A stretch of DNA of 64,000 bases, from positions 1-64,000 of the forward strand of contig JAIUOH010000007.1 of the NCBI GenBank assembly GCA_020161315.1, in the 5' to 3' direction. This DNA comes from Actinomycetota bacterium. GTDB taxonomy: Bacteria > Actinomycetota > Actinomycetes > Actinomycetales > Microbacteriaceae. Below, one piece after another: positions 1 to 64,000 of this stretch. Each line of letters opens with the position of its first letter. Positions within the stretch are counted from its first letter, which is position 1. The position numbers were made by a program, and so were the translations under genes. The notes beneath the pieces were generated by a model. The model was not told the origin of the DNA and made no database searches. It saw nothing but the letters and a program-made list of their open reading frames with translations.

Positions 1-251
1 ACACCCTTCGCGTCGAGCAGCGCGCCGACCACGCTCAGCGGGTTGCGGTGTTCGGCATAGGGCTTGCCCAACACGGTGATGCTGCCCGAGGTGGGCCGGT
101 CGAGCCCCACGAGCATGCGCATAGTGGTTGACTTGCCAGCGCCGTTCGGCCCGAGAAAGCCGGTGACCTGGCCCGGCTGCAGCGAAAAACTGATGTCGTT
201 CACGGCAGTCTTGGTGCCGTATCGCTTCGTGAGGTGTGTCGCCTCGATCAT
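1..251 (-). CDS. ABC transporter ATP-binding protein, N-terminal part (truncated by window edge)
   Basis: Only the first 83 codons are inside the window; the rest lies beyond base 1. The protein starts [12 protein letters not shown], followed by a Walker A motif GPNGAGKST near residues 37-45 and the stretch [13 protein letters not shown]. This layout is typical of the ATPase of ABC-2 type drug or multidrug exporters (BcrA/DrrA-like), which power efflux through a separate membrane protein. The ATG at 251 is preceded by a GGGAG ribosome binding site (reverse complement of 255-259). The partner permease would be expected downstream, outside the window. The substrate cannot be told from this fragment. 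Confidence 0.85.
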
Positions 252-387
252 GGTGCTCCCTTCGCGGATCGCGATGATCCTCGTATGCACACCAAACTAC
301 GGCCGGGCTGCACCCTCGCGCGTCGCCCTCAGGTACCGGCGACGTCACCCTTTCGGATGATCTACGGCGTCGGCCTACGGCATTACG

Positions 388-3300
388 CTACTGCTCGGCG
401 CCGATGCGCTGCCCCACCACGGCTGAAATGCCGTCTTGACGCATCGAGACGCCGTAGAGGGCGTCAGCGATCTCCATGGTGCGTTTCTGGTGGGTGATGA
501 TGATGAGCTGAGAGTTCTCGCGCAGCGTCTCGAATACCTGCAGCAGGCGACCGAGGTTCGCGTCATCGAGCGCAGCCTCGACCTCGTCAACGATGTAGAA
601 CGGGCTCGGGCGTGCTTGGAAGATGGCCATCAGCCAGGCAACCGCTGCGAGCGAGCGCTCGCCACCCGACAACAGCGACATGCGTTCGACCTTCTTGCCC
701 GCTGGCTTCACGACGATGTCGATACCGGTGTTCAGCATGTCGTCAGGGTTCGTCAGCTCGACATGGCCCGAGCCACCAGGGAAGAGGATCGGAAATACCT
801 CTGCGAACGCGGCCTGCGTGTCGGCAAACGCCTCGGCAAAGATGCCCTGCATCTTCTCGTCGAGGTCGGCAATGATCGTGGTGAGGTCTGCGCGGGTCTT
901 CGTGAGATCCTGCAGCTGCTCGGCAAGGAAGCTGTGGCGCTGCTCGAGCGCCGCAAACTCTTCGAGCGCGAGCGGGTTAATACGGCCGAGCTCGACGAGG
1001 CGTTTCTCGGCGCGCGCGAGGCGCTGCTGCTGCTCGGCGCGCACGAAAGGAACAGTCTCGATGGTGTCAGCCTTCGCGTCGTCGGCCGCCGATCCCTCGC
1101 CCCCTGAGCTTGTCGAAGGGTAAGAGGGCGCATCCCTATCCACAGTCAAACCCAGTTCGGCAGCGAGCTGGGCTTCGAGATCAACCAGCGGCTCTGTTTC
1201 TGGCGCTGGCGCCTTAGCCCGGGCAGGCTCTGCTCCCAGCACGGGCACACCGCGATGCGGCCCGTACTCGTCGACCAGCACGTCTTCAACGAGCCCGAGC
1301 TCGTTGCCCGCACGCTCAAGCAGCGTTGAAAGCTGCAGCTTGCGCTCGTAACTCTTCAGTTCGGCACCGTGCACCTTGTCAGTGAGCGACTGCAGGCGGC
1401 CACGCACCTCTGATTCTTCGGAGCGCAGCAGTGTTAGCTCTTGACTGTGGCGGGCACGCTCTTGCTCGGCGCCTTGCTGCGCAACCCGCGCCTCAGACAG
1501 CGAACGATCACACGATTCGAGGATCGCCGGTAATTGTCCCGACACCCGCTCGGCGCGGGCGACCTGGCGCGCACGCAGCACGGCGCGACGCGCGGCCTCT
1601 TCTGCGGCTCGATGCTCGGCCTCGAGCTGATCAGCAAGCATGCGGTGCGTGGCGCCGGCCGCACGAGCGCGCTCGCGCGCAGTCTCAAGTTCGAGGCGGC
1701 GGTCGACCTCTGCGGCACGGGCGCGCTCAAGCTCGGCGAACAGTTCGTCGCGCTGGCTCGCATCGAGAATGGGGCGCGGCTGGGCCTCGGCCTCTGCGAA
1801 GAGGCGAACTGCGCGCTCCGCCTCGGTGGCAGCCTCTGCCTCACCACCCGCCACCTCGGCAAGCGCCTGCTTCGCGCGCTCGGCCTCGGCCTGCCCTGCC
1901 TCGGCACGCACCGTGAGGCGGTTGCGCTGCTCGGCGACCTCGGCAATGCGCGCGTCTGCGGCGCGCAACTCGGCAAACGAGCGCTCGGCGGCGAGCTTCG
2001 CGCGCGAGGCCCCCTCGCGCAGTTCGGCAAGCGCGGCTTCGGCCTCGGAAATCTCGGCCGCGAGCGCCTCTCGGCGTTGCTCGGCCTGCTCAAGCTCGGC
2101 GCCGAGCTCGATGCGCGAGGGGGCAAGCCCCGAGCCTCCCGTGAGGGTGTGCTGCGTCAGCACATCGCCCTCGGTCGTCACGATAGTGAAGCTCTCGGCG
2201 GGCCACTTCTGTCGCAGCGTCGCAGCCCCGGTGATCGCCTCGGCTATGCCAACAGCCAGGTAGCTGCGCGAAAGCAGCCCGTAGACGCCCTCGGGTGCCT
2301 CGAGCAAGACGTCGGCTGCGCGCGTCAACCCATCGACCTGCGGCGCATCTGGCGTGAGCGCCGCACCGCCCTTCGCAATGACAGCGCGCAGGCGACCGAG
2401 GTCACGATCCCGCGCCGAATGCACCACATTGCCAGCCACGGTGACGTCGTCGGTGAGCAGCGCATCAGCAAACACACCAAGCGCCGCACCAATGCCAGCC
2501 TCGTAGCCATCGACCACGCGCACGTGGTCGGCGACTCTGCCGCTCACGCCCGAAGGCGCCTCGGCCAGCAGGGCACCCGAGGCGTCGCGCTGGTCGAGCA
2601 TGCGGGCGAGCGCGCTCACGCGGGCGTCGAGGCCCGCGCGCTCCTGCTCCATGGCATGCAGGCCGTCTCGCAGCTCGTCGCGCGCCTTTTCGGCTTCACC
2701 CTGCGCATCTTGCGCCGCACGATAGGCGTCGTCGAGGCCAGACTCGGGCGCCTCGTTCTCGTCGAGACCCCCCAAGAATTCTTCGAGATCGCGCTGCGCG
2801 TCGGCAGCGCGATCTTCTGCCTGCGCTGCCGCGACGCGGCGGCGCTCGACCTCACCAGCAACCGTTGCGCGCTTCTGTTCGGCGGCCTGCGCGAGGCCGC
2901 GCAGCTTCGAGAGTTCGAGGTCGTGTTTCGATACGAGCGCGCTCTGGGCCGCGATGTGCTCGTCGATGGCGTCGAGCGCCTGCTGAGCCTTGCGGGTGCC
3001 GTCACCGGCCTCTTGCCAGCCCCGTTCGATCGCGGGAATCAATTCGGTAAGTCGTGCGGCTTCAGCTTTTGCCTCGTCGACCGAGGCCCGGCTCAGCCGG
3101 TTCAGCTGCTCGGGCGCCTCTGCCTGGGTCGCGAGAAACGTAAGCCGCTGCTGCGTCTGTGAGAGCAGCCCGCGCAGCCTGCTCTGCGATGATTCGAGGG
3201 CGATCGTGACGCGCCTCGCGGCGTCGAGCTCGTCGCTCTGTTGGTCTTGCTCGAGTCGCTGAATGCGCAGATGTTTCTGCTCGAGCTGCTCTTGCAGCAC

Positions 3301-4068
3301 AATGCGCTCACTGTGGCGCTCGGCCTCGTCCTTGCTGAGCTCGTCGAGCTCGGTGCGCAGTCTCGCCACATCGTCTGCGAGCAGCCGAGCCTTCGCGTCG
3401 CGCACCTCGGCTGCGATCCCTTGCGCCTGCTTTGCCACCTCTGCCTGGCGACCGAGCGGCTTCAGCTGCCGACGAATCTCGCCGGCAAGGTCGTTCAGCC
3501 TGGTGAGGTTCGTCTCCATCGCGTCGAGCTTGCGCAGGGTGCGCTCTTTGCGGCGGCGATGCTTCAAAATACCGGCGGCCTCTTCGATGAAGCCGCGGCG
3601 GTCTTCGGGGGTCGCCCTCAGCACAGCGTCGAGCTGGCCCTGACCCACGATCACGTGCATCTCGCGGCCGAGGCCCGAGTCGCTCAGCAGCTCTTGCACA
3701 TCGAGCAGGCGGCAGCCCTCGCCGTTGATCGCATACTCGCTCGCGCCGTTGCGAAACAGCGTGCGACTGATCGTGACCTCGCTGTATTCGATCGGCAGCG
3801 CGCCATCGCTGTTGTCGATCGTGAGCTTCACCTCGGCGCGGCCGAGCGGGCCGCGAGTCGACGTGCCTGCGAAGATGACGTCTTCCATTTTGCCGCCGCG
3901 CAGGGTCTTCGCGCCCTGCTCGCCCATCACCCAGGCGAGCGCATCGACGACGTTTGACTTGCCCGAACCGTTGGGGCCGACAATCGCGGTGACGCCGGGC
4001 TCAAACTGAAATACGGTCGGCTGGGCGAAGCTCTTGAACCCTTTGAGGGTCAGGCTTTTCAGGTGCAC
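388..4068 (-). CDS. smc: Chromosome segregation protein SMC
   Basis: Structural maintenance of chromosomes ATPase, 1226 aa, a normal length for bacterial SMC. It forms a homodimer that with ScpA and ScpB loads at origin-proximal sites and organises and segregates the chromosome. Seen: N-terminal ABC head with Walker A GPNGSGKSN (residues 31-39), a long coiled coil, a hinge at about 500-660, a second coiled coil, and a C-terminal head with signature LSGGERSLAAVAW and Walker B FYIVDEVEAALD. The GTG start at 4068 has a GGAGG site 5-6 bases upstream. Oddity: a Pro/Ala/Glu-rich linker at about 940-1025 breaks the second coil, and residues 983-990 are encoded by a 20-base repeat-like sequence (1101-1120). 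The long open frame on the opposite strand (1534-3162) is a GC-bias shadow. Confidence 0.98.
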   Translation of the reverse strand: MHLKSLTLKGFKSFAQPTVFQFEPGVTAIVGPNGSGKSNVVDALAWVMGEQGAKTLRGGKMEDVIFAGTSTRGPLGRAEVKLTIDNSDGALPIEYSEVTISRTLFRNGASEYAINGEGCRLLDVQELLSDSGLGREMHVIVGQGQLDAVLRATPEDRRGFIEEAAGILKHRRRKERTLRKLDAMETNLTRLNDLAGEIRRQLKPLGRQAEVAKQAQGIAAEVRDAKARLLADDVARLRTELDELSKDEAERHSERIVLQEQLEQKHLRIQRLEQDQQSDELDAARRVTIALESSQSRLRGLLSQTQQRLTFLATQAEAPEQLNRLSRASVDEAKAEAARLTELIPAIERGWQEAGDGTRKAQQALDAIDEHIAAQSALVSKHDLELSKLRGLAQAAEQKRATVAGEVERRRVAAAQAEDRAADAQRDLEEFLGGLDENEAPESGLDDAYRAAQDAQGEAEKARDELRDGLHAMEQERAGLDARVSALARMLDQRDASGALLAEAPSGVSGRVADHVRVVDGYEAGIGAALGVFADALLTDDVTVAGNVVHSARDRDLGRLRAVIAKGGAALTPDAPQVDGLTRAADVLLEAPEGVYGLLSRSYLAVGIAEAITGAATLRQKWPAESFTIVTTEGDVLTQHTLTGGSGLAPSRIELGAELEQAEQRREALAAEISEAEAALAELREGASRAKLAAERSFAELRAADARIAEVAEQRNRLTVRAEAGQAEAERAKQALAEVAGGEAEAATEAERAVRLFAEAEAQPRPILDASQRDELFAELERARAAEVDRRLELETARERARAAGATHRMLADQLEAEHRAAEEAARRAVLRARQVARAERVSGQLPAILESCDRSLSEARVAQQGAEQERARHSQELTLLRSEESEVRGRLQSLTDKVHGAELKSYERKLQLSTLLERAGNELGLVEDVLVDEYGPHRGVPVLGAEPARAKAPAPETEPLVDLEAQLAAELGLTVDRDAPSYPSTSSGGEGSAADDAKADTIETVPFVRAEQQQRLARAEKRLVELGRINPLALEEFAALEQRHSFLAEQLQDLTKTRADLTTIIADLDEKMQGIFAEAFADTQAAFAEVFPILFPGGSGHVELTNPDDMLNTGIDIVVKPAGKKVERMSLLSGGERSLAAVAWLMAIFQARPSPFYIVDEVEAALDDANLGRLLQVFETLRENSQLIIITHQKRTMEIADALYGVSMRQDGISAVVGQRIGAEQ
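1101..1120. repeat. Dispersed repeat-like 20-mer embedded in smc
   Basis: The 20 bases have the core TGAGCTTGTCGAAG flanked by C and G runs. Read on the smc strand it encodes the Ser/Thr-rich PSTSSGG segment. The same core with one change (TGAGCTCGTCGAAG) occurs at 60152-60165 inside an intergenic inverted repeat. I recall closely similar sequences as dispersed repeats in actinobacterial genomes; that identity is from memory and was not searched. Confidence 0.5.
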
Positions 4069-4092
4069 ACTGCCTCCTTCAGCCTTCGCCCG

Positions 4093-4110
4093 GTGAACCT
4101 AAGTGTTCAC
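4093..4110. promoter_or_regulatory. Small palindrome upstream of smc
   Basis: GTGAAC (4093-4098) and GTTCAC (4105-4110) form a 6-bp inverted repeat with a 6-base spacer, 25 bases before the smc start codon. It could be an operator or a 5'-UTR hairpin. No protein that binds it is known to me. Confidence 0.3.
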
Positions 4111-4216
4111 TTTACCGGCTCGGTGGGGTGCGGGGTCGTGTTTTCGCGCGGCGCTCCCCCGTGGCGCTCCCTGCCGCGTTTCCCGCGGCGCTCCTCGCGG
4201 CGTTCCCCACGGTGAT

Positions 4217-4305
4217 TTCATCGAATGTATATAGAGCTAGCGAATGTGCCCCTTACAAACGGTATTTTGGCAGCACATTCGCTAGCTTCCTATCCATTCG
4301 ATGAA
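4217..4305. repeat. 89-bp near-perfect inverted repeat, MITE-like or palindromic element
   Basis: Arms at 4217-4248 and 4274-4305 pair at 28 of 32 positions around a 25-base spacer. Each arm contains CGAATG twice, and the outer 11 bp and inner 14 bp pair perfectly. The element is clearly less GC-rich than its surroundings. It sits between the 5' end of smc and the 3' end of an ABC permease gene, both on the minus strand. No T tract follows, so a simple intrinsic terminator is not the best explanation. It encodes no protein. The stretch 4135-4210 beside it holds several degenerate copies of a GCGGCGCTCC-like unit and no gene. Confidence 0.6.
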
Positions 4306-4332
4306 CGCGCGGGATCGACCCCCACTGCCCAC

Positions 4333-5700
4333 CTACCGCTCTTCAGCGGCGCGCAGCCTGAGCGCACACCAGCCGAGCAACAGCGCGAGCAGCACCGCAG
4401 CCACGACGGGTAGCGCCGTTGGCGCACCTGTTGCAAGCAGAACAAGGGCGATACCGATGCCTGCGGCGAGCGCGGGCCCATCGAGGTTCCAGAGCAGCAC
4501 GTTAATGCTCGAGAGATCGCCCGCCGGTGTCGGAACCGGCGCGAGCAGCCGCTGCGGCAGCGGTCCCTTGAGCGAGCCGAGCAGGCGCAGCGTGATCGCG
4601 AAGAGAGCAACCGTTACGCCCGCCACAAGCGCGGCGAACACTGGCGCGATCGCGCACTCCAAGAGACCGGCCGCAATGCCTGCGGCCACACCGCTCGCGA
4701 TGCATGCGAGCGCAGTGGGCACAATGAGATGCCGCAACAGATGCCCGGTCGAAGCGAACGGCAGTAGCGGTATGGCACCCACAGACTCACCTGCCACCCG
4801 CAGACCGCGACACCACGGCCCAATCGCCGCGTAGACGACGGGCAGCGCGAGCGCAGAGAGGCCACTGAAAGCAGGCACCGTCGGTGCCGCAGGAAGCAGC
4901 ACCCCACCGAGCAGCACCCCAGCGAGGGCTGCGAGGCTGCGCATCGGAGTGCGCACAATGCCGAGCAGATCCCGCGAGGCGATGAGCCACCAACCGGGCG
5001 TGTTCTTGCCCCAGGCCGCAGCCCAGCGCCAGCGCCTGCCGAGACTCACCGGCGCACCGATGCGCCCCGCAGCGCTTCGAAAGTCACCTGTCATCACAAG
5101 CGCACTCACCACGTCAAGTTGCTGCGCCTGCGCACGCATCGTCTGCCAGCGCGTGCCGTGCAGCGACTGCCCCAGCAGCAGGCACAGCGAAGCGAGCAGC
5201 CCTAGCGCGGCCCCCACCGCGAGCACGGGCGCGACCGCAGTGCCCAGGACCTCACCGCGCATCGCCCACGCGCCGAGCAAGACCGCACCGATCGAGACAC
5301 CCGCAAGCATGAGCGCAGCGCTCTGACGCACCACGCGCCCGATCACGAGCCGCCAGCGCGGCAGCCCTGTGGTGAAGAGCAGATCCAGCTCGGGCAGTGA
5401 GATACGCACCGGCATTGCGTACCAGCCAAGCACAATCAGGGCCACGAAGAGCGTGGGCACGGGCCCGGTGAGCGACACCGCCACGAGGGGCTGCGCGGCA
5501 TTCACGGCGGGCAACACTTCAACCAGCCAAAGCAGCAGCATGCGCACCGCTGGGGCCGCAACGACGACCGCCAGCATTACCGCAAAATACGTGCGGTAGG
5601 CGACATCGCCCGACGTCGGGCGCTCGCGGCTGCGCAGCACGCCACGCACCCGCTGCAGTGCGTGCGCGTCAGCGCGCACGCTGGCTTGTGGTGAAGTCAC
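4333..5700 (-). CDS. ABC exporter membrane subunit (multi-span membrane protein)
   Basis: 455 aa with about ten hydrophobic segments and no soluble catalytic motif. It starts at a GTG that overlaps the stop codon of the upstream ATP-binding gene by four bases (GTGA), so the two are almost certainly translationally coupled and form one transporter. Many actinobacterial ABC-2-like exporters have such poorly conserved, fast-evolving permeases. The substrate is unknown. There is no signal peptide; the N-terminus (MTSPQASVRADAHALQRV) is cytoplasmic-like. The 3' end is followed by the large inverted repeat at 4217-4305. Confidence 0.7.
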   Translation of the reverse strand: MTSPQASVRADAHALQRVRGVLRSRERPTSGDVAYRTYFAVMLAVVVAAPAVRMLLLWLVEVLPAVNAAQPLVAVSLTGPVPTLFVALIVLGWYAMPVRISLPELDLLFTTGLPRWRLVIGRVVRQSAALMLAGVSIGAVLLGAWAMRGEVLGTAVAPVLAVGAALGLLASLCLLLGQSLHGTRWQTMRAQAQQLDVVSALVMTGDFRSAAGRIGAPVSLGRRWRWAAAWGKNTPGWWLIASRDLLGIVRTPMRSLAALAGVLLGGVLLPAAPTVPAFSGLSALALPVVYAAIGPWCRGLRVAGESVGAIPLLPFASTGHLLRHLIVPTALACIASGVAAGIAAGLLECAIAPVFAALVAGVTVALFAITLRLLGSLKGPLPQRLLAPVPTPAGDLSSINVLLWNLDGPALAAGIGIALVLLATGAPTALPVVAAVLLALLLGWCALRLRAAEER

Positions 5701-6365
5701 TCGGCGGTCCCTCCGAGAACCACACGACGGTCCGCCGCCCGATCGATCATGTCAGGACTGTGCGACGCAAACACGATCGACACGCCCCTCGCGCGTGCGG
5801 CGCGCATCGCCTCGGCCACGATCCCACGTCGCTCCGCATCAAGCCGCTGCTCGGGCTCGTCGAGCAGCAAGACGTTTGCGGGCCGAGCGAACGTCACCGC
5901 GAGCGACGTGAGTTGACGCTGCCCACTCGACAGCTCATGCGCGAAGCGACTCTCGAGTGACTGCAGGCCAAAGGTTTCGAGCGCCTCTGCACCAAGCCCT
6001 GGCACGAGGGGCGATCCCTGGCGAGACATCAGTTCACCCGACCATGCGGCCTCAACCAGTGCCAGGTTCTCGCGAAGCGTGAGGTCTGGGTAGAGCGTCG
6101 GCGGATCAATGAGGGCGGCAATTTCGCGGCGCACCTCGCGGCGACGCTCATCGATCGCGTGCCCTCGCAGCTGCACGCTGCCTGCCGTGACCCGAGCTCG
6201 GCCCGCGAGCGCGCGCAGCAGGGTTGTCTTGCCCGCTCCATTGTGACCGACTACCGCGATGCACTCCCCCGCTTCGGCACGCAACGAGGTGGGTGAAAGC
6301 AGCGCCGCACCGTCGATCTCGACGGCGGCGCTCTCGGCCCTTAACAGCTCGCGCGCAACACCCAT
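5697..6365 (-). CDS. ABC transporter ATP-binding protein
   Basis: 222 aa, the nucleotide-binding subunit partnered with the permease whose gene overlaps its stop codon. Seen: Walker A GHNGAGKTT near residues 39-47, a slightly degenerate signature HELSSGQRQL, Walker B NVLLLDEPEQRLD, and the H-loop in FASHSPD. It lies 6 bases downstream of the small membrane protein gene at 6372-6785, so the three genes may be co-transcribed. The compact size suits an ABC-2 type exporter ATPase. The start at 6365 has no strong ribosome site, consistent with coupling to the upstream stop codon. Confidence 0.85.
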   Translation of the reverse strand: MGVARELLRAESAAVEIDGAALLSPTSLRAEAGECIAVVGHNGAGKTTLLRALAGRARVTAGSVQLRGHAIDERRREVRREIAALIDPPTLYPDLTLRENLALVEAAWSGELMSRQGSPLVPGLGAEALETFGLQSLESRFAHELSSGQRQLTSLAVTFARPANVLLLDEPEQRLDAERRGIVAEAMRAARARGVSIVFASHSPDMIDRAADRRVVLGGTAE

Positions 6366-6371
6366 AGCGCT

Positions 6372-6785
6372 CTATCGCGTGGCGCGCTCAATGATGCGCT
6401 GCTTCTCGCGCTTCTCGAGGTAACGCTTCAGCACGACGCCGACAATGATCCAGCCGCCGAGCGCGGTCACGATCCAGAGCAGCAGCGGGGCGAGCACCCA
6501 GCCGAGCCCGTGCACCTCGACGCCGCCATTGAAGAGCGTTGCAACCCACAGCGCAAGGAACGTCGACACGAGGCCGATGCCTCCGAGCACAGCCGACGCG
6601 TACTTGCGCGCCATGTTGAACACAAACGGTGCAAGAATCGCCTGCGCCGCCGTGAACACCACTACCGCAATGAGAAACCCGCCGAGGTGCAGAGTGACCC
6701 ACTCGCTCAACCACCAGCCAGCGAGCAGCAGCGCAATCGCGGCCATCACCAGGTTTGACAGCGTGGACAGTAAGAAACGAATCAT
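6372..6785 (-). CDS. Small four-helix membrane protein, phage-holin-4-like family
   Basis: 137 aa with four predicted membrane segments (residues about 5-27, 33-55, 65-87, 96-120) and a basic C-terminal tail ending KREKQRIIERATR. The layout and GW/GG-rich helices resemble the phage_holin_4_2 (DUF360/YvlD-like) family of small inner-membrane proteins, whose cellular function is unclear despite the name. The start is supported by an AAAGGGG site 6 bases before ATG 6785. The assignment rests on topology and general resemblance only. Confidence 0.6.
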   Translation of the reverse strand: MIRFLLSTLSNLVMAAIALLLAGWWLSEWVTLHLGGFLIAVVVFTAAQAILAPFVFNMARKYASAVLGGIGLVSTFLALWVATLFNGGVEVHGLGWVLAPLLLWIVTALGGWIIVGVVLKRYLEKREKQRIIERATR

Positions 6786-6887
6786 GATCGGCCCCTTTCG
6801 GCGCGGTCCCCTTTGAGCGCGAGGCTCCTGAGACCGAGTCTATCTGGCAGGCAAGGCGACCCGGGCAGCCGCCCACCGCGAGAGCAA

Positions 6888-7442
6888 CTACGCGATCGGA
6901 TTTGCGAGGTCGTCAATCACCTCGACACCGGGCAGCGAGACAAACAGCGCGCCCGGCAGCTCGATTTTCGCGCCGCGAATGCCGGCGCCGACGATGGCCG
7001 CGTCGACGTCGAGCACACGCGCGTCGACCAGCACTCGCCAGTCGGCGGGCAGCCCAATCGGAGTGATGCCGCCGTACTCCATGCCGGTCAACGAGGTCGC
7101 CTCATCCATCGGCGCGAAGCTGGCTCTGCGTGCGCCGAGCAGCTTGCGCACCACACCATTCACATCAGCTCGGGTCGTTGCTAGTACCACACACGCCGCA
7201 TAGCTCACGGTGTCGCCGCGCTTACCCGCGACCACGATGCAGTTGGCCGAGGCCTCAAGCGTGATCCCGTAGGCTTCGCAAAACTCTGCGGTGTCGGCGA
7301 GTGTCGCATCGATCGGAGCGACGCGAATCTGCGCCGCGAGCGCGGAGTCGAGCGCGGCCACCGCATCGGCGACGGGCGCCGCAAGCAGTTCTGGTGCGTC
7401 GAGCGCCAGCCGCAAGTCGAGCCGCCCCACGTTGCCAGCCAC
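6888..7442 (-). CDS. YbaK/ProX-type aminoacyl-tRNA deacylase family protein
   Basis: 184 aa from the preferred start. The fold family (YbaK/EbsC/ProXp) hydrolyses mischarged aminoacyl-tRNAs such as Cys-tRNAPro or Ala-tRNAPro in trans. Family-like stretches are NCIVVAGKRGD, a conserved Lys region VNGVVRKLLGARRASFAP, and GGITPIGLP near the C-terminus. I chose GTG 7442 because it overlaps the upstream stop codon by one base (TAGTG), a common coupling arrangement; an open frame continues to 7475 but adds residues inside the upstream gene. The tRNA specificity cannot be told from sequence. Confidence 0.8.
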   Translation of the reverse strand: MAGNVGRLDLRLALDAPELLAAPVADAVAALDSALAAQIRVAPIDATLADTAEFCEAYGITLEASANCIVVAGKRGDTVSYAACVVLATTRADVNGVVRKLLGARRASFAPMDEATSLTGMEYGGITPIGLPADWRVLVDARVLDVDAAIVGAGIRGAKIELPGALFVSLPGVEVIDDLANPIA

Positions 7443-8623
7443 TAGCTCGCCTGCGCTTCCTGCGGCCTCGCCCACTTCACGGCGAGGTCAGGGCCATCCC
7501 ACACTTTGATGATGCCCCAGGCTACCGCCGCAAGCGGCACCGCGAGCACGGCGCCGAGAATGCCCGAGAGCACGGTGCCCACGGTCAACGCAAGCAGAAT
7601 CACGAGCGCGTGCAGCTTCAGCGCACGACCCATGAGCACCGGCTGCAAGAAGTTGCCCTCGAGCTGGTTCACAAGCACCACGACACCGACCACGAGCACG
7701 GCGCTGAGCGGGCCGTTGGCGACGAGCGCCACGAGGGCACCCAGGATGCCCGCGACGGTCGCGCCGACGAGCGGAATAAACGACAGCAAGAACACGAGCA
7801 CGGCAAGCGGCACCGCGAGCGGCACCTGCAAGATTACGAGGCCGATGCCGATGCCGATCGAGTCGACCAGCGCGACGCTCGCGGTGCCGCGCACGTACGC
7901 CCCGAAGGTCTCGACTACCTTGGTGCCGATGCGCTCAGCTCGCTGCAGCGATTCACCGGTAAACGGGCGCAGCACGAAGCGCCAGATGACCGGGCCGTCT
8001 TTCAAGAAGAAGAACAGCACCACGATCATGAGCACGAGGCCCGTCACGAAGTTTGCCACGACGCCCACCCCGGCGAGTGCACCAGCACCCACGTTGGCCG
8101 AGGTGACCCAGTCGATGAGTTGATCGCGCCATTGCAGCAGCTGATCTTGGTCGATCGAGAAGGGCAGCGTGTGCGTCCACTCGACCAGCTGAATGAAACC
8201 GTCGTGGGCGCTCGAGCTGAGCTCATCCCACTCGTCCTGCACTGCCCAGGTGACCAGCCAGCCGACGCCCGTGAGAATCAGCAGAATGCCGACGAGCTCG
8301 ATCGCCGCGGCAAGCGCCGCGGGCACTCGACGCGCGCGCAACCACTTGGTGACGGGCCAGAAAGTGCTGGCGAGAATCAGCGCCAACACGATCGGAATAA
8401 ACACCGTGCTGAGCGTGCGAATGCCCCAGATCACACCCGAGACCAGCACGAGCACAATGATCAGCTGTAGCGAGCGAGTCGCAAGCCCACCAAAGGTGTC
8501 GGCCCACAGACGCGAGGCTGATCCTCGCCCCTCGTCTTTCTTCGTTTTTGACGTGGGAGCGCCCGTGCGACGCTCCAAAGAATCAACTCGCCGCTCGAGC
8601 TCGCTTCTTCCAAACCATGACAT
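7442..8623 (-). CDS. AI-2E family transporter (PF01594-type permease)
   Basis: 393 aa integral membrane protein with a charged cytoplasmic N-terminus (about 60 residues, basic and coiled-coil-like) followed by seven to eight hydrophobic segments. Family hallmarks include PALAAAIELVGILL near the first helices and the loop FIPLVGATVAGILGALVAL. Members have been reported as autoinducer-2 exporters, Na+/H+ antiporters and unspecific exporters, so the name does not fix the substrate. AAAGGAGG precedes ATG 8623 by 6 bases, a very strong ribosome site. Its stop codon overlaps the start of the YbaK-type gene. Confidence 0.85.
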   Translation of the reverse strand: MSWFGRSELERRVDSLERRTGAPTSKTKKDEGRGSASRLWADTFGGLATRSLQLIIVLVLVSGVIWGIRTLSTVFIPIVLALILASTFWPVTKWLRARRVPAALAAAIELVGILLILTGVGWLVTWAVQDEWDELSSSAHDGFIQLVEWTHTLPFSIDQDQLLQWRDQLIDWVTSANVGAGALAGVGVVANFVTGLVLMIVVLFFFLKDGPVIWRFVLRPFTGESLQRAERIGTKVVETFGAYVRGTASVALVDSIGIGIGLVILQVPLAVPLAVLVFLLSFIPLVGATVAGILGALVALVANGPLSAVLVVGVVVLVNQLEGNFLQPVLMGRALKLHALVILLALTVGTVLSGILGAVLAVPLAAVAWGIIKVWDGPDLAVKWARPQEAQAS

Positions 8624-8667
8624 CGCGCGCCTCCTTTGGTTCGCCGGGGGTACTCGCTACTTGAGGG

Positions 8668-10095
8668 TTACTTGACCGCTCGCGCCGCGACGAATGCGCG
8701 CAGCTCGGCAGCATCGTTCGGCATCTCGGTGACGTGCTGCTCGAGCTCGAGCAGGCCCGCCAGGTGCGCGGGCAGCGGGGCAGCCTCGCCGATCGCCTCG
8801 ATGACGACCTCGGGAAACTTCGCGGGCTTCGCGGTCTCGAGCACCAGCATCGGCACGCCCTGTTCGATGTACTCAGCAGCGACCTTCACGCCGTCTGCCG
8901 TGTGCGGGTCGATGACGATGCCGCTCGCGTCGCGCACCTCGCGAATCGTCGCGACGCGGTCGGCGTGGGTGCTCGTGCCGCTGACCAGGCCAAACTCTGC
9001 CTCGAAACGGGGCAGCTCGTCCGAAAGATCGAGCTCGCCAGTCTCGTCGAGCGTGCGCCAAGCCGCGGCAAGGCGTTCGGCGTTGCGACCGAGCAGATCG
9101 AAGATGAAGCGCTCAAGGTTTGAGGCCTTCGAAATATCCATCGAGGGGCTCGAGGTGAGGTAGGTGTCTGCCGCGCCGCGCGGGCGGTAAACACCAGTGC
9201 GGAAGAACTCGTCGAGCACGTTGTTCTCGTTTGCTGCGAGCACGAGTCGAGCGATCGGCAGCCCCATCACGCGCGCGTAGTGCCCCGAGAGAATGTTGCC
9301 GAAGTTGCCCGATGGCACGGTAAACGACACACGGTGGGTTTCGCGCGCCTCAGCATCGAGCGCGTCAGAGGATCGCAGCCAGGCCCAGAAGTAGTAGACC
9401 ACCTGGGCGCTGATGCGGCCGAGATTGATCGAGTTCACCGTGCCGAGGTGGTTCTCGCGCTTGAATTCGAGGTCACCCGAAAGCGCCTTCAGCAGGTTCT
9501 GGCAGTCGTCGAAGACGCCCTCGATCGCGATGTTGTGAATGTTGTCGTCGGTGAGTGAGTACATCTGCGCGCGCTGAAAGTCGCTCATGCGACCCTGCGG
9601 CGAGAGCATGAACACCGAGATGCCCTCTTTGCCGCGCAGCGCGTATTCTGCTGCCGAGCCGGTGTCGCCCGAGGTCGCACCAACGATGTTGAGCACCGAG
9701 CCCCGCTTGCGCAGCGCGTATTCCATCGACTGGCCAAGGTACTGCATCGCCATGTCTTTGAAGGCGAGTGTGGGGCCCTCGCTCAGTCCGACGAGGGCGA
9801 CCTCGTCGCTGAGCGGCGTCAGCGGCACGATCTCTTCGCTCACGAAATTCTGCGAGTTGTAGGCTGCGTGGCACATGCGTTCGAGATCTGCCCCGGCGAT
9901 GTCGGTCGCGAAGAGACTCAGCACCTCAATCGCGAGCTCGGGGTAAGACAGCGATCGCCAGTCTTCGATCTGCTCGAGCGTCAGCCTTGGCATCGTCTCG
10001 GGCACGGCAAGGCCGCCATCGGGCGCGAGGCCCTCAAGCAGTGCCTCGCTGTACGAGATGGGCTGCATGCCGCCACGGGTCGAGATGTACTTCAC
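8668..10095 (-). CDS. thrC: Threonine synthase
   Basis: Converts O-phosphohomoserine to threonine with pyridoxal phosphate, the last step of threonine biosynthesis. 475 aa, the long thrC class found in E. coli and yeast. PLP lysine sits in LAFKDMAMQY (K113), and the phosphate-binding loop is IVGATSGDTGSAA. I prefer GTG 10095 (MKYISTRGG, the usual family N-terminus) over the GTG at 10107, because GGAG lies 6 bases before 10095 while 10107 has no clear site. It stands alone, without hom or thrB next to it. A possible -10 box (TAAGCT) lies at 10130-10135. Confidence 0.95.
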   Translation of the reverse strand: MKYISTRGGMQPISYSEALLEGLAPDGGLAVPETMPRLTLEQIEDWRSLSYPELAIEVLSLFATDIAGADLERMCHAAYNSQNFVSEEIVPLTPLSDEVALVGLSEGPTLAFKDMAMQYLGQSMEYALRKRGSVLNIVGATSGDTGSAAEYALRGKEGISVFMLSPQGRMSDFQRAQMYSLTDDNIHNIAIEGVFDDCQNLLKALSGDLEFKRENHLGTVNSINLGRISAQVVYYFWAWLRSSDALDAEARETHRVSFTVPSGNFGNILSGHYARVMGLPIARLVLAANENNVLDEFFRTGVYRPRGAADTYLTSSPSMDISKASNLERFIFDLLGRNAERLAAAWRTLDETGELDLSDELPRFEAEFGLVSGTSTHADRVATIREVRDASGIVIDPHTADGVKVAAEYIEQGVPMLVLETAKPAKFPEVVIEAIGEAAPLPAHLAGLLELEQHVTEMPNDAAELRAFVAARAVK

Positions 10096-10167
10096 CGAGT
10101 GCTCCACTCTTCTTCGCTCAAACGCTTCAAGCTTAGTGAACCGCGTATTCCTAGTGCTCCGGTAGCG

Positions 10168-11670
10168 TTACCAGCTGACCGGCAGGGCCTTGCCTTCTTC
10201 GTAGCCTGCGGCAGACTGCAAACCGACCCGCGCACGCTCGTGAAACTCTGCGAGAGTCGCGGCACCCGCGTAGGTGAGCGACGAGCGCACGCCCGAGGTG
10301 ATCATGTCGAGCAGGTCTTCAACGCCTGGACGCTGCGGGTCAAGGTAGATCTTCGAGCTTGAGATGCCCTCGGCAAAGAGCTCCTTGCGTGCGCGCTCGT
10401 AGGCGTCGAGGGCACCGAATCGCGCCTGCACAGCCTTGGTCGAAGCCATGCCCCACGACTCCTTGTAGAGCAGGCCGTTCGCATCGCGGTGCAGCTCGCC
10501 CGGCGCTTCAATGGTGCCGGCAAACCACGAACCGATCATGATCGACTGCGCACCGGCGGCAAGGGCGAGGGCGACGTCGCGCGGGTAGCGCACGCCGCCG
10601 TCGGCCCAGACGTGCGCGCCGAGCTCACGAGCGGCCTGCGAGGTCTCGAGCACGGCCGAGAACTGCGGGCGACCAACGGCGGTCATCATGCGCGTGGTGC
10701 ACATGGCACCGGGGCCCACGCCGACCTTCAGAATGTTCGCGCCGGCACCCACAAGGTCACGCACGCCGTCTGCCGTCACGATGTTGCCGGCGACAAGCGG
10801 CAGGCCGAGGTTCAGAGCCGAGACCGCCTCGAGCGCGCGTAGCATGCCCTGCTGGTGGCCGTGTGCGGTGTCGAGCACGAGCACATCAGCGCCCGCCGCT
10901 GCGAACGCGCGAGCCTTCGCAGCGGGGTCGCCGTTGATGCCGACCGCAACTGCCACAGCAAGGCGACCCTCAGCGTCGAGCGCGGGCTTGTAGAGCGTGC
11001 CGCGCAGTGCGCTGCGCGAGGTGATCGTGCCAACGAAACGGTCGCCGTCAACGACACCGATCAGCTCGAGCGCGTGCTGTCGCTCGGCCTCGAGCACCGC
11101 GTCGAAGGCCTGGCGCTGATTGCTCAACTCGTGAATGTCGACGGTGCGCAGCTCTGAGTGGATCAGGTCGCCAAGACGCGCGTCGCTCGGGGCGGTCGCA
11201 AGGCGTGCTGCGGGCAGCATGCCGCGCACCTGATCGCGGCGCAGCTCGGCGGGGCCAGCGATGCCGCCCCGCAGCAGTACCGGATCCTCGATATCTGCAA
11301 CGACAATGCCATAGCCCTCAACCGGGGGCACGAGGCGAAGCGCGTCGGCAACGGTCGCGTGAGGGGGCAACAGCAGCGGGGTGTCGCAATTCACAGGCTG
11401 GCGCTTGACCCAGCGAATCGCCTCGACGAGCTGCTCGGTGTTCATGTCTTGCGGCAGCACGCCAAGCCCGCCGCGGCGAGCGAGCACGGCGGCGAGGCGC
11501 GGGCCCGTCACTGCGTTCATGTTGGCCGCGACGAGCGGCAGCGTTGCAGGGGTGCCGTCTGCTGGAGTCAGATTCACGCCGAGTCGGCTGCCAACCTCAG
11601 AGTGGCTCGGAACGAGAAATACGTCTGAATACGTGAGGTCAACGGTGGGCTGTTCGCCGATAAACTGCAT
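10168..11670 (-). CDS. guaB1: GuaB1-type GMP reductase / IMP dehydrogenase-related protein
   Basis: 500 aa TIM-barrel of the IMPDH/GMPR family with a CBS-pair insert (about residues 95-220). The catalytic cysteine lies in VGVGPGAMCTTRMM (C324), and the flavin-independent NAD-binding part includes VLDTAHGHQQG. The GuaB1 branch in Actinobacteria was long annotated as IMP dehydrogenase; work in mycobacteria showed GMP reductase activity, recycling GMP to IMP. The ATG at 11670 follows TACCGT (11677-11682) by 6 bases and lacks a ribosome site, so the mRNA is probably leaderless. A main guaB is not in this window. Confidence 0.9.
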   Translation of the reverse strand: MQFIGEQPTVDLTYSDVFLVPSHSEVGSRLGVNLTPADGTPATLPLVAANMNAVTGPRLAAVLARRGGLGVLPQDMNTEQLVEAIRWVKRQPVNCDTPLLLPPHATVADALRLVPPVEGYGIVVADIEDPVLLRGGIAGPAELRRDQVRGMLPAARLATAPSDARLGDLIHSELRTVDIHELSNQRQAFDAVLEAERQHALELIGVVDGDRFVGTITSRSALRGTLYKPALDAEGRLAVAVAVGINGDPAAKARAFAAAGADVLVLDTAHGHQQGMLRALEAVSALNLGLPLVAGNIVTADGVRDLVGAGANILKVGVGPGAMCTTRMMTAVGRPQFSAVLETSQAARELGAHVWADGGVRYPRDVALALAAGAQSIMIGSWFAGTIEAPGELHRDANGLLYKESWGMASTKAVQARFGALDAYERARKELFAEGISSSKIYLDPQRPGVEDLLDMITSGVRSSLTYAGAATLAEFHERARVGLQSAAGYEEGKALPVSW

Positions 11671-11740
11671 GCCTCTACGGTACAGGGCGAAGCTGCGTTA
11701 GCCCTCATCGTGGCGCTCGCTGCGGGCGTGCTGTGCACAC

Positions 11741-12697
11741 CTAGAAATCTGGGATGACGAGCTTCTTCATCTCGAGCATGTGCTCGAACGCTCCGGGCCG
11801 CTGCATCAGCTCAGCGATGTTGTCTGGCACAATCTGCCAGTTCACGCCGAAGCTATCGACAAGCCAACCGCACTGCTCGGCCTCGGGCACCGCAGAAAGC
11901 GCCTGCCAGAGAAAGTCGATCTCTTCTTGCCCGTGGCACTGTACCTCAAGCGACACCCCGCAGCTAAAACCGTGGTCTACGCCCGAGCCATTGTCGTTGC
12001 CAACAAACCACTGATCGCCGAGCCGAAACTCGCCGAATGCGAGCGCCCCTGCCGCGGCTTTGCCGCTCGGCGCGGGGTACGGAAATCGCGTACCGACCGC
12101 GGTGCCACCCGAGTCTTGCAGTACCGAGGCAAAGAGCGTGGTGTAAAAATCTGCGGCCTCGGCCGCCCTGTCTTGCGCAAGCCCGTCGAACATGAGCGCA
12201 GGAATCACGAACGGGCGCGGCTCACCAGCGGGGTCGGTGAGCATCAACTGCCAGTTGACCCCGTAGCGGTCTTGCACCCAGCCATAGTGCGCACTGAACG
12301 GATATGCCGCGAGCGGCATAAGCGCAGTACCCCCGTCGAGCAGGCGCTCCCACAGCCTGTCAAGGCTCGCTCGCGCTCGCTCCTCATCGCCGTCGAAGCG
12401 CAGCGGATCAAAGTTCAGCATGAACGAAAGCGCGGGCCCTGGCCTGAACTGGTCGCCAGCGTTGATCAGCCGAAACAGGTAACCGTCGATCGTGAGTTCG
12501 ACAGTGAGCGGCTCACCCGCAAATGGCTTCTGAAACTCGAGCAGCCCCTCTGTCGGGTAGCGTGATTCGACCTCGGCGGTCGCCCGTTCGAACGCCTCGG
12601 CATAGAACCTACCGGCTTCTTCGGCGTTCGCATTGCACCAAATATTTGGCACGATGCGCTGCCGACGCTCACCGCCCTGTTGCTGTGGTGCGTTCAT
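11741..12697 (-). CDS. Tandem VOC/PhnB-like (glyoxalase-fold) protein
   Basis: 318 aa made of two similar halves, each opening with a PxIWCNANAEEAGRFYAEAF-like motif (the second is PALMFDGLAQDRAAEAADFY) and ending with a GVNWQ motif (YGVNWQLM, FGVNWQIV). This is the PhnB / 3-demethylubiquinone-methyltransferase-like subgroup of the vicinal oxygen chelate fold. Activity is unknown; members range from metal-dependent enzymes to resistance proteins. ATG 12697 is chosen because AGGAGG lies 7 bases upstream; the longer open frame to 12844 runs into the next gene. It is 49 bases downstream of the oxidoreductase gene on the same strand. Confidence 0.85.
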   Translation of the reverse strand: MNAPQQQGGERRQRIVPNIWCNANAEEAGRFYAEAFERATAEVESRYPTEGLLEFQKPFAGEPLTVELTIDGYLFRLINAGDQFRPGPALSFMLNFDPLRFDGDEERARASLDRLWERLLDGGTALMPLAAYPFSAHYGWVQDRYGVNWQLMLTDPAGEPRPFVIPALMFDGLAQDRAAEAADFYTTLFASVLQDSGGTAVGTRFPYPAPSGKAAAGALAFGEFRLGDQWFVGNDNGSGVDHGFSCGVSLEVQCHGQEEIDFLWQALSAVPEAEQCGWLVDSFGVNWQIVPDNIAELMQRPGAFEHMLEMKKLVIPDF

Positions 12698-12746
12698 CGC
12701 GTCGCCTCCTATCGAGCTCGCACGGCTCGTTACCTTCAGCGTAGGA

Positions 12747-13493
12747 TCAGCGCCGCGTCTCGGCAAGCCATTCTTCGAGGCTGGGGCCCACGATCTTCGC
12801 GTCAGCACCGGGCAAAATCGAGCCGTCGCGAAGCGCCCTGCCAAAGCCGCCCGGCAGCGGCAGTTCTACGACCCGGCGACGCTCGCCCGTCTTTGCGAAT
12901 ATGGCGCGGGCAACTTCTGCCATGCGCATTTCGGCGGGGCCCGCCAGGTCTGGCAGCACGCCGGCAGATTCTCCCGCGACACCTGCTTCGGCCACCCTCA
13001 CCAGCTCAGCCGCTACCAAAGCCGCCGCAAGGGGCTGAGAGCGCATTGCGGGCACCACTGTCAGCCCGAAGAGCGACATCGCGTTCTGCTCAGCAAACTC
13101 AAAGAACTGGGTCGCGCGCAGCACGCTCCAGGGCACGCTTGAGTCATGTAACAGCTGTTCTTGCAGTGCCTTGCCCGCGTAGTAGCCGTGCGGGGCGTTC
13201 GCCGCACCCACGATCGAGAGCGCGACATGGTGCCGCACTCGGGCGACTTGTGCGGCGTCGAGCAGATGTCTGGTGACCGCCTCGAAGAACGCTCGCGACT
13301 TTGCCGCCGAGGTGGTGCTCGTGCCAGAGACGTCGATCACTGCGTCGACGCCGTCGAGGTCGAGCCCGTGGCCGCTCACCAGATCTACACCGTGAGAACG
13401 CGCGAGCACGATCGCCTCGTGCCCTGCCGCCTGCGCGTGACGCACCACATGCGTACCCACCGTGCCCGAGCCCCCGGCAACCGCAATCTTCAT
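12747..13493 (-). CDS. NAD(P)H-binding atypical short-chain dehydrogenase (NmrA-like)
   Basis: 248 aa with an N-terminal Rossmann motif MKIAVAGGSGTVGTHVV (GxxGxxG). It has no canonical YxxxK pair at the SDR position apart from YYAGKALQEQ (Y and K spaced by three residues), a pattern common in atypical SDRs of the NAD(P)H-binding family. It may be a redox sensor or small-molecule reductase; the substrate is unknown. ATG 13493 lies 6 bases after TAGGCT (13500-13505), so the transcript is probably leaderless. Confidence 0.8.
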   Translation of the reverse strand: MKIAVAGGSGTVGTHVVRHAQAAGHEAIVLARSHGVDLVSGHGLDLDGVDAVIDVSGTSTTSAAKSRAFFEAVTRHLLDAAQVARVRHHVALSIVGAANAPHGYYAGKALQEQLLHDSSVPWSVLRATQFFEFAEQNAMSLFGLTVVPAMRSQPLAAALVAAELVRVAEAGVAGESAGVLPDLAGPAEMRMAEVARAIFAKTGERRRVVELPLPGGFGRALRDGSILPGADAKIVGPSLEEWLAETRR

Positions 13494-13516
13494 GGTTCAA
13501 GCCTAGCTTTTCATCT

Positions 13517-13575
13517 GCGTGTGCTCTCCAATGTGTCACCTGAACCGGGCCGGTGGCACATGTGAGAGCACACGC
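13517..13575. repeat. 24-bp imperfect inverted repeat between an oxidoreductase gene and pheT
   Basis: Arms 13517-13540 and 13552-13575 pair at 21 of 24 positions around an 11-base spacer. No T run follows on either strand. It lies upstream of the oxidoreductase promoter and downstream of the pheT terminator. It may be a palindromic repetitive unit or a long operator. Confidence 0.5.
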
Positions 13576-13590
13576 GAGGGGCGCGGCAAA

Positions 13591-13625
13591 ACACCTCGGC
13601 TGGGAGATGCTCCCCGCCGAGGTGT
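13591..13625 (-). terminator. Rho-independent terminator of pheST
   Basis: ACACCTCGGC (13591-13600) and GCCGAGGTGT (13616-13625) form a perfect 10-bp stem with a 15-base loop, 57 bases after the pheT stop codon. On the minus strand the stem runs into TTTT, the expected T tract. Confidence 0.75.
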
Positions 13626-13681
13626 CTGCGTCGCAGTTTGGTCGTGACGGTGACCGCTGAGCGCTGAGCGCTACCCGAGCG

Positions 13682-16276
13682 TTAGTCGCGCAGCTTGGCA
13701 CCAAAGGCGGTCTGCGCAGCCTGCACGCCCGCCATCTTCGCCTCGCTCGCTTCTTCTGCCTTGAGCGTGCGGTCGTCTGCGCGGAAGCGCAACGCGAAGG
13801 TCAGTGCGCGCTGCCCCTCGGGCACACCCGTGCCACGGTAGTCGTCGACGATTGCAGCGTGCTCGAGCAGGTCGCCCGCGCCAGCGATAACGGCGGCGCG
13901 AACAGCCTCAGCTGGCACCTCGCTCGCCACCAGCAGCGTCAGGTCTTGCGTCGCTGCGGGATACCCCGACAGGTTCGATGTCTCGGGCGCGATCGGGGCC
14001 ACCTCGATGAGGCGGCTCAGGTCGAGGGCAAACGCCGCCACGCGACCGTGCAGGTGCGAAGCCGCAACCAGTTCGGGCAGCAGCTCACCGGCAACGCCGA
14101 CCGTCTCGAGCACACCGTCAACGCTCACGCAGAGCTCGGCTGTGCGGCCCGGATGGAACGCGCGGTTCGCGCCCTGGCGCACGACGAGCCCGGCCGACAC
14201 CGCACCCGCGATGGTCTTCGCGGCGTCGAGCGCGTCGGCCCAGTCGTACTCGCGGGCGGCCTGGCCCGGCTGCTTCAGGGTTGCGTCGCCGAGCAACAGG
14301 CCCGCTACGTGGCGCGGCTGGCGTGGGATCGAAGCGTTCAGTGAGGCAAGGGTCTCTGCACTTGGCTTCTCTGCGAGCGGCGGCACGAAATCGGTGCCAA
14401 GCTGCTGGCCCTCTGCCGCGGGCTCGAAGACCGAGCCGAACTCGACGAGCGCGAGATCAGTAAGGCCGCGTGACGCATTGCGCTGCGCCGTGCCAATGAG
14501 GCCCGGCAGCAGCGAACGGCGCAAGAACGGAGCCTCGCCGTCGAGCGGGTTGGCCAGGCGAATCGCCGGGGTCTCGGTAGCTGCGTCGTTCGCCGAGCCG
14601 TTCGAGGTGAACGCAGCCCCAAATGCATCGAGCTGCGAGCGCGAGACAAAGAGGTAGTTCTGCACCTCATCGAAGCCGTACGCAGTGATCACGTCAGCGG
14701 CGCGGCGGCGCAGGCGCTGCTCACGCGTGCGGCCACGGCCGGCAGGCGCCACGGGCAGCACCGAAGGAATACGGTCGTAACCGACGATGCGGGCGACCTC
14801 TTCGATCAGATCAGCCGGGCGGCTCAGATCACTGCGCCAGCTCGGTGCAACTACGGTGAGCACTCCGTCGACCTCGGCACGAATCTCGCAACCGATCAGC
14901 TCGATCGCGCCGCGCGCTTCGTCGTCGGTGTAGTCGGTGCCGAGCAGGCCGTTGATGCGAGCGAGCGGCAGCGTGACCACGGCAGGCTCAAACGGAGCAA
15001 CGATGTCGGCCCCCAGAGCGTCGATGGTGCCGCCACCCAGTTCGACGAGCAGGTCGGCCATACGCTGCGCGGCGGCCTCTGCGACGCGCGGGTCGACGGT
15101 GCGCTCGAAGCGCTTCGATGCCTCGCTCGACAGCTTGTGACGGCGCGCGGTGCGGGCGATCGAAATCGGATCCCAGGTACCGGCCTCGATGAGCACGTCG
15201 GTGGTGGTGTCACTCACCTCGGTCGACGCGCCACCCATGACGCCGCCGAGACCGATGGGGCCCGACTCGTCGGTCACCACGAGATCTTCGAGATCGAGTT
15301 CTCGCTCCTTCTCGTCGAGGGTCACGAGCTTCTCGCCCGCGAGCGCACGACGCACCGTGATGCCACCGGTGAGCTTCGCGAGGTCGTAGGCGTGCAGCGG
15401 CTGACCGAGCTCGAGCATCACGTAGTTCGAGATGTCGACGGTCAGCGAGATCGAGCGAATGCCCGCGAGAATGAGGCGCGCGACCATCCAGGGCGGGGTG
15501 GGCAGCGAGGGGTCAACGCCGCGCACAACGCGGGCGATGAAACCAGTGCAGCCGATGCGGCCGCGCACGGGCGCCTGATCATCAAGCACGACCGAGTAGC
15601 CTGCGCCCTTACCGATCTCGAGCGAGAACGCGGGGTCAACGAACGCCGCGCCTGTCGAGTGCGAGTACTCGCGGGCAACGCCGCGAATCGAGAACGCGTA
15701 GCCGCGGTCGGGCGTCACATTGATCTCAACCGCGCTGTCGCGCATGCCGAGCAGCGCAAGTGCGTCGGTGCCAACCTCTGGGTCGGTGCCATTCTCGGCG
15801 CTGAACCCCAGACGAGACAGCACGATGATGCCGTCGTGATCCTCGCCCAAAGCAAGCTCGCGAGCCGACGCGATCATGCCGTCGCTGATGTGACCGTAGG
15901 TCTTGCGCGGGGTGATCTTGAAGTCGCCGGGCAGCACGGCGCCTGGCAGGGTCACTACGACCTTGTCGCCCACCTCGAAGTTGTGGGCACCGCAAACAAT
16001 GCCACGCACGTCGTTGCCAAATTCTGATCCGCCGTCGGCTGCCGTCTCGCCTGGCAGCGCAACGCGCACCTGGCACCAGTTGATGGTTTTGCCGTTCGAC
16101 TGCTCTTCGGGCTCACGCGAGAGCACCTCGCCGACCACGATGGGGCCGGTCGCCTCGAAGCGGCGAATCGACTCCTCTTCGAAACCGACGCGCACGAGAT
16201 CTGCGTGCATCTGCTCGGGCGTGACATCTGCCGGCAGCTCGACGTGCTCACCGAGCCAGCTGAGTGGGATGCGCAT
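13682..16276 (-). CDS. pheT: Phenylalanyl-tRNA synthetase beta subunit
   Basis: 864 aa beta chain of the alpha2-beta2 enzyme that charges tRNAPhe. Domains in order: N-terminal tRNA-binding (OB) domain with the VVGEVLSREP and HNFEVGDKVVV segments, B3/B4 editing domain (about 210-400), B5 domain, the catalytic-like core (about 500-720), and a C-terminal ferredoxin-fold anticodon-binding domain (last about 95 residues, ending with the YRGTGVPEGQRALTFALRF motif). Its ATG shares one base with the pheS stop (TAATG), so it is translationally coupled. Length is normal for Actinobacteria. Confidence 0.98.
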   Translation of the reverse strand: MRIPLSWLGEHVELPADVTPEQMHADLVRVGFEEESIRRFEATGPIVVGEVLSREPEEQSNGKTINWCQVRVALPGETAADGGSEFGNDVRGIVCGAHNFEVGDKVVVTLPGAVLPGDFKITPRKTYGHISDGMIASARELALGEDHDGIIVLSRLGFSAENGTDPEVGTDALALLGMRDSAVEINVTPDRGYAFSIRGVAREYSHSTGAAFVDPAFSLEIGKGAGYSVVLDDQAPVRGRIGCTGFIARVVRGVDPSLPTPPWMVARLILAGIRSISLTVDISNYVMLELGQPLHAYDLAKLTGGITVRRALAGEKLVTLDEKERELDLEDLVVTDESGPIGLGGVMGGASTEVSDTTTDVLIEAGTWDPISIARTARRHKLSSEASKRFERTVDPRVAEAAAQRMADLLVELGGGTIDALGADIVAPFEPAVVTLPLARINGLLGTDYTDDEARGAIELIGCEIRAEVDGVLTVVAPSWRSDLSRPADLIEEVARIVGYDRIPSVLPVAPAGRGRTREQRLRRRAADVITAYGFDEVQNYLFVSRSQLDAFGAAFTSNGSANDAATETPAIRLANPLDGEAPFLRRSLLPGLIGTAQRNASRGLTDLALVEFGSVFEPAAEGQQLGTDFVPPLAEKPSAETLASLNASIPRQPRHVAGLLLGDATLKQPGQAAREYDWADALDAAKTIAGAVSAGLVVRQGANRAFHPGRTAELCVSVDGVLETVGVAGELLPELVAASHLHGRVAAFALDLSRLIEVAPIAPETSNLSGYPAATQDLTLLVASEVPAEAVRAAVIAGAGDLLEHAAIVDDYRGTGVPEGQRALTFALRFRADDRTLKAEEASEAKMAGVQAAQTAFGAKLRD

Positions 16277-17340
16277 TAGACGAGCCCTCCGAATTGCTTG
16301 TTGAAACGAATATCGCCCTCGACCATGTCACGCATGTCGTTTAGGTCGTGGCGGAACTGCAGGGTGCGCTCGATACCCATACCGAAGGCGAAGCCCTGGT
16401 ACTCGTCGGGGTCTAACCCTGCCGCGAGCAGCACGTTGGGGTCTACCATGCCGCAGCCGCCCCACTCGACCCAGCGGGCGCCGCCCTTTGCGTTCGGCTG
16501 CCAGACATCCATCTCGGCGCTCGGCTCGGTGAACGGGAAGAAGTTGGGGCGCAGGCGAATCTTCGCCTCCTGGCCGAACATCTGGCGCGCGAAGTGCTCG
16601 AGCGTGCCGCGCAGGTGCGCCATGGTGAGGCCACGATCGATCGCGAGGCCCTCGACCTGACTGAAGACAGGGGTGTGGGTCGCATCGAGCTCGTCGGTGC
16701 GGAACGTGCGGCCCGGGCACACCACGTAGACCGGCAGATCGCGCTCGAGTAGCGAGCGCACCTGCACCGGTGAGGTGTGGGTGCGAAGCAAGAGGTGGCT
16801 CTCGGGCGGGTCGACAAAGAAGGTGTCTTGCATCGCGCGCGCGGGGTGATCGGGGTCGAAGCCGAGCGCGTCGAAGTTGAACCACTCGTGCTCAAGCTCG
16901 GGGCCCTCTGCGATCTCCCAGCCCATGCCTAAGAAGATGTCGCCGATCTCGTCTTGCAGCTGCGTCAGCGGGTGGCGGCTGCCTGCGACGCGGCGCACGG
17001 GCGCCTCGGTCACGTCAACGGTCTCTTCGAGCAGGCGTGCAGCGGCCTCAGCTTCAGCGAGCGCGAGCTCGCGCTGCTTGTACGCGCCCTCGATGCGGCC
17101 GCGGGCCTGGCCCATAAACTTGCCGGTCTCGGCCTTCAGCTCTTTCGGCACCTGGCGCATCTGCGCGTTGAGGCGCGCAATGGCGCTGGCCTCACCCGAG
17201 TGCTCGGCGCGGACCTGCTTCAGCTCGGCGACAGTACCCGCAGCGGCGAAGGCTGCGAGGGCCGCCTCGACTGCTTGGTCGGCGGCCTCTTGCGTGATCG
17301 GGTTCGGCTCGCCCGATGCGTTCGTTTCATTCGTTGACAC
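16276..17340 (-). CDS. pheS: Phenylalanyl-tRNA synthetase alpha subunit
   Basis: Catalytic alpha chain, 354 aa from the chosen start: N-terminal coiled coil, then a class II aminoacyl-tRNA synthetase core with motif 2 around GRTFRTDELDATHTPVFSQVEG and motif 3 near FGMGIERTLQFRHDLND. It joins Phe to tRNAPhe together with PheT. I prefer GTG 17340 over the TTG at 17349: TAGGAT lies 8 bases before GTG and could be a -10 box of a leaderless transcript, or its AGGA could act as a ribosome site, while the TTG directly abuts it. Confidence 0.97.
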   Translation of the reverse strand: MSTNETNASGEPNPITQEAADQAVEAALAAFAAAGTVAELKQVRAEHSGEASAIARLNAQMRQVPKELKAETGKFMGQARGRIEGAYKQRELALAEAEAAARLLEETVDVTEAPVRRVAGSRHPLTQLQDEIGDIFLGMGWEIAEGPELEHEWFNFDALGFDPDHPARAMQDTFFVDPPESHLLLRTHTSPVQVRSLLERDLPVYVVCPGRTFRTDELDATHTPVFSQVEGLAIDRGLTMAHLRGTLEHFARQMFGQEAKIRLRPNFFPFTEPSAEMDVWQPNAKGGARWVEWGGCGMVDPNVLLAAGLDPDEYQGFAFGMGIERTLQFRHDLNDMRDMVEGDIRFNKQFGGLV

Positions 17341-17414
17341 GAGGATCAATCCTACCGTGACTTGGTTACTACTCCCCCGACGAGGGCACCCTCGTGCACC
17401 ATAGACTTGAAGTG

Positions 17415-18053
17415 ATGAGCAAGCGGCCAGCCATGAGCCGCGCGGTGCGCACCGCGCGGGGTGCGTTTGGCGCGCTCACGGCCACGGTGCTCGCTGCGGC
17501 CTCACACGCACTCGCGGGCGGCGACGTCACCGCCTTCGCTGTCGTCACGACCGCGCTCTTTGCCCTGCCACTCTGCGTGCTGCTCGCGGGGCGCACTGGC
17601 TCGCTCTGGCGGCTCGCACTCGCGGTGAGTGCGGCGCAGTTCGTCTATCACTGGTCGTTCTCTGGGCTCGGGATCGCGGGATCAGCTTCTTCTGCTGAAC
17701 CGGTGCCGCTGCACGCGATGCACCTCGGCGCATTCGCACCGGCATTGTCGGGCGCGGGTGCGGGTGTCGCACCGGGCACCGGATTCGCAGCCGCAGATCT
17801 GTGGATGTGGGGTGCGCACGCCCTCGCCGCGCTCGCCACGATCGCGCTCATGCACCGCGGTGAGCGCGCGATCATGCACCTCGTGCGCGTGCTGCGAAGC
17901 GCCGTGCCGGTGCGGCTGCCCGCAGCGGTGCGGCTGCCCGTACGCCCGGCGGTCCTCGTATTCTTCACTGTTCTGCTGGGCCACGCTCAGCAGAACTTTC
18001 TCTCGGCAATCTCGCATCGCGGCCCGCCCCTGGCGCCCGCCACCGCACATTAG
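17415..18053 (+). CDS. Unknown membrane protein heading a CopC-PCuAC-DyP operon
   Basis: 212 aa with about four to five hydrophobic segments. His- and Met-containing stretches (VPLHAMHLGAF, MWGAHAL, IALMHRGERAIMHL) lie at membrane borders, a pattern that would suit metal ligands, but no named family is recognised. ATG 17415 lies 7 bases after TAGACT (17402-17407), indicating a leaderless mRNA; an in-frame GTG at 17412 is the alternative. It is 81 bases ahead of the copC-like gene on the same strand, which makes a copper-related role plausible (inference). Confidence 0.65.
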   Translation: MSKRPAMSRAVRTARGAFGALTATVLAAASHALAGGDVTAFAVVTTALFALPLCVLLAGRTGSLWRLALAVSAAQFVYHWSFSGLGIAGSASSAEPVPLHAMHLGAFAPALSGAGAGVAPGTGFAAADLWMWGAHALAALATIALMHRGERAIMHLVRVLRSAVPVRLPAAVRLPVRPAVLVFFTVLLGHAQQNFLSAISHRGPPLAPATAH

Positions 18054-18101
18054 CCGCCGAGTTCTAGATCATTTCTTTCTGCTCTCGACGGCTCCGCATC
18101 G

Positions 18102-18116
18102 CCCGAAATATTCGGG
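18102..18116. promoter_or_regulatory. 15-bp perfect palindrome upstream of copC-like gene
   Basis: CCCGAA-ATA-TTCGGG lies 18 bases before the ATG at 18135 and next to a purine-rich GAAGAGAGAAAG leader. It may be an operator for metal-responsive control or a 5'-UTR hairpin. It does not match the CsoR or CopY operators I know. Confidence 0.4.
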
Positions 18117-18134
18117 AAGAGAGAAAGATTATTC

Positions 18135-18821
18135 ATGAAACTGCAAAAACTCGCTGCGCTTGGCGCAGCAACCCTCGCCGCACTCGGGCTCACCGTGGGT
18201 GCGGCATCACCGGCGCTCGCTCACGATGAGCTGATCAACACTGCCCTCGAGGTCGACAGTGCGACAGGCGAGCTGAACGCGCTCGCTTTCGTATTCAGCA
18301 ACGACATCATGCAGATCGGCACCGAGATCATCGTCACTGACGCCACAGATAAGAACGTCGCGACGGCCGCGCCCGAGGTGTCTGGGCCGAACGTGCGCCA
18401 GCCGCTCGACGCGCCACTCGCCGCGGGCGCTTACAACGCCGTGTGGCGCGTGGTCTCGAGCGACGGGCACCCCATCGAGGGTGGCTTTGTGATCGAGGTT
18501 GCCGAAGACGGCGGCGCCGAGATCACGGCGACATCTGAGAACGATCCACGATTTGCTGATGAAAGCGAAGCCACCGAAGGGGAAACCGGTGAGCTTACGA
18601 CCGCTGCCCGCGAGCAGTCGTCGTTTCCGGCTGGCGGATGGATCGCGCTTGCTGCGGTAGTCGTGGTCGGAGTCGGCACAATTGCCGTGTTTGCCTCGCG
18701 CGGCCGCAAGAAAACCGCTTCGGCTCAGGCGGCTACTGACGCTGCTGGCGTCGGCACTGCTGGCGCAGGTGCTAGTGCCGGTAGCGCAGACAATGCAAAT
18801 CAGGGTGGTGCAGCGAACTAA
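18135..18821 (+). CDS. CopC-domain copper-binding protein with C-terminal membrane anchor
   Basis: 228 aa. Signal peptide (residues 1-29, ending ASPALA) so the mature protein would begin with His30, the classical CopC Cu(II) ligand that forms a histidine brace. The other family ligands are seen in VVSSDGHPIEGGF (D110, H112). A Thr/Glu linker, one membrane helix (about 168-188) and a basic RGRKK stop-transfer follow, then an Ala/Gly-rich cytoplasmic tail. The domain lies outside the membrane and probably holds or hands over Cu(II). Its stop overlaps the start of the PCuAC gene by one base (TAATG). Confidence 0.9.
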   Translation: MKLQKLAALGAATLAALGLTVGAASPALAHDELINTALEVDSATGELNALAFVFSNDIMQIGTEIIVTDATDKNVATAAPEVSGPNVRQPLDAPLAAGAYNAVWRVVSSDGHPIEGGFVIEVAEDGGAEITATSENDPRFADESEATEGETGELTTAAREQSSFPAGGWIALAAVVVVGVGTIAVFASRGRKKTASAQAATDAAGVGTAGAGASAGSADNANQGGAAN

Positions 18822-19441
18822 TGCGCACATTCACTACGCTGCTTGCCGCAGCGCTCATCGCCATGCCCGTTTCGCTGCTGACAGCATGCGCACCCGACGC
18901 CACTTCATCTGATGCGTCCTCGTCGGGTTCTTCTTCATCGACCGCATCTTCAGAGCATCATGGAGCAGACTCAGTGGTCATCGTCGACGGTTGGTCAAAA
19001 GCCGGCGCTACCGCTGGCATGACCGGGGTCTTCGGCACACTCACGAATGCGAGCGACGAAGATCTCGAGATTACCGGCGTCGAAAGCCCCGATGCCGGCA
19101 TGATCGAGTTGCACGAGGTCACCGCCGACGGCGTGATGCAGGCGATCAAGGGTAAGGTTGTGGTGCCCGCGCACGGCAGCTTCGAGCTCGCCCCTGGCGC
19201 AAACCACATCATGCTGATGGATCTGAAGCGGGACCTGCTCGCGGGAGACGAAGTCACCTTCACGCTGCACCTGCAATCCAGCGGTGGCAGCGCTTCTTCG
19301 GTAACGCTCACCGTGCCGGTAAAGGACTACGCGGGCGCGAACGAAAACTACGGCGGGTCTCATAGCGAGGGTGCCGAAAGTGCCGAGCACACAGCACCCT
19401 CGGGACACGATACCGCTACCGACGCGCATGGCTCGCACTGA
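18821..19441 (+). CDS. PCu(A)C-type copper chaperone, lipoprotein
   Basis: 206 aa. Lipoprotein signal with lipobox LLTAC (C23), a Ser-rich spacer, and a PCuAC (DUF461) domain. The Cu(I) ligands appear as H98, M106, H129 and M131, close to the family H-x-n-M-x-n-HxM pattern. The family delivers copper to the CuA/CuB sites of cytochrome oxidase or to other extracytoplasmic copper enzymes. A His-rich C-terminal tail (residues about 180-206) may add low-affinity sites. It shares its start base with the copC stop and overlaps the DyP gene by 14 bases, so the three genes form a tight operon. Confidence 0.9.
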   Translation: MRTFTTLLAAALIAMPVSLLTACAPDATSSDASSSGSSSSTASSEHHGADSVVIVDGWSKAGATAGMTGVFGTLTNASDEDLEITGVESPDAGMIELHEVTADGVMQAIKGKVVVPAHGSFELAPGANHIMLMDLKRDLLAGDEVTFTLHLQSSGGSASSVTLTVPVKDYAGANENYGGSHSEGAESAEHTAPSGHDTATDAHGSH

Positions 19442-20702
19442 GTCAAGCAGTAGCGCTCGCGCCGCATCGGCGCACCACCTCGACCGCCGCGCCCTGCTCA
19501 CGGGCGGGGCGGTCGGGGTGGGCCTCGGCGGAGCACTGGGAGCGCTCGGAACGCTCGCCGGTATCGGCGGTTTCGGTGACATCGGCGGTTTCGGCAAGCC
19601 TGATGCGCCTGGTATTTCTGGCGAGGATCGCACCTTCGGTGCCGACACGCTGCCCTGCCACGGCACTCACCAAGCTGGCGTGACGACTGCCCCTGGCGCG
19701 CATATTCGTTTTGTGGCATATCAACTTCGACCTGAAGTTGATGCAACAGCGCTGCAGCGCATGTTTCGCGTGCTGACGGGCGATATCGAGGGTCTCACCT
19801 CGGGCGACAGCCCGCTCGCCGACCCTGAGCCCGAGCTTGCCGCACGGCCCGCCGGGCTCACAATCACGGTCGGGGTCGGCCCCGAACTCGTGAACCGGGT
19901 GCGCCCAAATGAATGCCCTAAGTGGCTTGCACCGCTACCCGCGTTTTCGCGCGACCAGCTCGGTGGCGGTTACGACGGTGGAGACCTGCTGCTCATCGTG
20001 CAGGCCGATGACACCATGCCGATCGCACACGCGCACCGCATGCTGCATCGAGACCTTCTCGGCTTTGCAGAGCCACTGTGGAGCCAGCAGGGCTTTCGCA
20101 CGGCACGAGGTGCTGACGAGAGCGGGCGCACCATGCGCAATCTCATGGGCCAGGTCGACGGCACGGTGAACCCAGCACCCAGCGACGACGACTTTGCTTC
20201 GCTAGTGTGGCTCGGCGCCGACTCGGGCTGGCTGGCCGGGGGCAGCGCGCTCGTGCTGCGGCGCATTCGCATGGAACTCGATACTTGGGACATGGTCGAT
20301 CGCCCCGGGCGCGAGGCCAGCATCGGGCGCAGGCTCAGCGACGGATCACCGCTCAGCGCGGCAGAAAACAAAAGCGACGAGCACACACCGGCAGACTTCG
20401 GGGCAAAGAATGAGCGCGGCTTCTCTGCGATTCCGGTCGCTGCGCACATTCGGCGGGCGCACTCAGTTGACCCGAGCGAGCGCATCTTTCGCCGCGCGGC
20501 GAACTACGACGACGGTGCTGAGTCCGGGCTGCTGTTCGCCTGCTATCAGAGGGACCCGCTGGAACAGTTTGTGCCGATCCAGCGCCGCCTCGATGAAGCC
20601 GACGTGCTCAACGAATGGGTGACCCACGTGGGATCAAGCGTGTTTGCTGTGCTTCCCGGCTTCGAGCGCGGGCAGTTGCTCGGGCAAAGCCTGTTCGCTT
20701 GA
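19428..20702 (+). CDS. Tat-exported DyP-type (dye-decolourising) haem peroxidase
   Basis: 424 aa from ATG 19428. A twin-arginine signal with DRRALLTGG precedes a hydrophobic Gly-rich segment, so the folded haem protein is probably exported by Tat. The DyP distal motif GxxDG is present as GQVDGTVNP, and the proximal region includes VAAHIRRAHSV and ERIFRRAANYDDG. Members oxidise dyes, phenols or haem; EfeB-like ones take part in iron uptake. Here there are no efeU or efeO genes; instead it follows CopC and PCuAC. In Streptomyces the DyP enzyme DtpA works with a PCuAC-like chaperone in copper trafficking, which is the closest parallel I know. Confidence 0.92.
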   Translation: MARTESSSSARAASAHHLDRRALLTGGAVGVGLGGALGALGTLAGIGGFGDIGGFGKPDAPGISGEDRTFGADTLPCHGTHQAGVTTAPGAHIRFVAYQLRPEVDATALQRMFRVLTGDIEGLTSGDSPLADPEPELAARPAGLTITVGVGPELVNRVRPNECPKWLAPLPAFSRDQLGGGYDGGDLLLIVQADDTMPIAHAHRMLHRDLLGFAEPLWSQQGFRTARGADESGRTMRNLMGQVDGTVNPAPSDDDFASLVWLGADSGWLAGGSALVLRRIRMELDTWDMVDRPGREASIGRRLSDGSPLSAAENKSDEHTPADFGAKNERGFSAIPVAAHIRRAHSVDPSERIFRRAANYDDGAESGLLFACYQRDPLEQFVPIQRRLDEADVLNEWVTHVGSSVFAVLPGFERGQLLGQSLFA

Positions 20703-20729
20703 GTGCGGGTGCGTTCTCGCGCTTCTGAG

Positions 20730-21653
20730 CTACGCTCGCGGGTGCGCCTGGCGGTACGTTTGCGCGAGACGCCCGGTTGAGACGTGGGTATAGATCTGCG
20801 TGCTGTTGAGGCTCGCGTGTCCGAGCATCTCTTGCACAACGCGCAGGTCTGCACCGCCGTTGAGCAGGTGGGTGGCCGCACTGTGTCGAAGCGTGTGCGG
20901 CCCCCGCGGCCCGCTGCCCGGCTCCTGCTCGAGCTCTCGTGACACAAGTCGGTACACCGCACTGGGGGTCAGGTCGCCGCCCTGGTTGCCGAGAAAGAGC
21001 GCGGTATGGCTGTCGCTGTCTGAGAGGGCGAGCAGCTGTGGCCGCGACCTGCGCAGGTACTCGTCGAGGGCTTTTGCCGCCGGGCCGCCGAGCGGCACGA
21101 TGCGCTGCTTGTTGCCCTTGCCCGTCACCCGCACAGTGCGATCTGCGAGGTCGAGGTCGGTGAGTGGCAGTGTGCACAACTCTGAGACGCGCAGCGCGGT
21201 CGCATAGAGCAATTCGAGCACCGCTCTGTCTCGGATGGCGACAGGGTCACCACCCTCGGCGCGGCTCGCTGCCCGCCCGAGAATGCGGTCGAGTTGCTGT
21301 TCGCTCAGCACCCTGGGCAGGGTTTTTGATTGCTTCGGGCTCTGCAGGCGCGATGCCGGGCTTCCCGGCACGATGCGGCGCTGCTCAAGCCAGGCGCCAA
21401 AAGACTTCACCGTGGCGACGCTTCTTGCGATAGTGCCCGCCGAGTAGCCCCGCTGCTGCTTGTCCCAGAGCCAGGCGCGCAGCAGCTCAAGGTCGAGCAC
21501 AGTGATGTCGGTGGCCTCGCCAGAGTCATCGCCCCCTACGAACTCGGCGAGCGCGCGCAGGTCATTACGGTAGGCCCTCACAGTATTGGGCGAATAACCG
21601 TATTCGAACTCGACGGTTCGCAAGAATCCGTCAATCGCCTCGTCTAACCGCAT
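20730..21653 (-). CDS. xerC: Tyrosine recombinase XerC
   Basis: 307 aa site-specific recombinase that with XerD resolves chromosome dimers at dif. The N-terminal SAM-like core-binding domain (about 1-100) is followed by the catalytic domain with R155 (ALRVSEL), K179 (TGKGNKQR), H253 and R256 (HTLRHSAATHLL), H279 (LGHASLNSTQ) and nucleophile Y288 (IYTHV). ATG 21653 is chosen over the longer frame to 21836: family alignment begins here and CACAAT (21660-21665) sits 6 bases upstream as a likely -10 box of a leaderless mRNA. In relatives it usually follows dprA directly; here about 1.1 kb of other DNA intervenes. Confidence 0.92.
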   Translation of the reverse strand: MRLDEAIDGFLRTVEFEYGYSPNTVRAYRNDLRALAEFVGGDDSGEATDITVLDLELLRAWLWDKQQRGYSAGTIARSVATVKSFGAWLEQRRIVPGSPASRLQSPKQSKTLPRVLSEQQLDRILGRAASRAEGGDPVAIRDRAVLELLYATALRVSELCTLPLTDLDLADRTVRVTGKGNKQRIVPLGGPAAKALDEYLRRSRPQLLALSDSDSHTALFLGNQGGDLTPSAVYRLVSRELEQEPGSGPRGPHTLRHSAATHLLNGGADLRVVQEMLGHASLNSTQIYTHVSTGRLAQTYRQAHPRA

Positions 21654-21722
21654 GGTTCTATTGTGCACTGGCGCACGCTTGGGTTTGTGCGCTGACGCAT
21701 GCCCGGGTTGTAGTGTGAGCGA

Positions 21723-22316
21723 GTGGGCGAAGAAACATTCACCGAACGGCTGCGGCTTATTCGTCTTGACGCTGATGATGAAGCTCTCGTTGAAGCTGTG
21801 TTTCGAATTCAGGCAGACCCCGCGACTTGGAGGCATCTGCCGGAGGGGGTCGAGACGAGTCGCTCTAGCAACAGGTCGATGGTCGCAGAGTATGCGAGGT
21901 CGTGGCGGGAACAGGGCGCCGGCTGGTGGGCGTTCAGCCTGCGTGAGCCCATCGATGGTCTCCCGAAGGACATGATTGTAGGGTTGGGCGGTGTGGCCCG
22001 GCGCGACCCGGCTATCGCGGCGTGGAATCTCGGGTACCGGCTCACCCCGATGGTTTGGGGGCGGGGCCTTGCTAGCGAGGTAAGCAGGGCCGGCCTGCTC
22101 GCGGCGAAACAGGCGCAGCCTGAGTTGCCTGTTACGGCCCGTGCGCTCGGCCGCAACCAGGCATCGTGGCGGGTGCTTGAGCGCGTCGGTCTCGAGCTAG
22201 CGTGGGAGGGCACCGTGCCGATGCACGCTCCGCTCACCGCGGGCCTCGACCTTCGCATCTACAGCGACCGACCGCTTTCCGAGGGGCTTACCGCACAGAT
22301 CGCTGCGCTGGGGTGA
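21723..22316 (+). CDS. GNAT-family N-acetyltransferase (RimJ/RimL-like)
   Basis: 197 aa acetyl-CoA-dependent acetyltransferase fold. Seen: N-terminal TERLRLIRLDADDEALV typical of the RimJ/L branch, central strand AAWNLGYRLTPMVWGRGLASEV with the acetyl-CoA-binding R/Q-x-x-G-x-A-like turn, and the C-terminal ARALGRNQASWRVLERVGLELAWEGT. The substrate is unknown. GTG 21723 follows TAGTGT (21711-21716) by 6 bases, again leaderless. It is the only plus-strand gene in the minus-strand DUF2469-to-xerC block and so looks inserted. Confidence 0.85.
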   Translation: MGEETFTERLRLIRLDADDEALVEAVFRIQADPATWRHLPEGVETSRSSNRSMVAEYARSWREQGAGWWAFSLREPIDGLPKDMIVGLGGVARRDPAIAAWNLGYRLTPMVWGRGLASEVSRAGLLAAKQAQPELPVTARALGRNQASWRVLERVGLELAWEGTVPMHAPLTAGLDLRIYSDRPLSEGLTAQIAALG

Positions 22317-22338
22317 TGGGCAAAGCCCACGAAAGCGC

Positions 22339-22625
22339 TCATTTGGCTTTGTGCACGCTGCTGCGGTGATCGCTGTCGATCACAAGAATCACCACGCGCC
22401 CGTCAATGAACTCGCAAATCACACGGTAGTCACCCACACGGTATGCCCGAAGCCCGGCCGTTGTGCCAGTGAGCGTGTTGCCCCTGCTGCGGGGGTTTTC
22501 CAGCGCCACAAACGATCGGAGCGCATCGTGCACCCGCCGCGCAATCTGCGGATCAGCTCTGCGAACCACTTCAGTGCATCAGGAAGATACGCCAAAACCC
22601 ACACCACAGGCTCGGCCTCGGTCAC
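22339..22625 (-). pseudogene. RelE/ParE-family toxin, frameshifted
   Basis: Two overlapping frames together make one RelE-like toxin. The frame from GTG 22625 reads VWVLAYLPDALKWFAE, the family N-terminus; the next frame reads ADPQIARRVHDALRSF and continues through RAYRVGDYRVICEFI to SVHKAK. One missing base near 22558 separates them (after TTCGCAGA, minus strand). RelE toxins cleave mRNA on the ribosome; the C-terminal RxGDYR motif is intact, but as sequenced the product would be truncated. It starts with GTGA overlap to a remnant antitoxin frame. A sequencing error is possible. Confidence 0.75.
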
Positions 22626-22699
22626 GAAACATCGTTTAACACATCAGCCGAAACAGGCACACCCTTCAACCGGATTGTTGTAGGTCTCGTGACTCCCAT
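22622..22699 (-). pseudogene. Short antitoxin-like remnant upstream of the RelE pseudogene
   Basis: A 25-codon frame from ATG 22699 reads MGVTRPTTIRLKG and stops at a TGA that overlaps the toxin GTG by four bases. PTTIRL resembles the first strand of ribbon-helix-helix antitoxins, but the helices are missing, so this looks like an internally deleted antitoxin. An in-frame ATG at 22726 would extend it by nine codons. The position and overlap fit a toxin-antitoxin operon; the family call is tentative. Confidence 0.4.
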
Positions 22700-22701
22700 G
22701 T

Positions 22702-22724
22702 GAATACTCGTATGCAGTGTATTC
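22702..22724. promoter_or_regulatory. Palindrome upstream of the toxin-antitoxin remnant
   Basis: GAATAC (22702-22707) and GTATTC (22719-22724) are inverted repeats 11 bases apart in a locally AT-rich stretch just before the antitoxin ATG. The position suits the autoregulatory operator of a toxin-antitoxin pair. No binding protein is identified. Confidence 0.35.
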
Positions 22725-22761
22725 ATTTTGCCAACTTTCTCTCAAAACTCACTCGTATTGA

Positions 22762-24249
22762 TCAGCCTGAGCTTGGCTTCATGAGACTCCACCGTGTGCC
22801 ACCCGCATCGCCGGCACCCGAAGCTTCTCGCCGCTTCACCTTGCCGAGCAGCTCGAGTTCACTCAACACTCCCCTCACCTGGGCTGAGGTGAGCCCCGCG
22901 AGTTTCGCGATGGAATCAACATCTCTCGAGCCACGCAGGGGTAGCGCGTCGTGAACCCGGCGCGCCCAGGCGCTCTCGCGGGGTTCCCTACCCGGAGCCT
23001 CTTTTTCTGCTCTGCCTAATGTGTCTGCACCACCGGCTGCGTCGGCTGCATCCGTCATAGCCGCTGCGCCTGCGCCTGCGCCACCCGCTTTAATCGCAGC
23101 GCCCACTTCGCCCGCACCGAACAACGCGAACATCTCGTCAATGCTCGCAAGTTCGCATACCTCGCGCACGCTCGTAATCAGCGCAGCGTCATAGTCACGA
23201 ATCAGCTTGTGGCACCCGGCCGATGCGGCCGAAGTCACCGGGCCCGGCACCGCACCGATCGGTCTGCCCAGCTGCGAGGCGTGCCCGGCTGTGTTGAGAC
23301 TGCCAGAGTTCATCCCGGCCTCGGGCACCAGAATTGCGCGCGAGAGAGCCGCGATAAGCCTGTTGCGCTGCAGAAACCGCCATCGGGTGGGTGCCGAGTC
23401 TGGCACCATCTCGGAGCAGACCGCACCTCCCGATTCACCGAAGCCATCCTCGCCCGAGCTGGTAGTCGCCCCGCCGCCCGCGATGCGGTCGAGCAGAGAC
23501 TCATGGGCTCGCGGGTAGGGGCGATCTGCCCCACCGGCCACAACCGCAACCGTCACCGCGCCCGCGGCGAGCGCGGTGCGATGCGCGACGGCGTCGATAC
23601 CATAGGCGGCTCCCGAGACGATGGCGAGCCCTGCACGGCATGCCCCGTCGACAAGCTCAGCCGTGACATGACTGCCGTAACCGGTGGCTGCCCGAGCTCC
23701 TACCACGCCAAGGGAGTAGGCACTCAGCGCTTCGAGGTTGCCGCGCACCCACAGCATGTTGGGAGCATGCACACCAAGGTCATCAACCATCACCGGCCAG
23801 AGCGCGTCACCAGGTATGAGCACACGCAACCCGGCCGCAGCCGCCCGCTCAATATCGAGCACCGTTTCGGCGCGGTTCAGCCGCGGTTTCCACCGCTCAA
23901 GCGCGTCAGACATCACTCTTGAGGTAAGCCCCGTGGCAGCGTCTTCGCTGGCCGCTGCCACGGCGCTCTGGATGCGCTCAGCGCTTGCACCTTCGACGAG
24001 CAGCACGAGTGCGGCTTCAACGCCGATGGTTGCTGCGAGCAGCCCGGCCACGCCGTCACCGGGCTCGGCGATTCTTGACCACGCGACTCGGGCAAGCAGG
24101 GCGTCTGCTCTGTGTTGAGTGATTTCATGCTGCGTAATCTCGCGTTGCGTGGCCTTACGTTCGCCACCGACTCGGTGACACAGGCTTCCGTCGAGAGAAT
24201 TCAACAGGCGGAGCAGGCCGGGCTCGGCGCGTAGCGTTTCGGCGCTCAC
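22762..24249 (-). CDS. dprA: DNA-processing protein DprA
   Basis: 495 aa, longer than the usual 350-400. DprA/Smf binds incoming single-stranded DNA and loads RecA in transformation. The Rossmann core shows VVGARAATGYGS, SGAAYGIDAVAHRTALAAG, GGADRPYPRAH and LVPEAGMNSGSLNTA; a C-terminal winged-helix domain follows (RGSRDVDSIAKLAGLTSAQVR). The extra length comes from an acidic Gly/Ser insert (about residues 265-285) and an Ala/Gly-rich linker (about 390-430). The GTG start overlaps the comM stop by four bases (GTGA), which fixes it. Residues 36-46 hold a short EITQH tandem repeat. Confidence 0.95.
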   Translation of the reverse strand: MSAETLRAEPGLLRLLNSLDGSLCHRVGGERKATQREITQHEITQHRADALLARVAWSRIAEPGDGVAGLLAATIGVEAALVLLVEGASAERIQSAVAAASEDAATGLTSRVMSDALERWKPRLNRAETVLDIERAAAAGLRVLIPGDALWPVMVDDLGVHAPNMLWVRGNLEALSAYSLGVVGARAATGYGSHVTAELVDGACRAGLAIVSGAAYGIDAVAHRTALAAGAVTVAVVAGGADRPYPRAHESLLDRIAGGGATTSSGEDGFGESGGAVCSEMVPDSAPTRWRFLQRNRLIAALSRAILVPEAGMNSGSLNTAGHASQLGRPIGAVPGPVTSAASAGCHKLIRDYDAALITSVREVCELASIDEMFALFGAGEVGAAIKAGGAGAGAAAMTDAADAAGGADTLGRAEKEAPGREPRESAWARRVHDALPLRGSRDVDSIAKLAGLTSAQVRGVLSELELLGKVKRREASGAGDAGGTRWSLMKPSSG

Positions 24250-25805
24250 AGCGCTGCTCCCCCACGCAACGCAAGCGCCTGGCGTATCTCGGCTCGCTCT
24301 GGCGCCGGTTTTTCGGCAAGGTCTGCGAGGGTCCAGCCGAGACGCAGCACCCGGTCGTAGCCTCGAACCGTAATTGCCCCACTTGAAAGCGCCGCATCAA
24401 GCACGTGAGTCGCCGATCGCGAGAGCCGATTCGTGGGGGCACGCAGCCAGTCTCCGCTCACTTCGCCGTTCACTCTCCAACGCGTGCCCCGCAGCCTCGT
24501 GGCCGCTCGCAGCCTCGCCGCCTGCACCCGCTCACGCAGCTGCACGCTCGTTGCGTTTGGCTGCTCGTCAAGACCGATTAGCACACTTGAGACCCGACGT
24601 ATGTTGAGGCGCAGGTCGATGCGGTCGGTTAGCGGCCCGCTGAGCCGACCCAGATAGCGAATGCGCTGCGACGGCGTGCATTTGCAGGGGTTTGCGCTGC
24701 TGCACGAGTCGGCATTGCCGCAGGGGCAGGGGTTTGCCGCCAGCACCAGCTGCGCGTGCGCGGGCAGCGTTGCGTGCACCTTTGCACGGTGAATCTCGAC
24801 TTTGCCTGACTCGAGGGGCTGTCGCAACGCGTCGAGCACTGATCGCGGAAACTCAGGCGCTTCGTCGAGAAAGAGTACGCCGTGGCAGGCTTTCGTTACC
24901 GACCCTGGTCGCACGCCGCTCGCGTCACCGCCGCCGATGATCGCGACCTGCGAGGCGGTGTGGTGCGGGCTCTCGAACGGCGGCCTGCGCACGAGAGCTG
25001 ACAGGGAGTGCCCACCGAGCGAGGCGATACTTGAGGCAGTGATTGATTCGCCCTCGGTTAGATCGGGCAGAATCGAGGCGAGCCTGCTCGCAAGCAGCGT
25101 CTTGCCTGCCCCTGGCGGGCCAACCATCGAGAGGTGATGTCTGCCCGCCGCAGCCACCACCAAGGCTTCCACGGCCTCTGGCTGACCGATCACGTCTGAC
25201 ATGTCTGGCTCAAAGAGCTGCAACGAGCGCGGCTCGGTCTTGTGCGGTGCGGCCGCTTCGGGTTGCGCAATGCTCCACCCCGCCGAGTCACCACGGTGCC
25301 AGGCGACGGCCCCGCTCAACGACTCTGCCGCGATCACTTCGATGCCCGGCACCAGGGCGGCCTCACTCGCGCAGAGTGCCGGCACCATCACGCGCAAGAA
25401 ACCGTGCCGATGCGCAGAAAGCACCGCGCTCAGCAGGCCGGGCGGGCGCCGCAGTTCACCCCCGAGACTCAGCTCACCGATGTGTGCGACCTCGGCGAGG
25501 CCTGCAGCGGGGAGCTGTTTCGAGGCGGCGAGCGCCGAAAGCGCAATCGCAAGATCAAAACCTGAGCCCTGCTTCGGCAGTGCGGCCGGGCTCAGGTTCA
25601 CAACAATGAAACGATCACTCAGAGCCATTCCCGCCTGCTGTATCGCAAGCCTCACCCGCTGTTTCGCCTCGGCAAGCGCGGCATCGGGCAGCCCAATGAT
25701 TGCCATTCCTGGCAGCTGGTTCGACACCGCCGCCTCGACGTGCACCACCGTGCCGTCAAGCCCTGTCAGCGCGATCGCCGCAGTGCGACAGACTGCGGCA
25801 CTCAT
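24246..25805 (-). CDS. comM: YifB/ComM-family Mg-chelatase-like AAA+ ATPase
   Basis: 519 aa. N-terminal ChlI-like (Lon-protease-fold) domain, AAA+ Mg-chelatase core with Walker A GPPGAGKTLL and Walker B GVLFLDEAPEF, and a C-terminal domain with four cysteines (PCPCGNADSCSSANPCKC) near residue 350-390. ComM is a helicase that drives branch migration in natural transformation in Gram-negative species. Start and stop overlap its neighbours by four bases each (ATGA with yraN, GTGA with dprA), so yraN-comM-dprA is one operon. Confidence 0.95.
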   Translation of the reverse strand: MSAAVCRTAAIALTGLDGTVVHVEAAVSNQLPGMAIIGLPDAALAEAKQRVRLAIQQAGMALSDRFIVVNLSPAALPKQGSGFDLAIALSALAASKQLPAAGLAEVAHIGELSLGGELRRPPGLLSAVLSAHRHGFLRVMVPALCASEAALVPGIEVIAAESLSGAVAWHRGDSAGWSIAQPEAAAPHKTEPRSLQLFEPDMSDVIGQPEAVEALVVAAAGRHHLSMVGPPGAGKTLLASRLASILPDLTEGESITASSIASLGGHSLSALVRRPPFESPHHTASQVAIIGGGDASGVRPGSVTKACHGVLFLDEAPEFPRSVLDALRQPLESGKVEIHRAKVHATLPAHAQLVLAANPCPCGNADSCSSANPCKCTPSQRIRYLGRLSGPLTDRIDLRLNIRRVSSVLIGLDEQPNATSVQLRERVQAARLRAATRLRGTRWRVNGEVSGDWLRAPTNRLSRSATHVLDAALSSGAITVRGYDRVLRLGWTLADLAEKPAPERAEIRQALALRGGAAL

Positions 25806-26188
25806 TCGATGCCTCGCAGGTGCTCGATCCTTGGCTCGGCGCCCGGTAGCACCGTCACCGCAACCGCGTCGATGCGCAGCTTCGCTGCTGCTGGGCGGTG
25901 TTCACGCACCCACCCGATCAGCAAAGCCCGCAGTCGCGATGCTTTGCGCGCTGTGATCGCTTCGAACGGGCTGCCGTACCCTCTGCCGCCGCGGGTCTTC
26001 ACCTCAACCGCGGCGATGGTGTCACCGTCACGTACCACCAGGTCGAGCTCGCCCGCCCGGCCGTGTCGCCAGTTGCTGGCGAGTATCTCGCAGCCGAGGC
26101 CGCGCAGGTACTCTGCTGCGAGAGCCTCGCCGCGTGCGCCAAGTGAACGATTATGCGATGGGGCGCTGAGTGAAGTTGATTGCGTCAT
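25802..26188 (-). CDS. YraN family protein (UPF0102), endonuclease-like fold
   Basis: 128 aa from ATG 26188. Motifs RSLGARGEALAAEYL, AGELDLVVRDGDTIAAVEVKTR (the restriction-endonuclease-like E/D-x-x-x-ExK core) and the KASRLR segment are typical of UPF0102. The biochemical role is unknown, although the core resembles Holliday-junction resolvases. The frame stays open to a TTG at 26218 and a GTG at 26206; ATG is chosen for codon preference, and the start is uncertain. It heads the comM-dprA operon. Confidence 0.85.
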   Translation of the reverse strand: MTQSTSLSAPSHNRSLGARGEALAAEYLRGLGCEILASNWRHGRAGELDLVVRDGDTIAAVEVKTRGGRGYGSPFEAITARKASRLRALLIGWVREHRPAAAKLRIDAVAVTVLPGAEPRIEHLRGIE

Positions 26189-26248
26189 GCCGACAGCATC
26201 ACTCACTGGGAACGCCAAAACCTCGGCTTAGCTCAAATCAATAAAAAT

Positions 26249-26285
26249 CTGTGCATAACCCATTTTCATGGGTGCTGTGCATAAC
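26249..26285 (-). promoter_or_regulatory. Two direct repeats matching the DnaA-box consensus
   Basis: TTATGCACAG occurs twice on the minus strand within the 11-base direct repeats at 26249-26259 and 26275-26285 (26 bases start to start). TTATGCACA fits TTWTNCACA. Between them CCCA and TGGG flank TTTTCA. The pair lies about 60 bases upstream of yraN, in the gap after DUF2469. This may be a DnaA titration or regulatory site; no origin genes are nearby. Confidence 0.4.
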
Positions 26286-26330
26286 AAGTCAAAACGCGGA
26301 CGCAGCCAAACGCAGCCCGCGGGCGCACGC

Positions 26331-26657
26331 CTAGTGGTCGTCGATCGAGAGCTCTTGCGGCAGCTTGAACTCGCGCGCAGACAGCTCTTCAACATTCACG
26401 TCTTTGAACGTAAGCACGCGCACCGACTTCACAAAGCGGTCTGAGCGGTACACGTCCCAGACCCAGACATCGTGCATGCTCAGCTCGAAATAGAAGTCGC
26501 TGCCCGCATCGCGGCGCTGCAGATCGACCTCGTTCGCGAGGTAAAAACGACGCTCGGTCTCAACAACATAGCGAAACTGCTGCGCGATGTCTCGGTATTC
26601 GCGAAACAGCGAGAGCTCGGCTTCGCGCTCGTAGTCTTCCAGGTCGTCTTCATTCAT
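26331..26657 (-). CDS. DUF2469 family protein
   Basis: 108 aa acidic protein, MNEDDLEDYEREAELSLFRE through ELSIDDH, a highly conserved actinobacterial family of unknown function found beside rnhB, yraN and comM. A C-terminal strand-rich part (YFELSMHDVWVWDVYR) follows the charged N-terminal helix. ATG 26657 is preferred over the longer open frame to 26945, which runs through the divergent promoter of imuA'. TAGACT (26666-26671) lies 8 bases upstream as a possible -10 box. Confidence 0.9.
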   Translation of the reverse strand: MNEDDLEDYEREAELSLFREYRDIAQQFRYVVETERRFYLANEVDLQRRDAGSDFYFELSMHDVWVWDVYRSDRFVKSVRVLTFKDVNVEELSAREFKLPQELSIDDH

Positions 26658-26734
26658 CACCCACCAGTCTAGACGCTTCTGATCGCGCCTCGAACCGGGG
26701 CCGCGGCGAAGCCTCGCGCGGGTGTCATCACAGC

Positions 26735-26764
26735 TTGACATATTCGAAAGTTTGTTCGAATATT
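26735..26764 (+). promoter_or_regulatory. SOS-controlled promoter of the mutasome operon (LexA box)
   Basis: TTGACA (-35, 26735-26740) and AATATT (-10, 26759-26764) are 18 bases apart. Between and partly over them lies TCGAAAGTTTGTTCGA (26744-26759), one base off the actinobacterial LexA consensus TCGAAC-N4-GTTCGA. The start codon at 26771 is 6 bases after the -10 box, so the mRNA is probably leaderless. Confidence 0.85.
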
Positions 26765-26770
26765 GCTGGC

Positions 26771-27379
26771 ATGAATCAACTCGCCACGGTCCGCTCGCTG
26801 CAGCAGCGCATCTCTTCGATGCAGCCAATGCGGCTCGACCGCGGCCTGCCCACACCCCCGGCCCTGCGCCCGCTCCTGCCCGGCGGGGCACTGCGCAAGG
26901 GCGCCCCGGTTGCAGTGCAGGGCTCGCTGCAGCTCGCCCTCGCACTGCTCGGTGACGCGTCGGCAGGCGGTGCGTGGTGCGGCATTATTGGCGTGCCCCA
27001 GCTGGGCTTTGAAGCGGCGGCCCAAGCAGGCCTGGCACTCGAGCGGCTCGTGCTGGTGCCGCAGCCAGGCAAACACGCACTGGCGATCGCGGGCATGCTG
27101 AGCGAGGTGCTCACCGTGATCGTGCTCTGCCCCGAGCAACAACCCGCCCCGGGCGAGACCGAGCGCCTCAACGCACGACTTCGCGATCATGACACCGCGC
27201 TCGTTGTGACACGCGCGTGGCCACGCAGCGACACCGCGCTGCAGGTGACCGCATCACGCTGGTCTGGGCTTGGTGCGGGCCACGGACTGCTGCGCACACA
27301 CGAACTCTCGGTGCGATCAGTCGATAGACGCGGTCAGCACACGCACACGGTCAGGTTTCGAGATGGGCGACTCGCATGA
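26771..27379 (+). CDS. imuA': ImuA'-like mutasome protein
   Basis: 202 aa protein with a RecA-like core lacking a clear Walker motif, encoded first in the SOS-induced imuA'-imuB-dnaE2 cassette. In mycobacteria ImuA' and ImuB are accessory factors that DnaE2 needs for damage-induced mutagenesis. The family is poorly conserved, so the call rests mainly on position: LexA box upstream and an ATGA overlap with imuB downstream. ATG 26771 is chosen because it follows the -10 box by 6 bases; the frame to 26735 would start inside the -35 element. Confidence 0.8.
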   Translation: MNQLATVRSLQQRISSMQPMRLDRGLPTPPALRPLLPGGALRKGAPVAVQGSLQLALALLGDASAGGAWCGIIGVPQLGFEAAAQAGLALERLVLVPQPGKHALAIAGMLSEVLTVIVLCPEQQPAPGETERLNARLRDHDTALVVTRAWPRSDTALQVTASRWSGLGAGHGLLRTHELSVRSVDRRGQHTHTVRFRDGRLA

Positions 27380-28872
27380 AGAGCCACGAGGATCAGCCGG
27401 CCAGAGTCATCGCGCTTCTCGTACCTGCCTGCGAGCCCGAGCGGGTAGCCCCCGAAGATCGCCTGCGGGTCGAGCACCTCTGGGCTGAGGTATTTGCCGC
27501 CGTGCAGCGCACCGTGCCCGGCGCGGTGCAGCTGAAACCCGGCCACAGTGCGATGCGAGCACGTGGACCAACCCGCTATTACGGCAGCGAAACTGCAGCC
27601 GCGCAGGCAGTACATGATTGCGTGACAGGTGTGCTGCCTGACCACCTCAGCGAAGGCCTCTCGATTGGCGTTGCGAACGGCAGGTTTGCCGCAGAGCAGG
27701 CCGCACTCGCAGCATCGGCGGCGATCACAGCAGCAGCGATAACAACCGGGGTGGCGGCAAACACCACAAGTCCTACGGGCATACACATCATTGACGCGGC
27801 ACACACCACAGCGTTCCTAAGCCGCCTACCCATCGAGCGCGCGGTCGCCGAAGAGTTCGCACCCGTGCTCGATGGTCTCGGGGTGCGCACGCTTGGCGCA
27901 TTCGCTGCGCTTCCCGAGCACTCGGTACTGCAGCGATTCGGCCGAGAGGCGCAGCTCGCGCATCGCAGAGCACGCGGCCTCGGCGAACCGTACGGCACCG
28001 AGATCGGATCGGGCACGGCCCCGCACGAGCTTTCGGTCTCGTTTGAGTTCGAGCCACCGCTCGAGGGGGTCGACCAGCTTGCTTTCGCGTGCAGCGGTTA
28101 CGCCGAGAAATTCGTGCGCGGTCTCGGCGAGCGCGCGCTCGTCTGCACCGAGCTGCGCGTAGAGCTCATCGACGACACCCAGACGTCGCACGAGCGCAGC
28201 TGGTCACACCCCGCGAACTTTACCGCAAGCGACGTGCTCAACCGTGTGCGTTGGCAGGCCGCATCACTACCGCAAGCTGCCGAGCGCGGGGGTGCAGGCG
28301 TGGCAGCAGTGCGCATCACCCCCGAACGCACAGCACCCGCAGCAGCACACGAGCCAGGGCTATGGAACGATGCCCCAAGCGAGCGCGTGCATCACCAACT
28401 CACCCGGGTACAGAGCTTGCTCGGCCCCGAGGGGGTCGGCACTGGCATGGTGGTAGGGGGCAGAACCAGCGCAGATCGCCAGCGCCTCGTGCCGTGGGGC
28501 GCTAAGCGAACATCGGCCCCGCGCTCCGGATCAGGCGACGCCCCGTGGCCGGGCAAGCTGCAGGGTCCGCTCCCCAACCTGGTGGCAACACACCCGATTT
28601 TCGTAGCCGTGCTCGATGCGCAAGACATCGCCGTGACCATCGACTCCGACGAGCTCTTCAGCGCACCACCCGAGTCGTTTCGCGCGAAGGGCGCTCCGCC
28701 ACGCCGAGTGCGCGGCTGGTCGGCCCCCTGGCCGCTGCGCGAGGGCTGGTGGCACAGCGATGCACCCGCAGAAGCGCTCTACCGCGTGCAGTTCGTGCTC
28801 GACAACGGAGAGGCCTGGCTGCTTCGTTATGCGGCAAGCGACGGCTGGGCCGCCGAGGGGCGGTACACCTAA
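27376..28872 (+). CDS. imuB: ImuB, Y-family polymerase-like mutasome hub
   Basis: 498 aa. Y-family DNA polymerase fold (PGAVQLKPGHSAMRARGPTRYYG near residues 47-69 and FLSRLPIERAVAEEFAPVLDGLGVRTLGAFAALP, the helix-hairpin-helix thumb), without the catalytic acidic triad, as expected for the inactive ImuB branch. It should recruit ImuA' and DnaE2 to the beta clamp. A clamp-binding-like motif QRLVPWG lies at residues 369-375, similar to the QLPLWG motif of mycobacterial ImuB. ATGA and TAATG overlaps tie it to both neighbours. Confidence 0.9.
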   Translation: MKSHEDQPARVIALLVPACEPERVAPEDRLRVEHLWAEVFAAVQRTVPGAVQLKPGHSAMRARGPTRYYGSETAAAQAVHDCVTGVLPDHLSEGLSIGVANGRFAAEQAALAASAAITAAAITTGVAANTTSPTGIHIIDAAHTTAFLSRLPIERAVAEEFAPVLDGLGVRTLGAFAALPEHSVLQRFGREAQLAHRRARGLGEPYGTEIGSGTAPHELSVSFEFEPPLEGVDQLAFACSGYAEKFVRGLGERALVCTELRVELIDDTQTSHERSWSHPANFTASDVLNRVRWQAASLPQAAERGGAGVAAVRITPERTAPAAAHEPGLWNDAPSERVHHQLTRVQSLLGPEGVGTGMVVGGRTSADRQRLVPWGAKRTSAPRSGSGDAPWPGKLQGPLPNLVATHPIFVAVLDAQDIAVTIDSDELFSAPPESFRAKGAPPRRVRGWSAPWPLREGWWHSDAPAEALYRVQFVLDNGEAWLLRYAASDGWAAEGRYT

Positions 28873-31800
28873 TGGGCTTTCAAAACCCCAATGTTCCGTG
28901 GCGCGAGATGGAGCGCATTCTTTCGGGCCGCGCACATCCTGCCAATAACAACACTGCCGAAGTCCCCCCGAAAGCACCAGCAGAGGCCCTACAACCCGAC
29001 CCGGCGACCATTCCCGATCCAGGGGCCACTCCCGACCACGATCGCGTGCCCTACGCCGAGCTGCACGCGCACTCTCACTACAGCTTTCTCGACGGTGCAA
29101 GCTCGCCCGAGGCGCTCGTCACCGCAGCCACGAGCCTCGGGCTCGACGGTCTTGCGCTCACCGATCACGACGGGTTTCCCGGCGCACCCCGCTTTGCCGA
29201 GGCTGCAGCAAAATACCCCGGCTTCGCAACGGTCTACGGCTCAGAACTCTCGCTCGACCTCGACGTGCCCCAACTCGGAGTCGCCGACCCCGTCGGCACC
29301 CACCTGCTGCTACTTGCACACGGAGTGAGCGGCTACCATCGACTTTCCTCTGCAATCACCGAAGCCCAGCTCTCGGGCATGCAGAAGGGTCGCCCGCTCT
29401 ACGAGCTTGAGGCGCTTGCAGAAGCGGCGCACGACGAGTGGGTCGTGCTCACGGGCTGCCGCAAGGGGGCCGTGCGGCAAGCCCTTTCGAGCGCATCGAA
29501 TCGCGCAGACGCCGAGCAGCACGCCCGCCACGAGCTCGACCGGCTCACGAGCCTCTTCGGCAAAGACCGCGTGTTCGTCGAGCTCACCGACCACGGCCAC
29601 CCCGGTGACGATTCGCGCAACGACCAGCTCGCCGCGCTCGCCGCAGCAGCCCGGCTACCGACCGTCGCCACAGGGGCCGTACACGCGGCAACCCTCGAAG
29701 ATACGCAGCTCGCCGAAGCCGTGGCCGCGATTCGCTCGCGCCGCAGCCTCGCCGACCTCAACCCCTATCTGCCGGCTTCGGGCAGCGCCCGCCTGCGCTC
29801 GGGCCGCGCTATGCTGCGGCGCTTCGCGGCCTACCCTGACGCGGTCACCCGCACCGCCCGGCTCGCACGCGAACTCGAGTTTCCGCTCAAAGCTGCCACC
29901 CCCAAACTCCCCAAACTCGACGTGCCAGACGGCCACACGCAGATGAGTTGGCTGAGAGACCTTGTGCGCCAGGGCGCGCGCCACCGCTACGGCAGGGCCG
30001 ATCCCACGATTAACGAGCGACTCGAGAACGAGCTACGCGTCATCGAGCAGCAAGACTTTCCCGGCTATTTTCTGGTCGTGCACGACATCGTGCAGTTTGC
30101 CCGTGGCCGCGGCATTTTGTGCCAGGGGCGAGGATCAGCAGCCAACTCTGCAGTGTGTTATGTGCTCGGCATCACTGACGTTGACTCGATCTTCTACAAG
30201 CTGCCTTTCGAGCGTTTCTTGAGTAGCCTGCGCGAAGAGGAGCCAGACATTGATGTCGATTTCGACAGCGATCGGCGTGAAGAAGTCATTCAATACGTCT
30301 ACGAACGTTATGGCAGGCGCAACGCCGCGCAGGTCGCGAACGTCATCAGCTACCGCCCAAAGAACGCGGTACGCGACGCCGCAAAAGCGCTCGGCTACAA
30401 CGCGGAGGCACAGCGCGGTTTTTCGAAGGGGCTCGAGCGGCACGGCACGGTGCCAGACAATGATGACTCTGCCGTGCCCCAAGACGTAAGAGCACTCGCG
30501 ACCAGACTGCTCAAAGCACCAAGGCACCTCGGCATTCACTCGGGTGGCATGGTGCTCACTGAACGCCCCGTCGGCGAGGTGTGCCCCATTGAACACGCGC
30601 GCATGCCGGGCCGCACCGTGCTGCAGTGGGACAAAGACGACTGCGCGGCGATGGGCCTCGTGAAGTTCGATCTGCTTGGCCTCGGCATGCTGAGCGCACT
30701 GCAGTGCACCATCGACCTCGCGGCCCAAGCCACCGGCGAGAGATGGACAATCGCGACCCTGCCAAAGAACGAGAAGGGCGTCTACGACATGCTGTGTCGC
30801 GCAGACGCGATCGGGGTGTTTCAGCTCGAGAGTCGCGCGCAGCTAAACACGCTACCGAGGTTGCGCCCACGAGACTTCTACGACCTGGTGATCGAAATCG
30901 CACTCATTCGCCCCGGCCCCCTGCAGGGCGGGGCTGTCCACCCCTATCTACGGCGGCGCAGCAAGCAAGAGCCCATCACCTATCCGCACCCCCTGCTCGA
31001 GTCGGTGCTCAAGCGCACCCTCGGTATTCCGCTTTTTCAAGAGCAGCTCATGCAGATGGCTCAGGCGGTCGGCGGCTGCTCCCCCGAAGACGCCGACCTG
31101 CTGCGGCGCGCCATGGGGTCAAAGCGCGGTGAAGAGAAGATCGAGAGCCTCGAAGAGAAGCTCTTTGCAGGCATGAAAGCAAACGGCATCGACGATCAGA
31201 CCGCGAAGGGAGTCTACGCCCAAATCAAAGCCTTCGCAGATTTCGGTTTCGCTGAAAGTCACTCGATCAGCTTCGCGCTGCTCGTCTATGCGAGCGCCTG
31301 GTTCAAATTGCACTACCCCGCCGCATTCTTGATCGGTCTGCTGCGCTCGCAGCCCATGGGATTTTACTCACCGCGCAGCCTGGTCGAAGACGCCCGCCGG
31401 CACGGCGTCGAGGTGCGAGCCGCAAGCGTGCAGCAGCCGCAGGTGCTCGCATCGCTCGAACCAGTGCGCGACGCAGGCACTGCGGCAGAGCCGTTTCGCG
31501 CTGCGGCAACGGGGCTACCGGCTTGTGGCGAGCAGGATCAGCCTGCCCCCGGGGCATTCGACGCCAATGCGCCAGACGACTCTGCCGCGCACCGCCGCGA
31601 CGGGGCGTTTGCCGTGCGGCTTGGGCTCTCTGAGATGCGCGGCGTCGATGAGCAGGCCGCCACGCGCATCGTTGCCGCGCGCGAGGCTGGCCCGTTCACA
31701 AGCCTCGCCGACCTTGCGCGTCGCGCCGACCTCGACCGTGCACAGCTTGAGGCCCTTGCCACCGCTGGCGCGTGCGAGGGGCTGGGTGTCACTCGCAGAG

Positions 31801-32309
31801 AGGCGCTTTGGGATGCTGCTCCCGCAGCAGACAACCGCGAGCGTTTTTTGCCGGGCATCGCCGTGCACGTGCAGCCGCCGCTCTTGCCCGTGCTGAGCGA
31901 CGCAGAGCAGACCGCGCTCGATCTGTGGAGCACGGGCATCGTCTCGGGGAAGCACCCGCTCGCAATTTTGCGGGCGGAGCTCGATGGGCGCAACGTCACG
32001 AGGTCTGACGCGCTGCTTCACGTGCCCCACGGCACGATCGTGCGAGTCGCAGGGCTCGTTACCCACCGACAGCGTCCGCGCACGGCGGGTGGTGTCACCT
32101 TTCTCACGCTCGAAGACGAATCGGGCACCACCAATGTCGTGATCTGGAGCAATGTCTGGAGGCGCTTCTCACACATCGCGCGCGGCTCGCCAGCCCTGAT
32201 GATTATGGGCACACTCGAGCGCAGCCCCGACGGCCTCCCCAACGTGATCGCGGGGGCGTTCGAGTCGCTCGCCGCCCCAGAGTCGGTGTCGTCAAGAGAC
32301 TTTCGGTGA
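28872..32309 (+). CDS. dnaE2: Error-prone DNA polymerase III alpha subunit DnaE2
   Basis: 1145 aa C-family polymerase for translesion synthesis. PHP domain at the N-terminus (YAELHAHSHYSFLDGASSP), palm with the catalytic acids in PDIDVDFDSDRR, the RGSAANSAVCY fingers region, the tandem HhH region, and a C-terminal OB-fold (GTIVRVAGLVTHRQRPRTAG). The true start is ATG 28872, sharing one base with the imuB stop (TAATG), not the 28545 limit of the open frame. Induced with imuA' and imuB by the LexA box at 26744. The replicative dnaE1 is not in this window. Confidence 0.97.
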   Translation: MGFQNPNVPWREMERILSGRAHPANNNTAEVPPKAPAEALQPDPATIPDPGATPDHDRVPYAELHAHSHYSFLDGASSPEALVTAATSLGLDGLALTDHDGFPGAPRFAEAAAKYPGFATVYGSELSLDLDVPQLGVADPVGTHLLLLAHGVSGYHRLSSAITEAQLSGMQKGRPLYELEALAEAAHDEWVVLTGCRKGAVRQALSSASNRADAEQHARHELDRLTSLFGKDRVFVELTDHGHPGDDSRNDQLAALAAAARLPTVATGAVHAATLEDTQLAEAVAAIRSRRSLADLNPYLPASGSARLRSGRAMLRRFAAYPDAVTRTARLARELEFPLKAATPKLPKLDVPDGHTQMSWLRDLVRQGARHRYGRADPTINERLENELRVIEQQDFPGYFLVVHDIVQFARGRGILCQGRGSAANSAVCYVLGITDVDSIFYKLPFERFLSSLREEEPDIDVDFDSDRREEVIQYVYERYGRRNAAQVANVISYRPKNAVRDAAKALGYNAEAQRGFSKGLERHGTVPDNDDSAVPQDVRALATRLLKAPRHLGIHSGGMVLTERPVGEVCPIEHARMPGRTVLQWDKDDCAAMGLVKFDLLGLGMLSALQCTIDLAAQATGERWTIATLPKNEKGVYDMLCRADAIGVFQLESRAQLNTLPRLRPRDFYDLVIEIALIRPGPLQGGAVHPYLRRRSKQEPITYPHPLLESVLKRTLGIPLFQEQLMQMAQAVGGCSPEDADLLRRAMGSKRGEEKIESLEEKLFAGMKANGIDDQTAKGVYAQIKAFADFGFAESHSISFALLVYASAWFKLHYPAAFLIGLLRSQPMGFYSPRSLVEDARRHGVEVRAASVQQPQVLASLEPVRDAGTAAEPFRAAATGLPACGEQDQPAPGAFDANAPDDSAAHRRDGAFAVRLGLSEMRGVDEQAATRIVAAREAGPFTSLADLARRADLDRAQLEALATAGACEGLGVTRREALWDAAPAADNRERFLPGIAVHVQPPLLPVLSDAEQTALDLWSTGIVSGKHPLAILRAELDGRNVTRSDALLHVPHGTIVRVAGLVTHRQRPRTAGGVTFLTLEDESGTTNVVIWSNVWRRFSHIARGSPALMIMGTLERSPDGLPNVIAGAFESLAAPESVSSRDFR

Positions 32310-32360
32310 TCCTCGCATGAAGCTCGGCAACCACCGCACCCCGCGCAGTAGGCTTGCCAC

Positions 32361-33683
32361 GTGAACACTTCGACTGCGCTTCTCACCGACCGCTACGAGC
32401 TGACCATGGTTGACGCCGCGTTCGCTGCCGGCACCGCAAACCGTCGCAGCGTCTTCGAGCTGTTCGCTCGCAGACTCTCTGGCGCGAGACGATACGGCGT
32501 CGTCGCGGGCACCGGCAGACTGCTCGAGGCGATTGAGAACTTCAGGTTTGAAGAGTCAGAGATCGAGTGGCTCAGCTCGCAAAACTTTCTGCGCCAAGAG
32601 ACCCTCGATTGGCTCGCAGACTTTCGCTTCTCGGGCAATATCTGGGGCTACCCAGAGGGTGAGGTGTTTTTTCCGGGGTCGCCGCTGCTGACTGTCGAGT
32701 CAACGTTCGCCGAGGGTGTGCTGCTCGAGACGCTCGCGCTGAGCGCACTCAACGCTGACTCGGCGGTCGCGACCGCGGCGAGCCGCATGGTGCACGCCGC
32801 AAACGGTCGTCCCCTTGCAGAGATGGGTTCGCGCCGCACTGGTGAGCGCAGCGCCGTCGCCGCCGCACGCGCAGCCTACATCGCGGGGTTCGCGGCGACG
32901 AGCAACCTCGAGGCAGGCAGAAGCTACGGTGTGCCCACCATGGGCACCGCCGCGCACTCGTTCACACTGCTGCACGACAGTGAGCGCGAGGCGTTCGAAG
33001 CCCAGGTTGCCGCGCTTGGCGTCGGCACCACACTGCTCGTCGACACCTACGACATTGAGCAGGGCGTGCGCACCGCGGTCGAGGTAGCGGGCACCGGGCT
33101 CGGCGCGGTGCGCATCGATTCGGGCGACCTGCCCATCGTGGTGGCTCGGGTGCGCGAGCTACTCGACGAGCTCGGCGCGACAGGCACCCGCATTACCGTG
33201 ACGAACGACCTCGACGAATACACCGTCGCAGCGCTCTCGGCGTCGCCAGTAGACAGCTTCGGCGTTGGCACTTCTGTGGTTGTCGGTAGTGGCTCACCGA
33301 CCATGGGCATGGTCTACAAGCTCGTGGCGCGCACCGGTGATGACGGTGAGTGGGTCTCAGTCGCGAAGAAGTCTGCCGACAAAGCTTCGGTGGGTGGGCG
33401 CAAGAGCGTGCGCCGACTGCTCGATTCGCACGGCACCGCAAAGGCAGAGCTCATCTTTCTCGGTGATGGCCCCGGCGGTGCGACCGAGGGTTCAGACCTT
33501 GGTGAGCACGGCCGCGAGGTGCTCGTGCCGCTCGTCATCGACGGTGAGGTGCAGCCGGGTCACACCGGCGCAGACGGCATCGCCGCGGCGCGCGAGCGTC
33601 ACCGCTGGGTGGTTGAAGAACTCCCCCACGTTGCGATGAGTCTGACGCGGGGGGATCCGGCTATTCCTACCGAGTATCGGTAA
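32361..33683 (+). CDS. pncB: Nicotinate phosphoribosyltransferase
   Basis: 440 aa enzyme of the Preiss-Handler NAD salvage pathway, joining nicotinate and PRPP to nicotinate mononucleotide. Seen: N-terminal TDRYELTMVDAAF, EMGSRR-like LAEMGSRRTGERSA, the GTAAHSF active-site loop, and the phosphate-binding RIDSGDLP and VGTSVVVG stretches. GTG 32361 lies 6 bases after TAGGCT (32349-32354), so translation is probably leaderless. The last codons (AIPTEYR and stop) and the following hairpin are duplicated 120 bases downstream. Confidence 0.95.
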   Translation: MNTSTALLTDRYELTMVDAAFAAGTANRRSVFELFARRLSGARRYGVVAGTGRLLEAIENFRFEESEIEWLSSQNFLRQETLDWLADFRFSGNIWGYPEGEVFFPGSPLLTVESTFAEGVLLETLALSALNADSAVATAASRMVHAANGRPLAEMGSRRTGERSAVAAARAAYIAGFAATSNLEAGRSYGVPTMGTAAHSFTLLHDSEREAFEAQVAALGVGTTLLVDTYDIEQGVRTAVEVAGTGLGAVRIDSGDLPIVVARVRELLDELGATGTRITVTNDLDEYTVAALSASPVDSFGVGTSVVVGSGSPTMGMVYKLVARTGDDGEWVSVAKKSADKASVGGRKSVRRLLDSHGTAKAELIFLGDGPGGATEGSDLGEHGREVLVPLVIDGEVQPGHTGADGIAAARERHRWVVEELPHVAMSLTRGDPAIPTEYR

Positions 33684-33725
33684 CCCGCGAGGGCTGAAAG
33701 CGGCGAGGCCGAGACGGCCCTCGCC
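33660..33725. repeat. Direct repeat copy 1: pncB 3' end plus hairpin
   Basis: This copy contains the last pncB codons, its stop, and the hairpin GGCGAGGCC-GAGAC-GGCCCTCGCC at about 33702-33725, which probably terminates pncB. It matches 33780-33845 closely. Confidence 0.7.
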
Positions 33726-33738
33726 GCTGGCGTCGCGG

Positions 33739-33760
33739 CAAAGCCCAGAAATGGGCTTTG
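33739..33760. terminator. Perfect 9-bp hairpin with GAAA tetraloop
   Basis: CAAAGCCCA-GAAA-TGGGCTTTG, a perfect 9-bp stem closed by a GNRA-type tetraloop, in the middle of the pncB-DUF3039 convergent gap. No long T tract follows, so it may be a weak bidirectional terminator or an RNA 3'-end stabiliser. Confidence 0.45.
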
Positions 33761-33779
33761 CTCCAAGCTCCAGCGCGCC

Positions 33780-33845
33780 GCTATTCCTACTGAGTATCGC
33801 TAACCCAGCAGAGACCGAGACTGGCGAGGCCGAGACGGCCCTCGC
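33780..33845. repeat. Direct repeat copy 2: duplicated pncB 3' end plus hairpin
   Basis: Begins GCTATTCCTACTGAGTATCG, still readable as AIPTEYR-stop but detached from any frame, and ends in the same hairpin, which now abuts the DUF3039 stop codon at 33847 and can act as its terminator. The copy differs from copy 1 at several bases and by a one-base shift after the stop codon. Confidence 0.7.
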
Positions 33846-33846
33846 G

Positions 33847-34119
33847 CTACTTCTTCATGCGCTGGTAGACGCGCTCACAGTCAGGGCACACCGGAAACTT
33901 CTCGGGGTCTCGCGAGGGCGTCCATTTCTTGCCGCAGAGCGCGCGCACGGGCTTGCCTGTCACGGCAGACTCGAGAATCTTGTCTTTCGGCACGTAGTGA
34001 GAGAAGCGCTCGTGGTCACCGTCTTCGAGCTGATCTTGATTGAGCAGCTCTTCGAGCTCACGATCAAGTACATCGAGGCCACCGCCGGTGCTCGGCTTAT
34101 CGCGCGTAAAGATTCCCAT
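33847..34119 (-). CDS. DUF3039 domain protein, small zinc-ribbon-like
   Basis: 90 aa actinobacterial conserved protein of unknown function. It has a charged N-terminus (MGIFTRDKPSTGGGLDVLDREL) and the motif VRALCGKKWTPSRDP followed by FPVCPDCERVYQRMKK; three cysteines and nearby histidines suggest a zinc site. ATG 34119 is 6 bases after TAGAAT (34126-34131), indicating leaderless translation. Confidence 0.9.
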   Translation of the reverse strand: MGIFTRDKPSTGGGLDVLDRELEELLNQDQLEDGDHERFSHYVPKDKILESAVTGKPVRALCGKKWTPSRDPEKFPVCPDCERVYQRMKK

Positions 34120-34176
34120 GACTTGATTCTACGCCGACGAGGCCAAACAAAGATCTGCCCTCAGCAAACGCCCGGG

Positions 34177-35748
34177 TCAATCGAAGGTCTGCGTTACGGC
34201 GATCAGCTCCGGCGCGCCGCGGTCGAACGCCTTGCCCCCGATGAGCACGCCGAGGCCGAGCAGAATGAGACCCCAGAGCACGCCCAGCACGAGCGCCATC
34301 ACATTGAGCTCAAAGGTCGGGTAGGCAATTGCATAGGCGGCAAACAGCACAGGCGGCAGGGCAAGCACAAGCGCGACGAGCATCGACAGAGTCTGCGCGA
34401 GCCCCGCGCCCGAGCCCTGCACTGCGGGCTGCGCGAAGGGGCTGTCGCCCGGCCTGGTCGCCGGGTAGGGCATGAACGATGAGAAGACGCTCGATACTCC
34501 AGAAGCAACGAGCAGCACGGCAATGTTCATGCCGAGCACGGCCGGTAGCAACCGCCAGTCACCGCTGATCGTCACCGTGATGCTCGAGCCGATTACCGCA
34601 AGCGGCAGCCCGATCAGCATCACGGGCGCGAGACGGCCAGCGCGATCGTGGGTGCCCTTCGTGCCGCTCGCCACGTGCATCCAGATTGCGGTCGAATCAA
34701 GCGCGACATCGTTGTGTACTGACCAACCAAAGAGCAACAAAATCACCGGCAGCGGCAGCAACGCCAGCACGTGCAGATCCATGCCCGCGATCCACAGCGC
34801 CGCCATCATGATCACCGGAGCAACAGGGATGGCAAAGAGGGCGATGCGATAGCGCGGATCACGCCGCCAGTAGGTGAGCGCGCGCGCAGCGATGACCGCA
34901 CGCGGTTTCGCGGGAAACCGCTCGAAGATTTCAAGCCCGTCGCGGGTGACTCCCGCGGGCGCCGGCCGCTCAACAGTGGTGAGCGACCTTGCGACAATCA
35001 GGTGCCAGCAGAGCAGCAGCACGATCAGGGCTGCTGCGGTAACCCCGAAATGAGCGGCAGCTGCGGCAACGTCGCCGTGCACCGCGTACGACAGGCCCGC
35101 CGCGGGCGCGCCGAACGGGGTCCATCCGAAGACCGTCGCCGCATCTTGAATTGCTTGGCTACGCGGTGAGCGAAGCGCATCTGCAACCAAAAAGATCAGC
35201 ACCGGCAGCGTGGTGAGCAGCAGCACGAGCCCAACCCAGCGCAGGCCAGACACCGCACGCGCGGGCACAGCGAGACGCACCAGAGCCGAACTCACCCGGG
35301 CAAGCGCGATGGCAAGCAGCAGTGTCAACACACCCGCAATGAGCACCGCGAGCGGCACGCCCGCCCACTCCGGCCGAAGCGCGGCGAGCGAGGCCATCCA
35401 GATCAGCAACCAGATTGTGGGCCAGCTCAACAGCGTCGACAAAAACAGTCCGGTGGCGATACTCGCAGGGCTCGCGGGAAACGCACCAAACTGGCGCGGC
35501 TCGAGACTCCCCAGATTCGCAAAGAAGGGCACCAGCGCGACAAGCGCCAGCAGCACCGACGACAGAATGATGTCGATCGCCGCGCGATCCCCCGCCGTAC
35601 CTGCGAGCCAGAGCGGCAGCCAGGCAAGCAACGCAGCCGAAAGCACCGCGAGCAGCGCCAAGATCACCGCGCGCGAAACCTCGCGAAATCCTCCCCGAAA
35701 GACAGAGAGCAGCAGCGCTACTCGGAGTCGGAAGAGCCGCGCAACCAC
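34177..35748 (-). CDS. ABC exporter permease, multi-span membrane protein
   Basis: 523 aa with about twelve hydrophobic segments and a cytoplasmic loop near residues 255-280 (RDGLEIFERFPAKPRAVIAARALTYW) typical of ABC-2-like actinobacterial permeases. Its GTG start lies 31 bases inside the end of the upstream ATPase gene, so the two proteins are made together. Substrate unknown. The fold of membrane helices is similar in plan to the 4333-5700 permease but I see no close sequence match between them. Confidence 0.75.
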   Translation of the reverse strand: MVARLFRLRVALLLSVFRGGFREVSRAVILALLAVLSAALLAWLPLWLAGTAGDRAAIDIILSSVLLALVALVPFFANLGSLEPRQFGAFPASPASIATGLFLSTLLSWPTIWLLIWMASLAALRPEWAGVPLAVLIAGVLTLLLAIALARVSSALVRLAVPARAVSGLRWVGLVLLLTTLPVLIFLVADALRSPRSQAIQDAATVFGWTPFGAPAAGLSYAVHGDVAAAAAHFGVTAAALIVLLLCWHLIVARSLTTVERPAPAGVTRDGLEIFERFPAKPRAVIAARALTYWRRDPRYRIALFAIPVAPVIMMAALWIAGMDLHVLALLPLPVILLLFGWSVHNDVALDSTAIWMHVASGTKGTHDRAGRLAPVMLIGLPLAVIGSSITVTISGDWRLLPAVLGMNIAVLLVASGVSSVFSSFMPYPATRPGDSPFAQPAVQGSGAGLAQTLSMLVALVLALPPVLFAAYAIAYPTFELNVMALVLGVLWGLILLGLGVLIGGKAFDRGAPELIAVTQTFD

Positions 35749-36842
35749 TCGAGCCCCTTCCCTTCGTCATCGGGGTTGGTGAGATGCTTAAAGCGCTCCT
35801 CGAGGCTCACGCCATCGCGCACCGCGTCGACGGTGCCCTGCGCCACGACCGAGCCGTCAACGATAATCACCACGTGATCGCAGATGCGCTGAATCAGGTC
35901 GAGGCTGTGGCTCGACATGATGACGCTGCCACCGCCGGCGACATATTTTTCGAGGATCTCGGTCACGTTCGAAGCCGAAACCGGGTCAATGGTTTCGTAG
36001 GGCTCGTCGAGCACAAGCACCTCGGGCGCGTGAATCATCGAGCAGGCAAGGCCAATCTTCTTCTGCATGCCCGCCGAATAGTCGGAAACCGGGCGATCGA
36101 GCGCCGACTCAAGGCCGAAAGCGGTCGCAAGCTCAGCTGCGCGCTTCGCGACGGTGGCCTGGTCAAGCCCCTGCAGCACACCCGCGTAATAGAGCAGCTG
36201 GCCACCGGTAAGACGGTCAAAGAGACGTAGGCGGTCGGGCAGGCTACCAATCACGCGCTTCGCGGCGGGGCCCTTACCCCAAACGTCGATGTCGTGCACC
36301 GAAATACGGCCCGAGCTTGGCCGATTGAGGCCGGTGATCATCGAGAGCACGGTTGTCTTGCCCGCACCGTTTGGCCCGACTACGCCCGTGAGCGATCCTG
36401 CGTGCACTTCAAACGACACGTCTGCTGCCGCGAGCACCTGGCCGTACGACTTGGTGAGTGACTCAGCGCGCAGCACAACGGGATTGCCCGCAGCGATCTC
36501 GGCACGCTCACGCGCGCGCACGACCGATGGCACCGGCACCTCGATGCGGCCGGTGCGAGGCGAAGCCGCCTGAGGAGCCTCGGCATTCGCGGTTTCAGTG
36601 GCCGCGGGCGCTACCTGCGCTGGCTCGCTTTGTACTGACTCTGCCTGCATTGATTCTGCCGGCGCGGGCTCGCCCTGCACAGCAGAATCAGGTGCTGCGG
36701 GCGCTGAAGTTTCTACCTGCACGGCGGCTCGCGCTGCACGGTTTTTCAGGGTGCGCGGCGGCTCAGTCACCCGGGGGGCAGCAGAAGAGTCGACAACGTC
36801 GACGTTATCGGGAAACTCTTCACTCTGGGGGGTCGCAGGCAC
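35718..36842 (-). CDS. ABC transporter ATP-binding protein with long acidic N-terminal extension
   Basis: 374 aa from the chosen GTG. Residues 1-120 form a low-complexity, Ala/Pro/Glu/Gln-rich extension with near-repeats such as ESMQAESVQSEPAQ, not part of normal ABC ATPases. The ATPase core follows: Walker A GPNGAGKTT (156-164), signature DYSAGMQKKIGL, Walker B EVLVLDEPYETIDP, H-loop MSSHSLD. GTG 36842 is chosen because TAGGTT (36850-36855) lies 7 bases upstream and the longer frame (to 37013) overlaps the divergent exporter gene. It pairs with the permease at 34177-35748. Confidence 0.85.
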   Translation of the reverse strand: MPATPQSEEFPDNVDVVDSSAAPRVTEPPRTLKNRAARAAVQVETSAPAAPDSAVQGEPAPAESMQAESVQSEPAQVAPAATETANAEAPQAASPRTGRIEVPVPSVVRARERAEIAAGNPVVLRAESLTKSYGQVLAAADVSFEVHAGSLTGVVGPNGAGKTTVLSMITGLNRPSSGRISVHDIDVWGKGPAAKRVIGSLPDRLRLFDRLTGGQLLYYAGVLQGLDQATVAKRAAELATAFGLESALDRPVSDYSAGMQKKIGLACSMIHAPEVLVLDEPYETIDPVSASNVTEILEKYVAGGGSVIMSSHSLDLIQRICDHVVIIVDGSVVAQGTVDAVRDGVSLEERFKHLTNPDDEGKGLEWLRGSSDSE

Positions 36843-36930
36843 AACTACAAACCTATCAAATTCCGATGCATATAAAGGCACGCGTGTGCGACTGTGCGCA
36901 TGTTCAGCAAGAAACCGGCAGAATGGCTGT

Positions 36931-37725
36931 GTGACGAGCAACAGTGATCGACAGCGCTCGAGTCGAATGGCCGCGTGGCGTTCGCTGCGCCTGCTCACGA
37001 TTCGCAACCTCAAGGTGCGCTACTCCACGTCTCTGCTTGGCTACCTGTGGTCGGTGCTCGACCCGCTGCTGATGAGTCTGATCTACTGGTTCATCTTCAC
37101 CCAACTGATGCACCGCTCGCTTGGAGAAGACCCGTACATCGTCTTCTTGCTCTGCGCGATGCTGCCGTGGATGTGGTTTAACGGGGCTGTAAGCGACTCG
37201 ACAGTTGCGTTTCGTCGTGACGCGAAGCTCGTACGCTCGGTCTCGCTGCCACGCTGGATCTGGGTGGCACGCTTCGTCTGCGCAAAGGGCATCGAGTACC
37301 TGCTGAGCCTGCCAGTGCTTGCGCTCTTCGCGCTGCTTTCGCCAGGCACCCAGGTCAACTGGATGCTGCTGCTCTACCCGCTTGGCATTCTGCTGATGGG
37401 TGTGCTCATTCTGGGCGTTGGCCTCATCATCGCACCGCTCGCCGTGTTCTTTCGCGACTTCGAGCGCGCAACCCGCATCGTCTTGCGCGTGCTGTTCTAC
37501 GCCTCCCCCGTCATCTATGGCGCAAGCGACCTGCCCGCCGCAGCCGCTCCGCTTGCCTGGTTCAACCCGCTCTCGGGCATCTTTGCGCTGTTCCGTGCCG
37601 GATTCTTTCCAGACCAGCTCAACTGGGCGCTCGTTGGGGTTTCGGCCGCCATCTCGTTTGCGGTGCTCGGTCTTGGCATCTGGGTCTTCAGCCGCTCGGT
37701 GGGCCGCGTTCTGAAGGAGCTGTAA
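36931..37725 (+). CDS. Polysaccharide/teichoic-acid-type ABC exporter permease (TagG/Wzm family)
   Basis: 264 aa ABC-2 membrane subunit. The amphipathic N-terminal stretch and RNLKVRYSTSLLGYLWSVLDPLLMSLIY are the hallmark start of O-antigen and teichoic acid export permeases, followed by six helices. With the next gene it should flip an undecaprenyl-linked glycan across the membrane. GTG 36931 follows CAGAAT (36919-36924) by 6 bases; the 36598 limit of the open frame would run through the divergent ATPase gene. The transported glycan is unknown. Confidence 0.9.
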   Translation: MTSNSDRQRSSRMAAWRSLRLLTIRNLKVRYSTSLLGYLWSVLDPLLMSLIYWFIFTQLMHRSLGEDPYIVFLLCAMLPWMWFNGAVSDSTVAFRRDAKLVRSVSLPRWIWVARFVCAKGIEYLLSLPVLALFALLSPGTQVNWMLLLYPLGILLMGVLILGVGLIIAPLAVFFRDFERATRIVLRVLFYASPVIYGASDLPAAAAPLAWFNPLSGIFALFRAGFFPDQLNWALVGVSAAISFAVLGLGIWVFSRSVGRVLKEL

Positions 37726-38514
37726 ATGAGCATCGAAAAGGATCCCGGAACAGCCGCCGTGGGCAATGGTCAGGGCGCCGACCCAGAGATGATTACGGTG
37801 CAAGGTCTTGGTGTGCACTTTCGCCGCAACCGGGGCACGCATCGAAACTTCACAGAACTCTTCGCGAGCAAGAAGCGTCGAGCGAAGTCGAACGACTTCT
37901 GGGCGCTGCGCGAGGTCTCGTTCACCGTTCGCGCGGGCGAGGCGATTGGTGTGGTTGGTCGCAACGGCCAAGGAAAATCGACCCTACTGAAGCTCGTCGC
38001 CGGAGTGCTGTTGCCCGACGAGGGGTCTGTGCGCGTGCACGGCGGGGTTGCCCCGCTTATCGAGCTCACAGGCGGCTTCTCTGGCGATCTCACCGTGCGC
38101 GACAACATTCACCTCGCGTCGGGCCTGCACGGCCTCACCAGCGCAGAGATCGCTGAGCGTTTCGACTCGATCGTGAGCTTTGCCGAGGCAAAAGACGTGC
38201 TCGACACCCCGTTCAAGCACCTTTCGAGCGGCATGAAGGTGCGCGTCGCCTTCGCCGTCGTCTCGCAGCTCGACGAGCCCGTGCTACTGGTTGATGAGGT
38301 GCTTGCGGTCGGCGACAAGGCGTTTCGCGACAAGTGCTATCGGCGCATCGACGAGCTGCTGGCGGCAGGCAAGACGCTGTTTCTCGTCTCGCACAGTGAG
38401 CGCGATCTGCGCAGGTTCTGCACGCGCGGGCTCTACCTCGACGGGGGTCGCCTCAAATTCGACGGCCCCATCAACGAGGCCCTCGACCTTTACAACGCCG
38501 ACCACAACTCCTAA
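37726..38514 (+). CDS. Polysaccharide/teichoic-acid-type ABC exporter ATPase (TagH/Wzt family)
   Basis: 262 aa ATPase. Walker A GRNGQGKSTLLKLVAGVLLPDEG, signature HLSSGMKVRVAFA, Walker B VLLVDEVLAVGDKAF, and the TagH/Wzt-type LIELTGGFSGDLTVRDNIHL segment. It lacks the extra C-terminal glycan-recognition domain of long Wzt proteins, so substrate choice probably does not depend on a capped end group. AAGGAG lies 6 bases before ATG 37726, immediately after the permease stop. Confidence 0.92.
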   Translation: MSIEKDPGTAAVGNGQGADPEMITVQGLGVHFRRNRGTHRNFTELFASKKRRAKSNDFWALREVSFTVRAGEAIGVVGRNGQGKSTLLKLVAGVLLPDEGSVRVHGGVAPLIELTGGFSGDLTVRDNIHLASGLHGLTSAEIAERFDSIVSFAEAKDVLDTPFKHLSSGMKVRVAFAVVSQLDEPVLLVDEVLAVGDKAFRDKCYRRIDELLAAGKTLFLVSHSERDLRRFCTRGLYLDGGRLKFDGPINEALDLYNADHNS

Positions 38515-38555
38515 GCCAGGGCACCGAAACCGCATGCCTCAGTAAGATTACGAGC

Positions 38556-40937
38556 ATGCTTCCACCCGCACAGCGCAGTGCGTCGCACAAGCTGCGACGA
38601 CCCCTCATCGCGCTCATCACCATGGCAGTGCTCGTAGCCGCTCAGCTTGTGCTCGACCCGACTGGGCTGCTTGCGCTCGTGGGCTGGCCCGGCGGCACGC
38701 CACAGGTGCAGCTGTGGTGGCCGATCGCGCGTTACGTCGTGTTCGTGCCCGTGCTGTTCGGTGCCGTCTGGTGGGCTGCCGCGCGCGTGGGCGACCGCCT
38801 CTTTACGATGGCGCTCGCCACAGTCTGGGCCGTGATCCTCGCCCAGTTTTTAACGCTTTTTGCGATGACGTTCGATCTCGCGCTCTCGGCCTGGGGCGCG
38901 GGGTACGTGCTCGCGAAGGCGCTGCCGGCGGCGCTCATCGTCGCGCTCGTCACGAAGGTCTTCGGAGGGCGCGTTGACCGTGTGGCGCGCGAGGCCTGGG
39001 CAGACTCCCCCGCTGCCGGCGGACAATTGCTGGTGTGGCCCGGCATCTTCGCTGCGGCTGCTGTCGCGGTACTGCCCGGCAGCTATTGGTGGTCAGCGCC
39101 GGTTACGCACGACATGCTGCCGGTGCCTCAGATCGGGCGGCCGCTGTTGCCTTTCGCCATTGCGCTGCTGCTGTGGTTTGTCTGCACCTGGTTCGGCGTG
39201 CAGCTACTTCGCCGTAAGACCCCAGACGCACTGCTCGGGCCGTGGCTCGGCTACGTGTTTGGCGGGGCGCTCTTTGGCCTACTCATATCGCTCTTCGCGA
39301 CGGTGCTCGACGGGGTGGGCGACGACCTCTGGCCGCTCATGGCCGGCTACATGCGCATCGCAGACGGCATCTCGCTCGGTGTTGCGGCGGGCTCGGTGGG
39401 CGCGGCACTGACCTTCGGGCTCGCACTCGTGAGAGAGAGATTCGAAGACCAAGAGCGCCCCGCGTCTGCCCTCACCGCCGCCGTGCTCGTTGCCGCGTTC
39501 GGGCTCACCGTGGTGTTCGTGCAGCCGTTGCCCGCGCGCGCTGCCGCCGAGGCCCCCGAGGGTTTCTTGCGCGTCACCAACGGCAAGATCGCCGACGGCA
39601 ACGGCAACGAGGTGCTGCTGCGCGGCGTCAACGTGAACAACCTTGTCGATTTCTATCAGTACGACCCAGAGCAGCCAGCCACCACCCTGTTCACCGAAGA
39701 CGACGTGAAGCAGATCGCCTCCTACGGCTTCAACGTGATTCGCCTGAACCTCTCGTGGTCAGCGGTCGAGCCAGAGCGTGGCAAGTACAACGAAGAGTAC
39801 CTTGCCCAGATCGACGATGCCGTGAAGTGGGGCGAGGCCGCTGGCGTGCGCGTCGTGCTCGATATGCACCAAGATGGCTGGTACAACGGCGCCACCGAGA
39901 AGGGCACCGAGTGCCGCCCGGGCACCGAGCCCATGTGGGGCTACGACGGCGCGCCGGAGTGGGCGACCATCACTGACGGTACCCCGCGCTGCCAGTTTCA
40001 GGGGCGCGACATCTCGCCTGCCGGCAACCGTGCCTTCGAGCACTTCTTCTTCAACACCGAGGGCGTGCGCGATGCCCTCGCAGAGACCTGGGGCATGCTG
40101 GCCGCGCGCTACGCCAAGAACCCCACGGTCGCCGGCTTTGATCTATTGAACGAGCCCGGCTTTGGCGAAACCGCGCCGGCAACTACCGCGCTGCAGCTTG
40201 GCCGATTCTACGATTCGGCGATCGGCGAGATCCGCGACGCCGGGGCGCCCCAGATCGTATTCGTCGAGCCCTCGATTCTCTGGTCGGGCCTCGGTGTCGA
40301 GGTCGGGCCGCGACCGAACTTCACGGGTGACGCAAACATCGCGTTCTCACCGCACCTCTACGCAGAGTCGATCACCATGGATCGCGACCTCGGGCTGCCT
40401 CCGATCGTCTCCATGGAGCGGCAGTTTGGGCTCGCACAGCGCGTTGCTGATGCGTACGATGCGGCGCTCTGGTCGGGCGAGTACGGCTACTGGGGCGACG
40501 ATTCGGTGCCTCGCCTCGTGCGTTACGCGTCCGCCGAAGACGCACGCGGGCTCGGCAGCGCCTACTGGGTCTGGAAGCAGGCTTGCGGCGACCCGCAAAA
40601 CGGCGTGCAAGAGACCGGCGACGGCCTGATTCCGCAAGACTGCGCCACCGGTGAGTGGCTCGAACCGAGGCACGACCTGCTCAGTATTCTCTCTCGCCCC
40701 TACCCACGCGTCGTGCCGGGCACGCTGCAGGGCATTGTCTCGCACCAGGGTTCGCTCGAAGTCACCGGGCGCACGGGTGAGGGCGAGTCTTGCGATCTCG
40801 AGATTTGGTTTCCTGGCGAGGATCAGCCCCTCGCCGAAGTCGCAAACCTCGAAGACATCACGTTCACCCAGGTGCCCGGTGGCTGGCTCGTTGGCGGCTG
40901 CGTGAAGGGCGACTACGCCCTTCACGTCGGATTGTAG
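38556..40937 (+). CDS. Membrane-embedded GH5 glycoside hydrolase (endoglycoceramidase-like) fusion
   Basis: 793 aa. Residues 1-330 hold about nine hydrophobic helices without recognised catalytic motifs. Residues 335-700 form a GH5 (cellulase-family) TIM barrel beginning FLRVTNGKIADGNGNEVLLR; acid/base E533 in FDLLNEPG, nucleophile E642 in WSGEYGYW, and LDMHQDGWYN as seen in endoglycoceramidase-type GH5 members. A beta-rich C-terminal domain follows. The enzyme domain should face outside. ATG 38556 lies 7 bases after TAAGAT (38543-38548). It follows the TagG/TagH pair by 41 bases, which suggests action on an exported glycan or glycolipid (inference). Confidence 0.85.
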   Translation: MLPPAQRSASHKLRRPLIALITMAVLVAAQLVLDPTGLLALVGWPGGTPQVQLWWPIARYVVFVPVLFGAVWWAAARVGDRLFTMALATVWAVILAQFLTLFAMTFDLALSAWGAGYVLAKALPAALIVALVTKVFGGRVDRVAREAWADSPAAGGQLLVWPGIFAAAAVAVLPGSYWWSAPVTHDMLPVPQIGRPLLPFAIALLLWFVCTWFGVQLLRRKTPDALLGPWLGYVFGGALFGLLISLFATVLDGVGDDLWPLMAGYMRIADGISLGVAAGSVGAALTFGLALVRERFEDQERPASALTAAVLVAAFGLTVVFVQPLPARAAAEAPEGFLRVTNGKIADGNGNEVLLRGVNVNNLVDFYQYDPEQPATTLFTEDDVKQIASYGFNVIRLNLSWSAVEPERGKYNEEYLAQIDDAVKWGEAAGVRVVLDMHQDGWYNGATEKGTECRPGTEPMWGYDGAPEWATITDGTPRCQFQGRDISPAGNRAFEHFFFNTEGVRDALAETWGMLAARYAKNPTVAGFDLLNEPGFGETAPATTALQLGRFYDSAIGEIRDAGAPQIVFVEPSILWSGLGVEVGPRPNFTGDANIAFSPHLYAESITMDRDLGLPPIVSMERQFGLAQRVADAYDAALWSGEYGYWGDDSVPRLVRYASAEDARGLGSAYWVWKQACGDPQNGVQETGDGLIPQDCATGEWLEPRHDLLSILSRPYPRVVPGTLQGIVSHQGSLEVTGRTGEGESCDLEIWFPGEDQPLAEVANLEDITFTQVPGGWLVGGCVKGDYALHVGL

Positions 40938-40940
40938 GGG

Positions 40941-41954
40941 CTAGACGTTTGTAAGCGGCAGCTCGCGATCGCTCACAAATTCGCGGCGCACCCCGTCAAT
41001 CGGGTCGATGAAGCTCAGCTCGCTCGCGAGCAACTGCAACGGCACCTCAAAGTCGTCAATCGCGACCGCGCGCTCGACCGGATAGAGCGGGTCGCCCACA
41101 ATCGGAATGCCGAGCCGCCACAGGTGCATGCGCAGCTGATGTGTCTTGCCTGTCAGCGGCGTCAGCCGGTAGCTCGCAAGCCTCTCAGACCGCACGAGCG
41201 GGTCACCGCCGACTGCCGCACCGGCTTCGAATTGCGCTTCGCTCAGGCGCGGGTACGCCAGCGGCGCTACGCCCGCGGGCAGCTCCCCCTCAAGCTCAAC
41301 GATCGACGCAGAGTTCGGTTCGCGATCGGGCAGCTCTTCGGCCTGCATGACGCCGTGCTCTTTCGCCAGGTGGCTTCGAACCGTGACGGGTGAGGCGAGA
41401 TCCTCGCAAAGAGGCGCGATCGCCCGATACCGCTTCTCATACCCGCCGTGCATAAACATCGACTGGTACGCGCCGCGCCAACGTTTCTCGGTCGCGAGCA
41501 GCAGCAGGCCAGAGGTGACGCGGTCGAGGCGGTGCATCGGGGTGAGCTCGGGCAGGCCGAGCTCTTCTCGCATGCGCACCACAACGCTCTCGGTGATGTG
41601 ACGCCCGCGCGGAATCGACGACAAAAACGGCGGCTTATCAACCACCACGATGCGCTCGTCTCGGTAAAGCACATGCACCCGGCCCGGCACCAGCACCTCG
41701 TCGCGCAGGTCGCGGTGAAACCACACGAAGGTGTGCGGCAGATACCGGTCGCGAGCCATCACCGGAGTGCCGTCTTGGTAGACAAATCGCTGTTCCGCGA
41801 TCCCCCGGTCTACATCAAGATTGCCCTTGAGTCGAAACTCAAGCCAATCGCGCATCGTCGCCCAAGCTGCGGAGCGCTCGCGATCGACGTCCTCGGTGCG
41901 CATCCACGCGGCATCGAGGCCGCCGCGCTGGGGCAACGGAGACTTGGGAGGCAC
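40941..41954 (-). CDS. RluA-family pseudouridine synthase
   Basis: 337 aa. Isomerises uridine to pseudouridine in rRNA or tRNA. Catalytic Asp lies in the family signature MHRLDRVTSGLLLLA; the preceding VLYRDERIVVVDKPPFLSS and later GKTHQLRMHLWRLGIPIVGDPLYP are also diagnostic. The N-terminus has an extra region (about 90 residues) without an S4-type motif. The exact target uridine is unknown. GTG 41954 follows TAGCAT (41961-41966) by 6 bases, a likely leaderless start. It ends 4 bases from the convergent GH5 gene. Confidence 0.93.
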   Translation of the reverse strand: MPPKSPLPQRGGLDAAWMRTEDVDRERSAAWATMRDWLEFRLKGNLDVDRGIAEQRFVYQDGTPVMARDRYLPHTFVWFHRDLRDEVLVPGRVHVLYRDERIVVVDKPPFLSSIPRGRHITESVVVRMREELGLPELTPMHRLDRVTSGLLLLATEKRWRGAYQSMFMHGGYEKRYRAIAPLCEDLASPVTVRSHLAKEHGVMQAEELPDREPNSASIVELEGELPAGVAPLAYPRLSEAQFEAGAAVGGDPLVRSERLASYRLTPLTGKTHQLRMHLWRLGIPIVGDPLYPVERAVAIDDFEVPLQLLASELSFIDPIDGVRREFVSDRELPLTNV

Positions 41955-41994
41955 CAGACGATGCTACCGCGAGTCAGCCCGCAAGTGCCGCCGC

Positions 41995-42825
41995 TCAGCA
42001 GGCCCAGTCAAACGCCTCGGTTTCGAGGTCGATCTGCGCATTGCCGCCGCCGTAGTTGAGATCGCCGAATTCTTCAAGTTCGAGGTACCACGGCGAAAGC
42101 CCCTCAGGCATGCCCTGCACCGGCATCGCAGTGCCGCCGAGGTGGCTCTGCAGGTGCATCGCCTCGGCCCACGGCAATAGCTCAAAGTCGTCACCGTGCG
42201 GGCTCTGGTAGCCGTTCTCGGCCGTCGCACCCGCGCGCACCTCGAGGGGTGCGATGCCCGCATTCGGGTCTTCGCGCTTGACGAGCCAGAGGCGGGCATA
42301 CTCCACCTCGTTGTCCCAGGCGCTGAGAGTGTCTTCGGCTTCGGGCTCGCCTTCTTCTCGCAGGTCGGCGTGCGGTGCGACCGGGCCACGAGCCAGCTCT
42401 TCGGCTGTGAGCCAGATGATCGCGTGCTCGGCGCCCAAGACATCTACGCGGCGACTCAGCGTCGGGTGATCAACCGCCTGAGCGAGATCGGCTAAAAATG
42501 GGTCGTCCGAGTCAGCTTCGCCACGCTCGGGTTCAGCCGCATCAGGCTCCCCGCACTCTGCGAAATAGGCGATTCCAACATACTCGGGGCCTTTACGCTG
42601 GTAATCGCCCGGCAGCCACAGCGTCAGTACATGCATCAGCGGCAACCCCGTGTTCAGGCTGCGCGGCCAGTGCTTCCAGTCGATCGCCGGGCCGGGCGTT
42701 CCCACCCAACCGTGGTGTGGAGCCTCGGGCATCGGCAGGGTCGGCGCGTTGCCCACCTCGGGCGAGTACGTCACCCCGCCCTCGGTTTCGAAGAGCAGAC
42801 TAAATGAAGCATGTTGGGGGGTCAT
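41995..42825 (-). CDS. Uncharacterised acidic protein, possibly YwqG/DUF1963-like
   Basis: 276 aa soluble, acidic protein. Segments such as HHGWVGTPGPAIDWKHWPR, LPLMHVLTLWLPGDYQ, a Trp/Gly-rich middle and a C-terminal FGDLNYGGGNAQIDL recall the YwqG/DUF1963 pattern, but the match is weak and from memory. No catalytic motif is seen. ATG 42825 is chosen over ATG 42837 because TATGGT (42833-42838) is 7 bases upstream. It is separated from the downstream pseudouridine synthase by 41 bases. Confidence 0.6.
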   Translation of the reverse strand: MTPQHASFSLLFETEGGVTYSPEVGNAPTLPMPEAPHHGWVGTPGPAIDWKHWPRSLNTGLPLMHVLTLWLPGDYQRKGPEYVGIAYFAECGEPDAAEPERGEADSDDPFLADLAQAVDHPTLSRRVDVLGAEHAIIWLTAEELARGPVAPHADLREEGEPEAEDTLSAWDNEVEYARLWLVKREDPNAGIAPLEVRAGATAENGYQSPHGDDFELLPWAEAMHLQSHLGGTAMPVQGMPEGLSPWYLELEEFGDLNYGGGNAQIDLETEAFDWAC

Positions 42826-42876
42826 GCTTTTTACCATAGACCGCCAAACCCTGGCCCAGACAAGAAGACGTAAGAT

Positions 42877-42949
42877 GTTCCAATTTTCATTGAAAGATTG
42901 GGGCTTTTCGCAGGTTTAGACCCGAAGAGGCTCCGAGCAATGGAGCCTC
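42877..42949. terminator. Two hairpins in a 212-base gene-free gap
   Basis: 42838-43037 carries no gene. It holds CCAATTTTC/GAAAGATTGG (42877-42898, imperfect stem) and the perfect 8-bp stem GAGGCTCC/GGAGCCTC (42927-42934 with 42942-42949, 7-base loop). They lie downstream of the minus-strand gene at 43038 and could end its transcript; no clear T tract follows. Confidence 0.4.
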
Positions 42950-43037
42950 GAAACCAGAGGTGCGCCTGAGCGGGACCTCCTGGCGTGCGCGCAAAAGACG
43001 TGCCCCCGTTACCGCTAAGAGCAAAGGCTAGGCTTTC

Positions 43038-43460
43038 CTACTTTGTTTTGTCTGAAACGCGCGCCGAAGCGAACTCCCCGGCAAGCGCTTCCACGAGCTC
43101 TCTGTTACGCTGCACACGCTTCTCGAACACGAGCTCCATCAAGAACGCAACGACCGCTGCACCGAACAACTCGATCGCAACTGAGAACAGTACATTTGTC
43201 AGCAAGTCGTGCGCGACCGGCACATCACCGAACACTCCGGTGTACTCAAAAACCTTTGCCATTGCCGCAAGAAACAGGGCTATCGAAAGCAATACATAGA
43301 TGTACCGCTTCTTCACTTCGAGCGGGTCGGTGAGCTTGCGCAGCAACCCGGGATTCTCTCGAATCACCTGAATGTCGTCGTCGCTGAAGTCTGGGGCACC
43401 ACCAAACATGTCTCGCGCAACCAGCTCATCGAGCAGTTTGTCATTCTGATCTCTCGCCAT
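43038..43460 (-). CDS. Unknown protein with two membrane helices
   Basis: 140 aa. Acidic cytoplasmic N-terminus (about 50 residues, MARDQNDKLLDELVARDMFGG), two hydrophobic segments (about 53-72 and 88-108), and a charged C-terminal helix LVFEKRVQRNRELVEAL. No family is recognised. ATG 43460 follows TACGCT (43467-43472) by 6 bases, so a leaderless message is likely. It shares its strand with the frameshifted membrane gene at 43524. Confidence 0.7.
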   Translation of the reverse strand: MARDQNDKLLDELVARDMFGGAPDFSDDDIQVIRENPGLLRKLTDPLEVKKRYIYVLLSIALFLAAMAKVFEYTGVFGDVPVAHDLLTNVLFSVAIELFGAAVVAFLMELVFEKRVQRNRELVEALAGEFASARVSDKTK

Positions 43461-43523
43461 GCACTAAGCGTAAACGAGGCACGACGGCGCTCGGAGTCAC
43501 CGTGCCTGCTCGTCAGCCCATAC

Positions 43524-44031
43524 TCAGTGGTGAATGAGCACCTTCAAGAGGATCATCAGGGCGCCGCAACCCGCGGTCAGAATCACCCCGCCGATTCGCG
43601 CCCAAAACGAGGGGGTGCGTGCCGCAGTAATGAACCATCCGAGCACGCCGAGCAGTATCCCGTCGATGGTGAGGGCAATCCAGATCGCGTCGACCTGCCG
43701 CAGCAGACCGAGCACCCCGAGCGCGAGCACCATGATCGGAATCATTCCGACGATAAGCAGGCCGAACGATTCTCGAATGCCGTGCCGAATCGATTCGCGA
43801 AGGCCCCCGGTGCCCTGCTCTGCGAGGCGAGCGACCGTGGCGGCATAGACGTGCGCAACAAAAAAACACGAGTAGCGTCGCAATCACGGTCAGCAGCGCT
43901 TCACCCGAAGAACCGGTGAGGTTACGGCTAACGACGATCATGCCGGCTATCAGAATGAGTCCGTAAATACCCTCTGCCGAGACCATGAGATCTCCGAGTT
44001 TCCGGGATCGGCGAACGGCTGCTGAAGTCAT
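43524..44031 (-). pseudogene. Membrane protein gene split by a frameshift in a run of seven T
   Basis: The frame from ATG 44031 reads MTSAAVRRSRKLGDLMVSA, has a membrane helix (IYGLILIAGMIVVS) and reaches VFF; it then shifts. The next frame begins with VAHVYAATVARLAEQGTG and continues with four more helices to ALMILLKVLIHH. The join lies in a 7-T run (forward-strand A run at 43860-43866); six T would restore one 168-aa protein. This is a homopolymer indel: a real mutation, slippage-controlled switching, or a sequencing error. Family not recognised; six-helix plan overall. Confidence 0.75.
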
Positions 44032-44131
44032 AGCGAGGCGCTTCGTGATCGTGTCACCGAGCGTCCCTGATGTTCGAGCACAACAACATGGGTGATCCTT
44101 TCCCCGCAAATGCGGGCACGTGCCAAGCCGG

Positions 44132-44431
44132 TCAGTCTGCCGCGAGCAAGCGTTGTTTCTGTGTTTCGAACTCCTCGGGGGTCAGCACCCCCGCGTCGCG
44201 CAGCTGCCCGAGCTTGGTGAGCTGATCGATCATCACCTGCGTGCCACTCTGGGCAGCAGCTGCGGGCGGTGGAGCCTGCGGCATCGGGGCCGGTGGCACC
44301 TCGTGCGTCGGTGCCACCGGCTGAGCCCGAGCGGCGTCTTGGGCCGCCCACCTGGTTTGCTGCCGCCGCTGCACATTTCCGACGACACTGGCGGCGACTG
44401 CAGCTCTGGCCGCGGTGCGAAGAAGTCCCAT
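44132..44431 (-). CDS. SHOCT-domain protein
   Basis: 99 aa. Short N-terminal helix (MGLLRTAARAAVAASVVGNV), a Pro/Ala-rich linker, and a C-terminal SHOCT motif (MIDQLTKLGQLRDAGVLTPEEFETQKQRLLAAD), a short oligomerisation or tethering domain. GGGAG precedes ATG 44431 by 7 bases. It follows the DUF6325-type gene by 11 bases on the same strand; the pair is probably co-transcribed. Function unknown. Confidence 0.85.
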   Translation of the reverse strand: MGLLRTAARAAVAASVVGNVQRRQQTRWAAQDAARAQPVAPTHEVPPAPMPQAPPPAAAAQSGTQVMIDQLTKLGQLRDAGVLTPEEFETQKQRLLAAD

Positions 44432-44442
44432 GGTGTTGCTCC

Positions 44443-44847
44443 CTATTCGTTCGGTTCAGCGTTGTCGGTGTCAAGGTCTGCGGCGTCGATGCCGCCGGCC
44501 CAGAGTTCACGACCGGCAGCCGCCACAACGCGCCCGGCAAGGCTGGCGAGTGTGCGATCCTCGTAGACCACCACTAGCGCCTGCTCACCCGCTTCAAGAT
44601 CAGCGACGATCGCTTCAAGATCGTCGGGCTGCAAGAGGTCGGTTTCGATCGCGGCGAGTTCGTCCGGCAACCACCCTCGCGTTGCGGTGCCATCGGCAGC
44701 ACGGACGAGGATCTCGACATCGAGAATCTCGGCGTGATGCTCAATGGCAAGGCGCCGAAGTTCTGCCGTAGCCGATGAGAGGTCGGCCGCCTCTGGCAGA
44801 GCGAATACCGCGAAGTTCAGCGGTCCGGTGTAGTGAGAGTCAGACAT
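44443..44847 (-). CDS. DUF6325-like small protein
   Basis: 134 aa, begins MSDSHYTGPLNFAVFALPEA. Acidic, alpha/beta, with DLEAIVADLEAGEQALVVVYEDRTLASLAG in the middle, a layout I associate with DUF6325 proteins found next to SHOCT proteins in Actinobacteria. No catalytic residues are evident. It may be a regulatory or membrane-stress partner of the SHOCT protein, but nothing in the sequence proves this. Confidence 0.7.
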   Translation of the reverse strand: MSDSHYTGPLNFAVFALPEAADLSSATAELRRLAIEHHAEILDVEILVRAADGTATRGWLPDELAAIETDLLQPDDLEAIVADLEAGEQALVVVYEDRTLASLAGRVVAAAGRELWAGGIDAADLDTDNAEPNE

Positions 44848-44872
44848 AGACGGAGTCCCTTTTGCTTCTTAC

Positions 44873-46387
44873 TTAGTCGTTCGGGGCGAAGTTGTGAGCG
44901 AGATCAAGCAGCAAGCGCGCGCCGAAACCGGTCGCACCCTTCGTGCGCCAGGAATCGTCGGCGTCAACCTGCATGGTGCCTGCGATGTCGAGGTGCGCCC
45001 AGGGCGTGCCCTGGGCGAAGTGATCGAGAAACAGCGCCGCGGTGATGGTGCCAGCGAACGGACCGCCAAGATTCGAGATATCGGCGATGTCCGAGTCGAG
45101 TTGTTTGCGGTACTTACGTACAAGCGGCAACTGCCATACCTGCTCATCGGTCGCCGCCGAGGCTTCGCGTACGGCGCCGATCACCCCGTCGTCGTTGCCA
45201 AGCAACGCCGCAACGTGACCTCCAAGCGAGACCAGGGCTGCCCCCGTGAGAGTCGCGATATCGACGATCGCGTCGACGCCCGCTTCGTTTGCGAACGCGA
45301 AGGCGTCACTCATTACCAGGCGACCCTCTGCGTCTGTATTCTTCACCTCGATCGTGGTGCCGCCGCGCGCAGTCAGCACATCACCGAGCTTGTAGGAGGT
45401 GCCCGAGGGCATATTATCGGTGCACATCAGCCAACCGATCACCTCGGCCTGCACACCCGAATCCCGCAACCCGGTGAACGCGCCGAGCACGGCCGCCGCA
45501 CCACCCATATCCATCTTCATGAGCAGGTGCATCGGGTCAGACGGCTTCAGGCTGATGCCGCCCGAATCGTACATAATACCCTTGCCGATGAGCCCGAGTT
45601 TGCCAGTCGCAGTGCCCTCGGGCCGGTAGCGCAGCACAACCATGCGAGGCTCCTCGGTCGAGCCCTGATTGACTCCGAGCAGGCCGCCGCAACCTAGCTC
45701 GATGAGCTGCTGCTTCCCATAGATCTCAACCTCAAAGCCGAAGCGTCCTCCAAGCTCCGTGGCAATCTCGCCCATGTTCACCGCGGTGAGGTGTCCGGGA
45801 GGAGTGTTCGCAAGATCTCGGGCGACAACTGCAGCACGCACGCGGACGGTCGCTTCTGCCACTGCTGCCTCCGGGTCAGCCTCGCCGGTAGGCATCTCAA
45901 GCGTGAGTTCACCGAGCGGCACGTGTTTCGAAGCTGCCGTCAGCACGGTGTATCGATATCGGGCCAGGAGCGCGCCCTCGGCGAGTGACTGTATCGCCGC
46001 TGCGGGCTCAACCCCTGCGATGTCGTCAATGCGCAGGCCAAGAACAGATCGGCGCGCGGCCGCACGAGCCAGCGTTGCCGCGGCATCGCGCAACACGCGA
46101 TCACTCAAACCCGACCGTTCGCCGAGACCGATGAGGATCTGATCGGCGACACCGATACCGGGCAATACGAGCGAAGTGCCCTCTGTAGCCGAGAAACCGG
46201 CGGCCTCGAGATCTGCGCGAGCAAAGCCGAGGCCGCTAGGGAGGTCACCATCGGAGAAGACGCCGATGCCGATCGCTTCGACCTCGGCAGATACCTGCCC
46301 GACCCTCACACGCGATGCCTCGAGCTCATCGAGCCCCGGTACCGTCGCTAGGTCGTGCGGTATCAGTTTGTTCGGGCTACGTTCCAT
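44873..46387 (-). CDS. pepA: Leucyl aminopeptidase, M17 family
   Basis: 504 aa di-zinc/manganese aminopeptidase that removes N-terminal residues from peptides; it forms a hexamer. Signature NTDAEGRLVMSDAF, metal-binding LIGKGIMYDSGGISLKPSDPM (the family K-x-D) and MDMGGAAAVLGAF are all present, and length is usual. GGGAG precedes ATG 46387 by 8 bases. It lies 86 bases downstream of the AbgT-type transporter gene on the same strand, so it may process an imported peptide-like substrate. Confidence 0.95.
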   Translation of the reverse strand: MERSPNKLIPHDLATVPGLDELEASRVRVGQVSAEVEAIGIGVFSDGDLPSGLGFARADLEAAGFSATEGTSLVLPGIGVADQILIGLGERSGLSDRVLRDAAATLARAAARRSVLGLRIDDIAGVEPAAAIQSLAEGALLARYRYTVLTAASKHVPLGELTLEMPTGEADPEAAVAEATVRVRAAVVARDLANTPPGHLTAVNMGEIATELGGRFGFEVEIYGKQQLIELGCGGLLGVNQGSTEEPRMVVLRYRPEGTATGKLGLIGKGIMYDSGGISLKPSDPMHLLMKMDMGGAAAVLGAFTGLRDSGVQAEVIGWLMCTDNMPSGTSYKLGDVLTARGGTTIEVKNTDAEGRLVMSDAFAFANEAGVDAIVDIATLTGAALVSLGGHVAALLGNDDGVIGAVREASAATDEQVWQLPLVRKYRKQLDSDIADISNLGGPFAGTITAALFLDHFAQGTPWAHLDIAGTMQVDADDSWRTKGATGFGARLLLDLAHNFAPND

Positions 46388-46473
46388 CAGTTCTACTCCC
46401 TACCTCGTCGTAAGAATTTCGTTGTTTTCTGAGTTTGTCGGCTGGCGCGAGAGCAGACGTTGCTGCCCCGGCT

Positions 46474-48129
46474 TCAGCCCATTTGCACCGGCGAGCCCGG
46501 GCCCCAAGGAATGCCGGTCAAGAACCAGATCACGAAGAGCGCGGTCCAGGCGAGCAGCATCCAGAGCGCGTACGGGATCATCAGGGCGATGATCGTGCCG
46601 ATCCCGGCGTCCTTCTTGTAGCGCTGCGCCACAGTCACCATGAACGGGAGATAGACCATCAGGGGCGTGAGTACGTTGACTGGCGAGTCGCCGACCCGGT
46701 ACGCGGCGAGCAGGGTCTGGGGCGCGACATCGAGCGAGGCGAAGATCGGAATAAACACCGGCGCGAAGATCACCCATTTCGGCACCAGGCCAGGCAAGAT
46801 GAAATCGAGGATCAGGATCACCAAGATGAACGCGAGCAGCAGCACAATCGCCGGCACACTCGCGTGCTGCAGGGCCTCAGCGGCCGAGATCGCCGCGACG
46901 GTTGGCAGGTTGGTCCAGTTGAACAGGGCGATAAACTGCGCAATCATCAGGAACATCACCAGCAGCCCGCCAAGGCTGCCGAAGGTCTTCGCGATCGCAC
47001 CGACGGCGGCTGATCCGCCACGCAGAGTCTTCGCGCCTGCCCCATAGGCGACGCCGCAGACCAGGAAGGCGAGCGAGATAATGAACACCAGGCTCGCCAT
47101 GAACGGTGAAGTTCCGGCGATATCGCCGTCAGAGGGAGCCCGAAGCGGGGCCCCAGGTGGCAGCGTGAGCGCGAGAATCACGACGACGAATCCCAGCAGC
47201 GCGAGGCCCGAGAATTTTAGCCCGCGCGCCTCTGCGTCGTGGTCGATCCCCTCCGAGTCGTCGACAACTGTCAGCTCGGAGCGATCGTAGTCGCCGAGTC
47301 GCTTTTCGGTCACAAACATGGTCACGAAGAGTGCGACGAAAGTAAGCAGAAAGGTTGAGAGGATGCCGAAGTAGAGGTTGTGGGTGACCTGGATCGGCTG
47401 CATACCGGCCGCCGAGAGCACACCGTTGGTGATCTCGGCGAGCATGCTGTCGCTGGGTGTAATGATGAGGTTTGCCCCGAACGCAGCGCCGACTGCGGCG
47501 AACGCACCGGCGAGGCCAGCAAGAGGGTGCCGACCAACCGTCAGGAACGCCGCTGCGGCCAGTGGCACCAGGATCAGGTAGCCAGCGTCGGTAGCAACCG
47601 ACGAGAGCACGCCGACAAAGAGCAGGATTGCGGCAAGCCAGCGGCGCGGTGCGACTTTGACCACTCGGCGGATCAGCGCACCCATGAGCCCTGCATGCTC
47701 GGCCACGCCGACACCTGCCATCGCGATGAGCACCGTCGCCACCACGCTGAACCCGGCGAAGTTGTCTACGAACGAGGTGAAGAAGAACCGCAGCCCATCT
47801 ACCGAGATCAGGTTCTGCACCGCGAAGGTGCGGGTCTCAACAACGTACTCAGGCACATCGGCGGGCTCGCCTGTCGCGGTGTCGTAGATCTGCCAGTTCG
47901 TGCCGAACTGGTCATTGAGCTGGGCGACCTGGCCCGTGTCGACAGGCACGGCGACCTCGTCGGTGACCGAGACCCCTACCCAGTTCAGGATCGCAGAGAG
48001 CACCGCAATGAACCCGATCAGGTAGACGAACATGATCGTCGGGTCGGGCACCTTGTTGCCGACCTTCTCGATCCAGTTCAGAAACCCCTTCTGCTGAGGC
48101 TGCGGTACTACATCCGACGCTGCTCCCAT
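46474..48129 (-). CDS. AbgT-family transporter (p-aminobenzoyl-glutamate type)
   Basis: 551 aa with about eleven membrane helices. Family motifs include GNKVPDPTIMFVYLIG near the N-terminus, ATDAGYLILVPLAAAAFLTVGRHPLAGLAGAFAAVG, AGFGANL-like AAFGANLIITPSDSML and FILPGLVPKWVIFAPVFIPIF. AbgT proteins import p-aminobenzoyl-glutamate in E. coli or export sulfonamide-like drugs in others. ATG 48129 is chosen (GGGGCGAG about 5 bases upstream) over the frame to 48168. Divergent from the SLC13-type gene; grouped with pepA. Confidence 0.92.
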   Translation of the reverse strand: MGAASDVVPQPQQKGFLNWIEKVGNKVPDPTIMFVYLIGFIAVLSAILNWVGVSVTDEVAVPVDTGQVAQLNDQFGTNWQIYDTATGEPADVPEYVVETRTFAVQNLISVDGLRFFFTSFVDNFAGFSVVATVLIAMAGVGVAEHAGLMGALIRRVVKVAPRRWLAAILLFVGVLSSVATDAGYLILVPLAAAAFLTVGRHPLAGLAGAFAAVGAAFGANLIITPSDSMLAEITNGVLSAAGMQPIQVTHNLYFGILSTFLLTFVALFVTMFVTEKRLGDYDRSELTVVDDSEGIDHDAEARGLKFSGLALLGFVVVILALTLPPGAPLRAPSDGDIAGTSPFMASLVFIISLAFLVCGVAYGAGAKTLRGGSAAVGAIAKTFGSLGGLLVMFLMIAQFIALFNWTNLPTVAAISAAEALQHASVPAIVLLLAFILVILILDFILPGLVPKWVIFAPVFIPIFASLDVAPQTLLAAYRVGDSPVNVLTPLMVYLPFMVTVAQRYKKDAGIGTIIALMIPYALWMLLAWTALFVIWFLTGIPWGPGSPVQMG

Positions 48130-48225
48130 GACTCTCGCCCCTTGTCTGGTCTCGGGCCTGGTGTTCACATTCTCGCGAAACTTTCAGCCTGGTATGCCTA
48201 ATGATCCTCTAGATTACCCTCGGCT

Positions 48226-48260
48226 GACAATCGACACCCTCGATTTCGGGAGTGATTGTC
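48226..48260. promoter_or_regulatory. Inverted repeat in the abgT/SLC13 divergent promoter
   Basis: GACAATC (48226-48232) and GATTGTC (48254-48260) are perfect 7-bp inverted half-sites separated by 21 bases, between two divergent transporter genes. A dimeric regulator binding on one DNA face is plausible. No regulator gene is adjacent. Confidence 0.35.
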
Positions 48261-48295
48261 GTCCAGAACACACATTTCGGTCTACGCTCGCTCAT

Positions 48296-49864
48296 ATGGA
48301 ACCGATTGCGACAGTCTTCACCATCTTGGCGGTGGCTGTCGTCGCGTTCATCACCAACCGCATCCCCCTCGGCGTCATCGCAATCGGGGTATCGCTCTCG
48401 TTGTTTCTCACCGGAGTCCTCGATCTCGGATCGGCGCTTGCCGGGTTCGGAGATCCAACGGTGTTGTTTATCGCTTCACTATTCGTGATCAGCGAAGCGC
48501 TCCAGGCTTCGGGGGTCATCGCCTGGGCCGGCCAGCAGGTTATCGCTCGCGCGGGCACGAAACGCATCCCCCTCGTCATCGTGCTGTGCCTGCTCACCGC
48601 TCTGGTTACCGCGCTGATCAGTGTGAACGGGTCAGTCGCCGCGTTTCTTCCCCTGATCGTCGTGGTGGCGATGCGCGCGGGTATCGCACCGTCGCAGATG
48701 CTGCTCCCGCTCGCTTTCTCTGCCCACGCCGGATCGATGCTGGCACTCACCGGAACCCCGGTGAACATTCTGGTGTCTGAGGCTGCTGCTGAATCCGGAG
48801 CACGGCCGCTCGGGTACTTTGAATTCGCTCTCGTGGGTCTGCCGCTCGTCACCGGAGCTGCACTGATTATCGTGTTTCTCGGGCCACGGTTGCTACCCGT
48901 GCGACACGCAGAGGCGGCACCTGTCGATATGCAACGCCTCGCCGAACTGCTGCGCCGCGACTACGACCTCTCCCACAGCGATATTTCAGTGACCGCAAAC
49001 CGGGGTGTCGCGGAGGTTGTGATCCCGCCCCGTTCCCCACTGATCGGCATGCATGTGTATCCGGGAATGAGCACCCCCAGCGGAGACCTCGTGATCATCG
49101 CCGCTCGTCGCGGAGACGAGAGATTGACCGGCCGAAAGACGGCGCTGCGCGCAGGCGATGTGTTGCTACTCGACGGCAGTTGGGACGATCTCAGCCGGCA
49201 CACCTCAGATGGCCGCGAGGTGCTCGTTGTCGACCGACCCGATCAGCTGCGGCGTAGCGTTCCCCTCGGTTTGGGCGCGAAACGCACACTCGCCGTGACC
49301 GCGGTGATGCTCGTGCTGCTCGTCACAGGCGTCGTTCCCGCAGCAGTCGCTGGTCTTCTCGCGGCCTGCTCACTTATCCTCCTCCGAGTTCTCTCCCCGA
49401 CACAGGCCTATCGCGCAATCTCTTGGACCACCGTTGTACTGGTGGCGGGCATGATCCCGCTCTCGACAGCCTTCCAATCGACCGGCGCGGCGCAGCTCAT
49501 CGCCGACGGGCTTATGTCGATCGTCGGCGGCTTCGGGCCGACTGCCGCGCTCGCCGCGCTCGTGCTCGTGACCCTGGTACTCGGCCAACTCATTAGCAAC
49601 ACCGCGACGGTGCTCATCATGATCCCCATCGCCGTCGCGCTTGCCGACGGGATGCATGTCTCGGTGCTGCCCTTCCTCATGGGGCTGGCAGTGTCAGGTG
49701 CGGCCGCATTCCTCACTCCGGTCGCCACCCCTGCAAACCTCATGGTGATGGAGCCAGGTCGATATCGCTTCGGGGACTACACGAAGTTCGGCCTTCCGTT
49801 CATCGCCCTGTTCTTCACCGTCGCGGTGTTCTGGGTGCCGGTCATCTGGCCGTTCCACAGCTGA
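48296..49864 (+). CDS. SLC13/DASS-type anion transporter with RCK_C domain
   Basis: 522 aa. Ion-transporter fold (about eleven helices) with the family substrate loops SVNGSVAAFLPLIV and LISNTATVLIMIPIAVAL, and PVATPANLMVMEPGRYRFGDYTKFGLP near the end. A soluble TrkA-C/RCK_C domain (about residues 215-300, ending GDVLLLDGSWDDL) sits in the middle, as in sulfate or dicarboxylate members. ATG 48296 follows TACGCT (48283-48288) by 7 bases, fixing the start against the upstream frame to 48128. Substrate unknown. Confidence 0.9.
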   Translation: MEPIATVFTILAVAVVAFITNRIPLGVIAIGVSLSLFLTGVLDLGSALAGFGDPTVLFIASLFVISEALQASGVIAWAGQQVIARAGTKRIPLVIVLCLLTALVTALISVNGSVAAFLPLIVVVAMRAGIAPSQMLLPLAFSAHAGSMLALTGTPVNILVSEAAAESGARPLGYFEFALVGLPLVTGAALIIVFLGPRLLPVRHAEAAPVDMQRLAELLRRDYDLSHSDISVTANRGVAEVVIPPRSPLIGMHVYPGMSTPSGDLVIIAARRGDERLTGRKTALRAGDVLLLDGSWDDLSRHTSDGREVLVVDRPDQLRRSVPLGLGAKRTLAVTAVMLVLLVTGVVPAAVAGLLAACSLILLRVLSPTQAYRAISWTTVVLVAGMIPLSTAFQSTGAAQLIADGLMSIVGGFGPTAALAALVLVTLVLGQLISNTATVLIMIPIAVALADGMHVSVLPFLMGLAVSGAAAFLTPVATPANLMVMEPGRYRFGDYTKFGLPFIALFFTVAVFWVPVIWPFHS

Positions 49865-49878
49865 CAAACTCAGGCCTC

Positions 49879-49908
49879 CGAGGCAATCCGGATTGAGGGA
49901 TTGCCTCG
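49879..49908 (+). terminator. Hairpin after the SLC13-type gene
   Basis: CGAGGCAATC/GATTGCCTCG form a perfect 10-bp stem with a 10-base loop, 15 bases after the stop codon. No T tract follows; the 273-base gap to pyruvate carboxylase holds no gene, only this hairpin and an AT-rich promoter. Confidence 0.55.
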
Positions 49909-49959
49909 CCATGCGGTGTGCGAGACAGAGCGCCGGAGAGGGTGACGAGTGGGCGACGC

Positions 49960-50042
49960 TCTGCAAAATATTCGCCGAAGTATTCGATGAGTCTCGATTC
50001 TACACAAGTATTTCTATATAATATTTTCTGTATAAAAATACC
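49960..50042 (+). promoter_or_regulatory. AT-rich promoter region of pyruvate carboxylase
   Basis: A sharp AT-rich island with a perfect TATAAT (50017-50022) and a second TATAAA (50031-50036). Two direct TATTCG half-sites (49970-49975, 49981-49986) lie upstream and could bind a regulator. No convincing -35 hexamer at 17 bases. The transcript would have a leader of about 110 bases before ATG 50138. Confidence 0.55.
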
Positions 50043-50137
50043 CCGCGGCCTCGCCCGTCGGCAACGACGCAAGAGCCAGGGAACACGGAAGCCCCACGCG
50101 CCCTCACGCCTCGCACCGAACGGGAGATGCAGTAGAC

Positions 50138-53100
50138 ATGTTCAAGAAAATTCTGGTTGCCAATCGTGGCGAGATCGCGATTCGCGCGTTTCGCGCCGCG
50201 CACGAGCTCGGCGCACGCACCGTCGCAGTGTTTCCCTACGAGGATCGCAACTCGCTGCACCGACTGAAAGCTGATGAGGCGTATCTAATCGGAGAGGTCG
50301 GCCACCCGGTTCGCGCCTACCTCGATGTCGCCGAGATCGTGCGGGTCGCGCGCGAAGCCGGATGCGACGCGATCTACCCCGGCTATGGCTTTCTGTCAGA
50401 GAACCCCGATCTCGCAGGGGCGGCTGAGGCCGCGGGAATTCGCTTCATCGGCCCCGGTCGCGTCGCCCTCGAAATGGCAGGCAACAAGGTTGCCGCGAAA
50501 GAGCATGCGATCGCCGCGGGTGTGCCCGTGCTCCGCTCTACCGCACCAACGACCGACATCGATGCGCTGCTCGAGGGTGCTCGCGAGATCGGCTACCCGG
50601 TATTCGCGAAGGCTGTCGCTGGCGGCGGCGGGCGCGGCATGCGGCGTGTGGAGCGAGAGGAAGACCTGCGCGACGCGCTCGAATCGGCAATGCGTGAGGC
50701 CGAGTCGGCATTCGGCGACCCCACGATGTTCATCGAGCAGGCGGTGCTGCGCCCCCGACACATCGAGGTGCAGGTTCTCGCCGACGCCACAGGCGCTACC
50801 GTGCACCTATTCGAACGCGATTGCTCGGTGCAGCGCAGGCATCAGAAGGTCGTCGAGATTGCGCCCGCACCGAACCTCTCACAGGCAAAGCGAGACGAGC
50901 TCACCCGCGACGCGATCGCGTTTGCGAAGTCGATCGGCTATGAAAATGCCGGTACCGTGGAGTTTCTGCTCGACACCGAGGGCGAGCGAGCCGGCGAGCA
51001 CGTCTTCATCGAGATGAACCCGCGCATCCAGGTCGAGCACACTGTAACCGAAGAGGTCACCGACGTCGACCTGGTTCGGTCTCAGATGCGGATCGCCGCC
51101 GGCGCGACGCTTGCAGAACTCGATCTAACGCAGGATCAAATCGAACTTCGCGGGGCGGCGCTGCAGTGCCGCATCACGACCGAAGACCCCGCAAACGACT
51201 TCAGGCCCGACCTCGGCCGAATCACCGCGTACCGCTCGCCGGGCGGCGGCGGGGTGCGCCTCGACGGCGGCACGATCAATGCGGGTGCGCAGATCAGCCC
51301 GCACTTCGATTCGATGCTTGCGAAGCTCACGTGCCGCGGCCGCAACTTCGAAGACGCCGTCGTGCGCGCCAGCCGTGCCCTCGCGGAGTTTCGCATTCGT
51401 GGCGTCTCAACGAACATTCCATTTTTGCAGGCGGTGCTTGCAGACCCAGATTTTCAGGCGGGCAACGTATCTACCAAGTTCATCGAGGAGCGGCCTGATC
51501 TGCTCGAAATGAACAAACCGCAGGATCGCGCAACAAGGCTGCTGCAACACGTTGCGAATGTCACCGTCAACCAGCCGAATGGGCCCCGACCAGGGAGCTT
51601 TGACCCGGCGACAAAGCTCCCCCCGATTGACCTCAGTATCCCGGCCCCGGTTGGCCAACGCCAGCGCCTGCTTGAGCTTGGCCCCGAGGCGTACGCGCAG
51701 TCTCTGCGAGCCCAGTCGAGCCTCGCGGTCACCGACACCACGTTCCGTGACGCGCACCAGTCGCTGCTCGCGACGCGGGTGCGCACCAAAGATCTGGCCC
51801 GCATTGCCCCGCATGTGGCTCGAATGACGCCGCAGCTGTGGTCGGTTGAGGCATGGGGCGGCGCGACCTACGATGTGGCTCTGCGATTTCTCAGCGAGGA
51901 TCCCTGGGAGCGGCTCGCGGTGCTGCGCGAAGCGCTACCCAACGTGCCGATTCAGATGCTGCTGCGCGGCCAGAATACGGTCGGCTACACGCCGTACCCG
52001 AAACAGGTCGCCGAGGCGTTCGTCGCTGAGGCTGCGGCGACCGGCGTCGATGTGTTTCGCATCTTCGACGCGCTCAACGATGTGAAGCAGATGCGGGCGG
52101 CAATCGACGCGGTGCGAGCAACCGGCACTACCGTTGCCGAGGTTGCAATGGCATACACCGGCAACCTGCTCTCACCCGCCGAAGACAAGTACACGCTTGA
52201 CTACTACCTGCACCTCGCAGACGAGATCGTCGCGGCGGGCGCGCACGTGCTCGCGATCAAAGATATGGCGGGGCTGCTGCGCCCGCAGGCTGCCTGGGCG
52301 CTGGTCACTGCGCTGCGAGAGCGCTTCGACCTGCCGGTGCACCTGCACACGCACGATACCCCCGGAGGACAGCTCGCTACCCTGCTGGCAGCCTCGGCGG
52401 CGGGTGTCGACGCGGTCGATGTCGCCTCAGCTCCGATGTCGGGCACCACGAGCCAGCCGTCGCTGTCGGCGCTCGTCGCGGCACTGGCAGACACCGAGCG
52501 CGACACCGGTCTCGATGCCGAGGCGGTGTACGCGCTCGAACCCTACTGGGACTCGGTGCGTGGTCTGTACCGCCCGTTCGAGTCTGGCTTGGCCTCGCCA
52601 ACGGGTCGCGTCTACTCACACGAGATTCCCGGTGGGCAACTTTCAAATTTGCGGCAGCAGGCCGGCGCGCTCGGCCTCGCCTCAAATTTCGAGAAGATCG
52701 AAGACATGTACGCGGCGGCAGATCGAATTCTCGGGCGCATTCCGAAGGTTACCCCGTCGTCGAAAGTCGTTGGCGACCTTGCGCTGCACCTCGCGGCGGT
52801 CGATGCCGATCCTTTCGATTTTGAGCAGAACCCGGGCTCGTACGACGTACCCGACTCGGTTGTCGGCTTTCTCGCCGGCGAGCTCGGCGAGATTCCTGGC
52901 GGTTGGCCCGAACCGTTCCGGTCGAAAGTGCTCGCGGGCCGCACCGTGAACATCCTTCCCTCCCCCGTCACGGCAGCGGATGAGGCCTTGCTTCGCGGAT
53001 CGAGCGAGCAGCGTCGGCGTACGCTCAATCGTTTACTCTTCCCTGCCCCGACCGCTCAGTTCGAGAGCACCCGTACGCAGTTCGGCGACCTCTCGGTGCT

Positions 53101-53536
53101 CGAAACCGCTGACTACCTGTACGGCCTCGTGCCCGGAGACGAGCACGCGATTGACCTCGCAAAAGGTGTGCGCCTCTATGTCGGACTCGAGGCAATCGGA
53201 GAGGCAGACGACAAGGGCGTGCGCACCGTCATGGTGCGCGTGAATGGTCAGCTGCGCCAGGTATTCGTCAAGGACGAGTCGATCGAGGTACAGACCGCTG
53301 CCGCCGAAAAGGCCGACCGCACGCAGCCCGGCCAGATCGCAGCGCCCTTCTCTGGCAACGTGACCATTCGTGCGGCCGTCGGCGACGCCGTCGATGCCGG
53401 CCAACCGATCGCCATGATCGAAGCAATGAAGATGGAAGCGGCGATTACCGCGCCTCTCGCAGGTACGGTGAACCGGCTCGCATTTGCCGGCACACGATCG
53501 GTCGATGCAGGCGACCTGATCCTCGTCATCGAGTAA
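50138..53536 (+). CDS. pyc: Pyruvate carboxylase
   Basis: 1132 aa single-chain enzyme, ATP-dependent carboxylation of pyruvate to oxaloacetate (anaplerosis, cytosol). Order: biotin carboxylase (MFKKILVANRGEIAIRAF; ATP-grasp with GGGGRGMRRV; about 1-450), carboxyltransferase (FRDAHQSLLATRVRTKD onward, about 530-800), allosteric/PC domain, and biotin carrier domain with the biotinyl lysine in EAMKMEAAI near the C-terminus. Normal actinobacterial length. A GGGAG lies 12 bases before ATG 50138, a loose fit. Confidence 0.98.
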   Translation: MFKKILVANRGEIAIRAFRAAHELGARTVAVFPYEDRNSLHRLKADEAYLIGEVGHPVRAYLDVAEIVRVAREAGCDAIYPGYGFLSENPDLAGAAEAAGIRFIGPGRVALEMAGNKVAAKEHAIAAGVPVLRSTAPTTDIDALLEGAREIGYPVFAKAVAGGGGRGMRRVEREEDLRDALESAMREAESAFGDPTMFIEQAVLRPRHIEVQVLADATGATVHLFERDCSVQRRHQKVVEIAPAPNLSQAKRDELTRDAIAFAKSIGYENAGTVEFLLDTEGERAGEHVFIEMNPRIQVEHTVTEEVTDVDLVRSQMRIAAGATLAELDLTQDQIELRGAALQCRITTEDPANDFRPDLGRITAYRSPGGGGVRLDGGTINAGAQISPHFDSMLAKLTCRGRNFEDAVVRASRALAEFRIRGVSTNIPFLQAVLADPDFQAGNVSTKFIEERPDLLEMNKPQDRATRLLQHVANVTVNQPNGPRPGSFDPATKLPPIDLSIPAPVGQRQRLLELGPEAYAQSLRAQSSLAVTDTTFRDAHQSLLATRVRTKDLARIAPHVARMTPQLWSVEAWGGATYDVALRFLSEDPWERLAVLREALPNVPIQMLLRGQNTVGYTPYPKQVAEAFVAEAAATGVDVFRIFDALNDVKQMRAAIDAVRATGTTVAEVAMAYTGNLLSPAEDKYTLDYYLHLADEIVAAGAHVLAIKDMAGLLRPQAAWALVTALRERFDLPVHLHTHDTPGGQLATLLAASAAGVDAVDVASAPMSGTTSQPSLSALVAALADTERDTGLDAEAVYALEPYWDSVRGLYRPFESGLASPTGRVYSHEIPGGQLSNLRQQAGALGLASNFEKIEDMYAAADRILGRIPKVTPSSKVVGDLALHLAAVDADPFDFEQNPGSYDVPDSVVGFLAGELGEIPGGWPEPFRSKVLAGRTVNILPSPVTAADEALLRGSSEQRRRTLNRLLFPAPTAQFESTRTQFGDLSVLETADYLYGLVPGDEHAIDLAKGVRLYVGLEAIGEADDKGVRTVMVRVNGQLRQVFVKDESIEVQTAAAEKADRTQPGQIAAPFSGNVTIRAAVGDAVDAGQPIAMIEAMKMEAAITAPLAGTVNRLAFAGTRSVDAGDLILVIE

Positions 53537-53548
53537 ACGCCTGGCGAA

Positions 53549-53598
53549 ACGAGGCAGCCCCGGCATTCCTAAAAGGAATTGCCGGGGCTGTCTCGTTC
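53549..53598. terminator. Strong bidirectional terminator between pyc and the ALDH gene
   Basis: A long stem (53550-53571 with 53575-53596) pairs almost perfectly, with one A bulge and two mismatches, closed by a three-base A loop. It sits between two convergent genes and can end both transcripts. Confidence 0.75.
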
Positions 53599-53631
53599 TC
53601 GCCGGGTGCGCGATCGCGCAGCAGCGAATGC

Positions 53632-55122
53632 CTAGACCGTTTCGCGACGCTGCATCGTGAAGTAGCGAATCTCCTGGTACTCCTCGAGCCCCTCGGAGCT
53701 CCCCTCGCGACCGATGCCCGACTGCTTGACACCACCGAAGGGCGCGGCAACGTTCGAGAGCAGGCCGTTGTTGATGCCAACCATGCCGGTCTCGAGCGCT
53801 TCAGCAACGTTGAAGGCGCGATCCACGTTCTCGGTGAACACGAAGGCGGCAAGACCGAAGCAGGTGTCGTTCGCTTTGGCGATGGCTTCTTCCTGCGTCT
53901 TCACGCGCGTGATCGAGGCGATCGGACCAAAGATCTCGGTTGTTGTGATGTCTGCCGCCACCGGCACGTTGTCGAGCACGGTGGCCTCGAAGAAGTGGCC
54001 AGCGCGATCGAGCTTTGTTCCGCCGGTGCGCAGATCTGCCCCCTTGGCCGTCGCATCGGCCACGAGGTGTTGCAGACGTTCGACCGCGCGCCCGTCGACC
54101 ACTGGGCCGAGCTCGACCTCACGGTTGAGGGGGTTGCCCTGCACGAGGCCTGCCATCTTCTCAGTGAAGCCGGCGATGAAATCGTCGGCGATCCCTTCTT
54201 GAATGAACATGCGGTTCGCCGACACGCAAGTTTGGCCGCCGTTGCGCATCTTTGCGAGCATCGCGCCCTCGATTGCCCGGTCGAGGTCTGCGTCATCAAA
54301 GACCAGCAGCGGCGCGTTGCCGCCGAGCTCCATCGAGCTCTTCACGATGTTCTTCGCGGCAAGCCGCATGAGCGTCGAGCCCACCGGGGTTGAGCCGGTG
54401 AACGAGACCTTGCGCACGCGATCGTCGGTGATCACTGCCTCGCTGAACGCCGAGGCGTTGTTGGTGGTGATGACCTGCACGAGCCCTGCGGGCACGCCTG
54501 CCTCTTCGAAGAGCTTCACGGTGAGGTAGGTGGTCAGTGGGGTTAGCGTCGCCGGCTTCACCACGCAACCACAGCCAGCCGCGAGGGCCGGGGCGATCTT
54601 TCGGGTGGCCATCGCCATCGGAAAGTTCCAGGGCGTAATCAGCACGGCAAGACCGACCGGGCCACGAGTCGTGACCATCGTTGAACCGCCCTGAGGCGAT
54701 TCGCGGTAGCTACCGCCCGCGCGCAGCGCCTCTTCGGCGTACCAGCGAACATAGTCGGCTGCGTACTGCACCTCGGCGTACGACTCGGTGATGGTCTTGC
54801 CCATCTCGCGGCTCATGATGAGGGCCAGGTCGTCGCGGTTCTCGATGAGCTTGGCGTAGACCGCATGCAGCACATCGGAGCGTTTGCGCGGCGTGGTCTT
54901 TGCCCAGGCCCGCCCAGCGGCGTCGGCAAGCGTGACGGCCTCGAGAGCGGTCTCGACCGTGTGGTTCGGGATCGTGGCGATCTCTTCGCCTGTGGCGGGG
55001 TCGAGCACAGGGATTGTGCCATCGATACCGGTCAGCAGGCTGCCGGGCACTGCGGCAAGCGCCGCCTTCGAACGGGCGTAGAGTTCGGGGTCGGCTTCTG
55101 CGAATGCGGCTTCGTATGCCAT
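53632..55122 (-). CDS. Succinate-semialdehyde dehydrogenase-like aldehyde dehydrogenase
   Basis: 496 aa NAD(P)-dependent aldehyde dehydrogenase. Motifs FTGSTPVGSTLMRLAAKN, ELGGNAPLLVFDDADLD (general base Glu) and GGQTCVSANRMF (nucleophile Cys), with the C-terminal YFTMQRR tail seen in the GabD/SSADH branch. It would oxidise succinate semialdehyde or a related omega-carboxy aldehyde. AAAGGA precedes ATG 55122 by 7 bases. It lies 69 bases downstream of the gamma-glutamyl hydrolase gene and is likely in its operon. Confidence 0.9.
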   Translation of the reverse strand: MAYEAAFAEADPELYARSKAALAAVPGSLLTGIDGTIPVLDPATGEEIATIPNHTVETALEAVTLADAAGRAWAKTTPRKRSDVLHAVYAKLIENRDDLALIMSREMGKTITESYAEVQYAADYVRWYAEEALRAGGSYRESPQGGSTMVTTRGPVGLAVLITPWNFPMAMATRKIAPALAAGCGCVVKPATLTPLTTYLTVKLFEEAGVPAGLVQVITTNNASAFSEAVITDDRVRKVSFTGSTPVGSTLMRLAAKNIVKSSMELGGNAPLLVFDDADLDRAIEGAMLAKMRNGGQTCVSANRMFIQEGIADDFIAGFTEKMAGLVQGNPLNREVELGPVVDGRAVERLQHLVADATAKGADLRTGGTKLDRAGHFFEATVLDNVPVAADITTTEIFGPIASITRVKTQEEAIAKANDTCFGLAAFVFTENVDRAFNVAEALETGMVGINNGLLSNVAAPFGGVKQSGIGREGSSEGLEEYQEIRYFTMQRRETV

Positions 55123-55191
55123 GGTGGGGTCCTTTCGAGGCTTGTGTTCAAGAGCGGGCGGCGCTTGGCCGCTCGCGAGAGTCGGGTGAGA

Positions 55192-55950
55192 TCAGGCAGT
55201 TTCTGCGGCGAGACGCTCGCGCACGCGGGCCACGAACCAGTCGAAGAGCGGCTGGTGCTCTGGCATCTTCTCGGGGTGCCACTGCACGCTCAGCGCCAAC
55301 CAGTCATCATCAACCGGCTCGATGGCCTCGATGATGCCATCGGCAGCGCGCGCGACGACACGGAATCCGTCGGCGCAGCGGTCGATCGCCTGGTGATGAA
55401 TCGAGTTGGTCTTCACGGTTGTGCCGAAGACCTGACCAATGAATCGGCTGTCGGGGCTGATTTCGACGCCGTGCTCGGAGACCGGGGACTCTCCGGGTGC
55501 GGCAGGGCCGGGTGTGTGCCGTACCGGTTCTTGCGCAATGTCTTGAATCAGGGTGCCGCCGAATGCGACGTTCAGCAGTTGGTGACCGCGGCAGATCGCG
55601 AAGAGCGGGATCCCCCGACGCTTTGCCTCTCTGATGAGTGCAAGGTCGAACGCGTCTGCGGCAGTGGTGAAGCTGCGGCTGCCCCGGTTCTCCTGCCCGT
55701 AGAAGGAGGGGTCAACGTCTTCGCCGCCAATCATCACGAGTGCGTCGGCCCCCGCGAGCAGCTGCGCCGCACGCTCTGGAAGGTCTCGGGGAATCTGCAG
55801 CACCAACGCCCCAGCGTTCTGCACACGCATCACGTAATCGGTAATGGAGGCTTCGATGTCAAATGAGCCGTAGGGTGCGATGTCCATCGTCTTCCGCCAG
55901 GTATTGACGTAGACGATTGGAACCAATTCTTCGTTGATTTGATTCGTCAT
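55192..55950 (-). CDS. Gamma-glutamyl-GABA hydrolase-like class I amidotransferase (PuuD-type, C26)
   Basis: 252 aa. Nucleophile Cys in FAICRGHQLLNVAFGG, oxyanion and His/Glu of the triad in SIHHQA and QWHPEKMPEHQPL. PuuD removes glutamate from gamma-glutamyl-GABA in the Puu putrescine route; relatives act on other gamma-glutamyl amides. ATG 55950 follows TACGAT (55958-55963) by 7 bases. That -10 overlaps a GGTATA-type operator, so repression at the promoter is likely. It faces the permease gene across a 179-base divergent gap. Confidence 0.9.
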   Translation of the reverse strand: MTNQINEELVPIVYVNTWRKTMDIAPYGSFDIEASITDYVMRVQNAGALVLQIPRDLPERAAQLLAGADALVMIGGEDVDPSFYGQENRGSRSFTTAADAFDLALIREAKRRGIPLFAICRGHQLLNVAFGGTLIQDIAQEPVRHTPGPAAPGESPVSEHGVEISPDSRFIGQVFGTTVKTNSIHHQAIDRCADGFRVVARAADGIIEAIEPVDDDWLALSVQWHPEKMPEHQPLFDWFVARVRERLAAETA

Positions 55951-55957
55951 AGCTGTT

Positions 55958-55971
55958 ATCGTATACCGTAC
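55958..55971. promoter_or_regulatory. GGTATA-type operator over the puuD-like -10 box
   Basis: The forward strand has GTATACCGTAC at 55961-55971; read on the minus strand this is GTACGGTATAC followed by the -10 TACGAT. The 9-mer TATACCGTA (55962-55970) recurs at 60038-60046 before the synthetase-like gene. GGTATA direct repeats are the known target of FCD-type GntR regulators such as E. coli NanR. Confidence 0.6.
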
Positions 55972-55979
55972 TCGGTGTT

Positions 55980-56004
55980 TTGTCGCCTACTTTCTTGGCG
56001 ACAA
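55980..56004. promoter_or_regulatory. 8-bp inverted repeat in the divergent permease promoter region
   Basis: TTGTCGCC (55980-55987) and GGCGACAA (55997-56004), perfect arms with a 9-base spacer. It may be a second operator or a leader hairpin of the permease mRNA. Confidence 0.4.
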
Positions 56005-56129
56005 CCGGCACAAAACAGAATTCTCCTCATCTCGTTCGCCGCGATCGTAGAGTCTTCGCCCCGCCGCCGAGATACCAAAAGTGAACAAGGCTGCCGCACC
56101 GAAGCGGCATCCCTTGATGAAAGGTGACG

Positions 56130-57641
56130 ATGGTGTCCTCCTCAACAACCGATACGGCGTCGACGCAGACGCTGCGCAGCGGGGCCGTCGGTGCACCCGC
56201 GATCGCGTTCTTCGTGATCGCCGCAGCCGCCCCACTGACCTGCGTCATGGGCGTCACTCCCCTGCTCATCGGCTACGGTGTCGGCATCTATGCGCCGCTC
56301 ATCTACGTCATCATCGGCCTCGCGCTGCTGCTGTTCGCCGTCGGCTACGTCGCGATGAGCCGCCGCATTCGCAATGCCGGATCGATGTACGCGTACATTG
56401 CCCAGGGCATTGGGCCCTCGTGGGGCGCCGGAGCATCGTTCGTCGCGCTCGCGGCGTACTTCTGCTCGATCATCACGCTGCTCGGGTTTTTCGGCTTCGT
56501 GGCACACACGCTCTTTCTCGATCTGTTTGGGCTTGACATTCCGTGGTACCTGCTCTGCCTCGGTGCCATCATTCTGTGCGTGCTGCTCGGTCGCAGCAAC
56601 CTCGAACTCGGCGCAAAGGTACTCGGCCTCCTGCTGATTGCGGAGCTCTCGATTCTGCTGATCCTCGCAGTCACGGTGATCTTCACGGGCGGCGCCGAGG
56701 GCGTTACCGTCGAATCGTGGAACCCCGCAGGCCTCTTCGGCGGCGGCATTGGAATCAGCCTCGCATTCGCCTACGCCTCATACATCGGCTTCGAACAAAC
56801 CGCCATCTACTCTGAAGAGGCGAAAGACCCAAAGACCTCGGTCAAGCGCGCAACCATCGGCGCCGTCATCTTCACTTCTGCCTTTTACGCGCTGCTCACC
56901 TGGGTGCTCGTGCTCGCCTACGGCAAGAGCGATGCAATGCAGGTCGCGCTCGAAGATCCGGGCAACATGGTCGTGAACGCGGCCCAGGATTACCTCGGCC
57001 AGGGCGTGGTCTGGGTGATTCAGATTCTCGTTGTCACCGGCTCATTCGCTGCGATCCTCTCGTTTCACAACGCGATCTCACGCTACTTCTTCTCGCTCGG
57101 TCGCGAGAAGGTGCTGCCGAAGTCGCTCGGCTACGTGCGCGAGATCGCGCAGTCACCCCACCGCGGCAGCCTTACCGTCGGCGTGGTCAACACCGTGCTG
57201 CTACTCATCCTGTTCGTGCTCGGCGCAGACCCCTACCTCGACATCTTCACCTGGGGTGCCGCGGCCTCGACCGTCGGCTTCGTAGCCCTGCAGACGCTCT
57301 GCTCGGTCGCGATCGTCATGTACTTCCGCAGGCACCGCGATGGCGATGAGGGACTGTGGACGACGACGATCGCCCCGGTTCTCGCATCGCTCGTGCTCGG
57401 AGCCGGCGTCGTGCTGATCGTCGCAAACTTCGGCAACCTCGTCGGCGGCGAGGTCGGCGCCGCGCCCTATGTTGTTGCGGCCATCTACCTCGCCGTGGGC
57501 GTCATCGGCTTTATCGTCGCCGAGGCCATGAAGCGTAAGCGTCGCCAGGAGTGGGCAGCCATCGGCACCGGCCGTATCTCCGTCATCGGCACCGACGAAA
57601 TGTCGGCCGAGTCGTCGACCGAGCCATCGCGGACCGCCTAA
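56130..57641 (+). CDS. APC-family amino acid/amine permease
   Basis: 503 aa with twelve predicted helices. Starts MVSSSTTDTAS and enters the first helix at AFFVIAAAAPLTCVMG. Typical APC features include the SYIGFEQTAIYSEEAKDPKTSVKRATIGA segment and late helices with a short basic C-terminal tail. It is a proton-coupled importer for amino acids or polyamines. I chose ATG 56130 because AAAGG lies 5 bases upstream; GTG 56124 is the alternative. It faces puuD-like and precedes the GntR regulator. Confidence 0.9.
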   Translation: MVSSSTTDTASTQTLRSGAVGAPAIAFFVIAAAAPLTCVMGVTPLLIGYGVGIYAPLIYVIIGLALLLFAVGYVAMSRRIRNAGSMYAYIAQGIGPSWGAGASFVALAAYFCSIITLLGFFGFVAHTLFLDLFGLDIPWYLLCLGAIILCVLLGRSNLELGAKVLGLLLIAELSILLILAVTVIFTGGAEGVTVESWNPAGLFGGGIGISLAFAYASYIGFEQTAIYSEEAKDPKTSVKRATIGAVIFTSAFYALLTWVLVLAYGKSDAMQVALEDPGNMVVNAAQDYLGQGVVWVIQILVVTGSFAAILSFHNAISRYFFSLGREKVLPKSLGYVREIAQSPHRGSLTVGVVNTVLLLILFVLGADPYLDIFTWGAAASTVGFVALQTLCSVAIVMYFRRHRDGDEGLWTTTIAPVLASLVLGAGVVLIVANFGNLVGGEVGAAPYVVAAIYLAVGVIGFIVAEAMKRKRRQEWAAIGTGRISVIGTDEMSAESSTEPSRTA

Positions 57642-57656
57642 CCGAGGTCACATCGC

Positions 57657-57705
57657 AGCGCGGCGGGCAGAAGTGAAGGCTTCACCCGCCGCGCTCTTGT
57701 TTTAC
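57657..57705 (+). terminator. Terminator after the APC permease
   Basis: AGCGCGGCGGG (57657-57667) and CCCGCCGCGCT (57685-57695) pair perfectly over 11 bp, with an inner AGTGAA/TTCAC pairing, and a T-rich CTTGTTTTAC follows. The regulator gene therefore probably has its own promoter. Confidence 0.75.
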
Positions 57706-57787
57706 ATCGAGCACCGGAACGTCAAGGGTCGAGCTCGCGCCTACCACTATTCTGGGAGAAACCAGGATCACCGAAAGTGAACGGCCA

Positions 57788-58438
57788 TTGGCAATACAGA
57801 AAATTTCTTTTCAGCGCGAAACACTTGGCGAGGCCGCCTATCGACACCTCTTCGAGGGCTTCCTCAACAAGGAGCTGCGACCCGGCACCCGCTTGCTCAT
57901 GGATGAACTCGCCGAGCAAATGGGCATCAGCCGCACCCCCGTGCGCGAAGCCCTGCAGCGCCTCGAGCGCGAGGGCGTCATTGAGGCCCACGGCCGTCGA
58001 GGCTACGTCGTGTGCGAGACCGACCCCACCGAACTCGATCAGCGCTACCAGGCTCGTGAGGCAATCGAGGGCTACTCCGTCGAGAAGGCCACGGCACTCG
58101 GCGGCGGCACCGTCGCCCGCATTCGAGCGCGCTACGATGCCCTGCTGCAACAGCCGCAGACCACGCCAGAAGAGGTCTTCCGGGTCAATCGCGAGTTTCA
58201 CCGCATGATCATTGAGGAGATCGGCAACGACCACCTCATCGAGGCGTTCGACATGCTCTGGAACCGGGTGCTCACCGCCGACATCTGGGCAGCCATGCTC
58301 GACAGCAACGACGTCGTCGGAGACTTCGACCGCGCCCACCGCGACCTCATCGCGGCGATCGAGTCGGGTGACCCTGATCGCGCACGTGAGACCGCTATTT
58401 TGCACATTCACGACGGTCGCGTGCTTCACGAACACTGA
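57788..58438 (+). CDS. GntR-family transcriptional regulator, FCD type
   Basis: 216 aa. N-terminal winged helix (MDELAEQMGISRTPVREALQRLEREGVIEAHGRRGYVV) and an all-helical FCD ligand domain with the metal-site histidine pattern (NREFHRMIIEEIGND and ILHIHDGRVLHEH). The FCD class often binds organic acids or metals. It starts at TTG 57788 by frame and family N-terminus; no good ATG exists. Best candidate to bind the GGTATA-type sites at 55961 and 60038. Confidence 0.9.
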   Translation: MAIQKISFQRETLGEAAYRHLFEGFLNKELRPGTRLLMDELAEQMGISRTPVREALQRLEREGVIEAHGRRGYVVCETDPTELDQRYQAREAIEGYSVEKATALGGGTVARIRARYDALLQQPQTTPEEVFRVNREFHRMIIEEIGNDHLIEAFDMLWNRVLTADIWAAMLDSNDVVGDFDRAHRDLIAAIESGDPDRARETAILHIHDGRVLHEH

Positions 58439-58494
58439 TCGCCCTGCCTGTTTTCGGGGTTTGGCGGCACTTGCCTACCAGCCCTCATTGCGAG

Positions 58495-58560
58495 ACAACA
58501 CGGTTCCGCCGAAACAACACGAGATTATTGTGTGGTTTCGGCGGAACCGTGTTGTTTCGG
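58495..58560. repeat. Long perfect hairpin with internal repeated arm
   Basis: Arms 58495-58515 and 58535-58555 are perfect 21-bp inverted repeats; four of the next five base pairs also match around a 9-base loop. In addition CCGAAACAACACG (58508-58520) is the reverse complement of 58548-58560, so the element can fold in two alternative ways. It lies between convergent genes (GntR and synthetase-like) in a 236-base gap without genes. Confidence 0.65.
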
Positions 58561-58624
58561 TGCGATCGCGAGCCAAGCGGGTTCTGGTTCAGCGAGCGGA
58601 TCGGCAGAAACCATCGACACATGA

Positions 58625-58662
58625 ATGGCTGAGGCCCCAGATTGCTCCGGGGCCTCAGCCAT
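58625..58662 (-). terminator. Perfect 14-bp hairpin after the synthetase-like gene
   Basis: ATGGCTGAGGCCCC (58625-58638) and GGGGCCTCAGCCAT (58649-58662) with a 10-base loop, 12 bases after the stop codon on the minus strand. No long T run, but position and strength suit a terminator. Confidence 0.6.
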
Positions 58663-58674
58663 GTTCAGCACGAA

Positions 58675-59979
58675 TCAGATCGCACCGATGTAGCGGTCTC
58701 GCTCAATGTCAGATACTGGAATCGTCACAGCGTCGTATTCGCGCTTCACCGTGTCGATGTAGGTGTCGATCAGGAGCTCCGGGAAACTCTTACGGGCAAG
58801 ATCTGACGCCTCCAATGCCTCAATCGCGGCGGGCACCGAACGCGGCAGCGGCTTCGCGTTGGGGTCGGTGTAGGCGTTGAGATCGCATCGCGGCCCAGGC
58901 TTTACCCCCGTGCGCACCCCGTCCAGGCCGGCTGCGAGCTGGCCCGCGACCGCAAGGTAGAGGTTGCTGGTCGAGCAGGGATCACGCTGCTCAAAGCGAT
59001 AGCTGCCCTCTGCGTCGATCATGCGAATCGCAACGGTGCGGTTATCGCCGCCCCAGGAGTCGGTGGTGGGGCTGAGCGTGAAGTCCTGGCGCCTCTTGTA
59101 ATCATTGACGTTCCAAGAGCCGAAGAGCGAAAACTCTGCAATGCGCTTCTGCAGGCCGCCGAGGTAATGCATCGCATATTCCGATGGACCACCGGCGGCC
59201 TCGCCAACGCCGTCAAAGAGGTTCTTGCCATCGCGCCACATTGACTGGTGAATGTGCAGGCCGCTGCCACTCTCTTCGTTAAAGGGCTTCGCCATGTACG
59301 TCGCTACCAGGCCGTTCTTCGCGGCAAGCTCCTTGACCGCGTTGCGCATAAGGATAGCGTCGTCAGCCGCTTTCAGCGCCTTGTCGTACCGCAGCGTGAT
59401 TTCGAGCTGCCCGGTGCCGTATTCCTGCATACCTGCTTCGACGGGAAGACCGTAGGCAACGAGCCCATCGATAATGTCGGTGAGCACCTCATCGTAGCGC
59501 GACCCGTCGTATACGCCGTAGGTGTTCATCTGCCGAATCAGCGGCTTGTGCGTCTCAGGGTCGAGAAGATAGAACTCCATCTCGAGCGCGATCATCGCAT
59601 CGACGCCGTCTTTCTCGTACTCCTGCAAGATCGAGATCAACGCGTTTCGCGGGCAGAGCTCAGACGGAGTACCGTCAGGGTTCTCGAGCGAGCAGAAGAC
59701 CTGGGTGATGCCTGGCCGCCAAGGGACCGGGCGCAGCGTGCTCGCGATGGGTTTGATCACCATGTCAGGGTAACCCTGGTCCATGCCACCGGCGGGTGAT
59801 TCATCAGGGCACTCGCAGCGCACACCCCAGTACAGGGGTGCACCGGGAATGTGCGATCCCTCGTGGGCAACACGAGGCCACTGTGCCGCTGGCACTTTCT
59901 TTCCTCGCAAGACGCCGAAAACGTCAGCGAAGATCATCTCGACGATGCGGGTTCCCTCGGGGAGTTCTATTGCGGACAC
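58675..59979 (-). CDS. Glutamine-synthetase-like gamma-glutamyl-amine ligase
   Basis: 434 aa GS-fold ligase. N-terminal beta-grasp with RIVEMIFADVFGVLRGKKVP, catalytic domain with metal/substrate residues in ALEMEFYLLD, EYGTGQLEI, GSGLHIHQSMW and AIRMIDAEGSYRFEQRDP. It is a GlnA3/GlnA4/PuuA-type enzyme rather than a true glutamine synthetase (no GlnA adenylylation-loop context), joining glutamate to an amine. GTG 59979 has GGAGG 5 bases upstream, which rules out the longer frame to 60267. The substrate amine is unknown. Confidence 0.88.
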   Translation of the reverse strand: MSAIELPEGTRIVEMIFADVFGVLRGKKVPAAQWPRVAHEGSHIPGAPLYWGVRCECPDESPAGGMDQGYPDMVIKPIASTLRPVPWRPGITQVFCSLENPDGTPSELCPRNALISILQEYEKDGVDAMIALEMEFYLLDPETHKPLIRQMNTYGVYDGSRYDEVLTDIIDGLVAYGLPVEAGMQEYGTGQLEITLRYDKALKAADDAILMRNAVKELAAKNGLVATYMAKPFNEESGSGLHIHQSMWRDGKNLFDGVGEAAGGPSEYAMHYLGGLQKRIAEFSLFGSWNVNDYKRRQDFTLSPTTDSWGGDNRTVAIRMIDAEGSYRFEQRDPCSTSNLYLAVAGQLAAGLDGVRTGVKPGPRCDLNAYTDPNAKPLPRSVPAAIEALEASDLARKSFPELLIDTYIDTVKREYDAVTIPVSDIERDRYIGAI

Positions 59980-60037
59980 CAAATCCTCCTTGATTGGTTC
60001 AAACCGTGTCGGTACTTCAATGTCCGACTCGTTAACA

Positions 60038-60050
60038 TATACCGTATACC
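60038..60050 (-). promoter_or_regulatory. Double GGTATA operator upstream of the synthetase-like gene
   Basis: Read on the minus strand, GGTATACGGTATA holds two direct GGTATA repeats one base apart, 59 bases before the GTG start, in an AT-rich stretch. It shares the 9-mer TATACCGTA with the puuD-like promoter. The layout matches NanR-type GGTATA repeats known from E. coli, though the regulator here would be the local FCD GntR. Confidence 0.65.
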
Positions 60051-60131
60051 AAATATTATTTCTGCGAAAGAGGAACATCGGACGCGATGCTACTCGCGGC
60101 CAGCCCGTTCTCTGCGTTTCGATTGAGCTCA

Positions 60132-60184
60132 CGCGGATAGGCGCCGTCGACTGAGCTCGTCGAAGTGATCGGCGCCTATCCGCG
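60132..60184. repeat. 14-bp inverted repeat around a TGAGCTCGTCGAAG core
   Basis: CGCGGATAGGCGCC (60132-60145) and GGCGCCTATCCGCG (60171-60184) pair perfectly; the 25-base loop carries TGAGCTCGTCGAAG, almost identical to the smc-embedded repeat core. It lies just after the SDR stop codon and may terminate it, but no T tract is present. Confidence 0.6.
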
Positions 60185-60190
60185 CGATCG

Positions 60191-60982
60191 CTAGCCCGCG
60201 AGTTCGGCTTCGAGCTTCTGTCGCAGCAGTCCGCCCTCGGCACCGCCGTCGACCACCAGGTCTTCACCCGAGATCCAGGATGCCTCGTCCGAAGCGAGAA
60301 AAGAGATGGCCGCGGCGATCTCTTCGGGGCGGCCGTGACGCCCCGCGAACTCCTTCAGCGGGTCGAGCTGATCTTCACCGATCGAGTCGTAGAAATCTTG
60401 CAACAGCGGCGTCTCGGTAGGCCCTGGGCTCACCGTGTTCATGCGCATGCCCTGCACGAGCTGCCGCGACGAAATCATGGTCCACACGATCACGGTCGCC
60501 TTCGCAAGGTTGTACGCCTCGAACGACTCCTGCCCCTCCGGCAAGAAGGGGGCGACATTGACTCGCGCTTCCTCGAGCGTCTGCGAACGCAGCAGCGCCT
60601 TGACGCCCTCGATGCGCTTGCGCCATTCGAAGCCGACCGTCGAGGCGATGGTCACGACATTCGACTCCATCCGCATTCGCTTCACCGCGTGCTCGGCGAA
60701 TCGACGCATGCCGAGAAAGTTGACGGCCAGCGCCGCATCCACGCCACTCTTGCCCGAAATGCCGGCGGCATTCACCAGCACGTCGATGGTTTCGGGCAAC
60801 TCATTGACTGCTGCGTCGATGGCTGCCGGATCCATCAGATCTACGATCACGGTCGGCACATCGCGCGGCGACGGGTTTCGATCTACCACGACCACCCGGT
60901 CACCATCGTCCAGAAACCGCTCGACTACCTTGTCGCCAATGCCAGATGCGCCGCCGGTGATGACGACAGTTCTTCCACTCAT
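60191..60982 (-). CDS. Short-chain dehydrogenase, coniferyl-alcohol-dehydrogenase-like
   Basis: 263 aa classical-type SDR. Cofactor loop VVITGGASGIGDKVV (TGxxxGxG), acidic end of beta2 VVVVDRN suggests NAD preference, NAAG motif, and the catalytic YxxxK as YNLAKATVIVWT. The long loop before it (WRKRIEGVKALLRSQTL) and the GMRMNTVSPGPTETPLLQDF segment resemble the coniferyl-alcohol/3-alpha-hydroxysteroid dehydrogenase subgroup. The substrate is therefore likely a bulky alcohol. GGAAGAG precedes ATG 60982 by 4 bases. Confidence 0.85.
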   Translation of the reverse strand: MSGRTVVITGGASGIGDKVVERFLDDGDRVVVVDRNPSPRDVPTVIVDLMDPAAIDAAVNELPETIDVLVNAAGISGKSGVDAALAVNFLGMRRFAEHAVKRMRMESNVVTIASTVGFEWRKRIEGVKALLRSQTLEEARVNVAPFLPEGQESFEAYNLAKATVIVWTMISSRQLVQGMRMNTVSPGPTETPLLQDFYDSIGEDQLDPLKEFAGRHGRPEEIAAAISFLASDEASWISGEDLVVDGGAEGGLLRQKLEAELAG

Positions 60983-61041
60983 ACTGCTCTTCCGTTTCTT
61001 CTTTAAGATGACGACAGCGCTACGCTGCGCCGAATGGGGTG

Positions 61042-61067
61042 GGTGGATCAGCTAGTGCGGATCCACC
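61042..61067 (-). terminator. Hairpin between ALDH and SDR genes
   Basis: GGTGGATC (61042-61049) and GATCCACC (61060-61067) form a perfect 8-bp stem with a 10-base loop, 8 bases after the ALDH stop. It may attenuate or protect rather than end the transcript, since SDR has only a ribosome site and no clear promoter. Confidence 0.4.
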
Positions 61068-61074
61068 GCAAACA

Positions 61075-62589
61075 TCAACTCGGGTCGATGAGCACCGACT
61101 TGCTCTTCGTGTACTCAAGCACGCTCTCGCGCCCGAGTTCGCGACTGTTGCCCGAGAGGTGGTGCCCACCGAAGCTGATGCCGGGGTCGAGCTTGCCCAC
61201 TGTGTTCACCCAGACGAGGCCGCCGCGCAGTCGCTGGGTGAGCCGGTGAGCACGCGAGAGATCGCGCGTCCAGATCGCAGCCGCGAGATCATACTCTGAG
61301 GTGTTCGCGAGCCGCAGCGCCTCCTCCTCGTCGCGGAAGGTGATGACCGACAGCACCGGGCCGAAGATCTCCTCGCGCGCGACCCGCATGTCGTTGTCGA
61401 CTCCCGCGACAATGGTCGGTTGCATATAGAAGCCCTCCGTGCCAACAGCCTCGCCGCCGACGGCGATCTCTCCGCCCTCTTCTCGCGCGATATCGACGTA
61501 ACTGCGCACCGTGTCGAGTTGCTTCTCCGAGACGAGCGGCCCCAGGGTTGTCGCTTCGTCGAGCGGATCGCCGAGCGTGAGCTTCGCGGTCTCTTCTGCG
61601 AGCAACTGCAGCATCTCTTGCTCAATACTCTCGTGCACGAACAGGCGCGTGGGGGCTATGCAGACCTGGCCGGCGTTCTCCCAAATGGCGTCGGCAGACC
61701 CGGCCGCGGCTTTGCGCAGGTCGGCGTCAGGAAAGACGATGTTCGCCGTCTTCCCGCCAAGCTCGACACTCACTTTCTTCATCTGCGGGCTCGCGACCTC
61801 GAGAATTCGCTTGCCCACGGGCGATGACCCGGTGAACGAGACCTTTCGCACCAGCTCATGACTGAGCAGGGCCTCGCCGACCACCCGGCCGGCACCGGTC
61901 ACGACGTTCAGCACGCCGTCTGGCAGGCCGACCTCACGGGCGAGATCGGCAAGGTACAGAGTGGTGTACGACGAGATCTCGGCCGGCTTCATTACGACGG
62001 TGTTACCCGCGGCAAGGGCCGGGCCGATCTTGTGCGCGGCCATCACGACGGGAAAATTCCATGGTGTGATCGCCGCGCAGACGCCGATCGGCTGGCGCAG
62101 GGTCATTCCAAAGAAGGGACTGCGCACCGGGTTGATATCGCCCTCGATCTTCGTGGGCCAGCCGCCGTAGTAGCGGAAGGTGAGCGAGACTCCCCCGATG
62201 TCGTCCCGCGCCTGCACAATGGGTTTACCCATATCGAGCGATTCGAGCTCAGCGAGGGTCTCGAGGTGCTCATCGACCGCATCGGCAAGGTCAAAGAGAT
62301 ATTGCGCGCGCCTGGCCGGGCTGATGTCGCGCCACTCGGGGCTCTCGAGCGCTGCCGCGGCCGCGGTCACGGCAACATCGACATCTTCGACCGTCGCCGC
62401 GGCGATACGGCCGAGCACGCGCCCCGTTGCCGGGTCAATCGATTCGAAGGTCGCCCCATTTTTCGCCTGCTGATCCCAGGCTCCGCCGATGCGCAGGCCC
62501 TGCACCCGATCGATGAAGGCGAGCGTGCGTTCGCCAATCGGGCGGCAGTGGCCGCGATAGGCGTCGGCACCGGTGCCTGACTCTGCCAT
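61075..62589 (-). CDS. NAD(P)-dependent aldehyde dehydrogenase
   Basis: 504 aa ALDH superfamily enzyme, betaine/gamma-aminobutyraldehyde dehydrogenase-like. Motifs: PWNFPVVMAAHKIGPALAAG, SFTGSSPVGKRILEVAS, ELGGKTANIVFPDADL (Glu) and NAGQVCIAPTRL (Cys). It would oxidise an aldehyde made by the SDR or P450. I prefer ATG 62589 because GGGAGAG lies 6 bases upstream; ATG 62604 is the alternative. It is 27 bases after the P450 stop, so both are in one operon. Confidence 0.9.
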   Translation of the reverse strand: MAESGTGADAYRGHCRPIGERTLAFIDRVQGLRIGGAWDQQAKNGATFESIDPATGRVLGRIAAATVEDVDVAVTAAAAALESPEWRDISPARRAQYLFDLADAVDEHLETLAELESLDMGKPIVQARDDIGGVSLTFRYYGGWPTKIEGDINPVRSPFFGMTLRQPIGVCAAITPWNFPVVMAAHKIGPALAAGNTVVMKPAEISSYTTLYLADLAREVGLPDGVLNVVTGAGRVVGEALLSHELVRKVSFTGSSPVGKRILEVASPQMKKVSVELGGKTANIVFPDADLRKAAAGSADAIWENAGQVCIAPTRLFVHESIEQEMLQLLAEETAKLTLGDPLDEATTLGPLVSEKQLDTVRSYVDIAREEGGEIAVGGEAVGTEGFYMQPTIVAGVDNDMRVAREEIFGPVLSVITFRDEEEALRLANTSEYDLAAAIWTRDLSRAHRLTQRLRGGLVWVNTVGKLDPGISFGGHHLSGNSRELGRESVLEYTKSKSVLIDPS

Positions 62590-62616
62590 GTTCTGCTCTC
62601 CCATTGCCTTCGACGC

Positions 62617-63882
62617 CTACGCGGCGATCTTGTTCATACGAATGGGCAAACGCTTTAGGCCGTGCGTCAGATTCGAACGCAGGCGCTTCACCTCACCGGC
62701 AAGCTCGAAGCTCTCAACCTGCTCGATCTGGTGCTGCAGCAGCACCTTCAGCTCGAGACGCGCAAGCGAGTTACCGAGGCAACGATGCGCGCCGCCACCG
62801 CCGAAGGCGAGGTGGAAATTGGGCTTACGCTCAATGTCAAAGGTGTGGGGATTCGTGAAGACGCGCTCATCGTAGTTCGCCGAGGCGTACCAAATTGCGA
62901 CTTTGTCACCGGCCTCGAGTTTTTTACCGTGCATCTCGGTATCCTGCGTGACCGTGCGACGGAAATGGTGGATCGGCGTGGCCCAGCGCAGAATCTCTTC
63001 GACCGCGCTGTCTACGAGCTGCGGATTCTCGCGCAGCTTCGTCCACTGATCTGGAAAGTCACAGAACGCCTTCGCCGCGTGCGAGAACGCCATGCGGGTT
63101 GTTTCATTGCCTGCGATCACGAGCAGCGAGAAGAAGTTCGCGAGCTCGTGCGGGGTGAGCTTGCGTCCGTCGACCTCGCTCGTGATCAACAGTGAGAAGA
63201 CGTCGTGGCCGAGATCCTTTTCACGACCGATGCGAAGCTTGTCGCCGTACTCCCACAGCTCTCGACCGGCGGGACTCGAGAACTGGTACTTGCTGTTCTC
63301 GGCGAGCACCTCAGGGGTGAGGGCAGTGCGCGGGGCATGGTCCGGGTCAGAACTTGCGATCATCTCGTCGCCAAGCTCCATGATGTAGTGCGCCTCACTG
63401 TCGGGCACATCGAGCAGCGCCGCGAGCACGCGCACGGGAATCTCAGAGGAGATCTTCGAGACGTACTCGATCTCCCCTTCTTCGGCAAGGGCCGCCGTGA
63501 ATGTCTCGCTCACGATGGTCTCGACTCGCTCGTCCCAGTTGCGACGCACGATGCCCGGGTTGAAGCTGGGCGCGAGGATCTTGCGATACCCGGTGTGCAG
63601 GGGTGGATCGGTGTCGATCATGGTGCGGCGTCCCTGCAGATCGGCCTCGGGAATGTCCTCGAGGGTGGTGCCGCCCTTCTCTGATGAGAAGGTGCCCGTG
63701 TCGCGGCTCAGCGCAACGACGTCCTCGTATCGCGTAAACGACCAGAAACCGCGGCTGCCGTCCCCCGGTTCCGTCCAGTGCGCGGGGTCTTCATCGCGGA
63801 GAGTTTTGAAGAACTCGTGGGGAACCGAACCCTCAAACGCGAGCGAAGAGAGCAGGTGGTCATTCTCGTGACCTACAGACAT
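62617..63882 (-). CDS. Cytochrome P450
   Basis: 421 aa bacterial class I-type P450. I-helix oxygen-activation motif VIAGNETTR, K-helix ExxR (EEILRW), and haem ligand loop FGGGGAHRCLGNSLARLE. The HFRRTVTQDTEMHGKKLEAGDKVAIWYASANYDERVF region resembles the CYP124/125/108-like actinobacterial group, but a precise family cannot be given. It needs a ferredoxin and reductase, not seen in the window. AAAGGA lies 6 bases before ATG 63882; the longer frame to 63993 is not used. Confidence 0.93.
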   Translation of the reverse strand: MSVGHENDHLLSSLAFEGSVPHEFFKTLRDEDPAHWTEPGDGSRGFWSFTRYEDVVALSRDTGTFSSEKGGTTLEDIPEADLQGRRTMIDTDPPLHTGYRKILAPSFNPGIVRRNWDERVETIVSETFTAALAEEGEIEYVSKISSEIPVRVLAALLDVPDSEAHYIMELGDEMIASSDPDHAPRTALTPEVLAENSKYQFSSPAGRELWEYGDKLRIGREKDLGHDVFSLLITSEVDGRKLTPHELANFFSLLVIAGNETTRMAFSHAAKAFCDFPDQWTKLRENPQLVDSAVEEILRWATPIHHFRRTVTQDTEMHGKKLEAGDKVAIWYASANYDERVFTNPHTFDIERKPNFHLAFGGGGAHRCLGNSLARLELKVLLQHQIEQVESFELAGEVKRLRSNLTHGLKRLPIRMNKIAA

Positions 63883-63947
63883 GGTGAATCCTTTCGATGT
63901 GTGTTGCGCGGCAACCCTGCCGCGGGAAGAGCGAGCGACGCCCGGTA

Positions 63948-64000
63948 TCAGACCAGTTGGGCTTTGAGGTCTGCGAGCACGCCAGGCACCCATGCCAGGG
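63948..64000 (-). CDS. 3' end of an unidentified gene (cut by window edge)
   Basis: The last codons read AWVPGVLADLKAQLV before a TGA at 63948-63950, a plausible amphipathic C-terminus, on the same strand as and 65 bases upstream of the P450 gene. Too short to name. A neighbouring P450 makes a redox partner or another pathway enzyme possible, but nothing shown supports a specific call. Confidence 0.4.
   Translation of the reverse strand, partial: LAWVPGVLADLKAQLV

Follow-up and report, generated by a model that had tools for sequence, protein, structure and literature searches.

A cytochrome P450 lineage encoded beside GS genes and a probable amine degradation block that uses it in Leucobacter

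What is new here is a cytochrome P450 lineage, which is widespread and whose genes nearly always lie beside that of a GS-type tagging enzyme; no description of it was found in the literature searched. Across 24 genomes, a GS gene stands within 10 kb of 24 of the 26 lineage P450s, but of only 3 of the 65 P450s outside the lineage (Fisher p = 1.5e-16). When the P450 of the window (the whole 64,000-nucleotide stretch analyzed), which is about 4 kb from its GS gene, is set aside, the count is 23 of 25. In the sequence-only tree, the window P450 falls into a GS-associated group of 64 rows (SH-aLRT 96); with PDB chains added, the group has 65 rows including CYP268A2, and its support of 89/89 is moderate. 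The lineage extends to Alpha- and Betaproteobacteria, and the solved P450s among the nearest include CYP124 (deposited as a methyl-branched lipid omega-hydroxylase) and CYP125 (steroid C26-monooxygenase). The gene block around the window P450 probably couples a small amine to glutamate as a tag, oxidizes it through the P450 and passes the product to central metabolism.

All eight genes that the initial annotation had placed in 53632-64000 are present, with the families it assigned. The contig is 100,992 bp in length, and the block, listed below together with its redox partners, runs on past the window end at 64000.

53632..55122, minus strand: ALDH1, succinate-semialdehyde-dehydrogenase-like (SSADH-like), proposed methylsuccinate-semialdehyde dehydrogenase; Pfam Aldedh 524 bits, best NCBIfam model SSADH 533 bits, below its cut-off of 646.
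55192..55950, minus strand: PuuD-like gamma-glutamyl amide hydrolase (Peptidase C26); Peptidase_C26 190 bits.
56124..57641, plus strand: APC-family amine/amino-acid permease; AA_permease_2 93.7 bits.
57788..58438, plus strand: GntR/FCD regulator, candidate regulator of the amine half; FCD 72.9 bits, GntR 60.2 bits.
58675..60039, minus strand: GS-like gamma-glutamyl-amine ligase, as used here; the ORF spans 58675-60267 and its start is putative; Gln-synt_C 274 bits.
60191..60982, minus strand: SDR dehydrogenase, coniferyl-alcohol-dehydrogenase-like, candidate for alcohol oxidation; NF009092 237.3 bits, cut-off 242.
61075..62604, minus strand: ALDH2, candidate for oxidizing a gamma-glutamylated aldehyde; Aldedh 563 bits, StyD 500.6 and PuuC 458 bits, both below cut-off.
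62617..63882, minus strand: cytochrome P450 of the GS-associated lineage; ORF opens at 63993; Pfam p450 76.1 bits.
63948..64000, minus strand: 3' end of a flavodoxin gene, recognized by translation and flavodoxin-domain models; the whole gene is at contig 63948-64412 and encodes 154 residues.
Contig 64447-65808: AdR/FprA-type (adrenodoxin-reductase-type) reductase.

The P450 more likely starts at 63882, the position that aligns with the first residue of the L. celer ORF. An opposite-strand ORF at 57722-58435 (minus strand) has no Pfam match. The ligase and the hydrolase are under every NCBIfam cut-off they met; the hydrolase translation carries a Cys within AICRGHQ and the His and Glu within QWHPE. 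Two GlnA-type enzymes encoded in this genome have a Glu in the YEAP/DEAP loop, where the ligase has a Leu. The best solved relative of the ligase, 5dm3, was deposited as an L-glutamine synthetase and likewise lacks the loop Glu, so this loss is not proof.

The E. coli Puu putrescine pathway consists of a ligase, an ALDH, a gamma-glutamyl hydrolase, a permease and an FAD amine oxidase. The block shares its ligase, ALDH, hydrolase and permease logic, whereas the P450 replaces the FAD amine oxidase; the genes identified between 53632 and contig position 73349 include no such oxidase (PuuB). Compared to the curated cut-offs for PuuA, PuuC and PuuD, the GS scored 213/650 bits, ALDH2 458/850 and the hydrolase 88/266 (87.9 bits), all far below, and assignment as a Puu cluster was rejected. 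The initial annotation had joined the GS-like ligase, P450, SDR/ALDH and PuuD-like hydrolase into one amine pathway; as judged from sequence, they do appear to act together.

Reading past 64000, where the initial annotation had proposed to look for ferredoxin and reductase genes, revealed a reductase and a redox partner, the latter being a flavodoxin in place of a ferredoxin. The best model of the flavodoxin is MioC (85.8 bits, cut-off 158); it is 93-94% identical in L. celer and in a second genus genome, G992, and is a candidate electron donor for the P450. Behind the flavodoxin and reductase genes lies an itaconate/methylsuccinate-type module with two CoA-transferases, an acyl-CoA dehydrogenase, an Ich-like hydratase and a citramalyl-CoA-lyase-like gene. 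Its Ict-, Ich- and Ccl-like products are 55%, 49% and 42% identical to those of a Burkholderia plasmid cluster (L157), and the homologues stand together; the acyl-CoA dehydrogenase, which may or may not correspond to methylsuccinyl-CoA dehydrogenase, is only 31% identical to that of the same cluster and scores best, though below cut-off, with the NCBIfam model for acryloyl-CoA reductase, and both points speak against the explanation given below. Different from the pseudomonadal itaconate/methylsuccinate cluster (ich-mcd-mmgE-ict-ccl), the module has this 31%-identical dehydrogenase and two CoA-transferases; the genes identified in the block include no MmgE/PrpD gene. Clusters with a layout like that of the Burkholderia plasmid cluster have been shown to use methylsuccinate, which the authors of that study suggest to be environmentally important (PMC12290011).

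From the observed gene content, order, conservation and P450-GS co-occurrence, we infer every reaction below, and also the substrate. The amine would be imported by the APC permease and coupled to the gamma-carboxyl of glutamate by the GS-like ligase. A methyl group of the amide would then be hydroxylated by the P450 with electrons from the flavodoxin and the AdR-type reductase, the SDR and ALDH2 would convert the alcohol to a carboxylic acid, and the PuuD-like hydrolase would release glutamate and an omega-amino acid. The steps from import to hydrolysis are, in our judgment, likely. A transaminase and the SSADH-like ALDH1 may then turn the omega-amino acid into a dicarboxylic acid; if this is methylsuccinate, as the content of the neighboring module (CoA-transferase, acyl-CoA dehydrogenase, Ich-like hydratase, citramalyl-CoA-lyase-like gene) suggests, it could be converted there to pyruvate and acetyl-CoA. 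With methylsuccinate as the end acid, the starting amine would be isoamylamine or 2-methylbutylamine. The best explanation of the block as a whole, which we hold with somewhat more belief than doubt, is that a small primary amine is degraded through gamma-glutamylated intermediates. A branched C5 amine as the substrate is a tentative assignment, and could apply to Leucobacter alone. If the C5 route holds, it would join amino-acid-derived amines to methylsuccinate metabolism.

The combination of genes had been called unusual, which does not bear comparison with the Ipu scheme, where a GS-like ligase, an amidotransferase-type hydrolase and a P450 likewise occur; the general recipe is already known from herbicide-amine degraders. 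Pseudomonas KIE171 reportedly possesses the Ipu isopropylamine pathway. In Paenarthrobacter aurescens TC1 (pTC2) and Microbacterium YJN-G (pYJNG), the GS, SDR, amidotransferase-type hydrolase, P450, ferredoxin and reductase genes stand in a row. In the Ipu pathway, the gamma-glutamyl amide is the P450 substrate (PMC6776027). Common to pTC2 and the block are an APC permease, a GS-like ligase, an SDR, an amidotransferase-type hydrolase, a P450 with redox partner and an ALDH. On account of this kit, the block might be read as an Ipu locus whose P450 has been exchanged, acting on isopropylamine or another xenobiotic amine. However, the ligase, a putative GS-like gamma-glutamyl amide synthetase, is only 34.2% identical to TC1 IpuC (over 78% of the 530-residue ORF), and the window P450 is 33.2% identical to the TC1 Ipu P450 over 368 residues, belongs to another lineage in the tree and is not orthologous. 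The redox partners also differ (flavodoxin and AdR-type reductase, compared to ferredoxin and reductase), the block has one hydrolase gene and pTC2 two, and the SSADH-like ALDH1 and the adjacent methylsuccinate-type module set the block apart. Both plasmids carry an alanine-dehydrogenase gene; the genes identified in the block include none. We therefore consider this reading very improbable.

The pip/mor cyclic-amine loci contain a CYP151 P450, a GS-like gene and a GntR-type regulator, and the block shares a P450 and the other two elements in kind; different from those loci, it has a flavodoxin, and its P450 is not of the CYP151 family. The piperidine/morpholine link drawn in the initial annotation was not supported by comparison with the Gordonia KTR9 P450, which we take to be CYP151C: identity is 28.7% over 321 residues, and the two are far apart in the tree. 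Degradation of a cyclic secondary amine (pyrrolidine, piperidine or morpholine) by a pip/mor-type locus is thus extremely doubtful, also because the partner is a flavodoxin and not a ferredoxin. Another KTR9 locus, presumably xplAB (RDX), encodes an AdR-type reductase and a flavodoxin domain that are 39% and 38% identical to those of the block, with a GS-like sequence directly upstream; the GS-like sequence and the P450 are 26% and 24% identical. In favor of the cyclic-amine reading, GS genes adjoin PipA/BioI P450 genes in Gulosibacter, as read from published locus numbers (PMC9477822).

Within the genus, taken to be Leucobacter, the P450 (at least 89% identical) occurs in 3 of 54 genomes. An Ich-like hydratase gene lies about 8.5-13 kb from it in all three, compared to an Ich-like match anywhere in the genome in 4 of the 51 genomes without the P450 (hypergeometric p = 0.0014, shared ancestry ignored). 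The conserved neighborhood that the initial annotation had named as one test of its proposal was found: L. celer and G992 keep the block order, and P450 genes pair with GS genes across phyla, so chance does not account for the block. In one of the P450-carrying genomes, the order is identical throughout save for a missing thioesterase-like gene. ALDH1 adjoins PuuD in the window and G992. In L. celer, ALDH1 (87% identical) is 9.8 kb past PuuD and directly behind an aminotransferase, which counts for the transaminase step; the block of the window strain showed no aminotransferase, and 10 class III matches are elsewhere in its genome.

A straight-chain amine such as n-butylamine is an unlikely substrate. 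Its glutamylation and omega-oxidation by the P450 would give gamma-glutamyl-GABA, from which PuuD would free GABA; ALDH1 would be an ordinary SSADH and the itaconate/methylsuccinate module unrelated. The adjacency of the PuuD-like hydrolase and SSADH-like ALDH1 is consistent with this; it also fits that SSADH-like genes away from the block, at C1 and C7, have class III aminotransferase matches next to them. The amine half and the module have separate GntR regulators, so the halves may be mere neighbors. However, the Ich/CitE/CoAT/dehydrogenase module is retained beside the P450 in all three P450-carrying genus genomes.

An aromatic amine of the phenethylamine or tyramine type, whose gamma-glutamyl amide the P450 would hydroxylate or N-dealkylate while ALDH2 handles an aryl acetaldehyde, is less plausible still. 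The best NCBIfam model of ALDH2 is the phenylacetaldehyde dehydrogenase StyD (500.6 bits, below its cut-off of 800), a GS gene and one for an HpaD-like dioxygenase both occur within 9.5 kb in 25 of 63 lineage loci, the P450, GS and amidotransferase genes of Ruegeria TM1040 adjoin paaABCD, and two PaaA/PaaC-type matches lie elsewhere in the window genome. Against these points, the window genome gave no HpaD match, no ring-cleavage gene is among those identified in the block, and the Leucobacter P450s form a long branch of their own, separate from the HpaD-linked subgroups.

Returning to the lineage, this is a large P450 group tied to one chemical logic. As a speculation, its members in Actinomycetota and Proteobacteria may be dedicated gamma-glutamyl-amide hydroxylases, with glutamate as a removable handle for substrates that P450s would otherwise oxidize poorly; many would channel aromatic amines into homoprotocatechuate-like ring cleavage, and the Leucobacter branch would be an aliphatic offshoot with a flavodoxin, mineralizing leucine- or isoleucine-derived isoamylamine and 2-methylbutylamine through methylsuccinate. 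If the lineage oxidizes gamma-glutamyl amides, a function could be proposed for P450s of many little-studied Actinomycetota, and glutamylation would be a general way to steer P450s. Genes for degrading methylsuccinate are widespread in soil bacteria, and the offshoot, if true, would offer a biological source of the compound. No CitE-like or Ich-like match was obtained in the other 70 loci examined at 1e-15, and three of them gave a CoAT2-like match at 49-50%. Among the relatives, most hydrolases belong to a different amidotransferase type: of 63 loci, 42 have GAT and 12 have C26.

All eight genes reported in the initial annotation were recovered by profile matches at the same positions. The minus strand carries six of them, encoding the P450, the second aldehyde dehydrogenase (ALDH2), the SDR, the glutamine-synthetase-like ligase (GS), the C26-type hydrolase PuuD and the succinate-semialdehyde-dehydrogenase-like ALDH1; the GntR and APC genes, placed between GS and PuuD, are on the plus strand. 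The contig is 100,992 bp in length. The initial annotation had proposed looking beyond position 64,000 for ferredoxin and reductase genes; a reductase is indeed present, but its small partner is a flavodoxin, not a ferredoxin. From the flavodoxin, whose 3' end is still inside the window, onwards, the following genes are encoded (contig coordinates, identical with those of the window):

63948–64412, minus strand, separate flavodoxin of 154 residues, just upstream of the P450
64447–65808, minus strand, adrenodoxin-reductase/FprA-type reductase, next to the flavodoxin on the upstream side of the P450 (phmmer match 1cjc, E 6e-39)
65975–67129, minus strand, family III CoA-transferase (CoAT1)
67176–67844, minus strand, second GntR regulator (GntR2)
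68031–69182, plus strand, acyl-CoA dehydrogenase, closest solved relative FadE3 (4iv6)
69195–70328, plus strand, Ict-like CoA-transferase (CoAT2)
70438–71379, minus strand, CitE/RipC-like lyase
71446–72312, minus strand, thioesterase-like protein (weak match, below cut-off)
72438–73349, plus strand, Ich-like hydratase

One ferredoxin candidate (contig 64052–64270) was rejected; it is a 72-residue open reading frame without any match, and the flavodoxin, read in a different frame, is the genuine gene at this site. Just ahead of the block, the window contains pyruvate carboxylase (50138–53536) and DASS/CitMHS-type transporter (48128–49864) genes, neither of which had a match in the searched stretches of L. 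celer or of the Leucobacter genome G992.

Relatives of the P450 were gathered by P450 similarity alone (E ≤ 1e-90), and their neighbours were inspected afterwards. With the window's own included in both counts, such P450s occur in 22 of 199 family genomes and, with four candidates scored per genome in most genomes, in 53 of 396 phylum genomes; wide regions were examined for 7 of the 21 non-self matches of the family survey. PF00067 (P450) and PF00120 (GS) matches were then counted in 24 of the 74 genomes with a P450 match, 113 P450 matches being reduced by hand to 91 places by joining fragments of single genes. In these 24 genomes, which were picked after the neighbourhoods had been viewed and are not a blind sample, GS lies within 10 kb of 24/26 lineage P450s (23/25 without the window's own), compared to 3/65 other P450s (Fisher p 1.5e-16); one of the three shares a cluster with a lineage P450 (genome G839). 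The conserved co-occurrence for which the initial annotation had suggested searching is thus seen for the P450–GS pair, and this lineage-wide partnership is the most valuable lead, above the Leucobacter locus alone.

A wider count covered 72 loci, leaving out short duplicates, loci below 7 kb, and L006, L007, L009, L037, L136 and L137. Within 9.5 kb, the 63 lineage loci (window included) contain GS in 60 cases, ALDH in 52, an amidotransferase- or C26-type hydrolase in 48, FAH-type genes in 37, APC in 31, MarR in 29, HpaD-type genes in 26 and flavodoxin in 2; the three loci lacking GS are L100, L106 and L110. GS is found in 0/9 loci outside the lineage, which were designated as such after the tree was known. 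Plasmid records containing a P450 match numbered 46, of which 11 were inspected; eight have GS next to the P450, and L128, L130 and L134 do not. GS-bearing members span 12 families of the phylum, as counted from the handles, and are also present in Streptomyces, Embleya, Mesorhizobium, Ruegeria, Sagittula, Novosphingobium and Hydrogenophaga records, of which Mesorhizobium and the two Embleya plasmids also came up in the GS search and are not blind matches. Many lineage loci (L119–L125 and others) also carry HpaR-, HpaE-, HpaD- and HpaG-like genes, a ring-cleavage set of homoprotocatechuate-like type. At the Ruegeria TM1040 megaplasmid locus (L129, 3484–11677), paaABCD genes adjoin those for the P450, the GS-like protein and the amidotransferase, a hint that an aromatic amine is handled at this locus.

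In the P450-only tree, the 64 lineage rows group together (SH-aLRT 96), separate from the non-GS rows, the P450s of the isopropylamine (Ipu) pathway from TC1 and YJN-G, and the two KTR9 P450s. The idea of a strongly supported GS clade was weakened once three PDB chains were added; under careful search the group contains 65 rows at 89/89, with CYP268A2 attached basally by a long branch and the CYP125 ancestor placed outside, so that the precise limits of the lineage are moderately supported. The two Leucobacter P450s belong to the group but occupy a separate long branch, outside the HpaD-linked subgroups. Comparing 64 inside with 17 outside rows (numbering of the 458-residue open reading frame), Glu112 (88% vs 12%), Phe238 (100% vs 12%) and Pro241 (100% vs 0%) of the F–G stretch, and His343 (86% vs 18%) stand out as candidate clade-specific substrate residues and putative holders of the glutamyl group. 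Arg122 (100% vs 24%) was dropped as a diagnostic residue because the CYP125 ancestor chain has it too.

The genus is taken to be Leucobacter, since the P450s of the same-genus genome G974 and of L. celer share one contig position. Of its 54 genomes, three carry the P450 (at least 89% identical): that of the window, G974 and G992. All further P450 matches reach at most 37%. A scan of genome contigs with the P450 gave five loci, four of which have GS; Leucobacter celer subsp. astrifaciens, at 90% identity, is the single near match, and the remaining four are 33–41% identical, including the GS-free L037 (33%). L. celer keeps the window order of reductase, flavodoxin, P450, ALDH2, SDR, GS, GntR, APC and PuuD, and CoAT1, GntR2, acyl-CoA dehydrogenase, CoAT2 and CitE adjoin these amine genes. 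Its ALDH1 (87% identical) is 9.8 kb past PuuD, immediately behind an aminotransferase. Between PuuD and this pair, L. celer carries a benzaldehyde-dehydrogenase-like ALDH and an FAD-dependent oxidoreductase-like gene (L150, 5656–8494), neither of which occurs at the corresponding position of the window or G992. From hydratase through ALDH1, gene order and relative orientation in G992 are the same as in the window, except for the thioesterase-like protein, which was found in neither the G992 nor the L. celer locus.

The Ich-like hydratase is on the P450 contig in all three genus genomes with the P450 (∼8.5, 13 and 11 kb away), compared to Ich-like matches in 4 of the 51 without it (three at 64%, 53% and 44%, and a fourth, partial one at 55%); the hypergeometric test gives p 0.0014, a value that takes no account of shared ancestry. 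GS had no match at 1e-100 in 395 other sampled genomes of the order, so this is a rare locus that may have been acquired. In one same-genus genome without this P450 (L182, G096:C1:2786500-2806400), Ich-like (64%) and CitE-like (61%) genes adjoin homologues of the flavodoxin (41%) and of the AdR-type reductase (39%), along with a distantly related P450 (26%); the flavodoxin–reductase and hydratase–lyase pairs are thus seen together again, and GS had no match within this stretch.

The initial annotation had drawn on the Puu route and on cyclic-amine P450 loci for its combined scheme. This interpretation is supported in part. The P450–GS neighbourhood recurs, but neither identity was retained: the curated Puu model cut-offs were not reached, and the P450 is too distant from the KTR9 P450 taken to be the cyclic-amine enzyme CYP151C. 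The general kind of locus is already known, as Ipu genes on TC1 plasmid pTC2 bring together permease, ALDH, IpuC, SDR, amidotransferase, P450, ferredoxin and reductase, a like set of genes occurs in Microbacterium YJN-G, and the same tagging logic is described for 1-naphthylamine with a dioxygenase instead (PMC11335346). What makes the present locus a variant is the P450 lineage (33% identical to the TC1 P450), the flavodoxin partner and the downstream module. Literature found on related subjects comprised Ipu, naphthylamine, PipA-type and itaconate papers; among the matches listed, all open-licence papers, there was no description of the P450 lineage or of a P450 isoamylamine route, which speaks weakly for novelty.

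Whether xplAB descends directly from such a locus was also considered. Its reductase and flavodoxin are 38–39% identical, but GS (26%) and P450 (24%) are distant and equally close reductases occur in other loci, so descent is not supported. On Gordonia KTR9 pGKT2 (L007, 10888–12090), a GS-like sequence (26–28%) is directly upstream of, and overlaps, the annotated start of an xplB-like reductase, fitting a GS–reductase fusion. Pseudosulfitobacter pDSM107133_b (L006, 11992–13673) encodes close homologues of both the reductase (42%) and the flavodoxin (43%), clustered with a ring-hydroxylating dioxygenase gene in a stretch with no annotated P450.

The module beyond 64,000 resembles a Burkholderia plasmid cluster of hydratase, acyl-CoA dehydrogenase, CoA-transferase and lyase, with identities of 55% for the itaconate CoA-transferase, 49% for the itaconyl-CoA hydratase and 42% for the citramalyl-CoA lyase. 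Such clusters are reported to serve methylsuccinate use via an acyl-CoA dehydrogenase (PMC12290011). In the proposed route, the P450 would oxidize a terminal methyl of gamma-glutamyl-isoamylamide or gamma-glutamyl-2-methylbutylamide, and hydrolysis, transamination and ALDH1 would then give methylsuccinate. This route would give most block genes a role, except the thioesterase-like protein and the second CoA-transferase. The acyl-CoA dehydrogenase, only 31% like its Burkholderia counterpart, counts against it. No aminotransferase was found in the block of the window strain, and CitE-like or Ich-like matches were absent from the other 70 loci examined. Two lineage loci outside the genus, L067 and L069 (genomes G962 and G938), have a CoAT2-like CoA-transferase gene (∼50%) beside GS and amidotransferase genes, with no CitE- or Ich-like match in either.

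As for the ligase, the alignment (disregarding rows GS3_own and GS_Lceler, which are in the wrong reading frame) covers the YEAP/DEAP loop Glu, which corresponds in numbering and role to Glu327 of Salmonella GS. Two GlnA-type enzymes from the window's own genome retain this residue. The window ligase has Leu instead, and the Glu is also substituted in the six aligned GS-like proteins of other P450 loci. Its loss fits a ligase that may act on amines other than ammonia, but the best solved relative of the ligase, 5dm3, deposited as L-glutamine synthetase, is also without the loop Glu.
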